NCBI RefSeq assembly: GCF_900149695.1
Contig: NZ_LT703003.1
Span: forward strand, 372,001-436,000
Direction: 5' to 3'
Length of the DNA: 64,000 bases
Source of the DNA: Anderseniella sp. Alg231-50
Lineage (GTDB): Bacteria > Pseudomonadota > Alphaproteobacteria > Rhizobiales > Aestuariivirgaceae
Shown: positions 1 to 64,000 of the stretch, piece by piece
Numbering within the stretch: the first letter of the stretch is position 1
Layout: every line of letters begins with the position of its first letter
Position numbers and translations under genes: made by a program
Notes under the pieces: model-generated
What the model saw: the letters and a program-made list of their open reading frames with translations, nothing else
Databases searched by the model: none
What the model was told of the DNA's origin: nothing

Positions 1-1
1 G

Positions 2-799
2 CCAACATCAACAAATCTGTGGCAGAAAGAACACCAACTGTTATGCGACGCGGTGCGCGAGGCAGGTGAACTGGCATTGCACATGTGCAAGTCCGGTGTC
101 GACAGCTGGGACAAGACAGACGGTACGCCGGTGTCGGAAGCCGATCTGGCGGTCGACAGGCTGCTGGCAGCGAGACTGCGCGACGTGACCCCTGATTTCG
201 GCTGGCTTTCGGAAGAAACCACCCGCGAAGACGCGACCCAAATGAAACCCAATGTCTGGGTGGTGGACCCCATTGACGGAACATCAGCCTATGTGGGCGG
301 CTCCAATCACTGGTGCGTCGGCGCCTGTCTGCTGTCGCAGGGCCGGCCGGTCGCAGCCGCGGCATTTGCACCTGCCCAGAACAGGTTCTACGAGGCCAGG
401 CTGGGCGCCGGAGCGCGCCTGAACGGTAATGTGATGCATGTAACCGACAAGTCGGGTCTGGACGGTTCCCGGTTCGTGGCGCACAAGAGCGCTATCAGCC
501 AGAGCAAATGGAAATCCCCGGTTCCGCACATCAACTGCGCCATGACCACGTCGCTGATCTTACGTCACTGTGTTGTGGCAACGGGTGAATATGACGGTGC
601 CATTGCGTTCGGCAAAAAACATGACTGGGACCTGGCACCGGGCGACCTGATTGTGCATGAGGCCGGTGGGCGCACGCTTGATCTCGACGGCAAGCGCTTC
701 GTCTACAACCGCAACAGCACGCGCCAGAACGGCCTGATGGCCGGTTCAAAAGCACTGCTTGACGAGATCAGTGAACGGCTTCATACGGTTGCTGCCTGA
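2..799 (+). CDS. Inositol monophosphatase family protein (CysQ-like), 5' end outside window
   Basis: Mg-dependent phosphatase of the inositol monophosphatase superfamily. Visible motifs are the metal-binding EE pair in WLSEET, the signature DPIDGT, and WDLAPGDLIVHEAGG near the C-terminus, which matches the family WD-x-A-x2-D motif. The frame is open to the left window edge and reads sensibly (LLCDAVREAGELALH), so the GTG at 53 is probably not the true start and the gene begins outside the window. The next gene is a DUF4170 protein. In rhizobia I recall this pair lying next to waaA, with the phosphatase annotated as 3'(2'),5'-bisphosphate nucleotidase CysQ. The substrate (PAP, inositol phosphate or histidinol phosphate) cannot be settled from sequence alone. 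Confidence 0.85.
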   Translation, partial: PTSTNLWQKEHQLLCDAVREAGELALHMCKSGVDSWDKTDGTPVSEADLAVDRLLAARLRDVTPDFGWLSEETTREDATQMKPNVWVVDPIDGTSAYVGGSNHWCVGACLLSQGRPVAAAAFAPAQNRFYEARLGAGARLNGNVMHVTDKSGLDGSRFVAHKSAISQSKWKSPVPHINCAMTTSLILRHCVVATGEYDGAIAFGKKHDWDLAPGDLIVHEAGGRTLDLDGKRFVYNRNSTRQNGLMAGSKALLDEISERLHTVAA

Positions 800-832
800 A
801 ACAGCCGCCATCGAAAAACGGGAATCATAGTG

Positions 833-1069
833 ATGTCTGAAACCGCCAAACAATCTGACCAACTGCTTCACCTCGTGTTTGGTGGCGAGCTTGAGAGCCT
901 CGACGGGGTGCGCTTCAAGGACCTTGAGCACCTTGATGTCGTGGGCATCTATCCGAACTATGCCGCGGCCAAGGAAGCCTGGCAGGAAAAGGCCCGCGCC
1001 ACCATCGACATTGCCGAGATGCGCTATTTCATCGTGCACCTGCATCGCCTGCTCGACCCTGAAGACTGA
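833..1069 (+). CDS. DUF4170 family protein
   Basis: Small acidic soluble protein of 78 residues with no signal peptide or membrane segment. The core LVFGGELESLDGVRFKD followed by a region rich in aromatic and charged residues (VVGIYPNYAAAKEAWQ, then MRYFIVHLHRLL) matches the DUF4170 family, whose function is unknown. GTG at 830 and ATG at 833 are adjacent; ATG is preferred. It follows the phosphatase gene by about 30 bp on the same strand and is probably cotranscribed. The 3' end faces ribF, with 16 bp between the two stop codons. Confidence 0.75.
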   Translation: MSETAKQSDQLLHLVFGGELESLDGVRFKDLEHLDVVGIYPNYAAAKEAWQEKARATIDIAEMRYFIVHLHRLLDPED

Positions 1070-1085
1070 CAGGCCGGGCTGCAGA

Positions 1086-2099
1086 TCACCTCAGTTCCTG
1101 ATACAGCCTGCCTGACATCTGAGCTGCCAGCAGCGGCAGGCCGGCATCAACCGCTGCATCTTCATGCAGCAGTTTGCGGATGTCGTCACAATCGCGGTTC
1201 ATCTGCGCAACCAGGGCATCAAGATCGTCGAACTTCTCGTCCGGCCTGATCATGTCGACAAACTCGACCGCCAGTTCGTGACCGTACAGGTCACCGTCAA
1301 AGTCCAGCAGAAACGCTTCCAGGAATACCCGGTCCGTGTCGAACGTCGGCCGCCAGCCGAAATAGGCAGCCCCCATCAACACCTTTTGCCTGTCGCCCGA
1401 CAAGTCCCGGACCCGCACCGCGTAAATGCCGTGACAGGGCTCCATACCCGGATCCAGCATGATGTTGGCGGTTGGAAACCCGATTGTGTGGCCGCGCCGG
1501 TCTCCCTTGACCACGTTGCCGATCACTGTCCAGCGATATCCCAGCTGGGCATTTGCCTGTTCGATGTTGCCGGCATGCAGCGCCGCACGCACCGACGATG
1601 ATGAAAACGGCGATGTGCCATCCTCGCGGGTCACCTGATCCACAATGGTCACACCAAAGCCGAACCGGCCGCCCAGTTCCTGCAGCAATGCCGGGCTGCC
1701 CCGCCTGCCCTTGCCGAAATGAAAATCATACCCCGACACGATGTGGCTGATGCCGAGTGCGCGCACCAGGTAGCGCTCGACAAAGTCTTCCGCTTCCACG
1801 GAGGCGAGGTCGCGGTTGAAGGGAATGGCGGCACAGAAATTGACGCCGAAACTGCGCGCCAATGCCGCCTTGAGACGCGGCGGCGTTAACCGGAACACCG
1901 GCTGCTCGGGCTGGAAAACCGATTTGGGATGCGGTTCAAACGTCACCAGGCCGGACGGCGAACCGGCCTTGCGGGCAATTTCAACTGCAGTTCCCGCCAA
2001 TGCCTGATGACCCAGATGCAGACCGTCGAAATTCCCTATCGCAACGCATGCACCTTTCAGCGCACCGGCCACCTCGGTCTGGTCAATCAGTTCAATCAT
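1086..2099 (-). CDS. ribF: Bifunctional riboflavin kinase / FAD synthetase
   Basis: Converts riboflavin to FMN and then FAD. The 337 residues have the usual RibF two-domain layout. The N-terminal nucleotidyltransferase domain carries GNFDGLHLGH at about residues 22-31 and the late motif SSSSVRAAL. The C-terminal riboflavin kinase domain carries GDRRGHTIGFPTANI at about 200-215. The length is normal and no key motif is missing. It is the last gene of a minus-strand row (EAL-like protein, HAD phosphatase, ribF), with about 100 bp between the HAD gene and ribF, so it may have its own promoter. Confidence 0.95.
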   Translation of the reverse strand: MIELIDQTEVAGALKGACVAIGNFDGLHLGHQALAGTAVEIARKAGSPSGLVTFEPHPKSVFQPEQPVFRLTPPRLKAALARSFGVNFCAAIPFNRDLASVEAEDFVERYLVRALGISHIVSGYDFHFGKGRRGSPALLQELGGRFGFGVTIVDQVTREDGTSPFSSSSVRAALHAGNIEQANAQLGYRWTVIGNVVKGDRRGHTIGFPTANIMLDPGMEPCHGIYAVRVRDLSGDRQKVLMGAAYFGWRPTFDTDRVFLEAFLLDFDGDLYGHELAVEFVDMIRPDEKFDDLDALVAQMNRDCDDIRKLLHEDAAVDAGLPLLAAQMSGRLYQELR

Positions 2100-2202
2100 G
2101 CGTCAACAATCCCGAACCCGGTACATCCAACACACCCGGCCAGCGGGTTCATGCAAAGTCGTAGTACCGTGTTTTTGAAAAAATGACATGACCGACGTCT
2201 AA

Positions 2203-3087
2203 TTACCACACAAGTCCACCAGCCACACCGGCCACCCGCAACGGTGGCATCCTGGCAGCCAGCTCACGGGCAATAGTCTGTGCGTCCGAACCGCGATGAT
2301 CATCTGCGTGGATGCCGCCGGTAACAAAATGGACGGCCAGATCATTGGCGCGCGCGCCTTCCACATCGGTCGGCAGACCATCCCCGATCGCCAGCACCTG
2401 TGACCGCCCGATTTCGCGTTTCATGATGTCACCGGCGCGCTCAAGCGCCACCTGGTAAATCGGCGCGTACGGTTTTCCGGCCATTTCGACGTCGCCACCA
2501 AGTTCTGCATAAATCTCCGCCAGTGCACCTGCACACGGGTACAGCTTGCCGCCCACTCCGACCACGCGGTCAGGATTGGCGCATATGAACGGCAGCTTTC
2601 GTTTCTGCATTTGCGACAGCATGGGGCGGTAGTCATCGGGCGTCTCCGCCGCGCCGCCGTCACGGCCATCATTGTTCAGTCCGGTGCACAACACGGCTTC
2701 GGCTTCGTCCAGCGCCGTCCAGGACACGGGCAGTCCTTCCAGCAGGCTTGTGTCTTCATCCGGGCCTAAGTGAAACAGGTTGCTGCCGGTGCGGCGCCTG
2801 ACCAGTTCACGGGTTACATCACCGGAACTCACCACCGCATCATAGGCGCTGTCCGGCACGCCGAAGCGCTGCATTTGCGGCACGATCACCGGGCTGGGCC
2901 GGGGTGCATTGGTGATGAGGACGACACAGCCGCCACGCTCTCTGTGCCGGGTCAGCGCCTCAGCTGCTGCAAGATAGACCTGCCGGCCATCATGAACGAC
3001 ACCCCAGACATCACACAGCCATACCGGGTAGGCAGCGCTCAGTTCGCGTGCTGCTTCGGCAACTGAAAAAGTACTGTTGGCGGTCAT
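2203..3087 (-). CDS. HAD-IIA family hydrolase, TIGR01459-like
   Basis: Haloacid-dehalogenase superfamily phosphatase of the NagD-like IIA subclass. Motif I is read at WLCDVWGVVHDG (residues 23-34), motif II at LITNAP, and the C-terminal acidic motif at IGDGLPTDVEGA. The cap region and a length of 294 residues fit the alphaproteobacterial TIGR01459 family, whose substrate is not established. It is cytoplasmic, with no signal peptide. Only 8 bp separate it from the upstream EAL-like gene, so these two are almost certainly cotranscribed. The closeness to ribF makes a role in flavin-nucleotide dephosphorylation conceivable, but that is speculation. Confidence 0.85.
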   Translation of the reverse strand: MTANSTFSVAEAARELSAAYPVWLCDVWGVVHDGRQVYLAAAEALTRHRERGGCVVLITNAPRPSPVIVPQMQRFGVPDSAYDAVVSSGDVTRELVRRRTGSNLFHLGPDEDTSLLEGLPVSWTALDEAEAVLCTGLNNDGRDGGAAETPDDYRPMLSQMQKRKLPFICANPDRVVGVGGKLYPCAGALAEIYAELGGDVEMAGKPYAPIYQVALERAGDIMKREIGRSQVLAIGDGLPTDVEGARANDLAVHFVTGGIHADDHRGSDAQTIARELAARMPPLRVAGVAGGLVW

Positions 3088-3095
3088 GATGCCGG

Positions 3096-4268
3096 TTACG
3101 CAACCTGGGCTGCGCTGGACGAATGAAGCGCCCGCTCACGCACCGCTCGCGGGCTGGAAAACCCGGGACCGCGCCCGAGTGACGATGCATGCATCACGGA
3201 TGTGGCATCGTCGGGTTGCTCAACACCGGACGCGATCACTGCAATATTGTTGACCTCTGTTGCGCGCAACAATTCTTCCGCGGTCATTCCCTGCTGCACC
3301 GGTTGAACCAGTCCGTCGCCTGGCACATCGATAAACGCAAAGCCCAGTTCCGCCAGTGCCGGCAGTTCGTCATACAACATGCCTTCGCCAGTCAGGCAGA
3401 ACGTTGCACCGAGGCTTGCAAGCCAGGCCAGCCCCTGCAGGCCAGCCTCACTCAATCCGGCAAGAGCGGTGTGGTGGATATCCAGCACTATGCCGGCGGC
3501 TGCCTCCGGGTTGGCCTGAAGCAGGCCGACGAGTTCCTGCAACGCCGTGGTGTTTTCAAGAGTTGCGACAGATATCGGGCAGAAAATGCCGGTCGCACCT
3601 CGGCGGGCGCGCAGTTTTTCCAGCAGGGGCAGCACCTGCTGCAGCAACTGGGCATCCAGCGCCGGGTCCCACAGGCTGCTCTGGCCGTTCAGCACAGGCA
3701 GGTCGGCAGATGCAACAATGTGGGTGAGATCGGCAGGAGACTGATCACGCAACCGGAAGCTTGCCTTGTAATAGGCGGTGCGTCCCTCGGCCAGCCGAAC
3801 CACCGGCTCGAGGAACAGCTGCACCGGTTGCGGACGCTGCCTGTGGCCATGGGTCAGCCGTTTCGGTGCCCTTGAGGGCCGCATCGCAGGCGTTTGTGTC
3901 TTTGCCGCCGGGCGTTGTGCGGCCGGGGTAAGCTGATGTGCCCACGCTTTGTCTGGCGTATCGGGCTGGGATTTGCCGTTATCAAGCCGCGATCCCAGAT
4001 CGGTCAGGCGCTGCGCCTGGTCAGCCATGCGCCGCGACAGGCTTTCAATGTCATTGGTGTTTTTGCCCAGGCGCTGGGACAGCATGTTGTTCAAACGGGT
4101 ATTGCCGTCTTCATGGGAGGGGATGGAAGCCGCCGCAGATACAATCATGGCGACGGCCAGACAGGACACGGCTGCCAGCAGCGCAATGTCATAGCGCACC
4201 AGCACAAAAATGCACACTGCCGCCAAAACAAGCGCACTAACTGAAAACAGCCAAACCAGCAGTTTCAT
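3096..4268 (-). CDS. Membrane protein with degenerate (probably inactive) EAL domain
   Basis: Inner-membrane protein of 390 residues. Two hydrophobic segments fill the first 50 residues, followed by a heptad-like helix (about 55-100), a Pro/Ala/Lys-rich linker, and a C-terminal domain resembling rhizobial EAL-type cyclic-di-GMP phosphodiesterases. The segment that normally carries E-A-L reads YKASFRLR, giving K-A-S at about residues 168-170. The later acidic catalytic residues are also hard to find, while the terminal GPGFSSPRAV resembles the normal ending of EAL proteins. This suggests a ligand-binding or regulatory role without phosphodiesterase activity. ATG at 4268 is preferred over GTG at 4283 because a GGGGTGGGA stretch lies upstream of it. 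Confidence 0.7.
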   Translation of the reverse strand: MKLLVWLFSVSALVLAAVCIFVLVRYDIALLAAVSCLAVAMIVSAAASIPSHEDGNTRLNNMLSQRLGKNTNDIESLSRRMADQAQRLTDLGSRLDNGKSQPDTPDKAWAHQLTPAAQRPAAKTQTPAMRPSRAPKRLTHGHRQRPQPVQLFLEPVVRLAEGRTAYYKASFRLRDQSPADLTHIVASADLPVLNGQSSLWDPALDAQLLQQVLPLLEKLRARRGATGIFCPISVATLENTTALQELVGLLQANPEAAAGIVLDIHHTALAGLSEAGLQGLAWLASLGATFCLTGEGMLYDELPALAELGFAFIDVPGDGLVQPVQQGMTAEELLRATEVNNIAVIASGVEQPDDATSVMHASSLGRGPGFSSPRAVRERALHSSSAAQVA

Positions 4269-4578
4269 TCGTTCAAGTCCCACCCCATGACTGCTGAATC
4301 CAGCAGCGGTTGCCCGGTATAGGATAAAATACTAACTCGCTCAACAAGTGTAGCCAATTGAGCGATGTTTAAAAGTCAATACATGGTTAAGCGCGCGCCA
4401 GTTTGTTTCAACGCCGTGACAAATTGTTACGTAAAACCAATTGGTCGCGTCTTGCACATAACGTCAAATATCCTCATTATGCCCCGCACGGGAAAGCGGA
4501 CGGGTTGATGCAAAATCCGCTCTATGCGGGTGTTTCCACTGCATTGACGACAACAATTAGACCGACAGGACCTGAAAT
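4269..4578. other. Intergenic region between divergent genes
   Basis: About 310 bp between the EAL-like gene and a small secreted-protein gene; it should carry both promoters. Locally it is richer in A/T than the genes (for example 4320-4460). The run from about 4484 to 4540 can form a loose stem around the CCCGC/GCGGG-type segments. I see no strong -35/-10 pair, RNA gene or repeat. Confidence 0.4.
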
Positions 4579-4962
4579 ATGAGTTTTGGAAGACTTTTCA
4601 TCATGGCAGGCGTAGCTGTGGCCGGCCTGAATTTGTCCGGCGTGAGCAATGATGCGCATGCGGCTTCATGCGGTGCGACGTGGGCTGAACCGGGCGTTTA
4701 CAAGATTACAGGCAATTTTCGCGGCAAAAAGGAATCCGCCGGGGCTGAATTGACGCGCGACTGCCGCATCAATCTGAAAATTCCCGGTGTCTATACCGGC
4801 GGGCCGGTCAAACGGTCTGGCAAGTGCCTGCGCTTCACCTTCAAGATCGACAAGGAAAAGCAGCTCTTCAAAGGCAGATGGTGTGATGGCTTCGCGGTTG
4901 TTGACTGGAAGGGCAAGGACGTCCGGGCAAAGGTGAAAGCCGTGCGTCAGGGTGCCAAGTAA
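4579..4962 (+). CDS. Small secreted protein of unknown function
   Basis: 127 residues starting with a Sec-type signal peptide (hydrophobic segment, then NDAHAAS, with likely cleavage after AHA). The mature part is about 98 residues, basic, and has four cysteines (SCGATW, RDCRIN, GKCLRF, RWCDGF) spaced so that two disulfides are possible in the periplasm. I do not recognise the family. It stands alone, divergent from the EAL-like gene and followed by a weak hairpin at 5056-5078. Codon use and base composition look like the neighbours, so it is probably a real gene. Confidence 0.65.
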   Translation: MSFGRLFIMAGVAVAGLNLSGVSNDAHAASCGATWAEPGVYKITGNFRGKKESAGAELTRDCRINLKIPGVYTGGPVKRSGKCLRFTFKIDKEKQLFKGRWCDGFAVVDWKGKDVRAKVKAVRQGAK

Positions 4963-5055
4963 CAACACGCAATCCGCTATCGGTCCGGCGTGGACAACAT
5001 ATTGCGGCTGAGACCGCGACCCGCATAATGCGAAATCATGAAACAGCGAATTAAT

Positions 5056-5078
5056 ACCCTCGGTCATGGGCCGGGGGT
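5056..5078 (+). terminator. Possible weak terminator hairpin
   Basis: Arms ACCCTCGG and CCGGGGGT with a 7-nt loop (one G-T pair), followed by only three T before a mixed sequence. It could end the secreted-protein transcript or the convergent membrane-protein transcript. Confidence 0.4.
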
Positions 5079-5100
5079 TTGTCGTATTGAAAGCCGGATT

Positions 5101-5511
5101 TCATAAACCCAGGACAGCGCGCAGCCGTGCCGAGGGAACTGCACGTTCGCCGAACCATGCCAGTACAATCAGGCCCCACCCCAAAAGCCCAGTTGCGTGA
5201 TGCGACAAGGCGGCTTTGCCGGAAAAACCCAACAGGTGAATGATTTGCGATGGCTGCGGTGGCATTTGCGCGACGTTTCGCGGCGGCAGATGATCAAACA
5301 GCGCCATGTAGTACAGATAGAAAACCTGCGGGCTGAGCCAGACGAAAACCCATAAGTATACCGGGGCCAGAAGCAGACGCAGCAACCAGGCGAGGCGGCA
5401 GGTGGTCTTGATGAACACTGCCGCCGTCAAAGCCGCCAGGCCTGCGGACAGCAAGACCAGCCCAATGCGCCCAATCAGGGTCAGGGTGAAGAATGAATCG
5501 CCCTCATACAT
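5101..5511 (-). CDS. Small integral membrane protein, unknown
   Basis: 136 residues with about three hydrophobic helices (roughly residues 8-33, 37-62 and 100-122) and a proline-rich loop HLPPRNVAQMPPQP between the second and third. There is no recognisable family motif. It is convergent with the secreted-protein gene and divergent from groES, whose promoter lies in the 249-bp gap upstream. Composition and hydrophobic pattern support a real protein; function is unknown. Confidence 0.55.
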   Translation of the reverse strand: MYEGDSFFTLTLIGRIGLVLLSAGLAALTAAVFIKTTCRLAWLLRLLLAPVYLWVFVWLSPQVFYLYYMALFDHLPPRNVAQMPPQPSQIIHLLGFSGKAALSHHATGLLGWGLIVLAWFGERAVPSARLRAVLGL

Positions 5512-5589
5512 ATCAGCCTAGCGCCCTTGTGAATTAACCATCCGTGCCAACAAATGCACGCCGCAGCAAAAAAATTGTATAGCAAAACC

Positions 5590-5618
5590 TTGACGTAGCG
5601 GGCCACGCATCATACATC
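5590..5618 (+). promoter_or_regulatory. Putative sigma-70-type groES promoter
   Basis: TTGACG at 5590-5595 is followed after 17 bp by TACATC at 5613-5618. The CIRCE element begins 12 bp downstream of this -10, where HrcA would block the start of transcription. The -35 is good and the -10 is weak. Confidence 0.5.
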
Positions 5619-5630
5619 ACCCATCAACTG

Positions 5631-5657
5631 TTGGCACTCATGTCATGTGAGTGCTAA
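5631..5657 (+). promoter_or_regulatory. CIRCE operator (HrcA site)
   Basis: TTGGCACTC-N9-GAGTGCTAA, one mismatch from the CIRCE consensus TTAGCACTC-N9-GAGTGCTAA. It lies 103 bp upstream of the groES start and just after a plausible promoter, the standard arrangement for HrcA repression of groESL. Confidence 0.93.
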
Positions 5658-5720
5658 CAGGTTGATCCGCACGCTGGTTCACGAGGAGCCGGATCCGGAT
5701 CATCCCAACCAACCAGAGTG

Positions 5721-5747
5721 TTTGTATACTCAGTATTTGTATACTCA
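5721..5747 (+). repeat. Two 12-bp direct repeats in the groES leader
   Basis: TTTGTATACTCA occurs at 5721-5732 and again at 5736-5747, directly before the AGGAGAAG ribosome site. Each copy contains the palindrome GTATAC. The meaning is unknown; it may simply be a short tandem duplication. Confidence 0.7.
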
Positions 5748-5760
5748 AGGAGAAGCGTAG

Positions 5761-6066
5761 ATGAATTTCCGTCCTCTGCACGACCGTGTGGTCGTTCGCC
5801 GGATCGAGGAAGATACCAAGACTGCAGGTGGTATCATCATTCCTGAAACCGCACAGGAAAAACCCATGCAGGGTGAAGTTGTCGCCGTCGGCGCAGGCGC
5901 GCGCGACGATGCCGGCAAGCTGATTGCTCCAGACGTCAAGGCAGGCGATCAGGTGCTGTTCGGCAAGTGGTCCGGTACCGAAGTCAAGATTGACGGCAGC
6001 GACCTGCTGATCATGAAAGAAAGCGACATCATGGGTGTTCTGGAAGGCAAGAAGTCCAAGAAGTAA
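5761..6066 (+). CDS. groES: Co-chaperonin GroES
   Basis: 10-kDa co-chaperonin that caps GroEL. The 101 residues begin [13 protein letters not shown] and contain the mobile-loop segment TAGGIIIPE and the roof/base motif [14 protein letters not shown]. It is preceded by an AGGAGAAG ribosome site 6-7 bp from the ATG and followed by groEL after 93 bp, which contain a small GTGTC/GACAC hairpin (6086-6099). Regulated by the upstream CIRCE element, hence expected to be heat-inducible. Confidence 0.98.
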
Positions 6067-6132
6067 TTCTTCCAGGGCTTTTTTTGTGTCCACGGACACT
6101 CAGACACACCTGACAATGAAACGTTCAAGTAA

Positions 6133-7812
<1,680 letters not shown>

Positions 7813-7841
7813 TTCACCCCCCGAACGGAACGGAAAATACG

Positions 7842-7872
7842 AAACCGCGGACCGGAAGGCCCGCGGTTTTTT
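7842..7872 (+). terminator. Rho-independent terminator after groEL
   Basis: AAACCGCGG pairs with CCGCGGTTT around a small GC-rich apex (ACCGGAAGGC), followed by a T run. It sits 30 bp after the groEL stop. Confidence 0.9.
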
Positions 7873-8230
7873 AGTGCCTGGAGAAACACGAGATCGATCG
7901 ACCCCGTAAAGTTGTTCTGCCACCTGGATCCTGGCATTTAAACGGGCGGGGGTTGCTGCGCAACATTCCTGCTGCACAGCAACGCCACCGCACCGCGCGG
8001 GCCTCCCCGGTACAAAGCCCGGCCCGCCTGTAAAAAAATCTGGCATTCCAAGAGTTAAGGTCAACGACCCTGACTCCGGGCAGCTCGGAACTTCAAACCC
8101 AACGTGGACTGATCATCACATGCGCGGGCCGCCAATAAAATGCGAAACGCGAAAATGTTGCGGTAAAACTGTCACGGAAATGTTCACAAAACGAATGTCG
8201 CATTCGATTGCGCCGACCAACTCCGGGGCG
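7873..8230. other. Intergenic region, groEL to AraC-type gene
   Basis: About 360 bp between convergent genes. It holds a GC-rich imperfect stem near 7998-8030 (GCGGGC...GCCCGC type) followed by a run of A. I see no convincing gene: the long reading frame here on the minus strand continues into groEL antisense and has no ribosome site. Confidence 0.4.
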
Positions 8231-9223
8231 CTACCGGGTCCGGGCAAGGCCAGCGCGGGCCCGACGGCGGGTGGTTGACGGTTTCTCGCCATATACTTCG
8301 CGATAGCAACTCGCAAAACGGCCAATATTGGCTACCCCGCATTCCAGTGCGATATCGGTAACTCCGGCCCCACTTTTGTCTGACTTGAGCTTTTCATGCA
8401 CCAGGTGAAGCCGCATCAAAGCGAGGATTTCGCGCGGGGTGGCGGAGCGCACCTCCCGGAATGCCAATTGCAAACTGCGCTGCGACACACCAATGGCAGC
8501 GGCAATCTCAGCCACCGTAAGCGGTTCGTCCAGATTGGCCCGCATGTACTCTTCGGCCTTGACCACATAGCGCGCACCGGCTGACGGAGCTTTCCGGCCA
8601 GCCGTTTTTTCGGCCAGCCGCGAGATGAACTCACCATAGAGTTCGATCAGCAGGGCTTCCATGGTCTGCACATGCCTGCGGTTTCCCAACGCAGCGGAGC
8701 CGTTCATGATGGCGGCGGACAGAAAATCACAAAATTTCAGCAATGGCACACTGGCGGCATCCGCATCATGCACGGCCACTCCGGATTCCAAAAGATCACC
8801 GGTCCTTTCAAGTGCCTGCCTGTCGAGATTTGCCATCAGCACATCAGTTGGAAACAGCACAACATTGGCTTCAAAATGCTCACCGCCTTCGCTGACAGCC
8901 CGTGTTGTCCGTCTGTTTGGACCAAACAATAACGCTTCGCCCTGCCTGCAGCTGTGCTCGGCACGTCGGCTGCGCGCTTCCAGCAGTCCCTGCACCGGCA
9001 GCAACATCGTCGAATGGTTCAGTTCGGTCAGGTCTATTTCATGGCCTGTGGAGCGCACCCGGCCTATCCTGATTCCAAATTTGTCGGTGGTCGCCGTGCT
9101 GGTCGTCAGATGGCCATTGCCTGGATCGGAAAACAGGAAACCGTTTGTCCGGCTGAACAGATTGGATCGCCTGGCATCGTTCAAGCCGGGTAAACTCTGG
9201 TATTCCTCGACGTGAACGTCCAA
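8231..9223 (-). CDS. AraC-family transcriptional regulator
   Basis: 330 residues. The N-terminal half resembles the cupin-like AraC-binding-like domain (HSTMLLPVQG, CRQGEALLFGPN). The C-terminal half has the two helix-turn-helix motifs of the AraC family: LTVAEIAAAIGVSQRSLQLAF at about 235-255, and the second HTH with VTDIALECGVANIGRFASCY at about 282-301. No signal peptide. The start appears to be TTG at 9223 with GGGGTAAG upstream; no ATG or GTG lies between it and the conserved region. No target operon adjoins it directly: the gene upstream is a divergent small membrane protein. The effector is unknown. Confidence 0.85.
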   Translation of the reverse strand: MDVHVEEYQSLPGLNDARRSNLFSRTNGFLFSDPGNGHLTTSTATTDKFGIRIGRVRSTGHEIDLTELNHSTMLLPVQGLLEARSRRAEHSCRQGEALLFGPNRRTTRAVSEGGEHFEANVVLFPTDVLMANLDRQALERTGDLLESGVAVHDADAASVPLLKFCDFLSAAIMNGSAALGNRRHVQTMEALLIELYGEFISRLAEKTAGRKAPSAGARYVVKAEEYMRANLDEPLTVAEIAAAIGVSQRSLQLAFREVRSATPREILALMRLHLVHEKLKSDKSGAGVTDIALECGVANIGRFASCYREVYGEKPSTTRRRARAGLARTR

Positions 9224-9255
9224 TGTAACTTACCCCGAAAACACTCTTGATCAAC

Positions 9256-9335
9256 GCATGGTACGCTATAATTCGACCGCCGGATCAGCGCCAAGACCAA
9301 AGCAGCCGCAAAACCAGACGTATACTGCATGGTAT
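9256..9335 (+). repeat. Repeated GCATGGTA words in the AraC-gene upstream region
   Basis: GCATGGTA occurs at 9256-9263 and 9328-9335, each followed by a pyrimidine and G. The second copy lies in an imperfect palindrome (ATAC-N6-GTAT). These could be binding words for the AraC-type protein, but two short copies are weak evidence. Confidence 0.25.
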
Positions 9336-9480
9336 GAAGCTTTACCGCAAAACCAGCAAGCAGATTACCAAGTAAAATTCGCTTTATGTACATTTATTGT
9401 ATTCTGACCGGTATTTGCTTCGCAAATCGCCTATTTTTCACTGAGCTCAGCGTGCATAATCGGAGCCTCGTAGAGTAATC

Positions 9481-9696
9481 GTGAGTACATTCATGCTCGA
9501 TGGCCTGAACCAGTTCGGACTTCCTGCAAAGTATGGAATTGTAGGTTTCATCGCAGGTATCCTGGGTGCGTTCCTCGCCCAAATACTGAATGTACATCAA
9601 GGCGATGTGTCATCTTACCTCGTCACCATGATTGCAACCGGCGTTGGCGGGGCCATTGGCGGCTGGATACGGCAGCGCAGGGGAATGACGAGTTGA
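9481..9696 (+). CDS. Small glycine-rich membrane protein
   Basis: 71 residues with two membrane segments (about 19-36 and 46-62) rich in Gly/Ala (GIVGFIAGILGAFLA, TGVGGAIGGWIRQRR), ending in a basic cytoplasmic tail. The pattern recalls GlsB/YeaQ-type transglycosylase-associated proteins, but the match is only by type. It starts with GTG at 9481; ATG at 9493 is an alternative, and neither has a good ribosome site. It lies 46 bp before the His-rich secreted protein gene, so the two may be cotranscribed. Confidence 0.55.
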   Translation: MSTFMLDGLNQFGLPAKYGIVGFIAGILGAFLAQILNVHQGDVSSYLVTMIATGVGGAIGGWIRQRRGMTS

Positions 9697-9742
9697 CCGC
9701 TTTCAATTGAGCATGATCACAGAGCAAGAAGAGGTGTTAGCA

Positions 9743-10222
9743 ATGAAACAGTTACTACTGGCAGGAATGTGCGCAACAACACTGGCACTGTCAGCGCCAA
9801 TAGCATCGGCGCACGACAACAACGGTCACCGTCACCATCATGGTGACAAACACAAGTCCAAGCACAAGCACAATCATCGCCATTCCGACAAGGGCATTGC
9901 AGTTGCCGTGGGTGCAGCCGCTCTTCTGGCGATTGCGGCGGCTGCCAAGTCACATGAAAACAAGGATTCCTACACCTATCACCGGGGTATCGGCAGCAGG
10001 AGCAACGCGATCTCAGCGTGCCTTCACAAGGCGCAACGCCGCACCGCCAGGCGTGGCGGCTACGGCGTCACCCTGAGAAAGGTCCGTCGCGCCGACCGTA
10101 GAGGTTCAAGCTGGAGGGTTCGCCTTGCCGTAAAACAGCGCCTGGCCGGCGGCGTGAGACGCAATGTGGTGGCGAGATGTGATGTCGCACGCAATCGCGT
10201 CAGCAACTTCTCGTTCCGCTAA
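9743..10222 (+). CDS. Secreted histidine-rich basic protein
   Basis: 159 residues. A Sec signal peptide (KQLLLAGMCATTLALSAPIA, cleavage near ASA-HD) is followed by a stretch with ten histidines in 24 residues alternating with Lys/Arg, then a short hydrophobic Ala-rich segment. The C-terminal arginine-rich domain has two cysteines (SACLHKAQ and ARCDVARN). His clusters of this kind bind Zn, Ni, Co or Cu in other periplasmic proteins, so metal binding is a fair inference. No known family is recognised. ATG at 9743 is preferred over the upstream ATG because AGAAGAGGTG lies before it. The neighbours are other small envelope genes. Confidence 0.7.
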   Translation: MKQLLLAGMCATTLALSAPIASAHDNNGHRHHHGDKHKSKHKHNHRHSDKGIAVAVGAAALLAIAAAAKSHENKDSYTYHRGIGSRSNAISACLHKAQRRTARRGGYGVTLRKVRRADRRGSSWRVRLAVKQRLAGGVRRNVVARCDVARNRVSNFSFR

Positions 10223-10228
10223 AAAGCG

Positions 10229-10260
10229 ATCGGGGCACCGATTCTGATCGATGCCCCGGT
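10229..10260 (+). other. Hairpin between two envelope genes
   Basis: Arms ATCGGGGCACCGAT and ATCGATGCCCCGGT around a 4-nt loop (two mismatches), with no T run. It lies between the His-rich gene and the next gene, so it may attenuate transcription or protect an mRNA end rather than terminate fully. Confidence 0.5.
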
Positions 10261-10282
10261 GCCGCATGAAGAGGACAATCTG

Positions 10283-10990
10283 GTGCAAAAAACAGTAATC
10301 GCGGTTCTTGCGATCGCCGTCGTCACACCGACCGCAGTGGCCCAGGACACACCATTGTTCGGCACAGCAGGCCCGCTGAAGGACGAACTAGTGTTCGACC
10401 CGCCTGACAATGACGCGTTCAATGCCGTGATGACCGGCGAAGAAGCTTCCAGGCTATGCGCCAGGACAGTTGTTTCAAAGTTCGGGCATCGCCCGACCGG
10501 CACCAGCAAGGTCAGCGAGGCAGGCGTTGAAAAATTCCTCATAGAAGGGACCGCCGCCGCTGTTACGCAGACAGACCTAACATACTATTGCCGGGTCGTG
10601 CATGGAGAGGTCGCAGTACTGCATCTCAACAGCGGCAACCGCGCAAATGCGCACGGTGCGGGAATTTTGGGCGTGCAACTGGCTGGCCTGGAGACAACCG
10701 CTCCAGCCGAGCACGTGTCCCGCCATCCGGCCCATCCGGCCGGTGCCAACCCCGGACACGACCTCAAGTTTCTGCGCAAGGCCTGCAGGCACGAATTGCG
10801 GCGTCACCTGGCTTATGACTTTAATGGGCCAACAGCGGCAATCCGGTTGAGGCATTCTCATCTTGAAGGGCGCACGTTGCACGGCCATGGCCAGATATCC
10901 TGGCGCGACGGTGGCGTCAGCAGGGTCAATTACGCCTGCAAATTTGACCGCCTCGGGCACGTGACGGACGGTCACTACGGATATTACTGA
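10283..10990 (+). CDS. Secreted protein of unknown function
   Basis: 235 residues from GTG at 10283, chosen because AAGAGGA lies 9 bp upstream and the signal peptide begins at once (KTVIAVLAIAVVTPTAVAQD). The mature part has four cysteines (RLCART, YYCRVV, KACRHE, YACKFD) and is His-rich toward the C-terminus (RHSHLEGRTLHGHGQ). I do not recognise a family. It sits 60 bp after the His-rich protein gene and 19 bp before the L,D-transpeptidase gene, so it is likely part of one envelope operon. Confidence 0.6.
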   Translation: MQKTVIAVLAIAVVTPTAVAQDTPLFGTAGPLKDELVFDPPDNDAFNAVMTGEEASRLCARTVVSKFGHRPTGTSKVSEAGVEKFLIEGTAAAVTQTDLTYYCRVVHGEVAVLHLNSGNRANAHGAGILGVQLAGLETTAPAEHVSRHPAHPAGANPGHDLKFLRKACRHELRRHLAYDFNGPTAAIRLRHSHLEGRTLHGHGQISWRDGGVSRVNYACKFDRLGHVTDGHYGYY

Positions 10991-11009
10991 TGCAACTTCG
11001 GAAGTTATC

Positions 11010-12014
11010 ATGAGTGAGATGAAAACAAACAGGCTGTCACGCAGAACCGCAGTTGCGGCAATGGCCGCCTTTGGTTTTGCTGCCGGATTTGCGCCCGGCA
11101 TCGCCAAGCAGGTTTACAAGGAAGCCCATGAGTTAAAGCCTGGAGAATTCTCATGGCATCCGGAACGGGCAAAATCCGGACCGGTTTCCATCATCGTGTC
11201 GTTGCCCGACCAGCTGGTGCATGTGTATCGCAACGGTATCCGCATTGCCGTGTCGACCTGTTCGACCGGCAAGAAAGGCCACCGCACCCCGACCGGCGTG
11301 TTCACCATCTTGCAGAAAGACAAGCATCACCACTCGTCCACCTACAACAATGCGTCAATGCCCAACATGAACCGGCTGACCTGGTCGGGAATTGCGCTGC
11401 ACGCCGGGCGCTTGCCCGGCTACCCGGCGTCGCATGGCTGTATCAGACTGCCGCTGAAGTTTTCCGCACTGCTGTTCACCGTCACGCATCTCGGTACACC
11501 GGTCATCATTGCCAGCGGCCACACCCAGCCGCGCGAAGTGGTCCACCCCGGCATGGTGCTTGCCCAGTATGCGGAAAGTGAATTTGAAGCCGCCGTTGCG
11601 AAGTTGAAAGGCAAGCACATCCCCAAAAACACCGGCACCTCAACCTCGGTCATTGTTAGTCGTGCCGACCAGCAGATACTGATCATGGAAAACGGTGAAA
11701 TCGTCGCAGAGGGCAAAGCTTCCATTCGCAATCCCCAGACCCCGCTCGGGGAACATGTGTTCGTGCTGAACCGGCCCCATGACGGCCGCAGGGGCCTGGC
11801 GTGGCACGCTGTTGGACATCACCATTCGCTGAGCAACGGCTTTCATGAACCGGAGGAACAGGTGATCAAGCGCATCAATGCGGACCGCGCCTCGATTGCG
11901 GCCCTGCAGCAGCGCATGCACCCGGGCATGATGCTGGTGATGACGGACCTGCCGCTGGATCCTTCACGCCGGTCCGGGAAAGATTTCGTCATCGTCACCC
12001 AGGCCGAAGGCTGA
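11010..12014 (+). CDS. L,D-transpeptidase, YkuD family
   Basis: Periplasmic enzyme that forms 3-3 peptidoglycan cross-links or attaches proteins to peptidoglycan. The YkuD domain covers about residues 57-170, with the catalytic motif SHGCIRLP (Cys at about 144) and an upstream active-site His in IALHAGRLPG. The N-terminus NRLSRRTAVAAMAAFGFAAG looks like a twin-arginine signal. The C-terminal half (SRADQQILIMENGEIV, then PQTPLGEHVF) resembles a second, cysteine-less YkuD-like segment, as seen in some rhizobial homologues. 334 residues. It overlaps no neighbour but lies close between secreted-protein genes. Confidence 0.9.
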   Translation: MSEMKTNRLSRRTAVAAMAAFGFAAGFAPGIAKQVYKEAHELKPGEFSWHPERAKSGPVSIIVSLPDQLVHVYRNGIRIAVSTCSTGKKGHRTPTGVFTILQKDKHHHSSTYNNASMPNMNRLTWSGIALHAGRLPGYPASHGCIRLPLKFSALLFTVTHLGTPVIIASGHTQPREVVHPGMVLAQYAESEFEAAVAKLKGKHIPKNTGTSTSVIVSRADQQILIMENGEIVAEGKASIRNPQTPLGEHVFVLNRPHDGRRGLAWHAVGHHHSLSNGFHEPEEQVIKRINADRASIAALQQRMHPGMMLVMTDLPLDPSRRSGKDFVIVTQAEG

Positions 12015-12039
12015 CCCGCAACAAGAGAAGAGATAACTC

Positions 12040-12615
12040 ATGGAAACCAGCTCAAAACTGCTTCTCACAGGCCTTGTAATTGGCATCGTATCAACTGCCG
12101 GGACAGTACAGGCCGCACCGAGTTTTGATTGCAGCAAGGCCGCCACAGCGGTTGAAAACATGATCTGCGATCATCAGAAGATTGCCCAACTGGACAGTGA
12201 CCTGGCCGATGCATACAAGACTGCCCTTCGCGATTCCCCCTGGGCATCTGCAAACAGACGCATCCGTGCCGAACAGAAACAGTGGATTGCGCAACGCAAC
12301 CGCTGCGAAACTCCACGCTGTCTGCGTCAGAGCTATCACCAGCGTATCAGCGTTCTATACGGCGAAGTCGCCGGCTCCGGACCCGACAGCGCAACCGTAC
12401 AGGCAGCCCTTGACACCATGAAAGCAAATTGCCGCGACCGGGCCGCCCATGTGTTCCACACACGTCAATCCAACATCGATACAAAATATGAAGGCCAGCG
12501 CACCGACGGAACTCATGCAGTCAACGGCACAGTTTACCTGCGCAGTGTCGAAGAAACCTTCCAGTGCTCGTTCAACAGTGATGGAACAAAGATCGGCCAG
12601 TTCATCGTAAACTGA
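12040..12615 (+). CDS. Secreted LprI-like protein (DUF1311)
   Basis: 191 residues with a Sec signal peptide ending near VQAAPSF. The LprI N-terminal domain pattern follows: FDCSKAATAVENMIC, then LDSDLADAYKTAL, QWIAQRNRC and CLRQSYHQRISVLY, with the conserved cysteines. Family members include mycobacterial LprI, a lysozyme inhibitor, but most are uncharacterised envelope proteins. The last 60 residues, with two more cysteines, are not recognised. It lies 25 bp after the L,D-transpeptidase gene and is likely cotranscribed with it. Confidence 0.8.
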   Translation: METSSKLLLTGLVIGIVSTAGTVQAAPSFDCSKAATAVENMICDHQKIAQLDSDLADAYKTALRDSPWASANRRIRAEQKQWIAQRNRCETPRCLRQSYHQRISVLYGEVAGSGPDSATVQAALDTMKANCRDRAAHVFHTRQSNIDTKYEGQRTDGTHAVNGTVYLRSVEETFQCSFNSDGTKIGQFIVN

Positions 12616-12844
12616 CGCTGACGGCGGTTGGCAGACACAATTTCTTCACAACAAACCCACTTATCAACAGGCCGCAATTATGCTACGCCCCTGCGCACGC
12701 AAATTGTTAGTAGTTTTCTGAACGACCCCGGTATAGCCGAGAAGCCCAGTGATCTCCCGACAATGTAAAGCGGAACGACCGGCCTGTCCGTCTGCACAAG
12801 GCAGCGCGGGGGCCAAATGAGCATTGAACAAGGAAATACAATCA

Positions 12845-13054
12845 ATGACTATCGGTACCGTAAAATTCTTCAACACCACTAAAGGGTATGGCTTTATCGA
12901 GCCTGAAGATGGTTCCAAGGACGCTTTTGTCCACATTTCTGCTGTAGAGCGCGCCGGCATGTCCACGCTGAACGAAGGCCAGAAGGTCGAGTTTGAACTG
13001 GTTACCGACCGCAAGTCCGGCAAGATGTCCGCTGACAACCTCAAAGCTGTTTGA
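12845..13054 (+). CDS. cspA: Cold-shock-domain protein, CspA family
   Basis: 69-residue single-stranded nucleic-acid-binding protein. The RNA-binding motifs KGYGFIEPE (RNP1) and DAFVHIS (RNP2) are intact. ATG at 12845 with AAGGAAA upstream is the true start; the in-frame TTG at 12824 is not. The leader back to the previous gene is about 229 bp and could fold, as expected for cold-shock mRNAs. A strong terminator follows. Confidence 0.95.
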
Positions 13055-13079
13055 GTCAAACACTCAGGGTAAGTTTGAG

Positions 13080-13115
13080 CCGGTTTGCCGGGGTTCCCGG
13101 CAAGCCGGTTTTTTT
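13080..13115 (+). terminator. Rho-independent terminator after cspA
   Basis: CCGGTTTGCCGGG pairs with CCCGGCAAGCCGG (one G-T pair), followed by seven T. Confidence 0.95.
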
Positions 13116-13174
13116 CGCCATGAATGTTCATGTTTTGATCTTTTTAATTTGCAGAATCGCGGTATGCTGGTGGA

Positions 13175-14335
13175 ATGGATTTTTCCGAGACAGCAATTCT
13201 GATCGGCGAGACTGCCGTGACATGGGGTCATTTGACCGTGTTTGCCGCAACCGTGGCGCTGGCGTTGCTGGTCGCAACGGTCGTTCTGGCCTGGCGCGCA
13301 GCCAGCGGTGGCGGACAGCAGTCGATAGATGCCATGCGCCGGGCTGCCGAACTTGAAACCAAGCTGGCTGAAATGTCCGGACAACTGCGCGGCCTGGCTG
13401 AACATTCCGCTTCGACACAGGCGCATCTGACGCAAACGCTGGACACCCGTCTTGACCAGGTATCGCAACGCCTTGGCGCGGGTTTGAACGAAAGCAGCCA
13501 GCGCACAACCCAGTCGCTGCAAAAACTCAATGAACGCCTGGCGGTCATAGATACTGCCCAGACCAACCTGACCAACCTCTCATCGGAGATGCTGAGCCTT
13601 CGCGACATTCTGGCCAACAAACAATCACGGGGCGCTTACGGACAGGCCCGGATGGAAGCTATTATCCGCGACGGCCTGCACTCAACCGCCTATTCGTTCC
13701 AGACCACACTGTCGAACGGAACACGCCCCGATTGCCTTGTCCGCCTGCCGGAGAATGATATCTCCGTCGTGATCGATGCCAAATTTCCGCTGGAAGGCTT
13801 TAACGCCTTGAAGCAGGCAGGTCCGGATGAGGATCCAAAGCCCCTTCAACAGCGCTTCAGGGCCGATGTGCTGAAACACATCAAGGACATTTCGGAGAAA
13901 TACCTGCTCAAGGGGGAAACCCACGAGACAGCCATCATGTTCGTGCCGTCGGAGTCGATCTATGCGGACCTGCATGAGAACTTTGAAGACATTATCCAGC
14001 GTGCCCATCGCAAGCATGTCATCATTGCCTCACCCAATGTCCTGATGTTGCTGGTGCAGACAATGCAGGCGGTATTCAAGGATGCGCGAATGCGCGAACA
14101 GGCCGTGGTCATTCAGACCGAAGTGGTTCGGTTGATGGACGATGTCGGGCGCATGCATGACAGGGTACTGGACCTGCAGCGTCATTTTGGCCAGGCTGGA
14201 AAAGACATCGAGAAGATCGTCATTTCATCCGACAAGATCTCGCGGCGCGGCGCGAAGATAGAACAGGTTGAATTTGCAGAGCCCGCACAACGTGATGGCG
14301 ATGCATCGCCACCACGTCTTGTCGCCGGTGAATAA
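13175..14335 (+). CDS. rmuC: DNA recombination protein RmuC
   Basis: 386 residues: an N-terminal membrane anchor (about residues 19-40), a coiled-coil region (about 50-140), and the RmuC nuclease-like domain with RPDCLVRLP then VVIDAKFPLEGF, which fits a PD-(D/E)xK fold. RmuC proteins limit inversions at short inverted repeats; the biochemical activity is poorly defined. The start ATG at 13175 has no strong ribosome site. It is convergent with tadG. Confidence 0.93.
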   Translation: MDFSETAILIGETAVTWGHLTVFAATVALALLVATVVLAWRAASGGGQQSIDAMRRAAELETKLAEMSGQLRGLAEHSASTQAHLTQTLDTRLDQVSQRLGAGLNESSQRTTQSLQKLNERLAVIDTAQTNLTNLSSEMLSLRDILANKQSRGAYGQARMEAIIRDGLHSTAYSFQTTLSNGTRPDCLVRLPENDISVVIDAKFPLEGFNALKQAGPDEDPKPLQQRFRADVLKHIKDISEKYLLKGETHETAIMFVPSESIYADLHENFEDIIQRAHRKHVIIASPNVLMLLVQTMQAVFKDARMREQAVVIQTEVVRLMDDVGRMHDRVLDLQRHFGQAGKDIEKIVISSDKISRRGAKIEQVEFAEPAQRDGDASPPRLVAGE

Positions 14336-14371
14336 GGAAGACCATTCAACCCGATCCGCTTACCCGCAAGC

Positions 14372-15694
14372 TTATTTGGAGAGGAAAATAGCCTTTGCAA
14401 TCTGCTGTTGAATTTCCTCGAATGCGCGGGTCAGATCGTTGGAGCTTTCAGCCTTGAAGAAGTGCTTGTCCGGATCGGTGGAACAATTCCGCAACCGGGT
14501 TTCGGTAGCATTGTCCTTGAGGGCAAACGCGATGGTAATAACCGTGATCTGATCTGCGGACTTGATGTTGGAGCACAGCTTGGTGAGGTTGTCTTCACCG
14601 TCGAAACGGTCCCTGGAGTTGCCGGGCCCGAATGCCGGGGTCGTCTGCTTGCCGTCGGTCAGGACCACAATGAACTTCTTGTTTTCTTCATCGGTGTGGC
14701 TGCGGGCGGCAAACGGTGCGCCCGGTTCCAGCAAATGCCAGCCGAATTCAACACCAAGTGAAATATTGGTGTAGCCGTATGGCTCCATGGCCTGAAGCTG
14801 GCCAACGATGTCAGAATGGTTCGACGACAGTTCACGGACCTGCAGCTGATTTGCCTGATAGCCGTTTCCGTTATGCTTGTATCCGTCGCAATGGTAATTG
14901 GCCTGGCCCTTGTAACTGCCGAACTTGGCCGGCGTTGCCTGGCCCCACTTTGATTTGTCGGAACCTCCCGGCGTGGCGGAAGTGGTGTTGTACGGATACT
15001 GGCGGTCATAGGTGCAACCGGTCCAGTTGCCACCACCGGCACCAACAACATGGCTGGCGGGCAGTGTCGTGTAAACATTGTGCGAAAACGGAACCAGGCC
15101 GAACTCGACTTCGGCATTATTGCCGTTGTCGGTCAGGCCATTGACCATATCGATCGCTGCCTTGCGCATGGTGACGTATTTCTGCTGGCCTGCGGAGTAG
15201 GATTCCATCGAAGATGAATAATCCAGCACAAGTGCGATTTCGGCCCGCGACGGCAGATTGATCCTGACGCTCGAGCTTGCGCCTACATTGAATTCGTTAA
15301 AGCCGCCGACCCGCAGCAGGGTAGAAGGCAGGCCGCCATTGTACGTGACAGTGAGGTTGTCATTATCAAAGCTGACCTCCGGCGCGCCTTTCAACTTGTC
15401 GGCAAATCCGCCCTGCAGATTGGCTTCAAAAGTATCGATAGCAATCTTGCTGCGGACGGTATCGGAGGTGCCTGGCTTTGCGGCGGCCCCGGCCAGGGCG
15501 CCGGCGTCGAGCGAAGCCTGGACAGCGGCTCGTGCAGCGTCCACCCGGTAAAAATCAATCGCAGCACCGGCTGCGAGAATCATCGGAACCGCTACAAGCC
15601 CGGCAATCAGTGCCACTGCACCTTGTGTGTCGCGGGAAAACCCGTCTGCCTGTTGCCTGATAGCGGTTTTGATCCTGTTAGAACCGTATGTCAT
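14372..15694 (-). CDS. tadG: TadG-type pilus protein with von Willebrand A domain
   Basis: 440 residues. The N-terminal TadE/G pseudopilin-like segment (DTQGAVALIAGLVAVPMILA) gives a single membrane helix. A vWA domain follows, with the MIDAS motif DYSSS at about 158-162 and a later VLTDGKQT. Tad pilus minor components of this kind are exported to the periplasm. ATG at 15694 with AGGGAG upstream is chosen over an upstream start that would add an unrelated segment. The gene lies about 18 kb from the main tad locus, on its own, but has a CtrA-like site upstream (15834-15848) of the same type as the tad genes. Confidence 0.85.
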   Translation of the reverse strand: MTYGSNRIKTAIRQQADGFSRDTQGAVALIAGLVAVPMILAAGAAIDFYRVDAARAAVQASLDAGALAGAAAKPGTSDTVRSKIAIDTFEANLQGGFADKLKGAPEVSFDNDNLTVTYNGGLPSTLLRVGGFNEFNVGASSSVRINLPSRAEIALVLDYSSSMESYSAGQQKYVTMRKAAIDMVNGLTDNGNNAEVEFGLVPFSHNVYTTLPASHVVGAGGGNWTGCTYDRQYPYNTTSATPGGSDKSKWGQATPAKFGSYKGQANYHCDGYKHNGNGYQANQLQVRELSSNHSDIVGQLQAMEPYGYTNISLGVEFGWHLLEPGAPFAARSHTDEENKKFIVVLTDGKQTTPAFGPGNSRDRFDGEDNLTKLCSNIKSADQITVITIAFALKDNATETRLRNCSTDPDKHFFKAESSNDLTRAFEEIQQQIAKAIFLSK

Positions 15695-15833
15695 GCCGTA
15701 ACTCCCTGTATTGTTCACGCCGCCGGAGTCCAAGACCGGTACATGTGAGAAACTAATTGGAAACAACACAGCAAGCTTCGGGCCAAACATGCCGGACGCA
15801 GTGTGTGACCCTCCAAAACAGGGGAGCAGGATT

Positions 15834-15848
15834 TAAACAGATAGTTAA
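15834..15848 (-). promoter_or_regulatory. CtrA-like site upstream of tadG
   Basis: TAAA-N7-TTAA, followed by C, on the plus strand; one mismatch from the CtrA consensus TTAA-N7-TTAA. It lies 140 bp upstream of the tadG start. Confidence 0.45.
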
Positions 15849-15902
15849 CTCTGTCGGTATTTTCCGCGAGTTTTCCGGGAAAAAACCGTTAATGCACGCT
15901 GT

Positions 15903-16508
15903 TTACAGCGATCGCCGCGCCTTTACGGCGGCTGCAAGCGTGCCCTCGTCAAGGTAATCCAGCTCACCGCCGACCGGCACGCCGTGTGCCAATCTGGTCA
16001 CCTTTACGCCCGATCCTTCAAGCTGGTCCATGATGTAATGGGCGGTGGTCTGGCCATCCACGGTGGCATTGACGGCAATCATCACCTCTTTCACGCCACC
16101 GCCTGTCACCCGCCCCACCAGCTCGGCAATGCCAAGGTCTTCCGGCCTGATGCCGTCAATTGCAGACAGAGTACCGCCAAGCACGTGATAAACGCCTGAA
16201 ATCGCAGAAGCGCGCTCAAGCGCCCACAGATCCGCGACCTCTTCGACCACACAAATCTGGGTAGCGTCACGCCGCGGGTCGGAACACAATGTGCACGGAT
16301 TGACCACATCCACATTGCCGCAAACACCGCATTCGGAGACTTTCTCCAGTACGTCTGCAAGCGCGGCGCCGAGCGGTTGCATCAGTTTTTCCCGGTTCTT
16401 GACCAGATGCAGCGCGGCACGCCGAGCAGAGCGTGGCCCCAGGCCAGGCAAACGGGACAGCAACTGGATGAGGCGTTCAATTTCAACCCCGACAACATTA
16501 CGCTTCAT
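15903..16508 (-). CDS. recR: Recombination mediator RecR
   Basis: 201 residues. The order is a helix-hairpin-helix region ([19 protein letters not shown]), a four-cysteine zinc finger ([16 protein letters not shown]), and a Toprim domain ([13 protein letters not shown], then [14 protein letters not shown]). Works with RecO/RecF loading RecA at gaps. ATG at 16508 is the true start. Third gene of the dnaX-ybaB-recR row, 73 bp after ybaB. Confidence 0.96.
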
Positions 16509-16581
16509 GAGAGTACCTGACCGCCGGACCCATCTGCGCTCCCAAAAACGCAGGCTGCTGCTTCGCGAAACGCCGCAAACA

Positions 16582-16908
16582 TCACATGCCCGGTATATTG
16601 AAGCCGGGCGGCAGCGCCATGCCGCCGGTGACATCCTTCATCTGATCTGCCACCAGCTGATCAACCTTGGCCCTGGCTTCATTGTAGGCCGCCATAAGCA
16701 GATCCTCGAGAATTTCCTTCTCTTCAGGCTTCATCAGGCTGTCGTCCACCTCAATCGACTGCATCAGGTTCTTGCCGTTCAACGTTACCTTGACCAGACC
16801 TGCTCCGGCCTGGCCCGTCACGGTCATTTCGTCCAGGCGAGCCTGCATATCGGCCATCTTGGTCTGCATTTCCTGAACCTGCTTCATCATATTGCCGATA
16901 TTTTTCAT
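16582..16908 (-). CDS. YbaB/EbfC nucleoid-associated protein
   Basis: 108 residues with the family pattern: an amphipathic N-terminal helix [18 protein letters not shown], the central [14 protein letters not shown] segment, and [14 protein letters not shown]. Dimeric DNA-binding protein. It lies between dnaX and recR in the order conserved across most bacteria. Confidence 0.94.
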
Positions 16909-16965
16909 TGAGCCCTTACCTTGTTCATTCCGGAATTCATTGCAGATTACACATTTCGTGGAGTT

Positions 16966-18795
16966 TCAGTCAGCCAGATCATCAGTGGCTTCTTCATCAA
17001 ACCCGTGCTGTTCGTCAATCGGCGCCGCGGTTTCCGCCCTCAAGTCACGCACTTCCATGATTTCAGCCCGTGGAAACCCCTTCAATACGGCCTGTACGTC
17101 ATCGCTTTCACGTGCCCGGCGAAACAGATCGTCACGGCGCTCGCGCTTTTGATCCGCAATGGTCTGGCCGGGTGTCTGTGATGTAGACACCGAGACAATC
17201 CAGCGATTTCCCGTCCAGGCCTCAAGGCGGCGGGAAAGCTCGTTTGCTATGCCGGCGGGCGCATCAGGCAACAGTGACAATTCAATGCGCCCTGTGCCGA
17301 CCGATACAGGCAGCACGTGGCGCTCCAGCTCGCGCACCAGTTTCACATCGCGCTTGCTGGATACATAGGCGACCAGTTCATCAAATGACGCAAATCCGGT
17401 TGGCTGTGGCGGTTTTTCAGCCGCATTGCCGTCATCATCGTGTTCGGCCGGCTTGAGTTGCGCCGCGGTCATCACCGGCGCATGGGTAACCGGCGGCGAA
17501 CCGGGAACCTGAGCCGGCGTTGGCGATGACGTTGCAACCGAAGACCCTGTCTCCGTGCCTGCAGCGGACGAAGACGCGGCGGCCTGCGCGGACGACGCGG
17601 CACTGCCGCTATCTGCTCCCTTTACAATGCGGGCCAGTTCTTCGGGCGCCGGCATGTCGGCAACGTGCGCCATCCGGATCAGCAGCATCTCCGCCGCCAT
17701 CAGGGCATTGTTGGCACGCGAGACCTCCTCCATGCCTTTCAACAGCATCTGCCAGCTGCGAGCCAGCACCGGCATGGCAAGCTTGCCGGCAAACTCCTTG
17801 CCCCTGGTTCGCTCGGCCTGTGACACCGCAGCGTCATCTGCAGATTTTGGCGACACTTTCAGCTTGGTGACCCAGTGCACGAAACCGGCAAGATCAGCCA
17901 TGATCACTTCCGGATCCGCGCCCAGATTGTGCTGCGCCTCGAGTTCATCCATGGCCGCTGCCGCATCGCCGCGCATGACGGCGTCAAACAGGTCGATGAT
18001 GCGAGCCCGGTCAGACAGGCCCAGCATCGACTGTACATCGTCGGCACGAACCTGGTCGGTTCCGTAGGCAATGGCCTGATCGAGCAGGGACAGGCCATCA
18101 CGAACCGAGCCTTCCGCGGCGCGCGCTATCATGCCCAACGCCTCGGTCTCGGCCTTGACACCCTCCAGATCGGAAATCCGCTGGAAATGGTCGACCAGCA
18201 GCCCGGCCTCGAGGCGGCGCAGATCGAAGCGCTGGCACCGCGACAGAACCGTCACCGGCACCTTGCGGATTTCAGTCGTGGCAAAAATGAACTTCACATG
18301 CGGCGGCGGCTCTTCAAGTGTCTTCAGCAAGGCGTTGAAGGCGGCTGTGGACAGCATGTGCACTTCGTCGATGATGTAGACCTTGTAGCGCGCTGATGCC
18401 GGCTTGTATTTCACCGCATCATTGATTTCGCGGACATTGTCGACGCCTGTGTGAGACGCCGCATCCATCTCGATCACATCCACATGACGCGATTCAAGAA
18501 TGGCGTCGCAGTGCTCGCCCTTTACCGACAGGTCGACGGACGGACCGGTGTCCTCGCCGGCCTTTTGAAAATTCAGCGCGCGGGCAATGAGGCGGGCGGT
18601 GGTGGTCTTGCCGATGCCGCGAACACCGGTGAGCATGTAGGCCTGTGCAATACGGCCGGAGGCAAATGCATTGGTGAGCGTGCGCACCATCGCATCCTGA
18701 CCGATCAGGTCCTCAAAGGTCTGCGGGCGATACTTGCGCGCCAGCACCCGATAGGGCGTGTTGGGATTTGTGGTGTTTTCTGCTGTTTCAGACAT
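16966..18795 (-). CDS. dnaX: DNA polymerase III subunit tau/gamma
   Basis: 609 residues. Clamp-loader AAA+ ATPase with Walker A GVRGIGKTTTARLIA, DEVHMLS (Walker B) and the sensor region TVLSRCQRFDLRR. The segment that carries a Cys4 zinc knuckle in E. coli has a single cysteine here (GEHCDAILESRHVD), as I recall for other alphaproteobacteria. The C-terminal part, with a long Ala/Ser/Pro linker, is the tau extension. ATG at 18795 is the true start; the frame upstream runs through the SRP RNA gene. Confidence 0.96.
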   Translation of the reverse strand: MSETAENTTNPNTPYRVLARKYRPQTFEDLIGQDAMVRTLTNAFASGRIAQAYMLTGVRGIGKTTTARLIARALNFQKAGEDTGPSVDLSVKGEHCDAILESRHVDVIEMDAASHTGVDNVREINDAVKYKPASARYKVYIIDEVHMLSTAAFNALLKTLEEPPPHVKFIFATTEIRKVPVTVLSRCQRFDLRRLEAGLLVDHFQRISDLEGVKAETEALGMIARAAEGSVRDGLSLLDQAIAYGTDQVRADDVQSMLGLSDRARIIDLFDAVMRGDAAAAMDELEAQHNLGADPEVIMADLAGFVHWVTKLKVSPKSADDAAVSQAERTRGKEFAGKLAMPVLARSWQMLLKGMEEVSRANNALMAAEMLLIRMAHVADMPAPEELARIVKGADSGSAASSAQAAASSSAAGTETGSSVATSSPTPAQVPGSPPVTHAPVMTAAQLKPAEHDDDGNAAEKPPQPTGFASFDELVAYVSSKRDVKLVRELERHVLPVSVGTGRIELSLLPDAPAGIANELSRRLEAWTGNRWIVSVSTSQTPGQTIADQKRERRDDLFRRARESDDVQAVLKGFPRAEIMEVRDLRAETAAPIDEQHGFDEEATDDLAD

Positions 18796-18832
18796 AACCC
18801 GCCGGTTTGCCGGCCTTGAGCCGCTTTTGAAG

Positions 18833-18930
18833 TGGGAGGCTGGACGGGCAACCCGAACCAAACTCACTAGGGCTGCTTCCTTCCGGACCTGACCCGGTTG
18901 GCGAGCGATGCGTCTGCTGCCAACCTCCCA
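18833..18930 (-). ncRNA. ffs: Signal recognition particle RNA (4.5S type)
   Basis: On the minus strand the region carries the SRP domain IV core GGTCAGGTCCGGAAGGAAGC with its symmetric loop. The outer ends TGGGAGG and CCTCCCA pair, giving a molecule of about 98 nt. It lies 37 bp upstream of the dnaX start, a position seen in many alphaproteobacteria. A TATAGA box lies just upstream (18934-18939). Confidence 0.95.
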
Positions 18931-18933
18931 CCT

Positions 18934-18966
18934 TCTATATCGGACGGATTGAGGCGCGATGCAAGA
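18934..18966 (-). promoter_or_regulatory. Putative promoter of the SRP RNA gene
   Basis: Reading the minus strand, TTGCAT is followed by 19 bp and TATAGA (or 17 bp and GATATA). The RNA 5' end predicted from the closing stem starts within 10 bp. The spacing of the first pairing is a little long. Confidence 0.35.
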
Positions 18967-19099
18967 GGACAAGTCGCGTGCTGGCAAAGGAAGTATTGCG
19001 GCAAGGGTCTTGCCTGTGATGCAGGTGCATGGCACACCCGGAGCAGTTGCAGGTAATTTCATCCCATCAATTCATACGACACTCATCGAAGGCATGCTT

Positions 19100-20014
19100 A
19101 TGGTCAGGACCCAACCGGCATTCATGGATGGTAAACTCGACCGTTTGTCCGGCCACCGCAGCGAACCGGGATGGTATTCGGAAAAACTCAATGCGCCGGA
19201 CACCAGGATCGCCGTGTTCACCGCTGACAAGCTGATGGTTCATGCCGGGCCCGCAGGCAGCGGTGGCATGCAATGGCACTCGAGCGAACAGCTGCCCGTG
19301 CTGGTGCAAGGCACCGAACCGGTATTTTTGGGCATCGACACCGAGGGCGTCAACCATTTCGCGGCTCAAGCAGCCGACAACGAACTTGAACCGGCAGACG
19401 GCATGATCGCGCTCGACCTGAGATCCATTGCGCTGCAGGGACTGGTCAGCGATGACAATCTCGGACTGGCAGCACAGGCGCGCGCCTTGCTGCAATGGCA
19501 TGTGCGTCACCGGTTCTGTTCAAATTGCGGCGCGTCGACCCGCCCGGACGATGCCGGATACAAGCGGGTGTGTGACACCTGTTCAGGAGAGCATTTTCCG
19601 CGTACCGACCCGGTTGCGATTATCGCCATAACCCGGGGACAATCCATGCTGCTTGGCCGTTCGGCGCGGTTTGCCAGCGGCATGTATTCAACACTGGCCG
19701 GTTTTGTGGAACCCGGCGAGACGGCAGAGGATGCGGCGCGGCGCGAGGTGTTCGAGGAATCCGGCATCCGGGTCGGCGAGGTACGCTACGTCATGAGCCA
19801 GCCATGGCCGTTTCCGGCAAACCTGATGCTGGGCATGGCCGGCGAGGCGACCAGCGAGGAGATCACCATCGATCCCGACGAACTTGATGATGCGCGCTGG
19901 TTCAGCTTCGACGAGATCAACGCCATGGGCAATGGCAGTCACCCCGACGGTCTGCAACTGCCGCCGGATATTTCCATTGCCCATCACCTGATCAGGCAGA
20001 TCATGGACGGTTAG
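19100..20014 (+). CDS. nudC: NAD(+) diphosphatase / NAD-decapping Nudix hydrolase
   Basis: Zinc-containing Nudix hydrolase that cleaves NAD(H) to NMN(H) and AMP and can remove NAD caps from RNA. Visible are the zinc ribbon FCSNCGASTRP...RVCDTC, the Nudix box GFVEPGETAEDAARREVFEE, and the NudC-specific SQPWPFPANLM. The frame is open from 18959, but that region holds the SRP promoter. ATG at 19100 with GAAGG seven bases upstream fits the family N-terminus best; 19094 and 19019 are alternatives. The 3' end faces pheA with 34 bp between. Confidence 0.93.
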   Translation: MVRTQPAFMDGKLDRLSGHRSEPGWYSEKLNAPDTRIAVFTADKLMVHAGPAGSGGMQWHSSEQLPVLVQGTEPVFLGIDTEGVNHFAAQAADNELEPADGMIALDLRSIALQGLVSDDNLGLAAQARALLQWHVRHRFCSNCGASTRPDDAGYKRVCDTCSGEHFPRTDPVAIIAITRGQSMLLGRSARFASGMYSTLAGFVEPGETAEDAARREVFEESGIRVGEVRYVMSQPWPFPANLMLGMAGEATSEEITIDPDELDDARWFSFDEINAMGNGSHPDGLQLPPDISIAHHLIRQIMDG

Positions 20015-20048
20015 CGCCTTTTCCACCCGAACAGACCTTAGAGCCTGG

Positions 20049-20927
20049 TTACGCGGTGGTGTCCATTGCCTCGCGACGTTTGGCCAGTTCCAGACGGTGC
20101 GGCGAGCTCTTGTACACGCCCAGCACACGCAGCGACTTGGTGAAGAAATCCAGCTCTTCAAGGGCCAGGCGAACTGGCCTGTTCTGCGGATGCCCCTCGA
20201 TGTCGGCGTAGAACTGGGCCACATTGAACGACCCGTCCACGTAGGATTCCAGCTTGATCATGTTGACACCGTTGGTGGCAAACCCGCCCATGGCCTTGTA
20301 CAGGGCAGCCGGCACGTTGCGTACCGTGAAAATGAACGACGTGATCACCGGCGCATCTTCAGGTGCGGCATCATCGGGTTCCGCCGACAGAATGACAAAC
20401 CGGGTCGTGTTGTGTTCCTCGTCCTCTATATCGGCATGCATGACTTCAAGACCATAGATCTCCGCCGCTTTCTTTGAGGCAATCACGGCGGTTGAACGAT
20501 CTCCCGACTGGGCAAGCGCGGCGGCGGCTCCGGCAGTGTCCACGGCGGCTGCGGCCTCCAGCCCCATTTCTGCCGTCAACCGGCGGCACTGACCCAGTGC
20601 ATGGGTGTGTGAGGTAACCCGTTTCAGGTCTTCAGGCCTGGTGCCGGGCAGCACCAGCAACTGATGCCTGACCCGCAGGAAATGCTCGCCGGTGATGAAC
20701 AGGTCGGATGCCGGCATGAGATGGTGAATATCGGCCACCCGGCCTGCAACCGTGTTGTCGATCGGTATCATGGCCAGTTCCGCCTCACCGGTCGCCACTG
20801 CGGCAAATGCGTCTTCGAACGTCCGGCAGGCAAACGGTTCATGGTCCGGTCGCGCGTCAATGCACGCCTGGTGAGAGTTGGCTCCCGGTTCGCCCTGATA
20901 GGCAATCTTTCGGCTGTTGGCCGCCAT
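20049..20927 (-). CDS. pheA: Prephenate dehydratase
   Basis: 292 residues. Makes phenylpyruvate for phenylalanine synthesis. An N-terminal dehydratase domain (IAYQGEPGANSHQA, then PIDNTVAGRV, with NTTRFVIL as the catalytic T-R-F) is followed by an ACT domain (ITSFIFTVRNVPAALY, MIKLESYVDG) that should bind phenylalanine. There is no chorismate mutase domain. Divergent from the cytochrome c gene. I recall the rhizobial order cytochrome c - kdsB - pheA; kdsB is missing here. Confidence 0.95.
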   Translation of the reverse strand: MAANSRKIAYQGEPGANSHQACIDARPDHEPFACRTFEDAFAAVATGEAELAMIPIDNTVAGRVADIHHLMPASDLFITGEHFLRVRHQLLVLPGTRPEDLKRVTSHTHALGQCRRLTAEMGLEAAAAVDTAGAAAALAQSGDRSTAVIASKKAAEIYGLEVMHADIEDEEHNTTRFVILSAEPDDAAPEDAPVITSFIFTVRNVPAALYKAMGGFATNGVNMIKLESYVDGSFNVAQFYADIEGHPQNRPVRLALEELDFFTKSLRVLGVYKSSPHRLELAKRREAMDTTA

Positions 20928-21113
20928 GTCAAAAAACCTTCTTCGTCAATCTGTTCTGATGTGTTGCCGGACAACAGCGCGGCATATGGACACTTTGCGC
21001 CTTATAAGTATTGCGCGCGCGTATAGAAACAACTAGTTTCCGCGCGGAATTGGAAGGGGTAAAGTGACAGGGTGGCTGCATCCGTTGTCACACAAGATGG
21101 TTTGAGGGCTAGC

Positions 21114-21758
21114 ATGTTCGGAATGGACACAATGACTATCAACAAGATCGCCGGCGCCGGACTGGGTGCTGTGCTTCTTGTGATGGGACTGAATATCGTG
21201 GCAAACGGCGTTTATCATGCCGATACGCCGGAAAAAACGGCAATAGCCATCGAGATTCCTGAAGCTGAAGGGACCGGAAAGGCTGCTGAAGCCGAAGCTC
21301 CCAAGGTATCGCTCGCCAGCCTGCTGGCATCTGCCGATGCTGCAAAGGGCGAAAACGCATTCAAGGCATGCAAGGCCTGCCATACGGTTGAAGACGGCGG
21401 CAAGAACAAGGTCGGCCCTAACCTTTACGACATTGTCGATCATGCAATCGGCACTCGTGACGGGTTCAGCTATTCTGACGCTCTGAAGGAAAAGGCGTCG
21501 GAAAAATGGACATTTGACAACCTGAATGCCTTCCTCACCAAGCCAAAGGCATGGGCGCCCGGCACCAAAATGAGCTATGGCGGCATGAAGGGCGACGCCA
21601 AGCGGGCCAATCTGCTGGCCTATATGCGCACACTGTCTGCAAACCCTGCCGAGTTACCCGTGGACGCGGCAGCTTCAGCAGAACAGCCGAAAGCAGAAGA
21701 AGCTGCAACGGAACAAGCGACGGAGACGGCCCCTGCGGCAGAACAGCCGAAGGAGTAA
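21114..21758 (+). CDS. Membrane-anchored c-type cytochrome (CycM-like)
   Basis: 214 residues from ATG 21114, which has GAGGG upstream. One uncleaved N-terminal membrane helix (about 11-31) is followed by an acidic linker and a class I cytochrome domain. The heme motif CKACH lies at about residues 86-90, the axial Met is likely in GTKMSYGG (about 153), and an acidic Ala/Glu/Pro tail follows. Homologues pass electrons to cytochrome oxidase. A terminator follows. Confidence 0.9.
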   Translation: MFGMDTMTINKIAGAGLGAVLLVMGLNIVANGVYHADTPEKTAIAIEIPEAEGTGKAAEAEAPKVSLASLLASADAAKGENAFKACKACHTVEDGGKNKVGPNLYDIVDHAIGTRDGFSYSDALKEKASEKWTFDNLNAFLTKPKAWAPGTKMSYGGMKGDAKRANLLAYMRTLSANPAELPVDAAASAEQPKAEEAATEQATETAPAAEQPKE

Positions 21759-21809
21759 ACTGACCCTTTTGAGGGCTGTTGCGTTCACGAGATGATTACG
21801 AAGATTTCA

Positions 21810-21835
21810 CACCGGTAGCGTGCTGCCGGTGTTTT
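21810..21835 (+). terminator. Terminator after the cytochrome c gene
   Basis: CACCGGTAGC pairs with GCTGCCGGTG (one mismatch), followed by TTTTATTTT. Confidence 0.85.
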
Positions 21836-21917
21836 ATTTTGTGCGCGAAGCCCATAGACTTCACATATATGACGTAACGCTATTGTTTATGCATGTTGCC
21901 GTTCACAGGAGCCGACC

Positions 21918-23774
21918 TTGATAGATCGCAGAACCCTACTCCAACTTACCGCCGCTGCAGGCGCTGCAGGCCTTCCGTTTTCAGTGCAAACGACCGCCAG
22001 CGCGCAAGCAGACGAATGGCGCCACGGCCTTTCGCTGTTCGGTGACCTGAAATACCCCGCCGGTTTTGAGAAGTTCGACTATGTGAATGTAGACGCGCCC
22101 AAGGGCGGGCGGGCCAGACGGTTCTCTGTCGGCACATTTGACAGTCTCAACCCCTATACCTTCAAGGGCAATGCGACCAGTGTGATCGGGTTGACGATAG
22201 ACAACCTGATGGCATCATCACTTGACGAAGCCGGTTCGGAATACGGGCTGATCGCTGAAGCTGCAAAAATGCCGGATGATTTTTCTTCCGTGACATTCAA
22301 GCTGCGCGCGGAAGCGAAATTCCACGATGGATCACCGGTTACACCGGAAGATGTGATCTGGTCGATGACCGAGCTGAAAAAGGCGCACCCGGCGTACAAT
22401 TTCTATTACAAGAACGTGGTGTCCGGTGAAAAAACCGGGGACCGGGAAGTGATGTTCAAGTTTTCCGAAAGCGGAAATCGCGAACTGCCGCAGATCGTTG
22501 GCCAACTGCCGGTGCTGTCGAAAGCCTGGTGGACCGGCAAGAACGACAAGGGCGAAGCCCGCAATCTCGCGGAGACCACCCTGGAGGCACCGTTGGGCAA
22601 TGGCGCCTACAAGGTAGCCAGCGTGAAACCCGGACGATCCATTACACTGAAACGGGCAGATGATTACTGGGGCAAGGATCTGCCGGTCAATCGCGGACAG
22701 AACAATTTCGACGAGATTTTCACCATCTACTATCGCGACAGCACGGTGGCGCTGGAGGCGTTCAAGGGCGACGAGTATGACTTTCGGGTGGAGAACTCCT
22801 CGAAGGACTGGGCAACGGCCTATGATTTTCCGGCCGTGAAAAGAGGCGATGTGATCAAGGAAGAGATCACACTGCAGAATTCGCAGGGCATGCAGAGCTT
22901 CGCCATCAATACCCGGCGCGAAAAGTTTGCCGATGCACGGGTGCGCAAGGCACTTAACCTGGCGTTCGACTTTGAATGGGCCAATGAGAACCTGTTTTTT
23001 GGCCAGTATGTGCGCACCAACAGCTTCTTTTCGAATTCCGAACTGGCGGCAACGGGCAAGCCCGGAGATGCCGAACTGGCGATACTTGAGCCGCTGAAGG
23101 ACAAGCTGCCTCCTGAAGTGTTCACCACCGAGTACACCAATCCGGTCTATGGCTCACAGAAAAACAAGCGCAAGAACCTGCGTTCCGCTGCCAAGCTGCT
23201 GCAGGAAGCAGGCTGGAAAGTCGATGCCAAACGGGTGCTGCGCAATGCCAAGGGCGAAGCCTTTTCGATAGAGTTCCTGCTGGTGTCTCCGCTGTTTGAA
23301 CGCATCGTTTTGCCTTACGTGCAACAGCTGAAACTGCTGGGCATCCAGACCAGGGTGCGCACGGTCGACGACAGCCAGTACACAAGGCGCGTCCAGACCT
23401 TTGACTTCGACATAATCGTCGGCAGCTGGGGGCAATCGCTGTCACCCGGCAATGAACAGCGGGATTTCTGGGGTTCGGCGTCCGCCGAGCGCAATGGCAG
23501 CCGCAACATCGTCGGCATCAAGGACGAAGCCATTGACCAGTTGATCGACAAGGTGATTTTCGCCAAGGACAGGGAAGGACTCGTGGCAGCCACCAAGGCG
23601 CTGGACAGGGCCTTGTTATGGAACCATTTCGTCGTGCCCATGTGGCATATCCCGTATCAGCGTGTGGTCTACTGGAATCGTTTCGGCAAGCCGGATGTGC
23701 AACCGGATCATTCACTCGGCTTCCCCTCCATCTGGTGGTTCGACGAAGCAAAAGCAGCAAAGGTAAAAACCTGA
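21918..23774 (+). CDS. ABC peptide-binding protein, YejA-like, first copy
   Basis: Periplasmic solute-binding protein, family 5, 618 residues. The N-terminus MIDRRTLLQLTAAAGAAG looks like a twin-arginine signal. Family features include WRHGLSLFGDLKYP near the mature start, KFHDGSPVTPEDVIWS and the late WNHFVVPMWHIPYQRVVYWN. Start is TTG at 21918 with AGGAG six bases upstream. First gene of a six-gene operon with a second binding protein, yejB, yejE, yejF and ghrA. YejA relatives bind microcin C or oligopeptides; the Agrobacterium system is reported to take up murein peptides. The substrate here is inferred. Confidence 0.85.
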   Translation: MIDRRTLLQLTAAAGAAGLPFSVQTTASAQADEWRHGLSLFGDLKYPAGFEKFDYVNVDAPKGGRARRFSVGTFDSLNPYTFKGNATSVIGLTIDNLMASSLDEAGSEYGLIAEAAKMPDDFSSVTFKLRAEAKFHDGSPVTPEDVIWSMTELKKAHPAYNFYYKNVVSGEKTGDREVMFKFSESGNRELPQIVGQLPVLSKAWWTGKNDKGEARNLAETTLEAPLGNGAYKVASVKPGRSITLKRADDYWGKDLPVNRGQNNFDEIFTIYYRDSTVALEAFKGDEYDFRVENSSKDWATAYDFPAVKRGDVIKEEITLQNSQGMQSFAINTRREKFADARVRKALNLAFDFEWANENLFFGQYVRTNSFFSNSELAATGKPGDAELAILEPLKDKLPPEVFTTEYTNPVYGSQKNKRKNLRSAAKLLQEAGWKVDAKRVLRNAKGEAFSIEFLLVSPLFERIVLPYVQQLKLLGIQTRVRTVDDSQYTRRVQTFDFDIIVGSWGQSLSPGNEQRDFWGSASAERNGSRNIVGIKDEAIDQLIDKVIFAKDREGLVAATKALDRALLWNHFVVPMWHIPYQRVVYWNRFGKPDVQPDHSLGFPSIWWFDEAKAAKVKT

Positions 23775-25588
23775 TGCGGGCGGTGTTCGCAGGCGCGCTG
23801 GGGGTGTTGCTGGCAACCGGTGGCGCACTGGCGGAGCCCCGCCACGGCATATCGGCCTTTGGCGAACTGGCCCTGTCTGAAGACTTTGACCGGCTTCCCT
23901 ATGTCAACCCGGACGCGCCGAAGGGCGGGCGGATCACAACGCTGGGCACGGCAGGCCGCATCACATTCGACAGCCTGAACGGCTTTATCCTGAAAGGCGT
24001 TGCGGCGCAGGAACTGACATTGCTGTTCGATACACTCATGGTGCGCAATCAAAACGAACCGGATGCGGTATATTCGCTGGTTGCGAAAACGGCAGATGTC
24101 GCAGCAGACCGGATGAGCGTCACCTTCGTGCTGGACGAGGCTGCCGCCTTTTCCGACGGATCAAAACTGACCGCGGATGATGTATGTGCCACTTTCGGCC
24201 TGCTGAAAGACAAGGGCCACCCCAGTTACCAGATATCGCTGGGCGATGTGGAGAGCTGCACGGTCGATGGCGCCAACCAGGCAACCTACAAGTTCAAGGG
24301 CTCCAATGTTCGTGACCTGCCGGCAACTGTCGCCGTGCTGCCGGTTTTCTCCAAGGCGTTCTATGAGGCCAACGAGTTCGACAAGACCACACTGGCCCCG
24401 CCACTGGGGTCCGGGCCCTACAAGGTAAAGCAACTCAAGCAGGGCCAGTTCATCACCTATGAACGCAGGCAGGACTACTGGGCCAAGGACAAGCCGGTCA
24501 ATCGCGGACGATATAATTTCGATGAGATAAAATTGCTGTATTTCCGTGACCGGACGGCAGAACTGGAAGCGATCAAGGCAGGCAATCTGGACCTGCGCGA
24601 GGAGTTCACTTCAAAAAGCTGGGCGACCGAGTACGACATTCCGGCGGTGAAAGAAGGCCGTCTGATCAAGGAAACCCTGCCGGATGCGCGGGCGTCGGGT
24701 GCACAAGGCTTCTTCCTGAACATGCGGCGCGACAAGTTCGCCGACATTCGGGTGCGCAAGGCGCTGGACATGGCGTTTGATTTTGAATGGACCAACAAGA
24801 ACCTGTTCTTCGATGCCTACAAGCGCACCGGCTCATTCTTTGAAAATTCAGTTTTGCGCGCCTCCGACAAACCAACGACTGAGGAACTGGCTCTGCTGCA
24901 ACCGCTGAAAGACTTGCTGCCGGCTGCCACGTTTGACGCCGTCTACGAGCCACCGGTCAGCAACGGATCCGGCCAGGATCGGAAAATGCTGCGCAAGGCC
25001 GCCGACCTGTTGGGCGAAGCCGGGTGGGAGGTCAGGAACGGTACCCGGGTCAACGCCGAAGGCAAACCGCTGACGGTGGAGTTCCTGATTTTCGCCCCAA
25101 CATTCGAACGCATCATCGGGCCTTATGTACGCAACCTCAAATTGCTGGGCATTGATGCGTCGATCCGTCAGGTGGAAGCCGCCCAGTATCAGGAAAGATT
25201 GAAGAATTTTGATTTTGATGTCGCCGTGCAGCGGTTTTCAATGCCCGAAACACCTGGTGTCGAGTTGAAGGCGTTTTTTGGATCAGCCAACGCAGAAACA
25301 CCGGGCAGCTTCAATCTTGCCGGGATCAAGAACAAGGCCGTGGATACGCTGATAGAAAAGATCATGCAGGCTGAGGACCGGAAATCGCTGACGGTTGCCG
25401 CAAAGACGCTGGACCGGGTGTTGCGGGCAGAACAGTTCTGGGTGCCGCAATGGTACAAGGGTGCACATACGCTGGCGTACTGGAACATATTCGGAAAACC
25501 GGAGACCAAACCGCGCTTCGCCAGGGCCGTATTCGACACATGGTGGATTGATGGCGCCAGGGCCGCTAGTGTGAAACGCGGTCCATAG
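23774..25588 (+). CDS. ABC peptide-binding protein, YejA-like, second copy
   Basis: Paralogue of the preceding gene, 604 residues, overlapping its stop codon by one base (TGATG). It carries a Sec-type signal peptide (RAVFAGALGVLLATGGALAEP) where the first copy has a twin-arginine-like one. Shared words include RHGISAFGELALSEDFDRLP at the mature start, FHDGS/FSDGSKLTADDV, and YNFDEIKLLYFRD. Differences in signal type and sequence suggest the two receptors are not redundant. The frame also reads open upstream to 23618, but that part is the end of the first copy in another frame. Confidence 0.85.
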   Translation: MRAVFAGALGVLLATGGALAEPRHGISAFGELALSEDFDRLPYVNPDAPKGGRITTLGTAGRITFDSLNGFILKGVAAQELTLLFDTLMVRNQNEPDAVYSLVAKTADVAADRMSVTFVLDEAAAFSDGSKLTADDVCATFGLLKDKGHPSYQISLGDVESCTVDGANQATYKFKGSNVRDLPATVAVLPVFSKAFYEANEFDKTTLAPPLGSGPYKVKQLKQGQFITYERRQDYWAKDKPVNRGRYNFDEIKLLYFRDRTAELEAIKAGNLDLREEFTSKSWATEYDIPAVKEGRLIKETLPDARASGAQGFFLNMRRDKFADIRVRKALDMAFDFEWTNKNLFFDAYKRTGSFFENSVLRASDKPTTEELALLQPLKDLLPAATFDAVYEPPVSNGSGQDRKMLRKAADLLGEAGWEVRNGTRVNAEGKPLTVEFLIFAPTFERIIGPYVRNLKLLGIDASIRQVEAAQYQERLKNFDFDVAVQRFSMPETPGVELKAFFGSANAETPGSFNLAGIKNKAVDTLIEKIMQAEDRKSLTVAAKTLDRVLRAEQFWVPQWYKGAHTLAYWNIFGKPETKPRFARAVFDTWWIDGARAASVKRGP

Positions 25589-25645
25589 AGCGAATCACAA
25601 AAGCCTGCCTTAAACAGAAAAACCGAAACCAGACCGGAAAAATGC

Positions 25646-26761
25646 ATGGGCGCATATATCGCCAAACGACTGTTGCTGATGATCCCGACACTGTTCGGGA
25701 TAATGCTGATCTCGTTTGCCATCATCCAGTTCGCACCCGGCGGCCCGGTTGAGCGGGTACTCGCGCAACTGGCAGGCACCGATGTCGGCGCAACCGCGCG
25801 CATCGGCGGCGGCACCGGTGGCGGCGAAGTCGGCGGCGGCCAGGCGCCGGGTGGCGCTGGTGGCAGCGAAGGCAGCTTCAAATATCGCGGCGCGCAGGGT
25901 CTTGATCCGGAATTCATCAAGAAACTGGAAGAGCAGTTCGGGTTTGACAAGCCGGCCCATGAACGCTTTTTCATCATGCTCAAGAACTACGCGACGTTCG
26001 ATTTCGGGCAGAGCTACTTCCGCGATGTGCCGGTATTGCAGCTGATCAAGGAAAAACTGCCGGTTTCGATCTCGCTGGGACTGTGGCTGACCTTTGTGTC
26101 CTATGCGATTTCAATTCCGCTGGGCGTGGCAAAAGCGGTGCACGACGGTTCAAAATTCGATGTCTGGACGTCGGCCGTCATTATCGTGGGCTATGCCATA
26201 CCATCGTTCCTGTTCGCCATCCTGCTTGTCGTGCTGTTTGCCGGCGGCTCGTTCTGGAACATCTTCCCGCTTCGAGGGCTGGTGTCGGACAATTTTGCCG
26301 ATCTCAGCTGGTGGGAGAAGGTGCTGGACTATGCCTGGCACCTGGTGCTGCCGCTGACCGCACTGGCGGTATCCTCGTTTGCCACCATGACGCTGTTGAC
26401 GAAAAACTCGTTCCTGGACGAAATCAAGAAGCAGTATGTCACCACGGCACGGGCCAAGGGGCTGACCGAGAAGCGCGTGCTGTACGGCCATGTTTTCCGC
26501 AATGCCATGCTGATCGTGATTGCCGGTTTTCCCGGCGCGTTTATCTCCGCCTTCTTCGCCGGTTCGCTGCTGATCGAACAGATTTTCTCCCTGGACGGGC
26601 TTGGGCTGCTCGGCTTTGAGGCCGCGGTTAACCGCGACTATCCGGTGGTGTTTGCCACCTTGTACATTTTCTCCCTGCTCGGGTTGTTCATGAACCTGGT
26701 GACGGACCTGATCTACACCTGGATCGACCCGCGCATCGACTTTGAATCACGGCAGGTGTGA
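25646..26761 (+). CDS. yejB: ABC peptide transporter permease YejB
   Basis: 371 residues. Binding-protein-dependent permease with the family N-terminus [20 protein letters not shown], about six membrane helices, and the EAA-type loop [21 protein letters not shown] glycine-rich periplasmic insert (about residues 52-73) lies between helix 1 and the [13 protein letters not shown] segment; I recall this for other alphaproteobacterial YejB. 57 bp after the second binding protein and 2 bp before yejE. Confidence 0.92.
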
Positions 26762-26763
26762 TC

Positions 26764-27909
26764 ATGGACGCCACCACCACAGTCGATCAGGTCGAACTGA
26801 AGCCGCAAAAACCGTCGCGGCTGTCCGGCATCAATCAGCGTCGGCTGGCCCTGTTCAAGGCGAACAAGCGCGGGTTCTGGTCATTCTGGATATTCCTGTT
26901 TCTGTTTCTTGCATCGCTGTGTGCAGAGTTCATCGCCAACGACCGGCCGATTATTGCAAGTTACAAGGGCGAGATACTGATGCCCGTGTTTGCCGATTAT
27001 CCGGAGTCCAAGTTCGGCGGGTTTCTTGCTCGAACCGATTTCCGCGACCCGTTCATCCAGGAAGAGGTCAACGGCAGCGGCTGGATGATCTGGCCGCCGA
27101 TCCGCTACAGCTATCAAACGGTCAACAATGAACTGCCCAGCCCCGCCCCGTCACCACCGGCCATATCATTGGCGAAAGACAAAGCCTGTGCACGCTATGA
27201 CAACGGCGTTGATGACATAAACTGCGTCTTCGGCAACATGAACTGGCTGGGCACCGATGATCAGGGCCGCGATGTTATCGCCAGGCTGATTTACGGCTTC
27301 CGCATATCGGTCCTGTTCGGGCTCATCCTCACCGTCTTGTCGTCGATCGTCGGAGTGGCGGCAGGTGCGGTCCAGGGCTATTTCGGCGGCTGGACGGACT
27401 TGCTGTTCCAGCGCTTTATCGAGATCTGGACATCCATCCCCACGCTGTACCTGCTGATCATCCTGGCGGCATTCCTGACACCCAATTTCTGGCTGCTGCT
27501 CGGCATCATGCTGCTGTTTTCCTGGACTGCCCTTGTCGGGGTGGTGCGGGCAGAATTCCTGCGCGGGCGAAATTTCGAATATGTCAGGGCCGCACGTGCG
27601 CTCGGTCTCACCGACCGCAAGATCATGTTCAAGCATCTGTTGCCGAACGCAATGGTGGCCACCGTTACATTCATGCCTTTCATCCTGTCGGGCTCCGTTA
27701 CCACCCTGACCGCGCTTGATTTCCTCGGCTTTGGACTGCCGCCCGGATCCGCCTCGCTGGGCGAGCTCCTGGCCCAGGGCAAGGCCAACCTGCAGGCGCC
27801 CTGGCTGGGCCTGACCGGATTTGCAGTCGTGTCCATCATGCTGTCGCTGCTGGTGTTTATCGGTGAAGGTGTACGTGATGCGTTTGATCCGAGGAAGACG
27901 TTCTCATGA
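26764..27909 (+). CDS. yejE: ABC peptide transporter permease YejE
   Basis: 381 residues. Second permease, with an N-terminal helix, a long periplasmic loop and a C-terminal transmembrane domain with the EAA-type loop YVRAARALGLTDRKIMFKHL. Motifs such as LGTDDQGRDVIARLIYGFR are typical of the YejE/DppC group. The ATG at 26764 lies 2 bp after the yejB stop. The end overlaps the yejF start as ATGA. Confidence 0.92.
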   Translation: MDATTTVDQVELKPQKPSRLSGINQRRLALFKANKRGFWSFWIFLFLFLASLCAEFIANDRPIIASYKGEILMPVFADYPESKFGGFLARTDFRDPFIQEEVNGSGWMIWPPIRYSYQTVNNELPSPAPSPPAISLAKDKACARYDNGVDDINCVFGNMNWLGTDDQGRDVIARLIYGFRISVLFGLILTVLSSIVGVAAGAVQGYFGGWTDLLFQRFIEIWTSIPTLYLLIILAAFLTPNFWLLLGIMLLFSWTALVGVVRAEFLRGRNFEYVRAARALGLTDRKIMFKHLLPNAMVATVTFMPFILSGSVTTLTALDFLGFGLPPGSASLGELLAQGKANLQAPWLGLTGFAVVSIMLSLLVFIGEGVRDAFDPRKTFS

Positions 27910-29543
27910 GCACCGACAACAACGTGCTGCTGAGCGTGAAAGACCTGGCAGTGGACTTCCGGCAGGGCGAAACCGTGACCCATGCCGTCAACGGCGTGTC
28001 GTTCGAGGTCAAACGCGGCGAGACACTGGCCCTGGTGGGTGAGTCCGGATCCGGCAAGTCCGTCACCGCGCTGTCCGTCCTCAAGCTGCTTCCCTACCCC
28101 GCAGCTCATCATCCGTCCGGTTCCGTCCTGTTCAAGGGCGAAGAGTTGCTGGACAGTGACGAGAGCGACCTGCGCCGGGTGCGCGGCAACGACATCACCA
28201 TGATCTTCCAGGAGCCGATGACGTCGCTTAATCCGCTGCATACGATCGAGCGGCAGATCGGCGAAATTCTGGAAGTCCATCAGGGCATGGGGGAAACCCA
28301 GGCCCGCGAGCGCACGCTGGAACTTCTGGCAAAGGTCGGTATCCGCGATGCCGAGAGTCGGCTTGGCGCCTACCCGCACCAGTTGTCAGGCGGCCAGCGC
28401 CAGCGCGTGATGATTGCCATGGCACTGGCCAACAATCCTGAACTGCTGATTGCCGACGAGCCGACCACGGCGCTTGATGTGACTGTGCAGGCGCAGATCC
28501 TTGAATTGTTGCGTGACCTGCAGAAGGAGTTCGGCATGGCGATCGTGCTGATCACCCACGATCTCGGCATTGTGCGCAATGTGTCAGACCATGTGTGCGT
28601 CATGCAGCAGGGCAAAATCGTCGAAGCCGGGCCCACCGGGACACTGTTCGCCAAGCCGAAAAACGCCTACACAAAAATGCTTCTGGAAGCTGAACCAAAG
28701 GGCAAACCCCCGCAGGCGGATGCTTCTGCATCGGTTGTGGTCGAAACCACGGACCTGAAGGTCTGGTTCCCCATCAAGCGCGGGTTTTTCCGCCGCACCG
28801 TGGGTCACGTCAAGGCCTGCAACCATGTCTCCGTCACCGTGCGTGCAGGCCAGACGCTGGGTGTGGTCGGCGAGTCCGGATCAGGCAAGACAACACTGGG
28901 TCTGGCACTTCTCAGGCTGATCAGTTCGGAAGGCCAGATCGTCTACATGGGCGACCGGATCGATGACAAGACCGAGAAGGACATGCGCCCGCTGCGCAGA
29001 GACATGCAGGTGGTGTTTCAGGACCCCTACGGCTCCCTGTCACCACGCATGTCGATACGCCAGATCGTCGAGGAGGGACTGCTGATCCAGCAACCCGAAC
29101 TAAGCTATGATCAACGCACCGAGCGGATTGCGAAAGTGCTGGAAGAGGTCGCCGTCCCCGCTGCCGCAATGGATCGCTATCCACATGAGTTTTCCGGCGG
29201 CCAGCGCCAGCGCATTGCCATTGCGCGCGCCATGGTGCTGGAACCGAAGTTTGTCATGCTGGACGAGCCGACCAGCGCGCTGGACATGTCGGTGCAGGCA
29301 CAGATCGTCGACCTTTTGCGCAAGCTTCAGAAAGATCATGACCTTGCCTACCTGTTTATCAGCCACGACCTGAAGGTGGTGCGTGCGCTGGCCAATGACG
29401 TGGTTGTCATGCGCAACGGACTGGTGGTGGAACAAGGTCCGGCACAACAGATTTTCGACAAGCCTGAAACCGACTACACACGGGCTCTGCTTGCGGCCGC
29501 ATTCGATCTGAAAACCGAACATGGCGTGGAGATTGCACAGTAG
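27906..29543 (+). CDS. yejF: ABC peptide transporter ATPase YejF (two ATPase domains)
   Basis: 545 residues with two complete ABC domains: Walker A GESGSGKS (about 40) and GESGSGKTT (about 323), signatures LSGGQRQR and FSGGQRQR, and Walker [13 protein letters not shown] and [12 protein letters not shown]. Each half ends with the oligopeptide-transporter segment (Y-T-K/R-x-LL). Overlaps yejE by four bases and precedes ghrA by two. Confidence 0.94.
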
Positions 29544-29545
29544 GC

Positions 29546-30493
29546 ATGACGAAACTCGCCCTGGTCATATCACGATGGGATCCGCAACCCTGGATCGACC
29601 GGTTTGCAGCACTGGCTCCGGAACTCGACGTCTGCAAATGGCCTGACGACGACACTGCGCCTGAAGACATTGAATATGCACTGGCGTGGCAACCGCCGGA
29701 GGGTGTTCTTGCCGGGTTTTCAAACCTGAAGACCATCTTTTCACTTGGTGCCGGTGTCGACCATATTCTGCGTGAACCGAAATTACCCGATGTGCCGCTG
29801 GTGCGGGTGGTCGATCCGGACCTGACCATGCGGATGAGCGAATATGTCTGCCTGCATGTGCTGATGCATCACCGCCAGCAAAGGCTCCTGGACGCAGACC
29901 AGGCGAAACTGGACTGGACGGAAAGACCGCAATGGTCAGCGGCTTCCATGTGTGTCGGCATAATGGGCCTCGGCGAGTTGGGCCGCGATGCGGCTGAGAA
30001 GCTGGTTCACCTCGGATTCCAGGTAAACGGCTGGAGCAATTCTGCAAAGCAGATCGACGGTGTCACTGCATATGCCGGCCAGGACGAACTGGATGCGTTT
30101 CTGGGCGTGAGCGATATCCTGGTGTGCCTGTTGCCGCATACGCCGGATACCCAAGGCATCCTCAATCGCGACCTGTTCCGGAAACTTAAATCTGACGGAC
30201 CACTGGGCGCACCGGTGCTGATCAATGCCGGACGCGGCAAGCTCCAGGTCGAGGACGACATACTGGCAAGCCTTGATGCCGGCGAACTGGGCGCTGCGAC
30301 ACTGGATGTGTTTGAAATCGAACCGCTGCCCACCGACAGCCGGTTATGGAGCCACCCCAAGGTAACACTCACCCCTCACAATGCCGCCGACAGCGATCCT
30401 GAAGCCTTGTGCAAATACATTCTGGGCCAGATCAAACGGCGTGAAGCAGGCGAGGATCTGCAGAACGTGGTGAGCCGCCAGGCCGGCTACTGA
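29546..30493 (+). CDS. ghrA: Glyoxylate/hydroxypyruvate reductase A
   Basis: 315-residue D-2-hydroxyacid dehydrogenase. NAD(P)-binding motif GIMGLGELGRDAAEKL, catalytic Arg in LINAGRG, acidic residue in DVFEIEPLP, and His in TPHNAAD. GhrA-type enzymes lack the classical cofactor domain start and begin as here. Two bases separate it from yejF, so it is cotranscribed with the peptide importer. That link is unusual and not explained by known biochemistry. The 3' end overlaps the convergent NlpC/P60 gene by 7 bp. Confidence 0.9.
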   Translation: MTKLALVISRWDPQPWIDRFAALAPELDVCKWPDDDTAPEDIEYALAWQPPEGVLAGFSNLKTIFSLGAGVDHILREPKLPDVPLVRVVDPDLTMRMSEYVCLHVLMHHRQQRLLDADQAKLDWTERPQWSAASMCVGIMGLGELGRDAAEKLVHLGFQVNGWSNSAKQIDGVTAYAGQDELDAFLGVSDILVCLLPHTPDTQGILNRDLFRKLKSDGPLGAPVLINAGRGKLQVEDDILASLDAGELGAATLDVFEIEPLPTDSRLWSHPKVTLTPHNAADSDPEALCKYILGQIKRREAGEDLQNVVSRQAGY

Positions 30494-31371
30494 GCCGCCT
30501 CACTGGCACCTTCGGCCTTGTACATCTCCGGCACCCGGGAAACACCGGTGACCTGACCGTACAGATTGGCAATGCGCTTGATTGCGCCGCTTAGCGGTTC
30601 GACCACAACCTGCATGTGATGGCCATTTGAATGGATCAGATTGGTTGCGTCCAGCATCAGCCCGATGTGGCCGTTCCAGAACACCATGTCATTACGCGCA
30701 AGCCTGAGGTCGCGATCCCGCTTCAGCGGTTTTCCAAACCCGTTCTGGATCATGTCGGAATCGCGCGGGCAGTCAAAGCCGCACGCCTGCCACGCCAGTT
30801 GCACAAGACCGGAACAATCCAGGCCAGCGGCACTTTTGCCACCCCACAGGTACGGCGCATTGACGAAGGCTTCGGCTATGGTTGCCGGATCATCCCAGTT
30901 CTTGCCTGACGGCATCAGATGCTTGAGCCAGACGAAGCGATGATCCCGCAAACGCGCAAAATCCCCCTCGATCTTGATCGCAGACACAAGCGAGTTCATG
31001 TAGACGTGCTGTACGGGGTTCGACTTGATATCCGGCTTGACGTACAGCAGTGTCGAAGGCACCGCGATACGATGAGTGGTTTCCATCACCTGGTTGGTCA
31101 GGCAGCGTGCCGGCAGGTAGCCCACATAGCTGTCAATGACCAGTTGCACAAAGGCCCAGCCGTCCTGGACCTGGAATACATTGACCTGCTCTCCCAGCAG
31201 GGCCTCGGTTACCGTCGTTGCATCCATGCGCGGTTCTGCATGAACCGAGGCAATGGAAACCGAAATCTGGCGCAGTTCGGGTTTTACGAAGCGCAGTGCT
31301 TCGACCTTGCCGCGCAATGCGATGTCGGCAATATCCTCGCGATAGGCATGAAGACGTGGATCAAGGGTCAT
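30487..31371 (-). CDS. NlpC/P60 (C40) peptidase with SH3b domains, YkfC-like
   Basis: 294 residues without signal peptide, so probably cytoplasmic. Two N-terminal bacterial SH3-like domains (about 40-95 and 100-155) precede an NlpC/P60 catalytic domain with GLDCSGLV (Cys about 186), GHIGLML (His about 235) and a polar third residue near 247. This layout matches YkfC-type gamma-D-glutamyl-L-diamino acid endopeptidases, which cut murein peptides. Start overlaps the marR stop as ATGA, so they form one transcript. It stands between the Yej operon and an M17 aminopeptidase, which supports a role in peptide salvage. Confidence 0.85.
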   Translation of the reverse strand: MTLDPRLHAYREDIADIALRGKVEALRFVKPELRQISVSIASVHAEPRMDATTVTEALLGEQVNVFQVQDGWAFVQLVIDSYVGYLPARCLTNQVMETTHRIAVPSTLLYVKPDIKSNPVQHVYMNSLVSAIKIEGDFARLRDHRFVWLKHLMPSGKNWDDPATIAEAFVNAPYLWGGKSAAGLDCSGLVQLAWQACGFDCPRDSDMIQNGFGKPLKRDRDLRLARNDMVFWNGHIGLMLDATNLIHSNGHHMQVVVEPLSGAIKRIANLYGQVTGVSRVPEMYKAEGASEAAQ

Positions 31372-31724
31372 AGATCTGTTCTCAACTCTTGTGCGCGCAC
31401 TGAAATAGTATCGGCAAGGCGTTCAACAAACAACGCTCCTTCTACGGTCCGCTGGATGAGCACATTGCGCCTGTCCTTGTCATCCCGGCGCCGGCTGACA
31501 AGCCCCAGTTTACCCATTGTGTCCAGAGCCCGGGTGATGACCGGTTTTGACACCCCGAGACGCGCCGCCAGATCACGAACCGTATGTGGCGGCGCCTCCA
31601 GATAGACGGTCAACAATATAGTGACCTGGCGGGCAGACAAATCCGGTTCATCATCACGAACCAGCGCCAGGTGCACATTGTGCCACAAGCCCAGAACTTC
31701 AGCCGTTGTCAGTTGAATACTCAT
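31368..31724 (-). CDS. MarR-family transcriptional regulator
   Basis: 118-residue winged-helix protein. The recognition helix region HTVRDLAARLGVSKPVITRAL and the wing SRRRDDKDRRNVLIQ are typical of MarR. Start is ATG 31724; GTG at 31736 is an alternative. It is cotranscribed with the NlpC/P60 peptidase gene through an ATGA overlap, so it may regulate that peptidase or the convergent Yej operon. The ligand is unknown. Confidence 0.85.
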   Translation of the reverse strand: MSIQLTTAEVLGLWHNVHLALVRDDEPDLSARQVTILLTVYLEAPPHTVRDLAARLGVSKPVITRALDTMGKLGLVSRRRDDKDRRNVLIQRTVEGALFVERLADTISVRAQELRTDL

Positions 31725-31904
31725 CCGGTTCTTCACCCGCTCTTTTCAAGAGCGACTGCCACTCACTTGCACACATCACAACTTACCAGAACAACCAGGT
31801 CCGATCCGTTACATGACAGAGCATCCATCAAAAATCGTTACGGACCCGTTTCATTTAAACGTGATTCCAGACGCAGCACAAGAATTATCTGAGCCGGAAA
31901 CGCC

Positions 31905-33311
31905 CTACTCTCCAGGATAACGCTCACTCAGCAGGGAAAACAGGGCACGTGCTGCCTGCGGTTCGCCGCCCGCGGGCCTTCCAGGCCGTGCGGCAGGCAC
32001 CCAGCCATATATGTCGAGATGAACATAGCAGCGCGCTTTCTCCACAAACCTCTTGAGAAACAGCGCGGCTGTTATGGACCCGGCAAAGCCGCCGGTACCG
32101 GCATTGTTGATATCGGCAATCTTGCTTGAAAACATGTCGTTGTAGCGATGCCAGAACGGCAAACGCCAGACGGGATCACTGCTCGTCATGGAATGGCGCG
32201 CAAGCTGGGCAGCCAGTTCATCATCATCGGTGTAAAACGGCGGCAGGTCCGGACCAAGCGCCACACGCGCGGCGCCGGTAAGGGTTGCCATGTCTATCAG
32301 CAGTTCCGGGCGTTCGGCATCTGCCAGATCGAGAGCGTCGGCCAGCACAAGACGGCCTTCCGCGTCGGTGTTGCCAATCTCCACGCTCAACCCCTTTCGG
32401 CTGGCCAGGACATCGCCCGGCCGGAAAGCGTTACCTGCCACGGCGTTTTCAACCGCCGGGATCAACACGCGCAGCCGGACATTCAGCTGTGCCGCCATGA
32501 TCATGGATGCAAGCGACAGCACGGCTGCAGCGCCCCCCATATCCTTTTTCATCAAGACCATGCCGGCGGCCGATTTCAGGTCCAGCCCGCCGGTGTCGAA
32601 ACACACGCCTTTGCCGACCAGGGTGACCTTGGGCGCCCGCTGCGGCCCCCAGCGCAAATCCAGAAGACGTGGCGCATCATCCGAGGCGCGTCCGACCGCA
32701 TGGATCAAGGGAAACTTCTTCTGCAGCACTGATCCCTTGGTGACGGTCACTTCCGCCTTGAACTGCCGGGCGGCATCGCGCACTGCTGCTTCCAGCTGGG
32801 ACGGGCCCATGTCCTCCGCCGGCGTGTTGATCAGATCGCGCCCCAGCATAACCGCGTCGGCGCGGGCCAGCAGGCCGGGCCGGTCCACACCGTCAGGGCA
32901 CACCAGCCGGGCACCCTGGCCGGATTTGGCCGTCTTCTTGCTGCTCAGATAGCGAGTGAATTTGTAGCTGTGCAGTATCCAACCCAGCGCAACCAGATCC
33001 GGGTTGGAAAATCCGGACGCCAGATCATAATCACCAGACGGCAGTGCGGACGACAACGTACCCGGTTCAAAAGGATCGGCATCGTCTTCGGTGCGGGCGC
33101 CATACAGCACCATCGCCAGGCTGCCGTCATTACCGGCAATGCACAAGTGGGTGTTGGGCTTGGCCTTGAAGCCATTGGCCTCGATCCAGGCTTTCTGGAC
33201 AGCCGACAGGGACTTGACCAGTGCGGGCAGCATATCGGGCGTCAACGCATGCACAGGTACGGCTTTGCCGGCTTTTGACGCGCTCAGAAGAATTGATTTT
33301 GCAGGTATCAT
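31905..33311 (-). CDS. Leucyl aminopeptidase family protein (M17)
   Basis: 468 residues. Di-metal aminopeptidase of the M17 family: signature NTDAEGRLVLADALDLA, metal ligands in VGKGVCFDTGGLDLKS and LVLADAL, and Lys in LMKKDMGGAAAVL. It acts in the cytoplasm on N-terminal residues of peptides and may complete the breakdown of imported peptides. ATG at 33311 with AAGGTG upstream is chosen over the longer frame to 33419. Divergent from tadD; the 194 bp between them carry a CtrA-like site. Confidence 0.93.
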   Translation of the reverse strand: MIPAKSILLSASKAGKAVPVHALTPDMLPALVKSLSAVQKAWIEANGFKAKPNTHLCIAGNDGSLAMVLYGARTEDDADPFEPGTLSSALPSGDYDLASGFSNPDLVALGWILHSYKFTRYLSSKKTAKSGQGARLVCPDGVDRPGLLARADAVMLGRDLINTPAEDMGPSQLEAAVRDAARQFKAEVTVTKGSVLQKKFPLIHAVGRASDDAPRLLDLRWGPQRAPKVTLVGKGVCFDTGGLDLKSAAGMVLMKKDMGGAAAVLSLASMIMAAQLNVRLRVLIPAVENAVAGNAFRPGDVLASRKGLSVEIGNTDAEGRLVLADALDLADAERPELLIDMATLTGAARVALGPDLPPFYTDDDELAAQLARHSMTSSDPVWRLPFWHRYNDMFSSKIADINNAGTGGFAGSITAALFLKRFVEKARCYVHLDIYGWVPAARPGRPAGGEPQAARALFSLLSERYPGE

Positions 33312-33421
33312 GGCTGGTTGCACCTTGCTGGGTGGAGCCGGCAAACACTGAATGCAATTTGCCTGGAGGTTTCGACTGTGTGCCACAAAATGGCGGTCGC
33401 GCAACAGACCGTCAATCATGG

Positions 33422-33436
33422 TTAACAGTTTATTGA
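33422..33436 (+). promoter_or_regulatory. CtrA-like site upstream of tadD
   Basis: TTAA-N7-TTGA, one mismatch from TTAA-N7-TTAA. The spacer differs by one base from that of the perfect site upstream of tadE (CAGTTTA versus CAGTTTC). It lies about 70 bp before the tadD ATG. Confidence 0.5.
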
Positions 33437-33505
33437 GAGTTCGCGCTCCAAGATCGGCTTTGAGATTAACGGCCAGTCGGTGATTCCATCGATAGGGGTG
33501 AACAT

Positions 33506-34300
33506 ATGCGGCGGCAACGACCTACAATGACAATGCGTCAACAACTGACAGCTGCGGCCTGCACGGCAGCGCTGCTACTCACCGGGTGTGCCGGCGACAA
33601 CAAACTCTCGTCCGAAGCGGCAGATCCCGTTGTCACCGGTTCCGCAGCGCCGCAACCTTCCATCCGGGCGACGGCGGAAGCTGCAAATGCGTGGAGAGAG
33701 AAACCGCACAGCGTTCGACGGGCTGTCACCTATGCGCGGCTGCTGGATGCCAGTGGCAACAAGACCGCGGTGATCAAGGTCCTGGAAACAACACTGACGC
33801 ACAATCCCGATGACGCAAAACTGGTCGCCTATCTGGGCAAGGAGCTGGTTTTGTCCGGCCGCCCGAAAGCCGGCATCAAACAATTGAACAAGGCCATTGG
33901 CGCCGGTGAAAACAACTGGAAAGTGTATTCGGCGCTTGGATCGGCCTACGATCAGACCGGCAAACACAGCCAGGCCCGTGCCGCCTATCAAAGCGCACTG
34001 GCCCAGCAGCCGAAAAAGGTTTCGATCCACAACAATATCGGCATGTCCTATATTCTCGAGGGCAACCTCAGACAGGCTGAAACTTCACTGCGGGCCGCAC
34101 AGAGGCTGCCGGAAGGTGAATTCAACCAGACGCTGCGCCAGAATCTGGCACTGTCGGTCGGACTGCAGGGCAGGTTCAAGGAAGCAAGCGAAATTGCAAG
34201 CCGTGACCTGCCGCCTGAGCAGGTGGAACAGAACCTGGCGTTTCTCAAACGCATGCTGAACCAGAGAAACACCTGGCAGCAGATGAAAGCCGCCAGCTGA
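33506..34300 (+). CDS. tadD: TadD-like TPR lipoprotein
   Basis: 264 residues. Lipoprotein signal with lipobox LLTGC at about residues 24-28, followed by tetratricopeptide repeats (about 75-230). TadD is an outer-membrane-associated lipoprotein needed for secretin assembly in the Tad pilus. It is convergent with tadC, the last gene of the main tad operon, and shares a bidirectional terminator with it. A CtrA-like site lies upstream. Confidence 0.8.
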   Translation: MRRQRPTMTMRQQLTAAACTAALLLTGCAGDNKLSSEAADPVVTGSAAPQPSIRATAEAANAWREKPHSVRRAVTYARLLDASGNKTAVIKVLETTLTHNPDDAKLVAYLGKELVLSGRPKAGIKQLNKAIGAGENNWKVYSALGSAYDQTGKHSQARAAYQSALAQQPKKVSIHNNIGMSYILEGNLRQAETSLRAAQRLPEGEFNQTLRQNLALSVGLQGRFKEASEIASRDLPPEQVEQNLAFLKRMLNQRNTWQQMKAAS

Positions 34301-34351
34301 TCCTTGACCTGACCGTATGCTTCGCGGCCCATCTCTTGCAGAGCCCAAATG

Positions 34352-34386
34352 AAAAGGCCGGACCTCATTGAGGATCCGGCCTTTTT
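34352..34386. terminator. Bidirectional terminator between tadD and tadC
   Basis: AAAGGCCGGA-CCTC pairs with GAGG-A-TCCGGCCTTT around ATT, with a T run on the plus strand and four T on the minus strand. Confidence 0.92.
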
Positions 34387-34413
34387 GGTAGCGGTCGTTC
34401 GTGTAGTGCGGTG

Positions 34414-35385
34414 TCAGGACCCGAAAGCGAGGATGCCGGCGGGACCAAGCAGCACGATAAAGATAACCGGCAGGAAGAAGCCGACCATTGGTACCGTCAG
34501 TTTCGGCGGCAGTGCAGCGGCTTTCTTTTCAGCCATGGCCATGCGGTCATCGCGGTTTTCCTGCGCAAGCACGCGCAGTGCAACGCCGATCGGCGTACCA
34601 TAACGTTCCGACTGCACAAGACTGGTCACAACCGATTTCACGGTTGCCATGCCGGTACGTTGCGCCAGGTTTTCAAAAGCCTTGCTGCGGTCGCCGATGA
34701 ATGAAAGCTCTGCGATCGTCAGCGTCAGTTCTTCAGCAAGCGGCACCGACTGCGACCCGATTTCCTGCGATACGCGAGCCAGAGCAGCCTCGACGGACAT
34801 GCCTGACTCTACGCAAATCAGCAACAGATCAAGTGCATCGGACCACGCCCGCTGAATCGACTGCTGGCGGCGCTTGATGATATTGGTAAGGAACAGGTTC
34901 GGCAGGTAGAAGCCGGCAACGGCACCAATCAGCGCGGTGGTTATGCGCATGGAGCCGGTGACCTGATCGGCAAACACGGTGGAAGAATACACAAACACGA
35001 TGACACCGGCGACAATCGGCGTGATTGCCCTGGCAGCGAGATACGTCACCAGATGCTTTTCCGAGCGAAGTCCGGCTTGCCGCAATCGGATTCGAGAGGT
35101 TTCCGCCTCCAGAACATTCTTGAGGTTCAGTGCGTCCACAATCTGGGCGGCAACACCCTTCGGAGCATTGTCCCTGAGGCGCTTGTTATCCTTGTCCTGC
35201 AGATTCTGGCGATTTTGAGTGCGCAACTTGTCACGCTCGACCGCCAGGGTCTTCATGCGGGCCTCGGCCTTGTCGCCCTGGAGCAACGGTGCCGTCAATG
35301 TCACAACGGTTGCAAACGCTGTTATTGCGACGAGGATCGTAATCAGATTACGCGGTTCCAGCAGGGAATAAATAAACTCGATCAT
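34414..35385 (-). CDS. tadC: Tad pilus inner-membrane protein TadC
   Basis: 323 residues. A type II secretion F domain (about 180-300) and several membrane helices: one near the N-terminus, two in the middle and one at the C-terminus. The cytoplasmic motif LLLICVESGMSVEAALARVS is typical of the TadC group. Together with TadB it forms the platform of the Flp pilus. It lies 22 bp after tadB and is the last gene of the operon. Confidence 0.93.
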   Translation of the reverse strand: MIEFIYSLLEPRNLITILVAITAFATVVTLTAPLLQGDKAEARMKTLAVERDKLRTQNRQNLQDKDNKRLRDNAPKGVAAQIVDALNLKNVLEAETSRIRLRQAGLRSEKHLVTYLAARAITPIVAGVIVFVYSSTVFADQVTGSMRITTALIGAVAGFYLPNLFLTNIIKRRQQSIQRAWSDALDLLLICVESGMSVEAALARVSQEIGSQSVPLAEELTLTIAELSFIGDRSKAFENLAQRTGMATVKSVVTSLVQSERYGTPIGVALRVLAQENRDDRMAMAEKKAAALPPKLTVPMVGFFLPVIFIVLLGPAGILAFGS

Positions 35386-35407
35386 GATGGTCTAGTTTCC
35401 AGTTTGA

Positions 35408-36406
35408 TCAGAAATCGAAGTTGATCATTTTACGCATGACCAGCACGCCACAGCTCATCCACAGTCCCGAGCCCAACAGCATCACGTTGCCGATTTTGGT
35501 TTCAAACAGCGGATTCAGATAAGTCGGGTTGAGCACCATCATGGCTCCGGCAATCACGAACGGAAGCGCGCCAATGATAGCGGCAGATGCTTTAGCCTCC
35601 TGGGACACGGAAGTAATTTTCTGCTTCATCTTCTTGCGGTCACGCAACACACGCGACAGATTGCCAAGAGCTTCAGCAAGGTTACCGCCGGTTTTGGCCT
35701 GAATGGCCATCACAATGGCCAGGAAGTTCACTTCTGCCAGCGGCATGCGCTCATACATGCGCTCCAGGCCCTGTTCGATGGTAATCCCGAGACGCTGGCC
35801 TTCAACCACGTCGGAAAATTCCGGGCCCACGGGAGCAGGCGTTTCCTTTGCAATCACCTTGAGTGCATCAGACACCGGAAGTCCGGCCTTGATACCGCGC
35901 ACCATCACGTCAATTGCATCGGCAAATTCCCGCAGAAAGGTCTCGCGACGGCGTTTTGCCAGATAGTTCAGGAACCAGCGTGGCAGGCCAAACGCTCCGA
36001 CTATGGCGGCGACGGCCGAAACATAAATCGGAACCCCGACGACAAACGAACCAATGAAGAAAACCACTCCGACAATGATCGACGTGATAACGAACGCGTT
36101 CATCGAGATATCGAGCCCCGCCTGGCCAATCATCTGACGCACAGTCAGTTTCTTGCGGCGCTTCTTTTCCGCTTCTTCAAATTGTTTCAGGGTATCCTGA
36201 ATCTGGCGACGCCGCGCGGCGGATTTGTCCTTGCCGCCGGTCTTGGCTTTGGCACTGACCTCTCCCGACGTGACCCGACGGGCACGCCTGTTGACGTCTG
36301 CCTGACCCGAGAAGTATGGAAACAGCAGACCGATTGCCAGGCCGCCCACACTCAAGGCCGCGAATACCACAAACGCGACTTTCGTCAATTCCGGACTAAA
36401 TTCCAT
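35408..36406 (-). CDS. tadB: Tad pilus inner-membrane protein TadB
   Basis: 332 residues. A type II secretion F domain with FADAIDVMVRGIKAGLPVSD and the second half FLAIVMAIQAKTGGNLAEAL, N-terminal helices, and a C-terminal membrane segment. Partner of TadC. A gap of about 130 bp separates it from cpaF upstream, so it may have an extra promoter, although none is obvious. Confidence 0.93.
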   Translation of the reverse strand: MEFSPELTKVAFVVFAALSVGGLAIGLLFPYFSGQADVNRRARRVTSGEVSAKAKTGGKDKSAARRRQIQDTLKQFEEAEKKRRKKLTVRQMIGQAGLDISMNAFVITSIIVGVVFFIGSFVVGVPIYVSAVAAIVGAFGLPRWFLNYLAKRRRETFLREFADAIDVMVRGIKAGLPVSDALKVIAKETPAPVGPEFSDVVEGQRLGITIEQGLERMYERMPLAEVNFLAIVMAIQAKTGGNLAEALGNLSRVLRDRKKMKQKITSVSQEAKASAAIIGALPFVIAGAMMVLNPTYLNPLFETKIGNVMLLGSGLWMSCGVLVMRKMINFDF

Positions 36407-36538
36407 TTCCTGTCTTGCCTCTTAGATCAGTGTGACTTTTGATTGAAGCAATCAAAATTCATAAAACTGATCGTTTCCAACTTGCTTGAACGATTTCATG
36501 GGTTCAGTTGAACTCATGTCGCTCCAGTGTCGCGACGG

Positions 36539-38068
36539 TCAGCCGCTATATTCTTCATCGGCCACTTCAGCGTTTTCCAGCGCTGTTGCCAGCCGAGCTT
36601 CCTCACCATAATAGCGCGCACGATCCCAGAAGTTCGGACGCGCAATACCGGTCGAACGGTGCCGGCCAACGATCTTGCCATTGGCGTCTTCACCGACAAT
36701 TTCGTAAACAAACAGATCCTGCGTAATGATCACGTCGCCTTCCATACCGACAACTTCGGTCACATGGGTAATGCGGCGCGAGCCGTCACGCAGACGGGCA
36801 GCCTGAACAATCACGTCAATGGAACCGGTAATCATTTCCTTGATGGTCTTGGACGGCAGCGAAAACCCGCCCATGGTGATCATAGATTCCAGACGCGACA
36901 GGGCTTCACGCGGCGAGTTGGCGTGCAGCGTGCCCATAGAGCCGTCATGGCCGGTGTTCATTGCCTGCAAAAGGTCAAAAGCCTCAGGTCCGCGAACCTC
37001 ACCCACGATGATGCGTTCAGGACGCATACGCAGACAGTTCTTGACCAGATCGCGCATGGTGATCTCGCCTTCACCCTCAAGGTTCGGAGGGCGGGTTTCA
37101 AGACGCACGACATGCGGCTGCTGAAGCTGCAGCTCGGCCGCATCCTCACAGGTGATGACACGTTCTTCATGATCCACGTAACCCGTCAGACAGTTCAACA
37201 GGGTTGTCTTGCCCGAACCGGTACCGCCCGATACCAGCACGTTGCAGCGGACCCGGCCAATGATCTGCAGTATTTCAGCTCCGTCAGGCGTAATGGACTG
37301 GAATTTCACCAGGTCATCCAGGCGCAGACGGTCTTTCTTAAACTTACGAATGGTCAGCGCGGCACCGTCGATTGCGAGCGGAGGAGCGATCACGTTGACA
37401 CGTGAGCCATCCATCAGACGCGCATCACAGATCGGGCTGGCTTCGTCGACGCGGCGGCCGACCTGACTAACGATACGCTGGCAGATATTCAGCAACTGGG
37501 CGTTGTCACGAAACCTGATGCCGGCATCCAGCATCTTGCCGTCAACTTCGATGAAGCACAGGTCCGCACCGTTGACCATGATGTCGGCAATGTCATCGCG
37601 CGCAAGCAGGGGCTCAAGCGGCCCGTAACCAAGCACGTCGTTGCAAATGTCTTCGAGCAGTTCTTCCTGCTCGGCAATCGACATTGCAACGTCTTTGAGA
37701 GAAATGATTTCATTGACGATATCGCGAATTTCGTCACGCGCTGCATCTCGTTCCAGCTGTCCAAGTTGGGTCAGATCGATGGCATCGATCAACGCGTTGA
37801 AAATAGTGGTTTTTATATCGTAGTAGTTATCCGAGCGCCCGGACTTGCTCTCACGTGCCGGCTTCGGTGGTGCAGCCTTTGCAGGTGCCGCCACCTCCGG
37901 ACCAGCCTCAGTCGGCTGAGCGGCGCTTGCGCCGCCCAGGTCCAGTCCGGGAATAACTTGTGCGCTGGCAGCTGCCGGTGCCGGCGCGGCCTGCTGCGAT
38001 TCACCCTCAGGCGCAGCGGGCTGTGCCGGCGGCTGTGCTGTTGAATCTTCTCCCCGTTTACCGAACAT
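36539..38068 (-). CDS. cpaF: Tad pilus assembly ATPase CpaF/TadA
   Basis: 509 residues. The first 85 residues are a low-complexity Ala/Pro/Gln linker; then the type II/IV secretion ATPase domain with Walker [17 protein letters not shown], the His box [18 protein letters not shown] and Walker [10 protein letters not shown]. Powers pilus polymerisation. The start overlaps the last base of cpaE. Confidence 0.96.
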
Positions 38069-39330
38069 TACTTCTTCCTCAGCATTGGCAGCAGTTTGGC
38101 AAGCGCAGAGCCGCCCTTGTTCTTCATCGAAGCTTCCGGATCTTTGCCTATCAGCAACTGCTCCAGCATGGAGATTTGTTCGGCGGCCTTGGATTTCGGA
38201 CCAACTTCTCCAACCATCTGACCATTACTGGCCGCAGTACCGAACACATGCGCATCAAACGGAATGACCGCGGTCGGCTCAACGCCAATTGCCTTTGAAA
38301 ACTCTGCCACCGGAATTTCGGGGCGTTTTTGCACACCGACCTGGTTGAGAATAATCAACGGCGCCTTGTCGTTGGGACGCGCAGCGGTCAGGAAGTCAAA
38401 AATGTTCTTGGTATTGCGCAAGGAGGCAAGGTCGGGAGTGGATGTTATTATGACATCATCAGCACCGATAAGAAGTTGCTTCGACCAGACGGTCCACAAG
38501 TTGGGGATATCAAGTATAATCAGCGGAGCGCTGGAGCGGACCGCATCGATGATCGGCTCGAGAGTATCATCTTCGATACCAAGCGACTTTTCCACTTGCG
38601 CCGGTGCTGACAGAAGGTTCAGCCGCTCGCCGCATTTGGTCAGCAGGCGCTCAAGCATGGTCTGGTCAATGCGATCAGAAGACGCAATCGCCTCCGCGAT
38701 ACCGTGAGCAGGGTCCTGATTGAAATTCAAACCGGCCGTACCAAAAGCCAGATCAAGATCGGTAACAATCGTGTCGACCTTGTCTTCACCTGAGGCCAAT
38801 GCCGCTACATTGTGGGCGATGGTACTGGACCCAACTCCGCCTTTCGCGCCGATGAACGCGACAATGCGCCCAATCGGATCAGCGCCGGGTTCATTGAACA
38901 GCGAACTGATGGCGTCAATCACCTGCAGCTGATGGACCGGTGCCACAAGATATTCGCTCAGGCCCTGACGGATCAGCTCGCGGTACAGGATGACATCGTT
39001 TACGTGGCCGATCAGAACAACCTTTGTAGACGGGTCGCAAACCTGGGCGAGCTGACTCAGCTCTGACAGGACCTGATCGCGATGGCCTTCGGTTTCCAGA
39101 ACGAGAACTTCAGGTGTTGTTGCCTGACTGTATGCCTGGGCAGCCGACATGATGCCGCCATTGCGCACATCAACATGCGCCCTTGCCATACGGCGATCGA
39201 CAACAACCTGCTGCATCGCTGCTTGTGTCGCCTGTGTTGAACAAAACACGGTGATATTGATGCGAGGCACTACAGCAACAACCGGCGTTGCGGTATCGGC
39301 CGCTAAAGCTTGTGGTTCAGTTTGGTTCAT
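38068..39330 (-). CDS. cpaE: Pilus assembly protein CpaE/TadZ
   Basis: 420 residues. An N-terminal receiver-like domain (about 25-145) is followed by a MinD/ParA-type ATPase domain with deviant Walker A GAKGGVGSSTIAHNVA. CpaE/TadZ places the Tad machine at the cell pole. ATG at 39330 is preferred over GTG at 39339. It overlaps cpaF by one base. Confidence 0.93.
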   Translation of the reverse strand: MNQTEPQALAADTATPVVAVVPRINITVFCSTQATQAAMQQVVVDRRMARAHVDVRNGGIMSAAQAYSQATTPEVLVLETEGHRDQVLSELSQLAQVCDPSTKVVLIGHVNDVILYRELIRQGLSEYLVAPVHQLQVIDAISSLFNEPGADPIGRIVAFIGAKGGVGSSTIAHNVAALASGEDKVDTIVTDLDLAFGTAGLNFNQDPAHGIAEAIASSDRIDQTMLERLLTKCGERLNLLSAPAQVEKSLGIEDDTLEPIIDAVRSSAPLIILDIPNLWTVWSKQLLIGADDVIITSTPDLASLRNTKNIFDFLTAARPNDKAPLIILNQVGVQKRPEIPVAEFSKAIGVEPTAVIPFDAHVFGTAASNGQMVGEVGPKSKAAEQISMLEQLLIGKDPEASMKNKGGSALAKLLPMLRKK

Positions 39331-39356
39331 GGTTTCCACTCTTGTCTGTTCAACTG

Positions 39357-40052
39357 TTACTCAGCCAGTCCACTGGACTGGGCTGCGGCCTGAGATGCCT
39401 GGGCGGCGGTAGTGTCTTCACCACCAATGTATTTCTTGAAGATCTCATTACGCCTGCTTGCACTTGCCGACGTGGATGTGCGCGGCGCTTCGAAATCTTC
39501 CGGATTGGCGACCATGGCGGCGAGATTATGCTGCCCGGAACAACCAAAGTTCTTGTAATTCTGATTGGAATAAGTTTCAGAAAGGTTTTCACTCCAGTCG
39601 CCACATTCGCTGGTAACCGCGAATTTGCGGGTGAATGACATCAGAACAGGTGAACGGGCACCTCCTTTGTAGGAAGAATGCTTGATGCGGTACGGACTGA
39701 CGCCTTCACGCTCCAGCAATTGCGTGACTTTCGCTGCTACTGCATTGCCTACCATGCCGCCGGCGGGGCGACGTACAAACACCTTTGCCGCATCGGTTTC
39801 GTTGGCCTGATGTGCAAATTGCTTGATTGCGTTCTGCTCTTTGATGGTGAGCTTGGCAGACCGGGTCGGCACCTGAAGTTTCACAGTGCCCTTGGCGACC
39901 TCGATCGGATGGATTTCATAATGCATTTGCGGCATGTAGACATCATCCACGCCACCTGACATCTGGTGCTGACATGCGGTCAGAGCCAAAAGGGTCACAG
40001 CCGGGGCCAGGGTACGCATTGCTATGCGGGACTTTGATACAAACTTGTTCAT
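39357..40052 (-). CDS. cpaD: Pilus assembly lipoprotein CpaD
   Basis: 231 residues. Lipoprotein signal with lipobox LTAC; the mature part has the CpaD pattern (VFVRRPAGGMVGNAVA, then CGDWSENLSETYSNQNYKN, and CSGQHNLAAMVANPEDF). ATG at 40052 with GGAG seven bases upstream is chosen over the ATG at 40076 that overlaps the cpaC stop. Outer-membrane partner of CpaC. Confidence 0.92.
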   Translation of the reverse strand: MNKFVSKSRIAMRTLAPAVTLLALTACQHQMSGGVDDVYMPQMHYEIHPIEVAKGTVKLQVPTRSAKLTIKEQNAIKQFAHQANETDAAKVFVRRPAGGMVGNAVAAKVTQLLEREGVSPYRIKHSSYKGGARSPVLMSFTRKFAVTSECGDWSENLSETYSNQNYKNFGCSGQHNLAAMVANPEDFEAPRTSTSASASRRNEIFKKYIGGEDTTAAQASQAAAQSSGLAE

Positions 40053-40075
40053 TTTCATTCTCCGTGGCGCTGCCA

Positions 40076-41545
40076 TTATTCGACGATGAAGCCGACATTG
40101 CCGTGATAGGTGGTTCCTTTTCCGGTACCGCCCTGGGTGCCGTACATCTTGTTGAGGCGGCCAAACAGAATGGCCTGGCGATCGGTGGCTACCGAAAGTT
40201 GCTCGGCAGGATTTGTCAGTGAACGCTCATTGACCGGCTTGACGATAAACGGCGTTACCATGACCGTCAGTTCAGACGTGTTCTTCTGGAAGTCACGCGA
40301 GCGGAACAGTTGTCCGAGAATTGGAAGATCCTTGGCACCGGGAATACCTGCAATCGTCTGCCGGGTTTGATCGCGGATAAGACCGGCCATGATCATTGAA
40401 CCACCTGACGGCAACTCAATAGTTGTCTCGGCCTTGCGGGTTGTCAGGCCAGGCAGGGTAATGCCTTGCACCTGGATGCCGTTTTGCGGGGTCAGTTCGG
40501 AAACTTCCGTGTTTATTTTCAGACTGATGCGTCCGGACGACAGGACGACCGGGGAGTAACCCAGCGCCACACCAAATTCCTTGAAGTCCACCGAGATGGT
40601 ATTGTCATCCACGGCCACCGGAATGGGGAATTCACCACCGGCAAGAAACTTGGCGCTTTCACCTGAAATTGCGGTCAGTGTCGGCTCAGCAAGCGTGCGC
40701 AGCAAGCCGTCCTGCTCCATGGCCTGGATGAAAGCGTCAATGCTGTCGCCGTACTGGAGCCGGGCGCCGGTGAGGGCGTTGGCACCACCCAGACCCGAAA
40801 TCGGGTTGGCTGGAAGTGTGCCGACACCCAGTGGGCCGTTCAGCAAGAACGGGTTTCCGGTCAGCATGCCCGCGGAAAAACTTCCCGACGAAAACGCAGT
40901 ATTGTAATCAACACCGAGTTGCTTCAGCACATCACGTTGAACTTCTGCAATGCGGACCCGCAGTGTCACCTGTTCGCGCGCCGCAATGGTCATGGCGGAA
41001 ACCACCTTGGCGGATCCGTCGGTCCCACCGGCACCAAGAAAACGCTCGGTCAGGTCGGTTGCCTGCTTGGCTTCGCCCGCAGATGCAGCAACACCGCGCA
41101 AAATGATGCTGTCAGCTACTGTATCAATCTTGATCTGGTTGTCCGGCAAAGTGCGGTCAAGCAGCTGCTTCAACGCCTTGGTATCTGCGGCAACCTCTAT
41201 ATCGAGATTCAGGATCTGCCTGCCGGCAGCATCAAAAAAGAAGATATTCGTCTGTCCGTTGGACTTGGCGAACAGATAAGCGGTGGTACGGGTGCGAACC
41301 ACAGCATCAACAATCGCCGGGTTGCCGACAAGAACATCCTTGGCGGCGACAGGCAACCTGATCGCAACCGACTTGTTCAAGCCCATGCGCAGAAAACGTG
41401 AATCATCGCCCGCCTGGGCGGGTGCGAAAGCCGCCGTCAGCACGATGAAGAATACTGTGAGTGCCGCGACCAGAGAAACAATCGCTCTGGCTGGTGCCTT
41501 GGTGCCCATATCAAGCCTGGGCATGCTGAGGGGTGAGGGATACAT
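40076..41545 (-). CDS. cpaC: Tad pilus secretin CpaC/RcpA
   Basis: 489 residues. Signal peptide (LVAALTVFFIVLTAAFAPAQ), a pilus-assembly N domain, a BON-like segment (about 120-180), and the secretin domain (about 210-450) with VALGYSPVVLSSGRISLKIN and SGGSMIMAGLIRDQTRQ. Forms the outer-membrane pore of the Flp pilus. Several in-frame ATGs at the start (41545, 41524, 41509) are possible. Confidence 0.93.
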   Translation of the reverse strand: MYPSPLSMPRLDMGTKAPARAIVSLVAALTVFFIVLTAAFAPAQAGDDSRFLRMGLNKSVAIRLPVAAKDVLVGNPAIVDAVVRTRTTAYLFAKSNGQTNIFFFDAAGRQILNLDIEVAADTKALKQLLDRTLPDNQIKIDTVADSIILRGVAASAGEAKQATDLTERFLGAGGTDGSAKVVSAMTIAAREQVTLRVRIAEVQRDVLKQLGVDYNTAFSSGSFSAGMLTGNPFLLNGPLGVGTLPANPISGLGGANALTGARLQYGDSIDAFIQAMEQDGLLRTLAEPTLTAISGESAKFLAGGEFPIPVAVDDNTISVDFKEFGVALGYSPVVLSSGRISLKINTEVSELTPQNGIQVQGITLPGLTTRKAETTIELPSGGSMIMAGLIRDQTRQTIAGIPGAKDLPILGQLFRSRDFQKNTSELTVMVTPFIVKPVNERSLTNPAEQLSVATDRQAILFGRLNKMYGTQGGTGKGTTYHGNVGFIVE

Positions 41546-41557
41546 CAGTTGTCTGCC

Positions 41558-42361
41558 TTACTTTGAATTCACGACTTGGTTCATGATGCCGTAGCGGAAT
41601 TGCTGGATGGTGCCTTTTGAACCACGTGCATACTTTTCCGAAACCCGCGGACCATCATCTCCGAGCTTCTTGTCGCCTGCATCGGCAAGCGAGCGAAGGG
41701 CGAGTGACAGCTGGCCCGAACTTTCGACCAGCGCAAGAACTTCAGACTGGCTTGGGTTGAGTTCGAGCGTTGCCGTCTTGCCGACAATCACCTGCCCGCC
41801 ATCATCAGTGGTCTTGATCTGCTGATCGATCGCCAGGACGCGAACATTGGTCAGTACAATCTCGGACACGTCCCGATTTCCTGCAACCTTGCGGGTGAGA
41901 AGAACGTCAACCCGGTCATTGGGCAGAATAAACCCACCTGCACCGGTTTCTGCAGAAACGCGGATCGAAATTGCCCGCATGCCCTTTGGCAGGACCGCGG
42001 CCATAAAGCCGGCATCGCCGACTTCAACAATACGGCGCTTGTTAAGCGGCTCACCTTCATACAGGCCCGCGCGCGCCCGTGCGCCCTTGAGTTCTTCGAA
42101 TATGTCGGCACTGCCGCCTTTGGTAACCATGAAGTTGCCGACCCGGTCGGAGGGCCAGTCTTTCCATCCCAGGTTGGACGCATCCAGGACTTCGCCAACG
42201 CGAACGTCCTTCAATGTGACCAGGACAGGCGTCATGGCAACCTTGTTTACCTCAACAACCTCCGCTTTCTGCGGCTGGCTCAGGAAACCATTGGCCAGAA
42301 ACGCCGCGGCTCCGGCTGCAACTGCGGCCACGCCCATGGCAAGGACACGTGATTTACTCAT
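41558..42361 (-). CDS. cpaB: Flp pilus assembly protein CpaB/RcpC
   Basis: 267 residues. N-terminal membrane helix (VLAMGVAAVAAGAAAFLA), a SAF domain (TLKDVRVGEVLDASNLGW), and the RcpC/CpaB domain with AISIRVSAETGAGGFILPND and TNVRVLAIDQQI. ATG at 42361 with GGAGAG upstream is the true start. First gene of the cpaB-C-D-E-F-tadB-C operon; a CtrA-like site lies 78 bp upstream. Confidence 0.93.
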   Translation of the reverse strand: MSKSRVLAMGVAAVAAGAAAFLANGFLSQPQKAEVVEVNKVAMTPVLVTLKDVRVGEVLDASNLGWKDWPSDRVGNFMVTKGGSADIFEELKGARARAGLYEGEPLNKRRIVEVGDAGFMAAVLPKGMRAISIRVSAETGAGGFILPNDRVDVLLTRKVAGNRDVSEIVLTNVRVLAIDQQIKTTDDGGQVIVGKTATLELNPSQSEVLALVESSGQLSLALRSLADAGDKKLGDDGPRVSEKYARGSKGTIQQFRYGIMNQVVNSK

Positions 42362-42438
42362 CTGATAACTCTCCAGTAGGAACGGAAGCTCGTTCGGATA
42401 TCTCAACTGCAGAATGATCGGGAAACGTCAAATTATGG

Positions 42439-42453
42439 TTAACCGGCACTAAA
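42439..42453 (-). promoter_or_regulatory. CtrA-like site upstream of cpaB
   Basis: On the minus strand TTTA-N7-TTAA followed by C; one mismatch from TTAA-N7-TTAA. It lies 78 bp upstream of cpaB, between it and the cpaA terminator. Confidence 0.5.
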
Positions 42454-42501
42454 CAATCTTAGTTTTGCCTAAAAAACATCTTGCTGCCGTCAAGAATCAA
42501 A

Positions 42502-42524
42502 AATGCCCGCTTGACGCGGGCATT
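42502..42524 (-). terminator. Terminator after cpaA
   Basis: AATGCCCGC pairs perfectly with GCGGGCATT around five bases, followed on the minus strand by T. It shows that cpaA is transcribed apart from the cpaB operon. Confidence 0.92.
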
Positions 42525-42531
42525 GATAAAC

Positions 42532-43047
42532 TCAACCAAGAAGCTGTGCGTTCGCCGGTTCCAGCCACCAGCTGTGCCTGAAGGCGAACAGGGCGCCCAC
42601 GGCAATGGCTATGCCATAAGGCAAATCGATAGACGTTTTGACCTTGGACTTTACCTTATCAGAGCCTCGCAGCTCGATTTCCAGCTTGATCCACCACCAA
42701 ACCTGCATGGCAATCGCCAGCGCACCGCCAGCCAATGCCATGATGACGAGAAATTCGAGCAGCTGCCCGCTTCCCAGCCACAACGCAGCAACTGCCAGAA
42801 GTTTTGCATCGCCGCCCCCGAGAAACCCGGCCGCAAACAGCCCGAAGCCGAGGAACAGTACAACCACACTGACAGCGACATGCCAGCCGATTTGCTCAAG
42901 CGGCATGCCGGCAACAAACGCGGCTCCGAAAAAACTGATGCCGATCAGGCCGTTCAGCCAGTTCGGAATTTTCATTGTCAGACAGTCTCCAATGCCTGCC
43001 GCAATCATCAAGGTTGCAAACAGTGAGAATATCAGCGTTTCGATCAT
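42532..43047 (-). CDS. cpaA: Prepilin peptidase CpaA/TadV
   Basis: 171 residues and about five membrane helices. The two catalytic aspartates of the type IV prepilin peptidase family are in IGDCLTMKIPNW and GGGDAKLL. Processes the Flp pilin and pseudopilins. Single-gene unit with its own terminator; two CtrA-like sites lie upstream. Confidence 0.92.
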   Translation of the reverse strand: MIETLIFSLFATLMIAAGIGDCLTMKIPNWLNGLIGISFFGAAFVAGMPLEQIGWHVAVSVVVLFLGFGLFAAGFLGGGDAKLLAVAALWLGSGQLLEFLVIMALAGGALAIAMQVWWWIKLEIELRGSDKVKSKVKTSIDLPYGIAIAVGALFAFRHSWWLEPANAQLLG

Positions 43048-43054
43048 TGCAGGT

Positions 43055-43069
43055 TTAACTCCCGTTTAG
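43055..43069 (-). promoter_or_regulatory. CtrA-like site next to the cpaA start
   Basis: TTAA-N7-TTAG on the plus strand, one mismatch. It overlaps the ribosome-site region of cpaA, so it would act as a repressor site or be a chance match. Confidence 0.3.
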
Positions 43070-43138
43070 TCGTTCATCCGGCACGGCAGGTTGCCGGCAG
43101 GGTAATTTCATAATTGGAGCAAAGTCTCACAATGACGG

Positions 43139-43153
43139 TAAAGGGGCGGTTAA
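43139..43153 (-). promoter_or_regulatory. CtrA-like site upstream of cpaA
   Basis: TAAA-N7-TTAA followed by AC on the plus strand, one mismatch from the consensus. It lies 92-106 bp upstream of the cpaA start, a sensible distance for an activator site. Confidence 0.45.
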
Positions 43154-43230
43154 ACACGGTACGGTTTTGATGCGGCATTGCAGCCGCCTCCAGGTCCGAC
43201 CGCATCACGGTTACCTGGTACGGACAAACA

Positions 43231-43258
43231 AAAGCCGCCGGTACATGACCGGCGGCTT
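43231..43258 (-). terminator. Terminator after flp
   Basis: AAGCCGCCGGT pairs with ACCGGCGGCTT around five bases; on the minus strand it is followed by TTTGTTTG. Confidence 0.92.
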
Positions 43259-43346
43259 AGGGAGCCTCCCTGTAAATTTCAATCGCTGGCCAGGCTCATC
43301 TGCCTGCGATTACGCTTTCGCGTGTCGGTAGCTTGTTAGCTCCGAC

Positions 43347-43514
43347 TTAGGCAGCAGCAGCAGCCAGGCTATCAGAGATTGCCTGGAAGATTGCTTCCAA
43401 GCTAGTGCCGATAACAGGCATAACAGCAACCAGGGCAAGACCGGTAGCAGCAGCAATGAGGCCATACTCAATAGCAGTGGCACCAGACTCGTCTTTAATG
43501 AAACGTGCGAACAT
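43347..43514 (-). CDS. flp: Flp-family type IVb pilin
   Basis: 55 residues. Major pilin of the Tad pilus: the short leader MFARFIKDESG is cut after Gly11, giving a mature start ATAIEYGLIAAATGLALVAV with the conserved Glu and Tyr. The alanine-rich tail is typical of the small pilins. ATG at 43514 with AAGGAGAG upstream is the true start. Monocistronic, with a terminator and a long upstream region that includes a CtrA-like site. Confidence 0.96.
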   Translation of the reverse strand: MFARFIKDESGATAIEYGLIAAATGLALVAVMPVIGTSLEAIFQAISDSLAAAAA

Positions 43515-44046
43515 AATTCTCTCCTTAGATTTTCTCACAGTTTATACAGCACCGGATCAAACTACCCTTGATGGGTGATCCCCTGAGGGGTTTGTCGTCT
43601 GAACCGAGGCTCAACCTAGGCCCCAGCTATTAACATCAAGTAAACAGCCAATGAAAAGCGATCGACAACAGGCCCGTCATCATCGAATGGAAAACAAATC
43701 ATTACTTTTAAAATTAAAATTGAATTTTATTTAAATTTTACACAATAAAAATGATGTGTATATTTTGATCTTCAATTGCTCCTGGCTATATGCGGTCACT
43801 ATAAAGACTAGTGAGAGAACCACGCTCGCTTCGATTGGCGCAGCTCTCGCCCCGGCATTTTCAACACTTTATCGGACAGCCCTATATTATAATGTCGAAA
43901 GCTGGTCCTGCGCGGGCATGTCTCAAGATCAATTTCCTCATCGTAAGGGTTCATTCACCATTTTCAGGTGTTATAGGCAGCATCGATTGGGTGCGACGCT
44001 GTCCAGCGCCTGCAAAGTGATCATGCGAACAAGGATCGTTATTAAA
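43515..44046. other. Long intergenic region between flp and the secretin-N-domain gene
   Basis: About 530 bp with divergent promoters expected. It contains a CCCCTGAGGGG palindrome (43580-43590) in the flp leader, a CtrA-like site at 43630-43644, an extremely A/T-rich stretch at about 43700-43760, and a possible promoter (TTCAAC-17-TATATT at 43860-43888) reading right. An open frame from 43756 runs through it but has no plausible start or protein features. Confidence 0.5.
43630..43644 (-). promoter_or_regulatory. CtrA-like site upstream of flp
   Basis: On the minus strand TTTA-N7-TTAA; one mismatch from TTAA-N7-TTAA. It lies 116 bp upstream of the flp start. Pilin genes are CtrA targets in Caulobacter. 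Confidence 0.5.
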
Positions 44047-44538
44047 ATGAGTTCTCTGGCAACAACCCGTAACTTCTTTCTTGGCGCCGCAGTTGGCCTG
44101 GCCGGGATGCTTGCCGTAACCGGCACAGCCATTGCTGATTCATCTCTCGCACTGGATGTGGATGATGCCAAGCTGGTGAAGCTGGCAGGAGAACCGTCGA
44201 CCGTGGTCGTCTCCAATCCGATGTTTGCCGATGCCAGCATCCAGGGAAACAAGCTGATTGTAATCGGCAAGAATACCGGCCGCACAAAAATTATCGTACT
44301 GGATTTTGACGGCAAGCAGCTCGCCAACATGATGGTGAAGGTTCAACGCGTGGAAAACCAGATCGTCAGCGTATACCGCGCCGGCGTCCGCAGAACCATG
44401 ACTTGCGAACCGTTTTGTGATCAGACAATGGTCGTGAACGACGACGCTGTCAGGTTCAAGGATCAAACTACGCAGATATCCGGAAAGACCGGCTTGTCAT
44501 CAGGTGCAGCCACCTCAGGAAGCGGCGAAGCACAGTAA
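44047..44538 (+). CDS. Periplasmic pilus-assembly N-domain protein (secretin-like, no pore domain)
   Basis: 163 residues. Signal peptide (FFLGAAVGLAGMLAVTGTAIAD), then the pilus-assembly N domain found at the start of CpaC-type secretins (LDVDDAKLVKLAGEPSTVVV, then GNKLIVIGKNTGRTKIIVLD). After it comes a short tail with two cysteines (MTCEPFCDQTM) and a low-complexity end. There is no secretin pore domain. Probably an accessory of the Tad outer-membrane complex. ATG at 44047 is preferred; 44023 is an alternative. Confidence 0.75.
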   Translation: MSSLATTRNFFLGAAVGLAGMLAVTGTAIADSSLALDVDDAKLVKLAGEPSTVVVSNPMFADASIQGNKLIVIGKNTGRTKIIVLDFDGKQLANMMVKVQRVENQIVSVYRAGVRRTMTCEPFCDQTMVVNDDAVRFKDQTTQISGKTGLSSGAATSGSGEAQ

Positions 44539-44880
44539 ATTGGGTCTCATCCGCACAGGCGTTGCCGGGCAGAAATATGTTCTGTCAGGCAAACCTGTTC
44601 CTGTCTGACCCCGTCCACCTGGGCCGTTTAACAGCAGATCGCACTGGCAATCACTACATTTGCAACACCAGCAGCTGGCAGCTCTGGTTAACAGTTTCTT
44701 AACAAAATCACTAAAATTCGCCCGTCGATACTTAGAACTTGTAAAGGTCAGTCCTGTAACTTCTCCCGAATAATTGAAACTGCAGAAAATCCCAGGTGAA
44801 ACTGCGGGTCGGACAGGCGATATAACCGCCAATCCAGCTGATTTGAAATACTGCGGTTGATGAAAGTTCGGGAGCACGGC
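44539..44880 (+). other. Intergenic region upstream of the TadE gene
   Basis: About 340 bp. It contains a perfect CtrA-type site (44688-44702) inside an A/T-rich stretch that continues to about 44730, and a GGGAG ribosome site at the end. No gene is visible. Confidence 0.5.
44688..44702 (+). promoter_or_regulatory. Perfect CtrA-type site upstream of tadE
   Basis: TTAA-CAGTTTC-TTAA followed by C: an exact match to the CtrA consensus TTAA-N7-TTAA. It lies 179 bp upstream of the tadE start in otherwise gene-free sequence. Confidence 0.65.
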
Positions 44881-45471
44881 ATGATCTTGAAGTTGAACAG
44901 AACCCTAAACCGCGTACGCAGGGGTTTTCGCAAAGATGACAGCGGCGCAACGGCAGTCGAATTTGCATTCGTCGGGGCACCCTTCCTGTTTCTGCTGATT
45001 GCAACCTTTGAGACCGGCCTTACATTCTTGTCCGAATATGCCGTCCAAAGCGCAACTACCTCGGCGGCCCGCCTGATCCGGACCGGACAGGTGCAGGATC
45101 AAGGCTTTTCAAAAGCCCAGTTCAAGACCGAGTTGTGTGGATTGCTTCCTTCCCTGATCGATTGCGACAAGATCTACATCAATGTCGAAGTGCGCAACAA
45201 TTTTACCGAGGCCGCCGAACGGACGGATGCTTCAGAAGATGGCGAACTGAGCGACGGTGTCACAGCCGGTTCAGCATTTGAGCCAGGTAACGCCGAAGAC
45301 GTCGTGATCGTCGAGACGTTTTATGAGTGGGATTTGTTCACCCCATACGTCATGGAACTGCTCGCCCTTAACGGCACGGGCGCTGCCCAGCCTTACTGGC
45401 TGGCAAATCACGGCGAGAAAAAACATCTGATCCGAGGTGTCGCAGTGTTCCGCAACGAGCCGTTTGATTGA
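44881..45471 (+). CDS. tadE: TadE-like pseudopilin
   Basis: 196 residues. The N-terminal segment RKDDSGATAVEFAFVGAPFL is a TadE prepilin-like motif (cleavage after Gly, Glu at +5) with a following membrane helix. The remainder is a periplasmic domain with two cysteines (ELCGLL, IDCDKI). ATG at 44881 is six bases after GGGAG. Cotranscribed with the next TadE-like gene, with about 50 bp between stop and the chosen start. Confidence 0.88.
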   Translation: MILKLNRTLNRVRRGFRKDDSGATAVEFAFVGAPFLFLLIATFETGLTFLSEYAVQSATTSAARLIRTGQVQDQGFSKAQFKTELCGLLPSLIDCDKIYINVEVRNNFTEAAERTDASEDGELSDGVTAGSAFEPGNAEDVVIVETFYEWDLFTPYVMELLALNGTGAAQPYWLANHGEKKHLIRGVAVFRNEPFD

Positions 45472-45523
45472 TCCAATGGCACATTATTCAACCAAGTCTC
45501 CATCCGTTCAGGAAGCCACTACA

Positions 45524-46114
45524 ATGGACAACCCACCAGTCACCAAGCCGGACCCAGTTCATGCCGGTGTTATCTGCAAACTTGCGAGCTTCGGCCGCAA
45601 GAAAGATGGCGTTGTCAGCATTGAATCGGCTTTTCTGTTTCCTTTCATGATCCTGCTGCTGCTCGGCATGGTTGATCTGACGCATGCTGTCTCGATCAAA
45701 CGAAAACTCGCCGTGGCCGCAAGTGCGGTCGTCGACCTGACGACGCAGGAATCCGTAAGCCTGGACAAAAGCGACCTGGATGACTTCATTCTGGCAGCCG
45801 ACGCCATCCTGAAACCCATCGTGGCGTCAAACATCAATGTCGAGGTGACCAACTTTGAACGGGACGGCAGCAATGTGGTCGAGAGATGGTCGCATTCGCG
45901 CGGTGGCTGCGGCAACCCGCCAAACATGACCAACGCGGCGCTGACCAACCTGACCGGCGAACAAGGCGACGAAAATGACATCGTTGTTGCCACGGTATGC
46001 CTGACATTCCAGCCACTTGTCGGCTACATTGCCGGCGGCACCGCGTGGAGTGTCGCGGAATCCTATGCGCAACGCCCCCGCAACGGCCCGACGCTTAAAT
46101 GCAACGATTGCTGA
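45524..46114 (+). CDS. Second TadE/TadF-like pseudopilin
   Basis: 196 residues from ATG 45524, chosen because AGGAAG lies upstream; ATG at 45476 is an alternative. The segment KKDGVVSIESAFLFPFMILL resembles the TadE/F pseudopilin start with Glu and a membrane helix. The remainder is periplasmic, with cysteines GGCGNP, ATVCLT and CNDC at the very end. Downstream of tadE and ended by a terminator. Confidence 0.82.
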   Translation: MDNPPVTKPDPVHAGVICKLASFGRKKDGVVSIESAFLFPFMILLLLGMVDLTHAVSIKRKLAVAASAVVDLTTQESVSLDKSDLDDFILAADAILKPIVASNINVEVTNFERDGSNVVERWSHSRGGCGNPPNMTNAALTNLTGEQGDENDIVVATVCLTFQPLVGYIAGGTAWSVAESYAQRPRNGPTLKCNDC

Positions 46115-46152
46115 TCTTGCGTATTCGCTAATATCGTTTCAGCAAATTCATC

Positions 46153-46185
46153 AAAGGTCCCTGAGATACCCTCTCAGGGGCCTTT
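46153..46185 (+). terminator. Terminator of the tadE operon
   Basis: AAAGGTCCCTGAGA pairs with TCTCAGGGGCCTTT (one G-T pair) around five bases; followed by ACTTTT, a weak T tail. Confidence 0.85.
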
Positions 46186-46282
46186 ACTTTTGCGCCCTGC
46201 ACCGTCAAACACTCTACACTGATTGATTGTTTCGCCAGTCTCCAGAAGTGGATGCTGCGCCCAGGCGGTGTTGATACTGATC

Positions 46283-47581
46283 GTGGTTACAGAGTCCGTA
46301 AAATCATCACCGCAGGCGGCAAGCCCGGCCAGCCTGGCATTGGCGCTGAGCATCTGGTCTCTCAGTGCACTTGCATTCGGATATGCTTTTTTCCAGCGCG
46401 TAGCCCCCAGTGTCATGATCCCGGACCTGATGGCAGAATTCGCGGTCACCGGCGCGGTCATGGGACAGCTCTCGGCCTTATACTTTTACCCCTACGCGGC
46501 AATGCAGTTGCCCATTGGAGCTCTGCTTGACCGCTATGGCGCGAGGCTCATGCTCACCATTGCGCTACTGCTTGCCGCGGTCGGCAGCATCATCTTCGGA
46601 ACCGCGGGATCAGTGAATGCCGCCTATACAGGGCGGTTCATGGTTGGAGCCGGCTCCGCGGTCGGTTTTATCGCCAGCATGGCACTGGCCGCCAGATGGT
46701 TTCATCCCAGGCATTTTGCCCTTTTAACCGGCCTTGCAATGTTCTTTGCCATGGTGTGCGGCATAGCCGGCCAGGCGCCTCTGGCGCTTGCCGTTGAAGC
46801 ATTCGGGTGGCGCCAGACAATGATATGGGCCGGGGTGTTTGCTGCCGGATTGGCGGCCTTGACCGCACTCGTCGTGCGCAACTCGCCCGACGCCGCCACT
46901 GCAGAACAGGCCAATGACAACCGCTGGGCAGAAATCTGGGCCGGCCTGAAAGACACCATAAAACGTTCCGAGATCTGGCGTATTGCCATTGTGGCGATGA
47001 GCATGTCCGGACCAATGCTGGCGCTTGGCGGGTTGTGGGGGGTGCCTTTCCTTGCCGGCGCCTATGAACTGGACCGGCCAACCAGCGCCATTTACACCTC
47101 GCTGTCCCTGCTGGGCTGGGCGGTTGGCGCTCCCCTGTCGGGCTGGCTGTCTGACAGGATCGGCCGCCGGAAACTTCCCCTGGTTGTCGGCACGGCGTCA
47201 AACTTCGCACTCCTCGCCATCATCGCCTTCGTTCCAAACCTCAGCCTGACATTCATGGCAACAGCATTCTTTCTGTCCGGCCTCACGGGCGGTTGCATGG
47301 TGGTCACTTTCGCGCTGGCGCGGGAAGTGTCGGCGAGGCGCCTGCATGGCTCGGTTTCGGGCCTGGTGAACGCCGCCACGGTGGGCGCAGGCGCTATCCT
47401 GCAGCCCATTATCGGCTGGATGCTGGACCTGCGCTGGGACGGTACGATGCTGGAAGGTGCCAGGATTTACCAGACCGCCGACTACAGGTTTGCTTTCATC
47501 TGCCTTGTCGTCTGGTCCGGCGCCGGATTTCTCCTGTCCCTCACTTTGCGTGAAACAAACTGCAAACCTGTTGTGCAGTGA
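46283..47581 (+). CDS. MFS transporter
   Basis: Major facilitator superfamily protein with 12 predicted helices. The conserved loops DRYGARLMLTIALLL (2-3), GWLSDRIGRRKLPLVVG (8-9) and the GAGSAVGFIASMALAARWF helix 5 pattern are visible. The start is unclear: TTG 46223, GTG 46268 and GTG 46283 are all in frame, none with a good ribosome site; 46283 puts the first helix at a normal distance. It belongs to the organic-anion type by general look; the substrate is unknown. Convergent with the rhodanese gene. Confidence 0.82.
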   Translation: MVTESVKSSPQAASPASLALALSIWSLSALAFGYAFFQRVAPSVMIPDLMAEFAVTGAVMGQLSALYFYPYAAMQLPIGALLDRYGARLMLTIALLLAAVGSIIFGTAGSVNAAYTGRFMVGAGSAVGFIASMALAARWFHPRHFALLTGLAMFFAMVCGIAGQAPLALAVEAFGWRQTMIWAGVFAAGLAALTALVVRNSPDAATAEQANDNRWAEIWAGLKDTIKRSEIWRIAIVAMSMSGPMLALGGLWGVPFLAGAYELDRPTSAIYTSLSLLGWAVGAPLSGWLSDRIGRRKLPLVVGTASNFALLAIIAFVPNLSLTFMATAFFLSGLTGGCMVVTFALAREVSARRLHGSVSGLVNAATVGAGAILQPIIGWMLDLRWDGTMLEGARIYQTADYRFAFICLVVWSGAGFLLSLTLRETNCKPVVQ

Positions 47582-47625
47582 ACTGCCGGTGAGTGATAGC
47601 TGGAGGTTTCCGACGCAGCACCTGC

Positions 47626-48066
47626 TCAGTTTTTCGCCCAGGCCTTTACGGGCAATCCACGTTTCAGCCATCCCGGCCCTGCGCTGGAACCGAACATGCC
47701 TTCAGACACATCGATGACATTGGTGAAGCCGGCAGTGGCCAGAATGCGTTGCATGTGAGCGCTGCGCCCTCCGACGGCACAAATCAGGGCAACCGGGTTG
47801 GCGCGATTGCCGCCCAGTGCCTTGGCGAGGTTTCTGACAAAGCCGGCTTCGTGCATGGAAATGGCAACAGCGGGCTTTGCCAGACCGGTCTGCTTCCACT
47901 CGCCGCGGGAGCGGATATCCACGAGCACGATTTCACCCCTGTCGGCTGCGGCCAGCGCATCCGGCGCAGACATTATACCGGATGACGCAAATGCCAGCGG
48001 AGCTGTGATACCGCCAAGCAAGGTTGAACCAATGAGCGCAATAATATGTCGGCGGGTCAAATTCAT
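47626..48066 (-). CDS. Exported single-domain rhodanese
   Basis: 146 residues. Signal sequence with NLTRRHIIALIGSTLLGG (possible twin-arginine or Sec signal), then one rhodanese domain with active-site loop CAVGGRS (Cys about 96) and VDIRSRGEWKQTG. Sulfurtransferase or sulfide-carrier function in the periplasm is likely; the partner is unknown. Stands alone between an MFS gene and an aminotransferase gene. Confidence 0.85.
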   Translation of the reverse strand: MNLTRRHIIALIGSTLLGGITAPLAFASSGIMSAPDALAAADRGEIVLVDIRSRGEWKQTGLAKPAVAISMHEAGFVRNLAKALGGNRANPVALICAVGGRSAHMQRILATAGFTNVIDVSEGMFGSSAGPGWLKRGLPVKAWAKN

Positions 48067-48430
48067 GGGTCAACCAGTGTCATCAAGGCTTGAAATTATC
48101 AAATCAAAGTTCCGCGATCAGCTTTGTGGCAGTTGCGCTTGTGCAGCGACCGACTTCATTTTGACACGTAGCTGTCATGCAAACCGGATAAGCCAACCGT
48201 CGTGCAAGGAAGGCGTCAGTTGCGTAAACCAAAAAAGAAACCTGTTTCCTGCACAAAATCAGGGGGCGCTTTGACTGAAGCAGTCGAAATGCCTGAACCC
48301 GATCGACTTGAAAGTGCGCGAGCAACGTCATTCATGCGCTTGAACGCATGCTGCTCTTGCCTTTAAGGACACCCGTGCCGGGAAAGCACCCGCCATTTCC
48401 CACCCCGCTCCTGGCACGGGACCTTGTTTT
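48067..48430. other. Intergenic region between rhodanese and aminotransferase genes
   Basis: About 360 bp. It contains the hairpin CATGCG-CTTGAA-CGCATG (48333-48350) within an outer GAGCA/TGCTC pairing, and a CCCGTGCC...GGCACGGG pair (48372-48420) with a long loop that may end the aminotransferase transcript. No coding evidence was found. Confidence 0.4.
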
Positions 48431-49612
48431 TCACACAGATGCGCTGATCAGGCCGTGCATGCGCGCAAGAGCTTCTTCGATTTCGTCAAGGCCGGCGGCA
48501 TATGACAGGCGCAGATAGCCCTTGCCGTTGTTCCCGAAACTGTCACCGGGTATCAGCGCCACATTGGCTTCCATCAGCAAACGATCCGCAAGCTGCTTTG
48601 AGCCGATACCGGTTCCGGTGATGTTGGGAAACGCGTAAAAGGCGCCACCGGGTACCCGGCAGGTGACCCCCGGCATGCTGTTGAGACCGGCGACAACCAC
48701 ATCCCGGCGCTGCGCAAATGTTGCACGCATCCGGTCGATCTCGTCCATGGGGCCTTCAATGGCCGCAAGGCCGGCGAACTGGGCGGCAACATTGACGCAG
48801 GAATGATCGACGGTAATCAATCCGCGCACCGCGTCGACCAGCTGTGCCGGCCAGATGCCGTACCCCAGCCGCCACCCGGTCATGGCAAAGGTCTTCGACC
48901 ACCCGTCGAGCAGGATGACCCGGTCTGCCAGCGCCGGAAACTGCAGCAAAGAGCGAAAGCCTGATCCTTCAAACACCAGGTGCGAATAGATTTCGTCCGA
49001 CAGGATTGCCACCTGAGGATGCGCTTCCAGGCCTTTTGCCAGCCTGTCCAGTTCGCCCGTTTCAACCACGCCGCCGGTCGGGTTGGCGGGTGAATTGATG
49101 ATAATCAGGCGTGTTGCCGGTGTAATCTGGGACAGCACCTCGTCGGCGTCGAAGCCAAAATTCCGGTCTTCACGAATGGCATATGGAACCGGCCCTGCCG
49201 ACGCCGCCTTTATGGCTTCGCGATAGGGCGGAAATCCGGGATCAGGATACAGGATTTCGGTCCCTGCCCCGCCGAATACCATGCAGGCAAAGAAGATCGT
49301 GACCTTGCCACCCGGCACAATGACCACCCGATCAGCCTCGACCGGCACATCATAGCGGGTGGCCACGCTGCTTGCGACGGCGTCGCGCAAAGACGGCATG
49401 CCAACCGGGGAAGTGTATCCGTGCGGACCATCCCTGACCGCCCGGAGCCCGGCGTCCAGCACGTGGGCCGGTGGTGAAAAGTCCGGCTGGCCAATGCCGA
49501 GATTAATTACCGGACGGCCTTCCGCCTTCATCTTCAACGCCTTGTCGAGAACGAAGAATGCGCCCTCTTCTTCCAGGCTTGCGACCGCGGGATTCAATTT
49601 GAGATGGCTCAT
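48431..49612 (-). CDS. PLP-dependent class I/II aminotransferase
   Basis: 393 residues, fold type I. Motifs: NLGIGQPDFSPP, NSPANPTG (about 173-180), DEIYSHLVFEG (about 206-216), and the PLP lysine in DGWSKTFAMTGWRLGY (Lys about 240). Resembles aspartate/aromatic aminotransferases; substrate not known. ATG at 49612 with AGGAAC upstream. It lies 19 bp after the EamA transporter gene on the same strand, so the pair is an operon; the transporter might export or import the amino acid concerned. Confidence 0.92.
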   Translation of the reverse strand: MSHLKLNPAVASLEEEGAFFVLDKALKMKAEGRPVINLGIGQPDFSPPAHVLDAGLRAVRDGPHGYTSPVGMPSLRDAVASSVATRYDVPVEADRVVIVPGGKVTIFFACMVFGGAGTEILYPDPGFPPYREAIKAASAGPVPYAIREDRNFGFDADEVLSQITPATRLIIINSPANPTGGVVETGELDRLAKGLEAHPQVAILSDEIYSHLVFEGSGFRSLLQFPALADRVILLDGWSKTFAMTGWRLGYGIWPAQLVDAVRGLITVDHSCVNVAAQFAGLAAIEGPMDEIDRMRATFAQRRDVVVAGLNSMPGVTCRVPGGAFYAFPNITGTGIGSKQLADRLLMEANVALIPGDSFGNNGKGYLRLSYAAGLDEIEEALARMHGLISASV

Positions 49613-49631
49613 GAAAGTTCCTGTTTCTAAG

Positions 49632-50540
49632 TCATGTCGATCGCAAGGTTCGGCGCTTGGTGACCTGCTCGCGATAATAGACATACAGGCCGCTGGACAC
49701 CACGATGCCGGCGCCGACCAGCGTGTGAATGTCCGGCACATCGCCGAACACGACATAACCGACAATGATCATCCAGATTATCTGGGTGTAGATAAACGGC
49801 GCCAGTGTAGGCGCAGGTGCCATGGTGTGTGCCTTGATCAGCATGTGATGGCCGATACCGCCGGCCAGCCCCATCAGCAGCATCAGGGCGACAAGTCCCC
49901 AGACCGGCACATGCCAGTTGAGGATACCCATCGGCATGGCAAGAGCGGAGCCGACAATCGAGGGCAGCAGTAACGATACCAGCGCCGGGTCACGACCGCC
50001 GATCTTGCGGGTGATGATCTGGTACAGCGAGGTGATAACCGCCACCGTCACCGACAGCAGCATGGCCCAGTGAAAACCGTCAGCGCCGGGCCGGATGATC
50101 AGCAACACACCGAGAAACCCGATGACCACCGCCGCCCAGCGACGCGGCCCGATCCGCTCGCCGAGCAAAAACGGCGACAGGGCGCAGACCCACAGCGGGT
50201 TTGAGAAGAATATGGCGGATGTCTGATCCAGGCGCAGATACTGCAAGGCAATGAAGTTCATCAGGGTCGAAGCGAACAGCAGGACACCGCGCAGCACCTG
50301 CAATCCGGGATGATGGGATTTGAAGGTCAGCGTGCCGGTCCACCACATCAGTCCCAGCACATACAGCAATGACAGGCTGTAGCGGGCAAACACCACCATC
50401 ATCGGCGGCACCGCGGCTGCCAGCAGATACTTTGCGCAGGCGTCTATGATGGTGAACGTGGCAACAGCGCCCACCATCAACACTATGCCGGTCGTGACAT
50501 TATCCGTCTGAGGCGACTGGGCACTGCCGGGTATTGCCAT
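49632..50540 (-). CDS. EamA/DMT-family transporter
   Basis: 302 residues with ten predicted helices in two EamA halves (about 17-145 and 160-290). Typical words are IFFSNPLWVCALSPFLLGE and FIYTQIIWMIIVGYVVFGD. Substrate unknown; many of this family move amino acids or metabolites. Start is ATG 50540 or GTG 50558. First gene of an operon with the aminotransferase; divergent from pcaDC. Confidence 0.88.
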   Translation of the reverse strand: MAIPGSAQSPQTDNVTTGIVLMVGAVATFTIIDACAKYLLAAAVPPMMVVFARYSLSLLYVLGLMWWTGTLTFKSHHPGLQVLRGVLLFASTLMNFIALQYLRLDQTSAIFFSNPLWVCALSPFLLGERIGPRRWAAVVIGFLGVLLIIRPGADGFHWAMLLSVTVAVITSLYQIITRKIGGRDPALVSLLLPSIVGSALAMPMGILNWHVPVWGLVALMLLMGLAGGIGHHMLIKAHTMAPAPTLAPFIYTQIIWMIIVGYVVFGDVPDIHTLVGAGIVVSSGLYVYYREQVTKRRTLRST

Positions 50541-50707
50541 GAAGAGAAGTCCGATCACTTTCAGCTGCCATAGGCGGGTGGCATGGCCAGGGTCTTTTCA
50601 GCCGTAAAGGCATGATGGGAATGCGTCCAGCCCAGAATCCGGTTTCAAGGTTTGACACACCCGGAATTTTACGATGTGACAGGATCAATGGAAAAAAGGA
50701 ACCGCCC

Positions 50708-51865
50708 ATGCCGTACGTGACACAAAGCGATGATTGCCGGATATTCTATCGCTCAGAAGGCCCGACAGATGCCCCAGCCATCATATTTTCCAACTCGCTG
50801 GGCTGTGACCACCTGATGTGGCAGGCACAGGCAGATGCCCTGAAGCACCGCTTCCGTGTCGTGCGATATGACCAGCGCGGCCATGGTGCGTCCGATGTGC
50901 CGGACGGCATGTACCCGCTGGAAAGATTAGGCGCAGATGTTATCGGAATCGCAGATCATCTGGGTCTCGACGAATTTCATTTCTGCGGGCTTTCCATGGG
51001 TGGATTGACCGGGCAATGGCTCGGCATCAATGCCGGCAGCCGGCTCACCACTCTCACGCTGGCTGATACATCGCCGCACTTCCGTCCGCCGGAGATGTGG
51101 GACCAACGCATGGACATGATCCGCCAGGGCGGCATGAGCGCCATATCCGACATGGTACTGGGCAGGTTTTTTACCGAGAGCTTCCATGAAAGCGATCCCG
51201 GCACGGTAAGCGATTTCCGCAGTGTCCTGGAGCAGATGGACCCGAAAGGCTATCTGGGATGCTCGGCCATGCTGAGAGAAGCCGACACGTTCGACGGCCT
51301 GAAAGAGATTACCACGCCGACACTGATCATTTCCGGCCGGCATGACCAGTCAACGCCGCCGGAGCGCGGTGAAATGATGGCTGCGGAAATTTCCTGCGCT
51401 GTCCACGTGGTCCTGGATGCAGCTCATGTGTCAAATGCTGAACGCCCGAACGACTTTACCCGCACGCTTGCAGGCTTCGTGAGCGCCGACACCTTGCCGA
51501 GCGATCACCGATTCACCTCCGGAATGAAACGCCGCAGAGCAGCACTGGGCGACGACTATGTAGATGCTTCGATTCGGAACCGAACCGAATTCAACGCCGA
51601 GTTTCAGGACATGATCACGCGCGGCGCCTGGGGCGAAATCTGGACCCGGCCGGGGCTGGACGAAACCACCCGCCGCATGCTGGTGCTGGCGATTTGCGCG
51701 GCGCTGTCGCGATGGGAGGAGTTCGACCTGCACCTGGCAGCGGCATTGCGCGCAGGTGTTTCGCAGGAGACCATTCGCGAAGTGCTGATGCAGACAGCCA
51801 TCTATGCCGGCGTGCCGGCAGCCAACACCGCGTTTGCCCGCGCCGGAAAGCAGTTGAAAACCTAG
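50708..51865 (+). CDS. pcaL: Fused 3-oxoadipate enol-lactonase / 4-carboxymuconolactone decarboxylase
   Basis: 385 residues catalysing two steps of the protocatechuate branch. The N-terminal alpha/beta-hydrolase domain (PcaD, about 1-260) has the nucleophile in GLSMGG (Ser96), acid in SGRHDQ (Asp213) and His240 in AAHVSN. The C-terminal PcaC domain (about 268-385) has YVDASIRNRTEFNAEFQDMI and EVLMQTAIYAGVPAANTAF. ATG at 50708 with AAGGAA upstream. No other pca gene is in the window. Convergent with the glutamine-synthetase-like gene. Confidence 0.9.
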   Translation: MPYVTQSDDCRIFYRSEGPTDAPAIIFSNSLGCDHLMWQAQADALKHRFRVVRYDQRGHGASDVPDGMYPLERLGADVIGIADHLGLDEFHFCGLSMGGLTGQWLGINAGSRLTTLTLADTSPHFRPPEMWDQRMDMIRQGGMSAISDMVLGRFFTESFHESDPGTVSDFRSVLEQMDPKGYLGCSAMLREADTFDGLKEITTPTLIISGRHDQSTPPERGEMMAAEISCAVHVVLDAAHVSNAERPNDFTRTLAGFVSADTLPSDHRFTSGMKRRRAALGDDYVDASIRNRTEFNAEFQDMITRGAWGEIWTRPGLDETTRRMLVLAICAALSRWEEFDLHLAAALRAGVSQETIREVLMQTAIYAGVPAANTAFARAGKQLKT

Positions 51866-51878
51866 ACGTCAGACAACA

Positions 51879-53336
51879 TCAGTAAAGGTCAAAATATTCC
51901 CGATGTTCCCAGTCCGTCACCTCTGACAGGAAGCGGGCAATCTCGGCGCGCTTGATGTGGATCAGGTAGTCCACGAACTTTTCGCCAAAGCGCCGCCGGA
52001 ACAGTTGAGACGCCTCAAGCGCGTCGACGGCATCCATCAGGTTGGTTGGCAGCATTGTTGCATCGGTTTTGTAGGGTGTATCTGCGGCAGGACCGGGATC
52101 GCGCTTGTCATCGATACCCTGCAACCCGGCCCAGACTTGCGCGGCCAGATGAAGATAGGGGTTGGCTGCAGCTTCCGCGGCCCGGTTTTCCACCCGTGTC
52201 GCCGGATCACCGGGACCGCCTATAGCCCGAACCATAACGCCCTTGTTGTCCCTGCCCCAGATCGCCCGGTCAGGGGCCAGCTGGAATGACTTGTAGCGCT
52301 TGTAGCCATTGATGGTGGGCGCCGCGAAAACGCTGGCCTCAACCGCATGGGCAAGCAGGCCCGCCGTATAATGCAGGCCCAGCAGCGACAGCAGGTCGCT
52401 ACCGGCTTCAGGCGTGAACAGGTTGTCGCCGGATGTCGCCGATAGCAGCGACTGGTGCACATGCCAGCCTGACGCGAACAGGTTTGCAACCTGTGGCCGG
52501 CACATGAAGGTTGCATGCAGGCCCTGGCGCCGGCAGACCTGTTTCACCATGGAGCGAAACAGGGTCATGGCGTCGGCTGCCTGCACCGCCTGCATGGGAG
52601 CAAAGGTAAACTCCACCTGGCTGGGGCCGAACTCGCATTCGATCGAGCGTACCGGCAGATTGAGCGCCACGCACGCCTTGCGCAACACCTCCGTCACCGG
52701 CTCCAGCTGGTCGCCACGTGCCTCGGTCAGGTACTGAAAGCCGTGCGTCATCAGCGAGACATCCGGCACGGCTCCCGGCTGCCCGGCATCTTCCGGGCGC
52801 CTGTTCCAGTCGTCGACTTGCAGAATGTGGAATTCAGCCTCGAGGCCGAAGCGTATATCCAGTTCCCTGTTTGCAAGTTCTGCCTCGGCATCACGGAGTT
52901 TCCGGCGCACACAAAACGGCACAGGTTTCCCGTCGGTGAAAAACAGATCGCACAACAGCCAGCCGCAGCCTTCGACCCAGGGCAGTACACGAAAGGTTTC
53001 GGGGTCCGGCAACATCATCATGTCTCCGGCACCTTCCATCTCGGCCATATCAAGGCCGGCGCCGGCCTGCCAGACGGGGAAGACGGTGCGATGCGAGGTG
53101 TCCTTTGCCAGCAGGGTCGAGGTCATGGCACAGCCATTGGCCAGCAGGCCTGCAGCCTGCGCCGCCATCAGTGTCTTGCCGCGCAGCACCCCGTGCTGGT
53201 CCACAAAGGCAAGCCGCACGGTGTCCAGGCCATGATTTTCGATTTGCTCCAGCACAGTTGCGCATGCCGTGCGTCGATCAGCACTGTCCATGCCGGCAAG
53301 TGCGGCCAAGCCTTCGCGCCCTACATCACTCATCAA
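51879..53336 (-). CDS. Glutamine-synthetase-like ligase (gamma-glutamyl-amine type candidate)
   Basis: 485 residues of the glutamine synthetase superfamily: an N-terminal beta-grasp domain and catalytic domain with metal residues in GLEAEFHI and ECEFGPSQVEFTFAP, the His loop ASGWHVHQSL, and the ENRAAEAAANPYLHLAAQVWAGL region (shortened: ENR...ANPYL signature). It is not GlnA itself; the length and sequence resemble PuuA/GlnT/TdnQ-like enzymes that join glutamate to an amine. Its stop lies 13 bp from pcaDC on the convergent side, and the start is 1 base from the Rieske gene stop, so the two minus-strand genes form one operon. Confidence 0.85.
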   Translation of the reverse strand: MMSDVGREGLAALAGMDSADRRTACATVLEQIENHGLDTVRLAFVDQHGVLRGKTLMAAQAAGLLANGCAMTSTLLAKDTSHRTVFPVWQAGAGLDMAEMEGAGDMMMLPDPETFRVLPWVEGCGWLLCDLFFTDGKPVPFCVRRKLRDAEAELANRELDIRFGLEAEFHILQVDDWNRRPEDAGQPGAVPDVSLMTHGFQYLTEARGDQLEPVTEVLRKACVALNLPVRSIECEFGPSQVEFTFAPMQAVQAADAMTLFRSMVKQVCRRQGLHATFMCRPQVANLFASGWHVHQSLLSATSGDNLFTPEAGSDLLSLLGLHYTAGLLAHAVEASVFAAPTINGYKRYKSFQLAPDRAIWGRDNKGVMVRAIGGPGDPATRVENRAAEAAANPYLHLAAQVWAGLQGIDDKRDPGPAADTPYKTDATMLPTNLMDAVDALEASQLFRRRFGEKFVDYLIHIKRAEIARFLSEVTDWEHREYFDLY

Positions 53337-54656
53337 CTAGTTCCCGGCCGTTGCGCTTGCCCACGAGCACCCGTCGCGGCGGTCGGCATCCCGGTCCCGC
53401 CAGACCGCCTGCCAATCTGCATCCGGCGCAATGGCATCAACGGCAACGGGACCCTTTGTGTTCAATGCTTCGCCATTGGGAATGCCTGGCAAATGACCGC
53501 CTTCGCCCACTGCATCAATCGCCCGGCGCAACATGCGCCGATAGGCAATGATCGCCTTGTCGGACGTGGCAAGGTGTTCGTTGGTGCGGTCGAAAACCGG
53601 CCCCGGGCTTTCTACGGCCCACTGATCATGGACATTTATGTCGAGCCCCATGCCGGTATAGGTCTCAGCTTCCTGTTCAGCCGGGTTGAACCCGTAGTTG
53701 TTGCGCTTGTTTTTCAGCGGTGCGTAGTCCGGCAGGCGGTGTTCGGCAAGCCGCTGTTCACGCATCAGCTGCTTGTTCACCGGGCCGGCGAAGCTGGTGA
53801 ACATCGAATACCAATAGCAGGTCTCGTCATCCACCGGCACATGCCACTGGGTGATGGTCATATCGTTGGACATCGGGATGCAGATGGCTTCGGGAAATAT
53901 CTGGTTGGTCACGCGCACATGGGTGCGGCCGTCATCCAGGTGCCTGAGCGCAATCAGGCGCAATCCGTAGTCGGTTTCTTCCACCTCTATGTCGGGCCGT
54001 GGATATTCGCGCAGCAACTGCGTCATCGGCATTTCCGTATTGGCGGCAGTGTCGCGGAACTGCTTGCCGTAACTGTCGGCCGGGTCTTCATCCTGCAGGA
54101 ACCGATGCAGGAAGGATGCATGAACCGGATCGATGCCCACTTCCATGGCCTGCAGCCAGTTGCACTCCCACAAACCCTTGAAGGCAAACACGTGTGTATC
54201 CGGGGCAACAAAACAGTCCAGTTCGGGAAATGGCGGCGGTGCGCCCTCGCCCATGAAGGCAAAGACAATGCCGTTTTTCTCCACGACCGGATAGGATGCG
54301 GTCTTTATCTGCTCGTGCATGGTGCTGCCTTCAGGCTCGCCGGGCTGTTCGACACACTGGCCGGAGCGGTCGAAATGCCAGCCGTGAAACGGGCAGCGCA
54401 GGCCGTTGTCCTCGCGCCGGCCGTGACACAGGTCAGCGCCACGATGCGGACAATGACGCCCGATCAGGCCCAACTCACCGTCATTGTCGCGAAACAGCAC
54501 CAGGTCTTCGCCAAGCAGGCGCACCGGCACGACGGGGCGAGGGCCTTCAAGTTCATCGCTCAAGGCAGCCGGTTGCCAGTATTGCCGCATCAGCTTGCCG
54601 CACGGCGTGCCGGAGCCGGTTTGCGTAATGAGATCGTTTATGTCTTTCGACAGCAT
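53337..54656 (-). CDS. Rieske aromatic-ring-hydroxylating oxygenase, phthalate-dioxygenase type
   Basis: 439 residues. Rieske [2Fe-2S] ligands Cys69 and His71 (CPHRG) and Cys88 and His91 (CPFHGW); mononuclear iron site in the motif NWLQAMEVGIDPVHASFLH with His179 and His184 and bridging Asp176. The sequence fits the phthalate-dioxygenase-like oxygenase class, which draws electrons from a separate reductase; none is in the window. ATG at 54656 with AGGA upstream is the true start. It is the first gene of an operon with the glutamine-synthetase-like gene and divergent from a flavin hydroxylase (149 bp between starts). Confidence 0.9.
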   Translation of the reverse strand: MLSKDINDLITQTGSGTPCGKLMRQYWQPAALSDELEGPRPVVPVRLLGEDLVLFRDNDGELGLIGRHCPHRGADLCHGRREDNGLRCPFHGWHFDRSGQCVEQPGEPEGSTMHEQIKTASYPVVEKNGIVFAFMGEGAPPPFPELDCFVAPDTHVFAFKGLWECNWLQAMEVGIDPVHASFLHRFLQDEDPADSYGKQFRDTAANTEMPMTQLLREYPRPDIEVEETDYGLRLIALRHLDDGRTHVRVTNQIFPEAICIPMSNDMTITQWHVPVDDETCYWYSMFTSFAGPVNKQLMREQRLAEHRLPDYAPLKNKRNNYGFNPAEQEAETYTGMGLDINVHDQWAVESPGPVFDRTNEHLATSDKAIIAYRRMLRRAIDAVGEGGHLPGIPNGEALNTKGPVAVDAIAPDADWQAVWRDRDADRRDGCSWASATAGN

Positions 54657-54805
54657 AGGTGGGCGTCCTGTTTTCTGGTCTGATGCCGCACACGTTAGGC
54701 AGGCAGCGCGCATAGCGCAAGTTCCGGGCAAGGCTTGCCGAAACCGGGGTTTGCGGGTTGTATGCGGATGACCAACCAACACCGACCTGAACCGGGGCAA
54801 CTAAC

Positions 54806-56002
54806 TTGAACACCAAACCTTATCTGATCGCCGGTGGCGGCATAGGCGGCTTTGCAGCCGCGCTGGCGCTGGCGCAAAAGGGCATTGAAAGTATCGTCAT
54901 CGAACGTGAGGAGGAACTGCGCGAAGCCGGTGCCGGTATTCAGCTCGGCCCGAACGGGTTTCGCATGTTCGACACGCTTGGCGTAACCGACGCGATCCGG
55001 GCCAATGCGGTGTTTCCCGAGGCGCTGGTCATGATGGATGCGCTCGACGGGTCACAAGTGACACGGGTACCGCTAAATACACCTGAATTCACTGACCGCT
55101 TTGAATACCCCTATGGCGTGATCTACCGGCCGGACCTGCATGACACTTTCATCGACGCGGCCAGGGCAACCGGCAGGGTGACCGTGAGGCTGGGCGCGAA
55201 GGTCGAGGCCTATGAAGACACCGGCAACGGTGTGCGCGTAACCCTGGGCGATGACAGCACAATCGAGGCGCAAGCCCTGATTGGTGCCGACGGCCTATGG
55301 TCGAAAGTTCGCGAGACAATCGTTTCGGACGGCCGCCCCCGGGTTTCGGGCCACATTGCCTATCGGGCCGTGCTGCCGGAAGCCGACGTGCCCGACGCAA
55401 ACCACAGGAACGAAGTGATCCTGTGGGCCGGACCCAAGACCCACCTGGTGCACTACCCTTTACATCGCGGCGACATTTTCAACCTGGTATCGGTATTTCA
55501 TTCCGATGCCTATGAAGAAGGCTGGGATGTGTATGGCGACATCAGCGAACTGAACCAGCGATTTGCCGGACAGAGAACGGAAGTGATGGGCATGCTCGAC
55601 AAGATCGAGAGCTGGCGCATGTGGGTGTTGTGCGACCGCGATCCTGTGAAAAATTGGAGCAAGGGCCGCGTTACGCTGCTCGGCGATGCCGCGCACCCCA
55701 TGCTGCAATATCTGGCGCAGGGCGCATGCATGGCGACCGAAGACGCAGTATGCCTGGCGCACCACGTGGCGGCACACGGCGATCCGGCGGATGCTTTCCT
55801 CGCCTACCAGGCCGACCGGTATCTGCGCACCGCGCGGGTGCAGATGACGGCCCGGCTCTATGGGGATATCTATCACGCCGCCGGTCCGGTGGCGGAACTC
55901 AGGCAGATGATGCTGTCGGGCAGAACGGCGCAACAGGCCTATGACGGCATGAGCTGGCTGTACGCGGGCGTCAATGCGCGCGGCCAGCAGATCCTGCAGT
56001 AA
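54806..56002 (+). CDS. FAD-dependent hydroxylase, 3-hydroxybenzoate 6-monooxygenase-like
   Basis: 398 residues of the aromatic hydroxylase group A. FAD motif AGGGIGGFAAALALAQKG at the start, the DG motif ALIGADGLWSKVRE, and GDAAHPMLQYLAQGACMATED, whose LQYLAQGA segment I associate with 3-hydroxybenzoate 6-hydroxylases and salicylate hydroxylases. Start is TTG at 54806. Divergent from the Rieske gene, so both may act on the same pathway. No gentisate dioxygenase is in the window. Confidence 0.85.
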   Translation: MNTKPYLIAGGGIGGFAAALALAQKGIESIVIEREEELREAGAGIQLGPNGFRMFDTLGVTDAIRANAVFPEALVMMDALDGSQVTRVPLNTPEFTDRFEYPYGVIYRPDLHDTFIDAARATGRVTVRLGAKVEAYEDTGNGVRVTLGDDSTIEAQALIGADGLWSKVRETIVSDGRPRVSGHIAYRAVLPEADVPDANHRNEVILWAGPKTHLVHYPLHRGDIFNLVSVFHSDAYEEGWDVYGDISELNQRFAGQRTEVMGMLDKIESWRMWVLCDRDPVKNWSKGRVTLLGDAAHPMLQYLAQGACMATEDAVCLAHHVAAHGDPADAFLAYQADRYLRTARVQMTARLYGDIYHAAGPVAELRQMMLSGRTAQQAYDGMSWLYAGVNARGQQILQ

Positions 56003-56045
56003 ACCGTTTTGTAACAAAGCCATTGCCAAGGCAAACGCCGATGCA

Positions 56046-56309
56046 AGAGCACATCCGGTTCAAATAGAAACAATTGACCGGTTTTTTGCGGTCTCTGGCA
56101 AGGCGCGGGTCCCGCCGTGATCTGGTTGACCGCAAGGGAGCCGTAACGCAGTCCAGTGGGCGCAGAAATCCGGCCTTCGGTGGACCAAATCAGTCCATCG
56201 GCGTTGTTGCAAAGCTTGCCCGATGCACCGCATCGCGCTTCACTTTGCGCCTAGCCGAGTGAACTGATTTGGTACCATCAAATGCTTCTATTTGAACCGG
56301 ATGTGCTCT
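56046..56309. mobile_element. MITE-like element with 24-bp perfect terminal inverted repeats
   Basis: The 24 bases at 56046-56069 are the exact reverse complement of 56286-56309, and pairing continues imperfectly inward for about 8 more bases. Inside lies a second, non-concentric inverted repeat, ACCAAATCAGT (56184-56194) with ACTGATTTGGT (56263-56273), and a small GATGC/GCATC hairpin. No protein is encoded with conviction. The flanks show no clear target duplication. It separates the flavin hydroxylase gene from the LivK-type gene 70 bp downstream. Confidence 0.7.
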
Positions 56310-56379
56310 AGGATCAATTCGAGGCTGAACCTGCCATCAACGGCAATCACACAAGAATTGAGTATCAGGGAGTAGAAAC

Positions 56380-57573
56380 ATGATCCGCAAAATTCTCGCC
56401 GGCGCGCTGGCGCTTGGCATTTCGGCAACGGCAACCGCCGCCATTGCCGCCGACAAGGTGAAGATCGGCGTCATTACCACGCTGACCACACCGGCGGCCG
56501 TTCTGGGCGCTGAACAGATGAACGGCATCAACCTGGCCATGGAGCACCTGGGCGGCAAGATGGGCAGCACGGAAGTTGAGATCATCGCGGAAGACGACGG
56601 CTTCAGACCCGACATCGGCAAGCAGAAAGCCGACAAGCTGGTGTCTCAGGACGATGTCGACATCGTGACCGGCATTATCTGGTCGCACGTGTTGCTGGCG
56701 TCGAAGAAATCCATCCTGGAAGGCGGCAAGTTCCTGATCGGCGCCAATGCCGGCACTTCGCATGTGGCCGGCAAGGAATGCCACGAGAACTTCTTCTCCT
56801 CGTCCTGGCAGAACGACATGGTGCCGAAAGCGCTCGGTGAAGTGCTCAATCAGCGCGGCGTGAAGTCGCTCTACATCATGGCGCCGAACTACGCTGCCGG
56901 CAAAGACATGGTGGCCGGCGTGAAAAGCTCTTTCAAGGGCGAAGTCAAGGGCGAGGATTTCACCAAGTGGGGCAAGGATGCCCAGCTTGATTTCTCGGCT
57001 GAGCTTGCAAAAGCGTCCGCCTCGGGTGCTGAAGCGATCTTCGTGTTCTATCCGGGCAAGGCAGGCGGCGCGTTCCTGAAGCAGTTCGGCCAGGCCGGTC
57101 TTGCCGGCAAGATGCAGTTCTTCAACGTGTTCTCGGTGGACGGACTGTCGCTGCCGAAATTCCAGGCTGGCGGCATCAAATCAGTGCTTGGTGCTTATGA
57201 CACCATGCAGTGGAGCCCTGACCTGGACAACGCAGCCAACAAGAAGTTCGTGGCCGACTATCGTGCCAAGCATGAGAGGTATCCGAGCTTCTATGCGGCA
57301 CAGGCCTATGATGCGATCAACCTGATCAATTCAGCCGTGGTCGCCACCGGCGGCAATGTCAAGGACAAGGATGCGTTCCGGGCGGAGCTGAAAAAGGCCA
57401 ATTACAAGTCCGTGCGCGGTGACTATTCCTATGGCAACAACCACTTCCCTGTTCAGAACTACTATCTGCGCCAGGTTGTGGAAGGTCCGGACGGCAAGTG
57501 GACCCACAAGACGGTATCAACGGTTTATGAAGCGACCGGGGATGACCACGCCAAGGATTGCGCAATGAAGTAG
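56380..57573 (+). CDS. LivK-type periplasmic binding protein, first copy
   Basis: 397 residues, type I periplasmic binding protein for branched-chain amino acids or aromatic compounds. Sec signal peptide (IRKILAGALALGISATATAA), then KIGVITTLTTPAAVLGAEQ, and the C-terminal lobe segment RYPSFYAAQAYDAINLI. It is close to the second copy at 61250. A good terminator follows, so it is monocistronic and separate from any permease. The position in an aromatic-catabolism region suggests an aromatic ligand. Confidence 0.88.
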   Translation: MIRKILAGALALGISATATAAIAADKVKIGVITTLTTPAAVLGAEQMNGINLAMEHLGGKMGSTEVEIIAEDDGFRPDIGKQKADKLVSQDDVDIVTGIIWSHVLLASKKSILEGGKFLIGANAGTSHVAGKECHENFFSSSWQNDMVPKALGEVLNQRGVKSLYIMAPNYAAGKDMVAGVKSSFKGEVKGEDFTKWGKDAQLDFSAELAKASASGAEAIFVFYPGKAGGAFLKQFGQAGLAGKMQFFNVFSVDGLSLPKFQAGGIKSVLGAYDTMQWSPDLDNAANKKFVADYRAKHERYPSFYAAQAYDAINLINSAVVATGGNVKDKDAFRAELKKANYKSVRGDYSYGNNHFPVQNYYLRQVVEGPDGKWTHKTVSTVYEATGDDHAKDCAMK

Positions 57574-57599
57574 GCGGGATTTCCGTCTCGACAATCCAG

Positions 57600-57633
57600 C
57601 CCGCTCTCAAGCAGTATTGAGGGCGGGTTTTTT
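57600..57633 (+). terminator. Terminator after the first LivK-type gene
   Basis: CCCGCTCTCAA pairs with TTGAGGGCGGG (one mismatch) around six bases, followed by six T. Confidence 0.93.
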
Positions 57634-57646
57634 GTGCTGAAGGAGA

Positions 57647-58897
57647 ATGTCGTTGAAGGTCGTAGTTGTTGGAGGCGGTATCGGCGGGCTGGCGGCGGCC
57701 CTCATGCTGCATGATCGCGGCATTGAAGCTGAAGTCTACGAGCGCTCGGAAGAAATCCGCGAACTCGGTGTGGGCATCAACACCCTGCCGCATGCGATCA
57801 GGGAACTGGCCAATATCGGCCTGCTCGATGCGCTGGACCAGGTCGCCATCCGCACCCATGAACTGATCTACCAGAACCGGCAGGGTCAGACCATCTGGCA
57901 GGAACTGCGCGGCACCGATGCCGGCCTCGACATGCCGCAATTTTCTATTCATCGCGGCCGCCTGCAGGGTGTGCTGCGCGATGCGGTGATCGACCGGCTG
58001 GGGCCGGACGCTATCAGGACAGGCCATGCATGTACCGGGGTGAGGCCGGGCGACGGGTCCGCGACGGCAGTCTTTCAAACGGCCGAGAGGGAAGAATTGC
58101 TGGCGGAAGGCGATGCCGTCATCGCCTGTGACGGCATTCACTCGGTTGTGCGCAAGCAGTTCTATCGCAATCAGGGCGACCCGAAATGGAACGGCATCAT
58201 GTTGTGGCGCGGCGCGTGCCTGTGGGAACCGTTCGGGACCGGACGATCCATGGTGATCGCCGGCGGCATGGACGCGAAACTGGTGCTGTACCCGATTGCC
58301 AACGATAACCGTGCCGACGGCAAGGTGCTGATGAACTGGGCGGTGGCGGCAAAGATGGGGGATGGCTCAACACCGATGCCGCGGCGCGAAGACTGGAACC
58401 GCGAAGGTCTCATGAGCGAGCTCCTGCCGTTCGTCGAAGACACGTTCACACTGGACGTGCTGGACCCACTGGCCCTTATACGCGAGACCGGGACATTTTA
58501 CGAATATCCCATGTGTGACCGGGACCCGGTCGAGCAGTGGACATTCGGCACGGTGACCTTGCTCGGGGACGCCGCGCATCCGATGTATCCGGTGGGCTCG
58601 AACGGCGCCAGCCAGGCGATACTCGACGCCCGCTGTCTGGCCGACAAGCTTGCTGATTGCGGCGGTGACACGAGCGCTGCCCTGCTGGCCTACGAAGCAG
58701 ACCGCCTGCCTGCCACGTCGGAGATCGTGCGGCAAAACCGCGGCGGCGGACCGGAGCGGGTCATCGACCTGGTCAACCAGCGTGCACCCGACGGGTTCGA
58801 TACGCTTGAGGATGTCGCCGGACACGAAGAGCTGGAAGCAGTGGTGCGCGGCTATCAGAAGACCGCGGGCTTCGACAAGGCTTCAGTCAACCGCTAA
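57647..58897 (+). CDS. Flavin-dependent monooxygenase, PhzS-like
   Basis: 416 residues. FAD motif VVVGGGIGGLAAALMLHDRG, ACDGIHSVVRKQFY and GDAAHPMYPVGSNGASQAILD. The NGASQAILDA segment recalls PhzS-type flavin oxygenases acting on aromatic compounds. The ATG at 57647 lies one base after AAGGAGA, too close for a normal ribosome site; TTG at 57653 has normal spacing (7 bp), so the true start may be TTG. It lies just after the LivK terminator and is convergent with the HxlR gene. Confidence 0.85.
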   Translation: MSLKVVVVGGGIGGLAAALMLHDRGIEAEVYERSEEIRELGVGINTLPHAIRELANIGLLDALDQVAIRTHELIYQNRQGQTIWQELRGTDAGLDMPQFSIHRGRLQGVLRDAVIDRLGPDAIRTGHACTGVRPGDGSATAVFQTAEREELLAEGDAVIACDGIHSVVRKQFYRNQGDPKWNGIMLWRGACLWEPFGTGRSMVIAGGMDAKLVLYPIANDNRADGKVLMNWAVAAKMGDGSTPMPRREDWNREGLMSELLPFVEDTFTLDVLDPLALIRETGTFYEYPMCDRDPVEQWTFGTVTLLGDAAHPMYPVGSNGASQAILDARCLADKLADCGGDTSAALLAYEADRLPATSEIVRQNRGGGPERVIDLVNQRAPDGFDTLEDVAGHEELEAVVRGYQKTAGFDKASVNR

Positions 58898-58937
58898 TCG
58901 AGCCAGGCTTTTCCCAAAATGATCAACCTGGTGAGCT

Positions 58938-59363
58938 TCATTGCAAGCCGGCGTCCTTTCGGATCTTCGCCTGCAGTTCAGTGATCAGTCTGTCACGGTC
59001 GGTTTCAAATTTCTCCAGGTACTCTGCGCCTATGCCGTTGTCGCTGGTCCTGAGGCCCCAGACGGTCATTTCCACCAGCATTGGCACCAGGCTGACCGCC
59101 AGTTCGGTCGGCAGGTAGATGAACTGACGGGCATCTGTCGGGTCACGTTTCTTGGTGACCAGCTTGCGATGCTCAAGCCGCTTCAGTCTTTCTGCAAGCA
59201 CATTGGTGGCGATGCCTTCGTCGCCCTCCAGCAGTTCCCTGTAGCGCTGTCGCGATTTCAACATCAGGTCGCGCAGGACAATCAGCGTCCAGCGGTCCCC
59301 GAAGATTTCCAGGGCAAAACTGATCGGGCAATCGGAGCGGCGCGGTTCAGAGGACGGAGGCAT
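58938..59363 (-). CDS. HxlR-family transcriptional regulator
   Basis: 141 residues. Conserved Cys12 in SDCPISFALEIFGDRWTLIV, and the winged helix LLEGDEGIATNVLAERLKRL typical of HxlR/MarR-like regulators. ATG at 59363 is preferred over the TTG at 59390. Divergent from the GFA-family gene; two palindromic sites lie in the shared promoter region, so it probably represses itself and that gene. Confidence 0.9.
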   Translation of the reverse strand: MPPSSEPRRSDCPISFALEIFGDRWTLIVLRDLMLKSRQRYRELLEGDEGIATNVLAERLKRLEHRKLVTKKRDPTDARQFIYLPTELAVSLVPMLVEMTVWGLRTSDNGIGAEYLEKFETDRDRLITELQAKIRKDAGLQ

Positions 59364-59380
59364 GTGATTTTCCAAATATT

Positions 59381-59401
59381 TCACTTGCAATATGCAAGCA
59401 A
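59381..59401. promoter_or_regulatory. Putative HxlR operator 1
   Basis: TCACTTG at 59381-59387 and CAAG at 59395-59398 around a central palindrome CTTGCAATATGCAAG. It has the same half-sites as operator 2, and the two are 31 bp apart from centre to centre (three helical turns). Confidence 0.6.
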
Positions 59402-59411
59402 ATTAATATGA

Positions 59412-59432
59412 TCACTTGTAGATAGCAAGTGA
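59412..59432. promoter_or_regulatory. Putative HxlR operator 2
   Basis: Perfect palindrome TCACTTG-N7-CAAGTGA. It ends three bases before the AGGAGG ribosome site of the GFA gene, so binding there would block its transcription start. Confidence 0.65.
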
Positions 59433-59447
59433 ACAGGAGGAATGACA

Positions 59448-59846
59448 ATGACCATTGCTGGTGGATGCCTATGCGGGACTGTCCGGTACACGTGTGCTGA
59501 GGAAACCGGTGGAGGCCATTGCCACTGTAACGACTGCCGCAAGACCAGCGGCACTGGACACGGTTCACACATGATAGTTCCCGAGGCCGGGTTCGAAATG
59601 ACCGGTGAGATCAGGTTCTTCGACAAGCCCGCCGACAGCGGCAACATGGTCAGCCGCGGTTTCTGCCCGGCGTGCGGTTCTGCTATCTATTCGACCAATT
59701 CATCCATGCCCGGCATGGTTTTTGTCAGGGCGTCCAGCCTCGACGATCCGGACAACTTCAAACCGCAGATGCGGGTCTATACCGACCGCGCCGCCACATG
59801 GGATCACATGGACGCGACGCTTCCCGGCTTCGCAACAATGCCGTAG
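59448..59846 (+). CDS. GFA-family (CENP-V/GFA domain) protein
   Basis: 132 residues with the seven zinc-binding cysteines of the family: GGCLCGTVRY, CHCNDCRKTSG and FCPACGSAIY. Relatives were once called glutathione-dependent formaldehyde-activating enzymes; many bind glutathione or aldehyde adducts, but the function is often unknown. ATG at 59448 has AGGAGG seven bases upstream; ATG at 59442 is too close. Regulated by the divergent HxlR protein by inference. Confidence 0.9.
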   Translation: MTIAGGCLCGTVRYTCAEETGGGHCHCNDCRKTSGTGHGSHMIVPEAGFEMTGEIRFFDKPADSGNMVSRGFCPACGSAIYSTNSSMPGMVFVRASSLDDPDNFKPQMRVYTDRAATWDHMDATLPGFATMP

Positions 59847-59980
59847 ACAGAAGACAGGCCGGAAAGCGTTCGGGCGGGCCTGTGAAAACCCGCAACTTGC
59901 GCAGCCACGCACACTATTCAACCGGGAAACCTGCAAACGCCATAACTGTGACTGACGCAGTCAACTCTCCGGATTGCTGA

Positions 59981-60550
59981 TCACAAAGCAGGCCTTATGT
60001 CATGATCGTTGGCTGCGTAGATATCCAACAACTGGTCAAAATCGATGCCATCTGCCTGGGCTGCCGCCAGCGGATGATCAGAGCTTTCAAGTTCAATTGT
60101 CGGGCGTTGTCTTTCGTCGAGTGGATAAACCTGGCATTTCATGTTGAGCGTGTCCGGATACCCCTTCAGGCGGTTGGAAAACCATCCAAACCAGGGCCCC
60201 AGGTGGCCCTGCTTGCCGTCGTCAAATGTGTTGACGCAAATGTCGAAATTCGTTTTCGAAAGTGTGCTCCAAACACCAAAACCAAACGTCTGTCCATCTG
60301 AGCCGAGCAATGGTAATTCCAGCACGCAACGGATAAAGAAATTCTCTCCGTCGATGATGCAAAAGTCTTCCGTCAATATGTTATCGGAACTGAAAAGCTT
60401 CTCATTTGGCAGCCACTCCCTTGACCCTTGCCAGAAATCCGGCGCATCGCATGCCAGGTCGAAAACTCCATTGTGTTGCAGACCGCAGCAAGGACAGCGC
60501 CAGTCACCGCTGCTCAAAAGCGACCACCTGCTGTCAATGGTCAAATCCAT
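59981..60550 (-). CDS. DUF2199 domain protein
   Basis: 189 residues. An N-terminal CPCCG zinc-type motif (WRCPCCGLQHNG) followed by DAPDFWQGS, VLELPLLGSDGQTFGFGVW and GPWFGWFSNRLKGYPDTL matches DUF2199, a widespread family of unknown function. Soluble, with no signal peptide. Stands alone between the GFA gene (convergent) and a cupin gene. Confidence 0.8.
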   Translation of the reverse strand: MDLTIDSRWSLLSSGDWRCPCCGLQHNGVFDLACDAPDFWQGSREWLPNEKLFSSDNILTEDFCIIDGENFFIRCVLELPLLGSDGQTFGFGVWSTLSKTNFDICVNTFDDGKQGHLGPWFGWFSNRLKGYPDTLNMKCQVYPLDERQRPTIELESSDHPLAAAQADGIDFDQLLDIYAANDHDIRPAL

Positions 60551-60589
60551 TACCTAACTCTCTTGTAAGCTAGCGGGATGATGACTCAC

Positions 60590-61036
60590 TCAGGCATCCG
60601 GCGGCGGCAGGAAGTGGATATTGTGCTCGCTGGCGAGGCGCACCACCTCGGCCGGATCCGGCACATTGTTGATCTTGGTGAACAGGTCCCACAATTGCTG
60701 GGTGGGCGACACCCAGAACACGCACTTCACGTCGTGACCGGAATTGTTGAAGATGCCGTGCGCCTGGCCGCGCGGCAGGCGGATCAGTTCACCGGCACCG
60801 GCGGTTGCATCAGTTCCGTCCAGAAACAGGTCGAAGCGGCCTTCCAGAACATAGATGAATTCATCCTGGTCAGGGTGGATATGCGGCGGTACGAACGTGC
60901 CGTCGGGAAACGTCGCGTGCCAGGAAAACGAGCTTTCGCACAGGTGCTTGGGAACATAGGTCTGTCCCAGGATATTCCACTTGATGCCGTCGATGCCTTC
61001 ACTTGCCGGCGTGACGCCTGCGGTCATTTCGATCAT
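60590..61036 (-). CDS. Single-domain cupin protein
   Basis: 148 residues. Cupin motif 1 PPHIHPDQDEFIYVLEG (His, His, Glu) and motif 2 LPRGQAHGIFNN (His) give a metal site. One domain only, so it is not a gentisate dioxygenase; it may be an isomerase, a lyase or a sensor in aromatic metabolism. ATG at 61036 with AGGAG upstream. Divergent from the second LivK-type gene. Confidence 0.85.
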   Translation of the reverse strand: MIEMTAGVTPASEGIDGIKWNILGQTYVPKHLCESSFSWHATFPDGTFVPPHIHPDQDEFIYVLEGRFDLFLDGTDATAGAGELIRLPRGQAHGIFNNSGHDVKCVFWVSPTQQLWDLFTKINNVPDPAEVVRLASEHNIHFLPPPDA

Positions 61037-61148
61037 GTCTGTCTCCTGCCGGATTGCTCGTTCAATGAACTTGGATGGGTGCATTCGACACCGGGAACCG
61101 GCGCCGTGCAAGACCTGAATAGTGCAAAATAATTCAGACTGCAGGCAT

Positions 61149-61177
61149 TTGAAGTCTGTATCTTTTATCTCTATCGT
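61149..61177 (+). promoter_or_regulatory. Putative promoter of the second LivK-type gene
   Basis: TTGAAG, 17 bp, TATCGT; 73 bp upstream of the start codon. Weak -10. Confidence 0.4.
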
Positions 61178-61249
61178 GCATATTCAGTAGCTCGTCGGGA
61201 CGAAACAAGACGGCACTCAGATACGAGAACACTCGGGAGGAGTTTGATA

Positions 61250-62431
61250 ATGTTGAAGAAGACAGGAATTGCGGCGCTTGGTCTGGCGCTGATGGCATCA
61301 GCCTCGTACGCTGCCGACATCAAGATCGGTTACGTGACGACACTGACCACACCGGCTGCGGTTCTCGGCAACGACATGAAGGACGCCGTCAACCTGGCGG
61401 TGGAGCATCTTGACGGCAAGATGGCCGGAAAATCCGTTGAAATCATTTTTGAGGACGACGGCTTCAAGCCCGAGATCGGCAAGCAGAAAACCGACAAGCT
61501 GGTACAGCAGGACGATGTGCCGATCGTTGCCGGTTATATCTGGTCCAACGTGCTGCTGGCATCGGCCAAGTCTGTGCTGGACGCGGGCAAATTCCTGATC
61601 TCATCGAATGCCGGACCGTCGCAGATTGCCGGCAAGCTGTGCAACGCAAACTTCTTCTCGACGTCGTGGCAGAACGACCAGACTCCGATGGCGATGGGCG
61701 AAGTGTTGAACCAGCAGGGCGTCAAGTCACTGTACCTGCTCGGCCCCAACTATGCCGCCGGCAAGAACATGATGACCGGCGTGGAGCGCACCTTCAAGGG
61801 CGAGATCAAGGGCAAGGACCTGACCAAATGGCCAAGCCAGCTTGATTTTTCCGCTGAACTGGCAAAAGCCAAGGCATCCGGCGCGGAAGCCATTTTCGTG
61901 TTCTATCCGGGCAAGGCCGGCGGCGCGTTCATCAAGCAGTACCAGCAGGCAGGTCTGAAGGGCGAACTGGATTTGTATTCGGTATTTACCGTGGATGCCA
62001 TTTCGCTGCCGAAACTGCAGGCAGCCAAGCTTGAAGGTGTCTTGGGTTCGCGGCTGACGCAGCAATGGGACCCGACACTGGACAACGCAGCCAACAAGAA
62101 GTTCGTTGCCGACTTCCGTGAAAAGTACAAGCGCTACCCGTCGTTTTATGCGGCACAGGCCTATGACACAATCAACCTGATCGCATCCGGTGTTGAAGCT
62201 GTCGGCGGCGACATGAGCAAGACCGACGAACTGCGCGCAGCCATGGCCAAGGCCGATTATGCGTCGGTGCGCGGCAAATATACCTATGGCAAGAACCACA
62301 TGCCGATACAGAACTTCTATCTGCGTGAAGTTGTTGCCGACGATGCCGGGAACTGGACGACAAAGGTGGTCAAGACGGTTTACGAAAACCACGTTGATCC
62401 ATATGTCGGCGAGTGTCCGTTGGCCAAATAA
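61250..62431 (+). CDS. LivK-type periplasmic binding protein, second copy
   Basis: 393 residues and very similar to the first copy: shared KIGYVTTLTTPAAVLG/KIGVITTLTTPAAVLG starts, IFVFYPGKAGGAF, LDNAANKKFVAD and YPSFYAAQAYD. Sec signal KKTGIAALGLALMASASYAAD. ATG at 61250 with GGGAGGAG seven bases upstream. It is directly upstream of livH-livM and so is likely the main receptor of that importer. Ligand not known. Confidence 0.9.
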   Translation: MLKKTGIAALGLALMASASYAADIKIGYVTTLTTPAAVLGNDMKDAVNLAVEHLDGKMAGKSVEIIFEDDGFKPEIGKQKTDKLVQQDDVPIVAGYIWSNVLLASAKSVLDAGKFLISSNAGPSQIAGKLCNANFFSTSWQNDQTPMAMGEVLNQQGVKSLYLLGPNYAAGKNMMTGVERTFKGEIKGKDLTKWPSQLDFSAELAKAKASGAEAIFVFYPGKAGGAFIKQYQQAGLKGELDLYSVFTVDAISLPKLQAAKLEGVLGSRLTQQWDPTLDNAANKKFVADFREKYKRYPSFYAAQAYDTINLIASGVEAVGGDMSKTDELRAAMAKADYASVRGKYTYGKNHMPIQNFYLREVVADDAGNWTTKVVKTVYENHVDPYVGECPLAK

Positions 62432-62460
62432 GCCACACGGCGAATAGAACGCTGTTTCAT

Positions 62461-62483
62461 GGGGAGAACTTTTTGTTCTCCCC
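62461..62483 (+). terminator. Perfect 9-bp hairpin after the second LivK-type gene
   Basis: GGGGAGAAC and GTTCTCCCC around five T, with no T run after it. It is probably a processing or stabilising hairpin that lowers expression of livH relative to the binding protein, or a weak terminator. Confidence 0.6.
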
Positions 62484-62501
62484 GTAAACTTGTTTCATGG
62501 C

Positions 62502-62520
62502 GGGTGGGCCATGGGATGGG
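62502..62520 (+). promoter_or_regulatory. G-quadruplex motif in the livH leader
   Basis: Four GGG runs with loops of 1, 4 and 2 bases (GGG-T-GGG-CCAT-GGG-AT-GGG), on the coding strand, so the RNA could also fold. The leader from here to the livH start is rich in G and T with few C. Confidence 0.6.
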
Positions 62521-62587
62521 TCTCTGGGATTGGCATTGGGGTTGGTGTTATTGTGGGATTGATATCCAGGCTGGGTAATTTGGGGCG

Positions 62588-63508
62588 ATGAGCACACTGT
62601 TTTTCATTCAGTTCCTGAACGGGCTGCAACTCGGCGTATTGCTGTTCCTGCTGGCAGCAGGCCTGACGCTGGTGTTCGGCATCATGGACTTCGTCAACCT
62701 GGCGCACGGCTCGCTGTACATGGTCGGTGCGTTTTTCTGCGCCACGCTGACATTCTGGACCGGGTCGTTCGTGTGGGCGGTGCTGCTGGCAATCCCGCTG
62801 ACCGCGCTGGTCGGGCTGGCGCTGGAGATGGGGGTGATCCGACATCTGTACCAGCGCGACCATCTTGACCATGTACTGGCCACCTTCGGGTTCATCCTGA
62901 TCGCGGACACGCTCGTGCACCTGATCTGGGGCCCGGAAGGCATTGCCATCCCGCTGCCCGACTACCTGCAGGGCCAGGTGCAGATACTGCCGGGCATCAT
63001 CTTTCCGACTTTCCGCCTGGTGATTATCAGCTGCGGACTGCTGGTGGCATTCGGGCTCTACTGGCTGATCACGCATACCCGTCTTGGCATGCTAATCCGG
63101 GCCGGCGCATCCAACCGGACCATGGTATCGGCACTCGGCATCGACATAAAAACCCTGTTTACGGCGGTTTTTGCCCTTGGTGCGGTGTTGGCCGGGCTGG
63201 CCGGCATGCTGATCGCACCGATCACCGAAGCAACCATCGGCATGGGTAATGACATTATCATCACCGCGTTCGTCGTGATCATCGTGGGCGGTATCGGTTC
63301 CATGAAAGGTGCCTTCATCGGCGCCCTGATCATCGGACTGATCGATACGCTGGGCCGTTCTTTCCTCGACGATATCCTGAAATTGTTCATCCCCGTCAAT
63401 GCGGCGGAAACCGCAGGCCCGGCAATTTCGTCAATGCTGATCTATCTCATCATGGCTGCTGTGCTGGCGTTCCGCCCGCAAGGCCTGTTTCCACCAAAGG
63501 TGCGCTAG
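62588..63508 (+). CDS. livH: Branched-chain amino acid-type ABC permease LivH
   Basis: 306 residues and about eight membrane helices. LivH pattern: FFIQFLNGLQLGVLLFLLA, LVFGIMDFVNLAHGSLYMVG, and the cytoplasmic loop RAGASNRTMVSALGID. ATG at 62588; the nearest G-rich run (GGGG) ends two bases before it, so the ribosome site is unusual. Followed directly by livM: stop and start are adjacent. Confidence 0.93.
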   Translation: MSTLFFIQFLNGLQLGVLLFLLAAGLTLVFGIMDFVNLAHGSLYMVGAFFCATLTFWTGSFVWAVLLAIPLTALVGLALEMGVIRHLYQRDHLDHVLATFGFILIADTLVHLIWGPEGIAIPLPDYLQGQVQILPGIIFPTFRLVIISCGLLVAFGLYWLITHTRLGMLIRAGASNRTMVSALGIDIKTLFTAVFALGAVLAGLAGMLIAPITEATIGMGNDIIITAFVVIIVGGIGSMKGAFIGALIIGLIDTLGRSFLDDILKLFIPVNAAETAGPAISSMLIYLIMAAVLAFRPQGLFPPKVR

Positions 63509-64000
63509 ATGACTGATACCACGTCGGCCCAGCTCAGCGAGCACCTGCGGGCGCCTGACCTTTTCGGTTCGGCCAGCGGCCGCATCATTACCCTGGTGTT
63601 CATGGCCGTCCTGCTGTGCGTGCCGCTGGCCGCCTATTTCCTCGGCATCCGCCTGCAGCTGGTTTCGCTGGATTTCATCACGCGCATCCTGTGCCTGGCA
63701 ATTGCCGCCGTCAGCCTCAACCTGATACTCGGTTTTGGCGGCATGATTTCATTCGGTCATGCGGCATATATCGGCATCGGCGCTTACTGCGTCGGCATCC
63801 CGGCCTATCACGGCTACGAATCCGGGTGGCTGCATTTCCCGCTGGCAATCTTTGCCAGTGCCGCTTTTGCCCTGGTCACCGGCGCCATCTCGCTGCGCAC
63901 CAAGGGGGTCTATTTCATCATGATCACCATGGCGTTTGCGCAGATGGGATATTATTTTTTCCTGTCGCTGGACGAGTATGGCGGGGACGATGGACTGACC
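63509..64000 (+). CDS. livM: Branched-chain amino acid-type ABC permease LivM, 3' end outside window
   Basis: The ATG follows the livH stop without a gap, and the frame stays open for 164 codons to the window edge. The N-terminal region has several helices and the motif LNLILGFGGMISFGHAAYIG, typical of LivM, then GAISLRTKGVYFIMITMAFA. The ATPase genes livG and livF would be expected next, outside the window. Confidence 0.92.
   Translation, partial: MTDTTSAQLSEHLRAPDLFGSASGRIITLVFMAVLLCVPLAAYFLGIRLQLVSLDFITRILCLAIAAVSLNLILGFGGMISFGHAAYIGIGAYCVGIPAYHGYESGWLHFPLAIFASAAFALVTGAISLRTKGVYFIMITMAFAQMGYYFFLSLDEYGGDDGLT

Follow-up and report, generated by a model that had tools for sequence, protein, structure and literature searches.

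A sadAB-type pair of ligase and Rieske oxygenase genes in Anderseniella sp. Alg231-50, a putative module for acidic aromatic amines

The sad operon of sulfanilate-degrading Hydrogenophaga is reported to encode an oxygenase (sadA), a 'glutamine synthetase' (sadB) and a ferredoxin (sadC) (PMC5632844), and the sadA-sadB arrangement was published for 4-aminobenzenesulfonate (PMC5632844, PMC3704786). Because this compound is man-made, these accounts raise the question of the natural substrate of the pair (PMC3704786, PMC5632844). The aniline and naphthylamine dioxygenase systems (atdA, tdn, dca, npaA1-A5) likewise associate a ligase of the GoaS group, the glutamyl organic amine synthetases, with a Rieske oxygenase, and glutamylation comes first in them. 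We take 'dca' to be the label of the pLME1 operon.

The window analyzed here, a stretch of 64,000 nucleotides from Anderseniella sp. Alg231-50, contains a module in sadAB order, a single-component Rieske gene being directly followed by a glutamine synthetase-like gene (Table 1). The preliminary description had not recognized this combination; it matches the published sadA-sadB arrangement (PMC5632844, PMC3704786), and the pair is of the sadAB type, a combination already known. The sad operon of Hydrogenophaga intermedia PBC (sadA, sadB, sadC, sadD) encodes the same two kinds of proteins, a likeness of description rather than of PBC sequences. The sulfanilate degrader Novosphingobium resinovorum SA1 carries the same pair in oxygenase-ligase order on pSA3, where it is presumably linked to sulfanilate. 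The window ligase was 54.0% identical to the SA1 ligase and 42.9% identical to that of locus L116, probably from Hydrogenophaga PBL-H3.

Table 1. Positions in the window of the ligase-oxygenase pair and of neighboring features
Feature	Positions	Strand	Basis or remark
PcaDC fusion (3-oxoadipate enol-lactonase + 4-carboxymuconolactone decarboxylase)	50612..51865	+	NF051488, 428.6 bits (cut-off 390)
SadB-like GS-family ligase (GoaS, Lys side)	51879..53333	-	ATG 53333; ORF also open from TTG 53336
Amine-tunnel loop codons, ligase residues 66-92	53061..53141	-	Alignments; numbered from TTG 53336
SadA-like single-component Rieske oxygenase (PDO/LigX type)	53337..54656	-	PF00355, LigXa_C, alignments
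3-Hydroxybenzoate 6-hydroxylase-like flavoprotein	54806..56002	+	PRK08163; 4bjy, 264 bits
LivK-type substrate-binding protein	56380..57573	+	PF13458, 240 bits
Second LivK-type binding protein	61244..62431	+	ORF list; resembles the first by eye
LivH-type permease	62588..63508	+	PF02653, 128 bits

The ORF list confirmed the ligase and Rieske reading frames as earlier described. Since the Rieske stop codon (TAG 53339-53337) is followed by two ligase start options, TTG 53336 and ATG 53333, the gap amounts to 0-3 nt, in agreement with the earlier view of two adjoining genes in one operon. The oxygenase likely starts at ATG 54656 (439 aa) and not at 54800. A large ORF (52515-54683, +) antisense to both genes was treated as a shadow ORF. 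The PcaDC fusion gene is convergent with the pair, likely starts at ATG 50708, and no other full-length match of this kind came up in a search of its own genome. Relatives of the first LivK-type protein gave tblastn matches in 29 of the 143 pair loci, the window among these loci, versus none of 40 control regions, and a LivM-like permease and two ATPases (genes of locus L119) lie downstream of the LivH-type permease, past the window end. The labels BclA, BoxR and BoxC are tentative and follow our own reading of the sequences.

Unlike in the sad operon, ferredoxin and reductase genes are not found beside the window pair, their place being taken by the PcaDC and flavoprotein genes. One ferredoxin query, used for a sadC equivalent, had no match in the window locus (L118); it matched 20 of the 143 pair loci, so that a ferredoxin gene is not a constant feature of these. 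The aniline and naphthylamine systems examined have two-subunit oxygenases, whereas that of the window is single-component, and L118 holds no protein of either the alpha or the beta cluster, which bears out the reported absence of anilide-type dioxygenase genes. Their operons also carry a class-I glutamine amidotransferase; two amidotransferase queries from other pair loci, neither of them the aniline-type protein, had no match between window positions 42001 and 61000 (L118). A class-I amidotransferase encoded 2 kb from pcaHG in the window genome exceeded the cut-off of a general family and is not claimed as an AtdA2 equivalent, its best match to AtdA2-like proteins being weak and local (E 1e-10, 28% over 145 residues).

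Assignment of the oxygenase to the single-component, phthalate dioxygenase-like type, as proposed earlier, was supported by its matches to PF00355 (72.8 bits) and LigXa_C (PF19301, 93 bits) and by phthalate dioxygenase being among its nearest solved relatives (7fjl, 7fhr). Residues C69, H71, C88 and H91 and D176/H179/H184/D356, which we take to be the Rieske and iron sites, were invariant in 15 of 15 aligned oxygenases. These 15 share 55-73% mutual identity, and the next plasmid relatives reached at most 41% among the matches listed. Although its single-component architecture is that of the phthalate 4,5-dioxygenase family, the window oxygenase belongs in this comparison to a separate subfamily of its own, going with the ligase; this pairing argues against phthalate as its substrate.

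The ligase ORF (51879-53336) matched PF00120 with 259 bits, and its best PDB match was NpaA1 (8wwu, 417 bits; runner-up 174), to which it is 41% identical. In a tree of 70 rows it fell into a GoaS superclade of 63 rows (SH-aLRT 97) with NpaA1 inside, GlnA outside and PuuA outside on a long branch; judged by this placement, it is a GoaS member. Its identity to PuuA was 23%, and the GoaS paper also counts PuuA as GoaS. Reference sequences for comparison were NpaA1, GlnA and PuuA, AtdA1 and IpuC not being among them. Eight rows had been thinned out (L044, L054, L055, L074, L102, L103, L105 and L106), and the incomplete gene calls L062, L072 and L077, the window locus L118, the unannotated plasmid loci L220, L222 and L223, 80 named genome loci and the locus of plasmid match H11 stood outside the tree. 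Lys-side ligases formed their own side of the GoaS group, partnered with the single-component oxygenase and not with an alpha/beta dioxygenase.

The catalytic Asp50' of GSI is lost, with Pro in the window ligase and Asn in NpaA1 at GlnA column 51. Both ligases have Glu at column 358 and Leu at column 328, the latter presumably corresponding to the Glu-flap glutamate. Loss of that glutamate, written Glu357 there, is a GoaS trait according to the GoaS paper. An additional N-terminal loop beside the amine tunnel, termed the '15th motif', is present as residues 66-92 of the window ligase, is a gap in GlnA, and aligned with the NpaA1 loop V68'-M81', for which an amine-tunnel role was reported (PMC11335346).

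Conservation of the pair was evaluated on 149 loci, 143 of them with distinct ligase sequences (window counted); this set was skewed to Bradyrhizobium because the named scan comprised the best 80 of 580. The oxygenase gene lies directly upstream of the ligase gene in 124 of the 143; of the other 19 loci, 10 have an alpha/beta partner. Among the genomes sampled from the class, the oxygenase occurs in 30 of the 32 that hold a Lys-side ligase and in 1 of the 353 that lack one, the pair being present in ~8% of sampled genomes (30/385). On plasmids, 13 oxygenases with at least 59% identity shared 13 records with the 13 top-ranked ligases (47.6-60.2% identity; 60 of 110 records listed), and the oxygenase next below had 41% among the matches listed. 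Many Bradyrhizobium records were also found to carry the pair among those listed. Its recurrence in more than 100 loci indicates that the association is not due to chance, and soil bacteria commonly carry the pair. A lack of conservation, which the preliminary description had named as a ground against its proposal, was ruled out by the plasmid, class-sample and locus counts.

Lys78 of the window ligase (codon 53105-53103) stands at the position of NpaA1 Phe75, a residue required for aniline activity (PMC11335346). This column was Lys in 132 of 132 loci without an alpha/beta partner that covered the region, and Leu, Met or Phe in all 10 alpha/beta-partnered loci, the aniline and naphthylamine ligases having hydrophobic residues there. 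A scan with patterns excluding that residue listed 74 loci, all with Lys. Lys78, also present in the L116 ligase, and Arg83 are common to the window, SA1 and Hydrogenophaga-type ligases, and His82 is not. Glu232/Glu234, the acidic amine-binding residues of NpaA1, are kept. The fixed positive residue suggests that the ligase may handle acidic aromatic amines, such as p-aminobenzoate.

From these comparisons we infer, with a probability of about 0.7, that this sadAB-type module glutamylates an acidic arylamine prior to ring dioxygenation and that its natural substrate is most likely p-aminobenzoate, converted into protocatechuate. In an ATP-dependent step, the ligase would join glutamate through its gamma-carboxyl to the amino group of the arylamine, and the oxygenase would then dioxygenate the ring of the resulting amide at the carbon that carries the amide group and at the adjacent one. 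Electrons would come from proteins encoded elsewhere in the genome, where a reductase homologue (45%) occurs; the 1.5 kb to either side of its gene hold no homologue of a ferredoxin. Loss of glutamate and nitrogen would yield a catechol acid; protocatechuate formed from p-aminobenzoate would be processed by the pcaHG products and the neighboring PcaDC.

The p-aminobenzoate route is a best guess based on PnbB co-occurrence at the genome level and on the adjacent PcaDC. PnbB was found in 7 of 32 pair genomes versus 6 of 353 others (p=1.7e-5, uncorrected for genome size), and pcaHG and a 3-oxoadipate-cleaving enzyme are encoded elsewhere in the window genome; in Palleronia, pcaHG adjoins the ligase. 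Against it, PnbB is near the ligase in just one of these seven genomes and is absent from the window genome. Pair loci (4-29 kb) were compared with 40 control regions of 19 kb each, taken from large contigs of those genomes at chosen round positions. Neither PnbB (5/143 vs 0/40, p=0.59) nor PcaDC (7/143 vs 0/40, p=0.35) differed significantly, and pcaH was no commoner near the pair (5/143 vs 2/40, p=0.65); pca enrichment as support for protocatechuate was thus not found. The literature searched, whose coverage left out most subscription papers, yielded no description of a pathway for p-aminobenzoate that uses the pair.

Another acidic arylamine (3-aminobenzoate, aminosalicylate or an aminophenyl-alkanoate), the product of which might here supply the 3-hydroxybenzoate 6-hydroxylase-like enzyme and gentisate, is the less likely choice, at roughly one chance in four. 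The flavoprotein gene is indeed divergent from the pair, as stated in the preliminary description, and its product exceeds the 3-hydroxybenzoate 6-monooxygenase cut-off (515 vs 459 bits, PRK08163); a gentisate dioxygenase is also encoded in the genome. However, the gene for this dioxygenase is on the same contig at a distance of ~2 Mb, and a flavoprotein of this kind was found in only one of 142 other loci (L115, 55% identical). Its membership of the system is therefore doubtful, and the flavin hydroxylase, earlier included in the route, was dropped as a core member because it is not conserved.

An AtdA/NpaA-like attack of the pair on neutral anilines (aniline, chloroanilines), in which the phthalate-type oxygenase simply replaces the alpha/beta dioxygenase, is unlikely. 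Both the common superclade with NpaA1 and the retained glutamates speak for it, and the preliminary description had leaned to an aniline-like amine. However, the invariant Lys in place of Phe75 makes a neutral substrate less likely than an acidic one, and the published substrate of this pair type is 4-aminobenzenesulfonate (PMC5632844). Similarly improbable is the order hypothesized by the sad discoverers, in which the SadB-type ligase works after the oxygenase and removes the amino group from the hydroxylated intermediate. According to PMC3704786, this proposal came from experiments with gene deletions and transposons. In contrast, glutamylation by the homologue NpaA1 precedes oxygenation, since the free amine is no substrate for the dioxygenase, and the ligase active-site columns are conserved in our alignment. 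That the gene encodes a common ligase for glutamine, polyamine or methylamine beside an unrelated oxygenase is highly improbable, since it co-occurs near-completely with the oxygenase and the NCBIfam matches (type III GS, gamma-glutamylputrescine synthetase, GlnA) all lie far under their cut-offs. Clustering with true glutamine or putrescine ligases, the other ground named against the earlier proposal, is ruled out by these scores and by the tree, which places the ligase apart from GlnA/PuuA with arylamine-glutamylating GoaS.

Glutamylation before oxygenation would depart from the guess published for SadB, that the amine is removed after hydroxylation (PMC3704786). Lys at NpaA1 position 75 offers a sequence marker by which these ligases can be told apart from the examined ligases of the aniline type, and the comparison yields a short candidate list of acidic arylamines with p-aminobenzoate first. 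We consider it possible, at somewhat less than even odds, that the pair represents an undescribed and widespread natural catabolism of p-aminobenzoate, sulfanilate degradation by SadAB being a side use. If so, p-aminobenzoate, for instance from folate breakdown, would be gamma-glutamylated by a lysine-gated GoaS subfamily, a dedicated phthalate-type oxygenase would then yield protocatechuate, and sulfanilate would be a look-alike of the real substrate. Given the presence of the pair in the class sample and in many of the listed records from Bradyrhizobium, defining its substrate would allow many genomes to be annotated.

The pair formed by the glutamine-synthetase (GS)-family ligase gene and the single-component Rieske oxygenase gene is a real, conserved module of the sadAB kind, so that the combination itself, which the preliminary description had not recognised, is not new. 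In the sad operon of Hydrogenophaga intermedia PBC, discovered via transposon mutagenesis, sadA encodes 4-aminobenzenesulfonate 3,4-dioxygenase, sadB a glutamine synthetase and sadC a ferredoxin (PMC5632844). Novosphingobium Rr 2-17 likewise has two oxygenases of this type with adjoining glutamine synthase genes; the same source states that SadB was hypothesised to remove the amino group following hydroxylation, and describes the natural substrate as open (PMC3704786). Locus L116 (probably Hydrogenophaga sp. PBL-H3) displayed the order oxygenase-ligase-ferredoxin. Plasmid pSA3 of Novosphingobium resinovorum SA1, a well-studied 4-aminobenzenesulfonate degrader (PMC5632844), carries oxygenase and ligase genes with ferredoxin and reductase genes some 4 kb further, and this pair probably represents the sulfanilate genes of SA1. 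The folP gene of pSA3, about 8.4 kb upstream of the pair's oxygenase gene, agrees with a proposed interference of sulfanilate-type compounds with the use of p-aminobenzoate.

Inspection of ORFs and start codons confirmed the arrangement first described in the window, with adjoining ligase and oxygenase genes and a divergent 3-hydroxybenzoate 6-hydroxylase (3HB6H)-like gene. The latter is followed on its 3' side by a LivK-type gene, a second flavoprotein gene, an HxlR-type regulator gene, a second LivK-type gene and a LivH-type permease gene, past which a second permease and two ATPase genes lie beyond the window edge. The structures closest to the second flavoprotein are presumably of PhzS type, and its sole match among the 142 other loci, in L115, was 29% identical. 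Tad/Flp-type pilus genes and two tandem SBP_bac_5 genes were also observed in the window.

Features of the window and of compared loci (L-numbers)
Feature	Coordinates	Strand	Remark
Rieske oxygenase gene	54656-53337	-	abuts ligase gene
GS-family ligase gene	ATG 53333, end 51879	-	
3HB6H-like gene	54806-56002	+	divergent from pair
PcaDC fusion gene	50612-51865	+	convergent on pair
Second FAD monooxygenase gene	57647-58897	+	best solved relatives 2rgj/3c96, 274 bits
HxlR-type regulator gene	58938-59390	-	adjoins second FAD monooxygenase gene
Tad/Flp-type pilus genes	36542-46111		secretion ATPase, secretin with pilus N-terminal domain, TadE/TadF-like protein
Tandem SBP_bac_5 peptide-binding-protein genes, then permease and ATPase genes	21918-25585		tandem ORFs overlap when first start codons are taken
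CHMI/tautomerase-like gene, L207	13368-13706		
CHMI/tautomerase-like gene, L208	15433-15786		
Dihydropteroate synthase gene folP, SA1 pSA3 (L204)	1313-2143		

Conservation of the pair in other genomes, proposed earlier as a check, was evident. Among 143 loci with distinct ligase sequences, the window's included, the oxygenase gene was immediately upstream on the same strand in 122 and overlapped the ligase gene by a few bases in two more (124/143), and a pair-type oxygenase was found in none of 40 control regions from the same genomes. The remaining 19 comprised 10 ligases partnered with two-subunit (alpha/beta) dioxygenases, four loci with the oxygenase apart or on the opposite strand (L060, L205, L207, L208), one with a broken oxygenase (L062) and four where none was seen (L048, L054, L065, L188), two of these last ligases being at a contig end. 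In L060, a 400-aa ORF lies on the same strand between both genes. Analysis of 385 genomes of the class (E<=1e-90 for the ligase, E<=1e-100 for the oxygenase) detected the ligase in 34, two of which hold solely an alpha/beta-partnered one. The oxygenase was present in 30 of the other 32, in two cases on a different contig; the exceptions had broken pieces (G082) or none (G331). Only one genome (G382) had an oxygenase, distant (45%), and no ligase. On plasmids, 13 records held both the 13 oxygenases of at least 59% identity and the 13 ligases ranked highest (47.6-60.2%). A further ligase match, shorter and 47.5% identical (H37), came from a separate record; the next oxygenase, among the best 60 of 110 records, showed 41% identity.

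Among solved structures, the window ligase matched best NpaA1 (8wwu, 417 bits; runner-up 174 bits), a 1-naphthylamine-glutamylating enzyme of the glutamyl organic amine synthetases (GoaS) (PMC11335346). Clustering with GlnA or PuuA had been the alternative raised earlier; in a tree of 70 ligases the window ligase instead grouped in one superclade with NpaA1 and the plasmid pLME1 ligase, split off from GlnA, PuuA and five further same-genome GS-family proteins (support 97, several outgroup branches being long). Its side of the superclade (47 rows, support 93) contained 45 ligases paired with single-component oxygenases, window included, and two without such an oxygenase nearby. The opposite side (15 rows, support 89) held 12 with alpha/beta dioxygenases and three with neither kind; one alpha/beta row (L066) fell outside both. 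The oxygenase label required 3 changes on this tree versus a shuffled mean of 20.6.

The amine tunnel of NpaA1 is lined by loop V68'-M81', including Phe75, plus Phe86 and Trp235; F75A and F86A left 15-25% of naphthylamine activity and almost abolished that on aniline (PMC11335346). In the tree set, position 75 (NpaA1 numbering) was Lys in 45/45 oxygenase-paired rows and Leu, Phe, Met or His in 13/13 alpha/beta rows. Across the 143 loci it was Lys in 132 and Leu, Met or Phe in the 10 alpha/beta loci, one fragment lacking the region. These 143 include 74 distinct loci contributed by a named scan whose search patterns leave this residue uncovered; it was Lys in all 74, which are closest relatives and not a random sample. 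Position 80 was Arg or Lys in 43/45 paired rows and position 79 His in 39/45; the SA1 and L116 ligases retained Lys and Arg, not His. The amine-binding acids of NpaA1, Glu232 and Glu234, are kept. The residue pattern suggests a tunnel fitted to an arylamine bearing an acidic group. Of the columns that we take to be the metal and glutamate ligands of GlnA, the six with an acidic residue or His are conserved in the window ligase, as are two of the three with Arg. Asp50' was lost, a trait of GoaS (PMC11335346); for the flap glutamate, the residue number in that source and the column in the present alignment disagree.

The oxygenase comprises PF00355 and LigXa_C domains, and has phthalate dioxygenase among its three best solved relatives; the presumed Rieske and iron ligands do not vary among the 15 oxygenases aligned. 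Unlike in PBC (sadC) and L116, electron-supply genes do not adjoin the window pair. One homologue (45%) of the reductase of other pair loci was found elsewhere in the genome, with no ferredoxin homologue within 1.5 kb of it.

Neighbouring genes also recurred. An IclR-type regulator occurred in 78/143 loci versus 0/40 controls, and a Liv-type permease in 63/143 versus 3/40; in the window, the 3HB6H-like gene takes the place of the IclR gene. A small CHMI/tautomerase-like gene, possibly encoding an extra pathway member, followed the ligase or was near the pair in 13/143 loci versus 0/40 (p=0.075), with no match in window 42001-61000. In several Bradyrhizobium-like genomes (L038, L102-L109), the pair has Liv transporter genes on one side and, on the other, genes that by sequence reading resemble those of the box pathway for benzoyl-CoA.

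Glutamylation followed by dioxygenation of an acidic arylamine is the probable function of the pair (roughly 0.7). p-Aminobenzoate is a tentative substrate, at somewhat less than even odds. It is favoured because the published substrate sulfanilate is its sulfonate analogue, and because PnbB (4-hydroxylaminobenzoate lyase) is near the pair in some loci and enriched among pair genomes. Close to the pairs of Caballeronia insecticola and Methylobacterium nodulans, PnbB scored 201 and 214 bits; tblastn found it in five loci and a nitroreductase in four, three being common to both. Above the cut-off, PnbB was present in 13/385 class genomes; the 32 pair genomes account for seven of these (Fisher p=1.7e-5, uncorrected for genome size), and in just one of the seven (G355) was PnbB close to the ligase. 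Protocatechuate-type genes also favour this substrate: pcaHG and genes for subsequent steps adjoin the Palleronia ligase, and PcaDC, the sole full-length match within its genome, lies beside the window pair. In the window genome, a second contig carries pcaHG and the gene of a 3-oxoadipate-cleaving enzyme, and a third carries a pcaB-like gene (314 bits, below the cut-off of 356). Against p-aminobenzoate count the frequencies near the pair of pcaH (5/143 versus 2/40 control regions, p=0.65), PcaDC (7/143 versus 0/40, p=0.35) and PnbB (5/143 versus 0/40, p=0.59), and the lack of a PnbB match in the window genome. A gamma-glutamyl-GABA-hydrolase-like gene, which may correspond to the amidotransferase gene of the aniline pathway, was present in three loci and not found in window 42001-61000.

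Beyond the known sadAB genes, the comparison adds the broad distribution of the pair, the lysine marker and a specific substrate hypothesis, and SadB itself may be reinterpreted as a glutamylating ligase.
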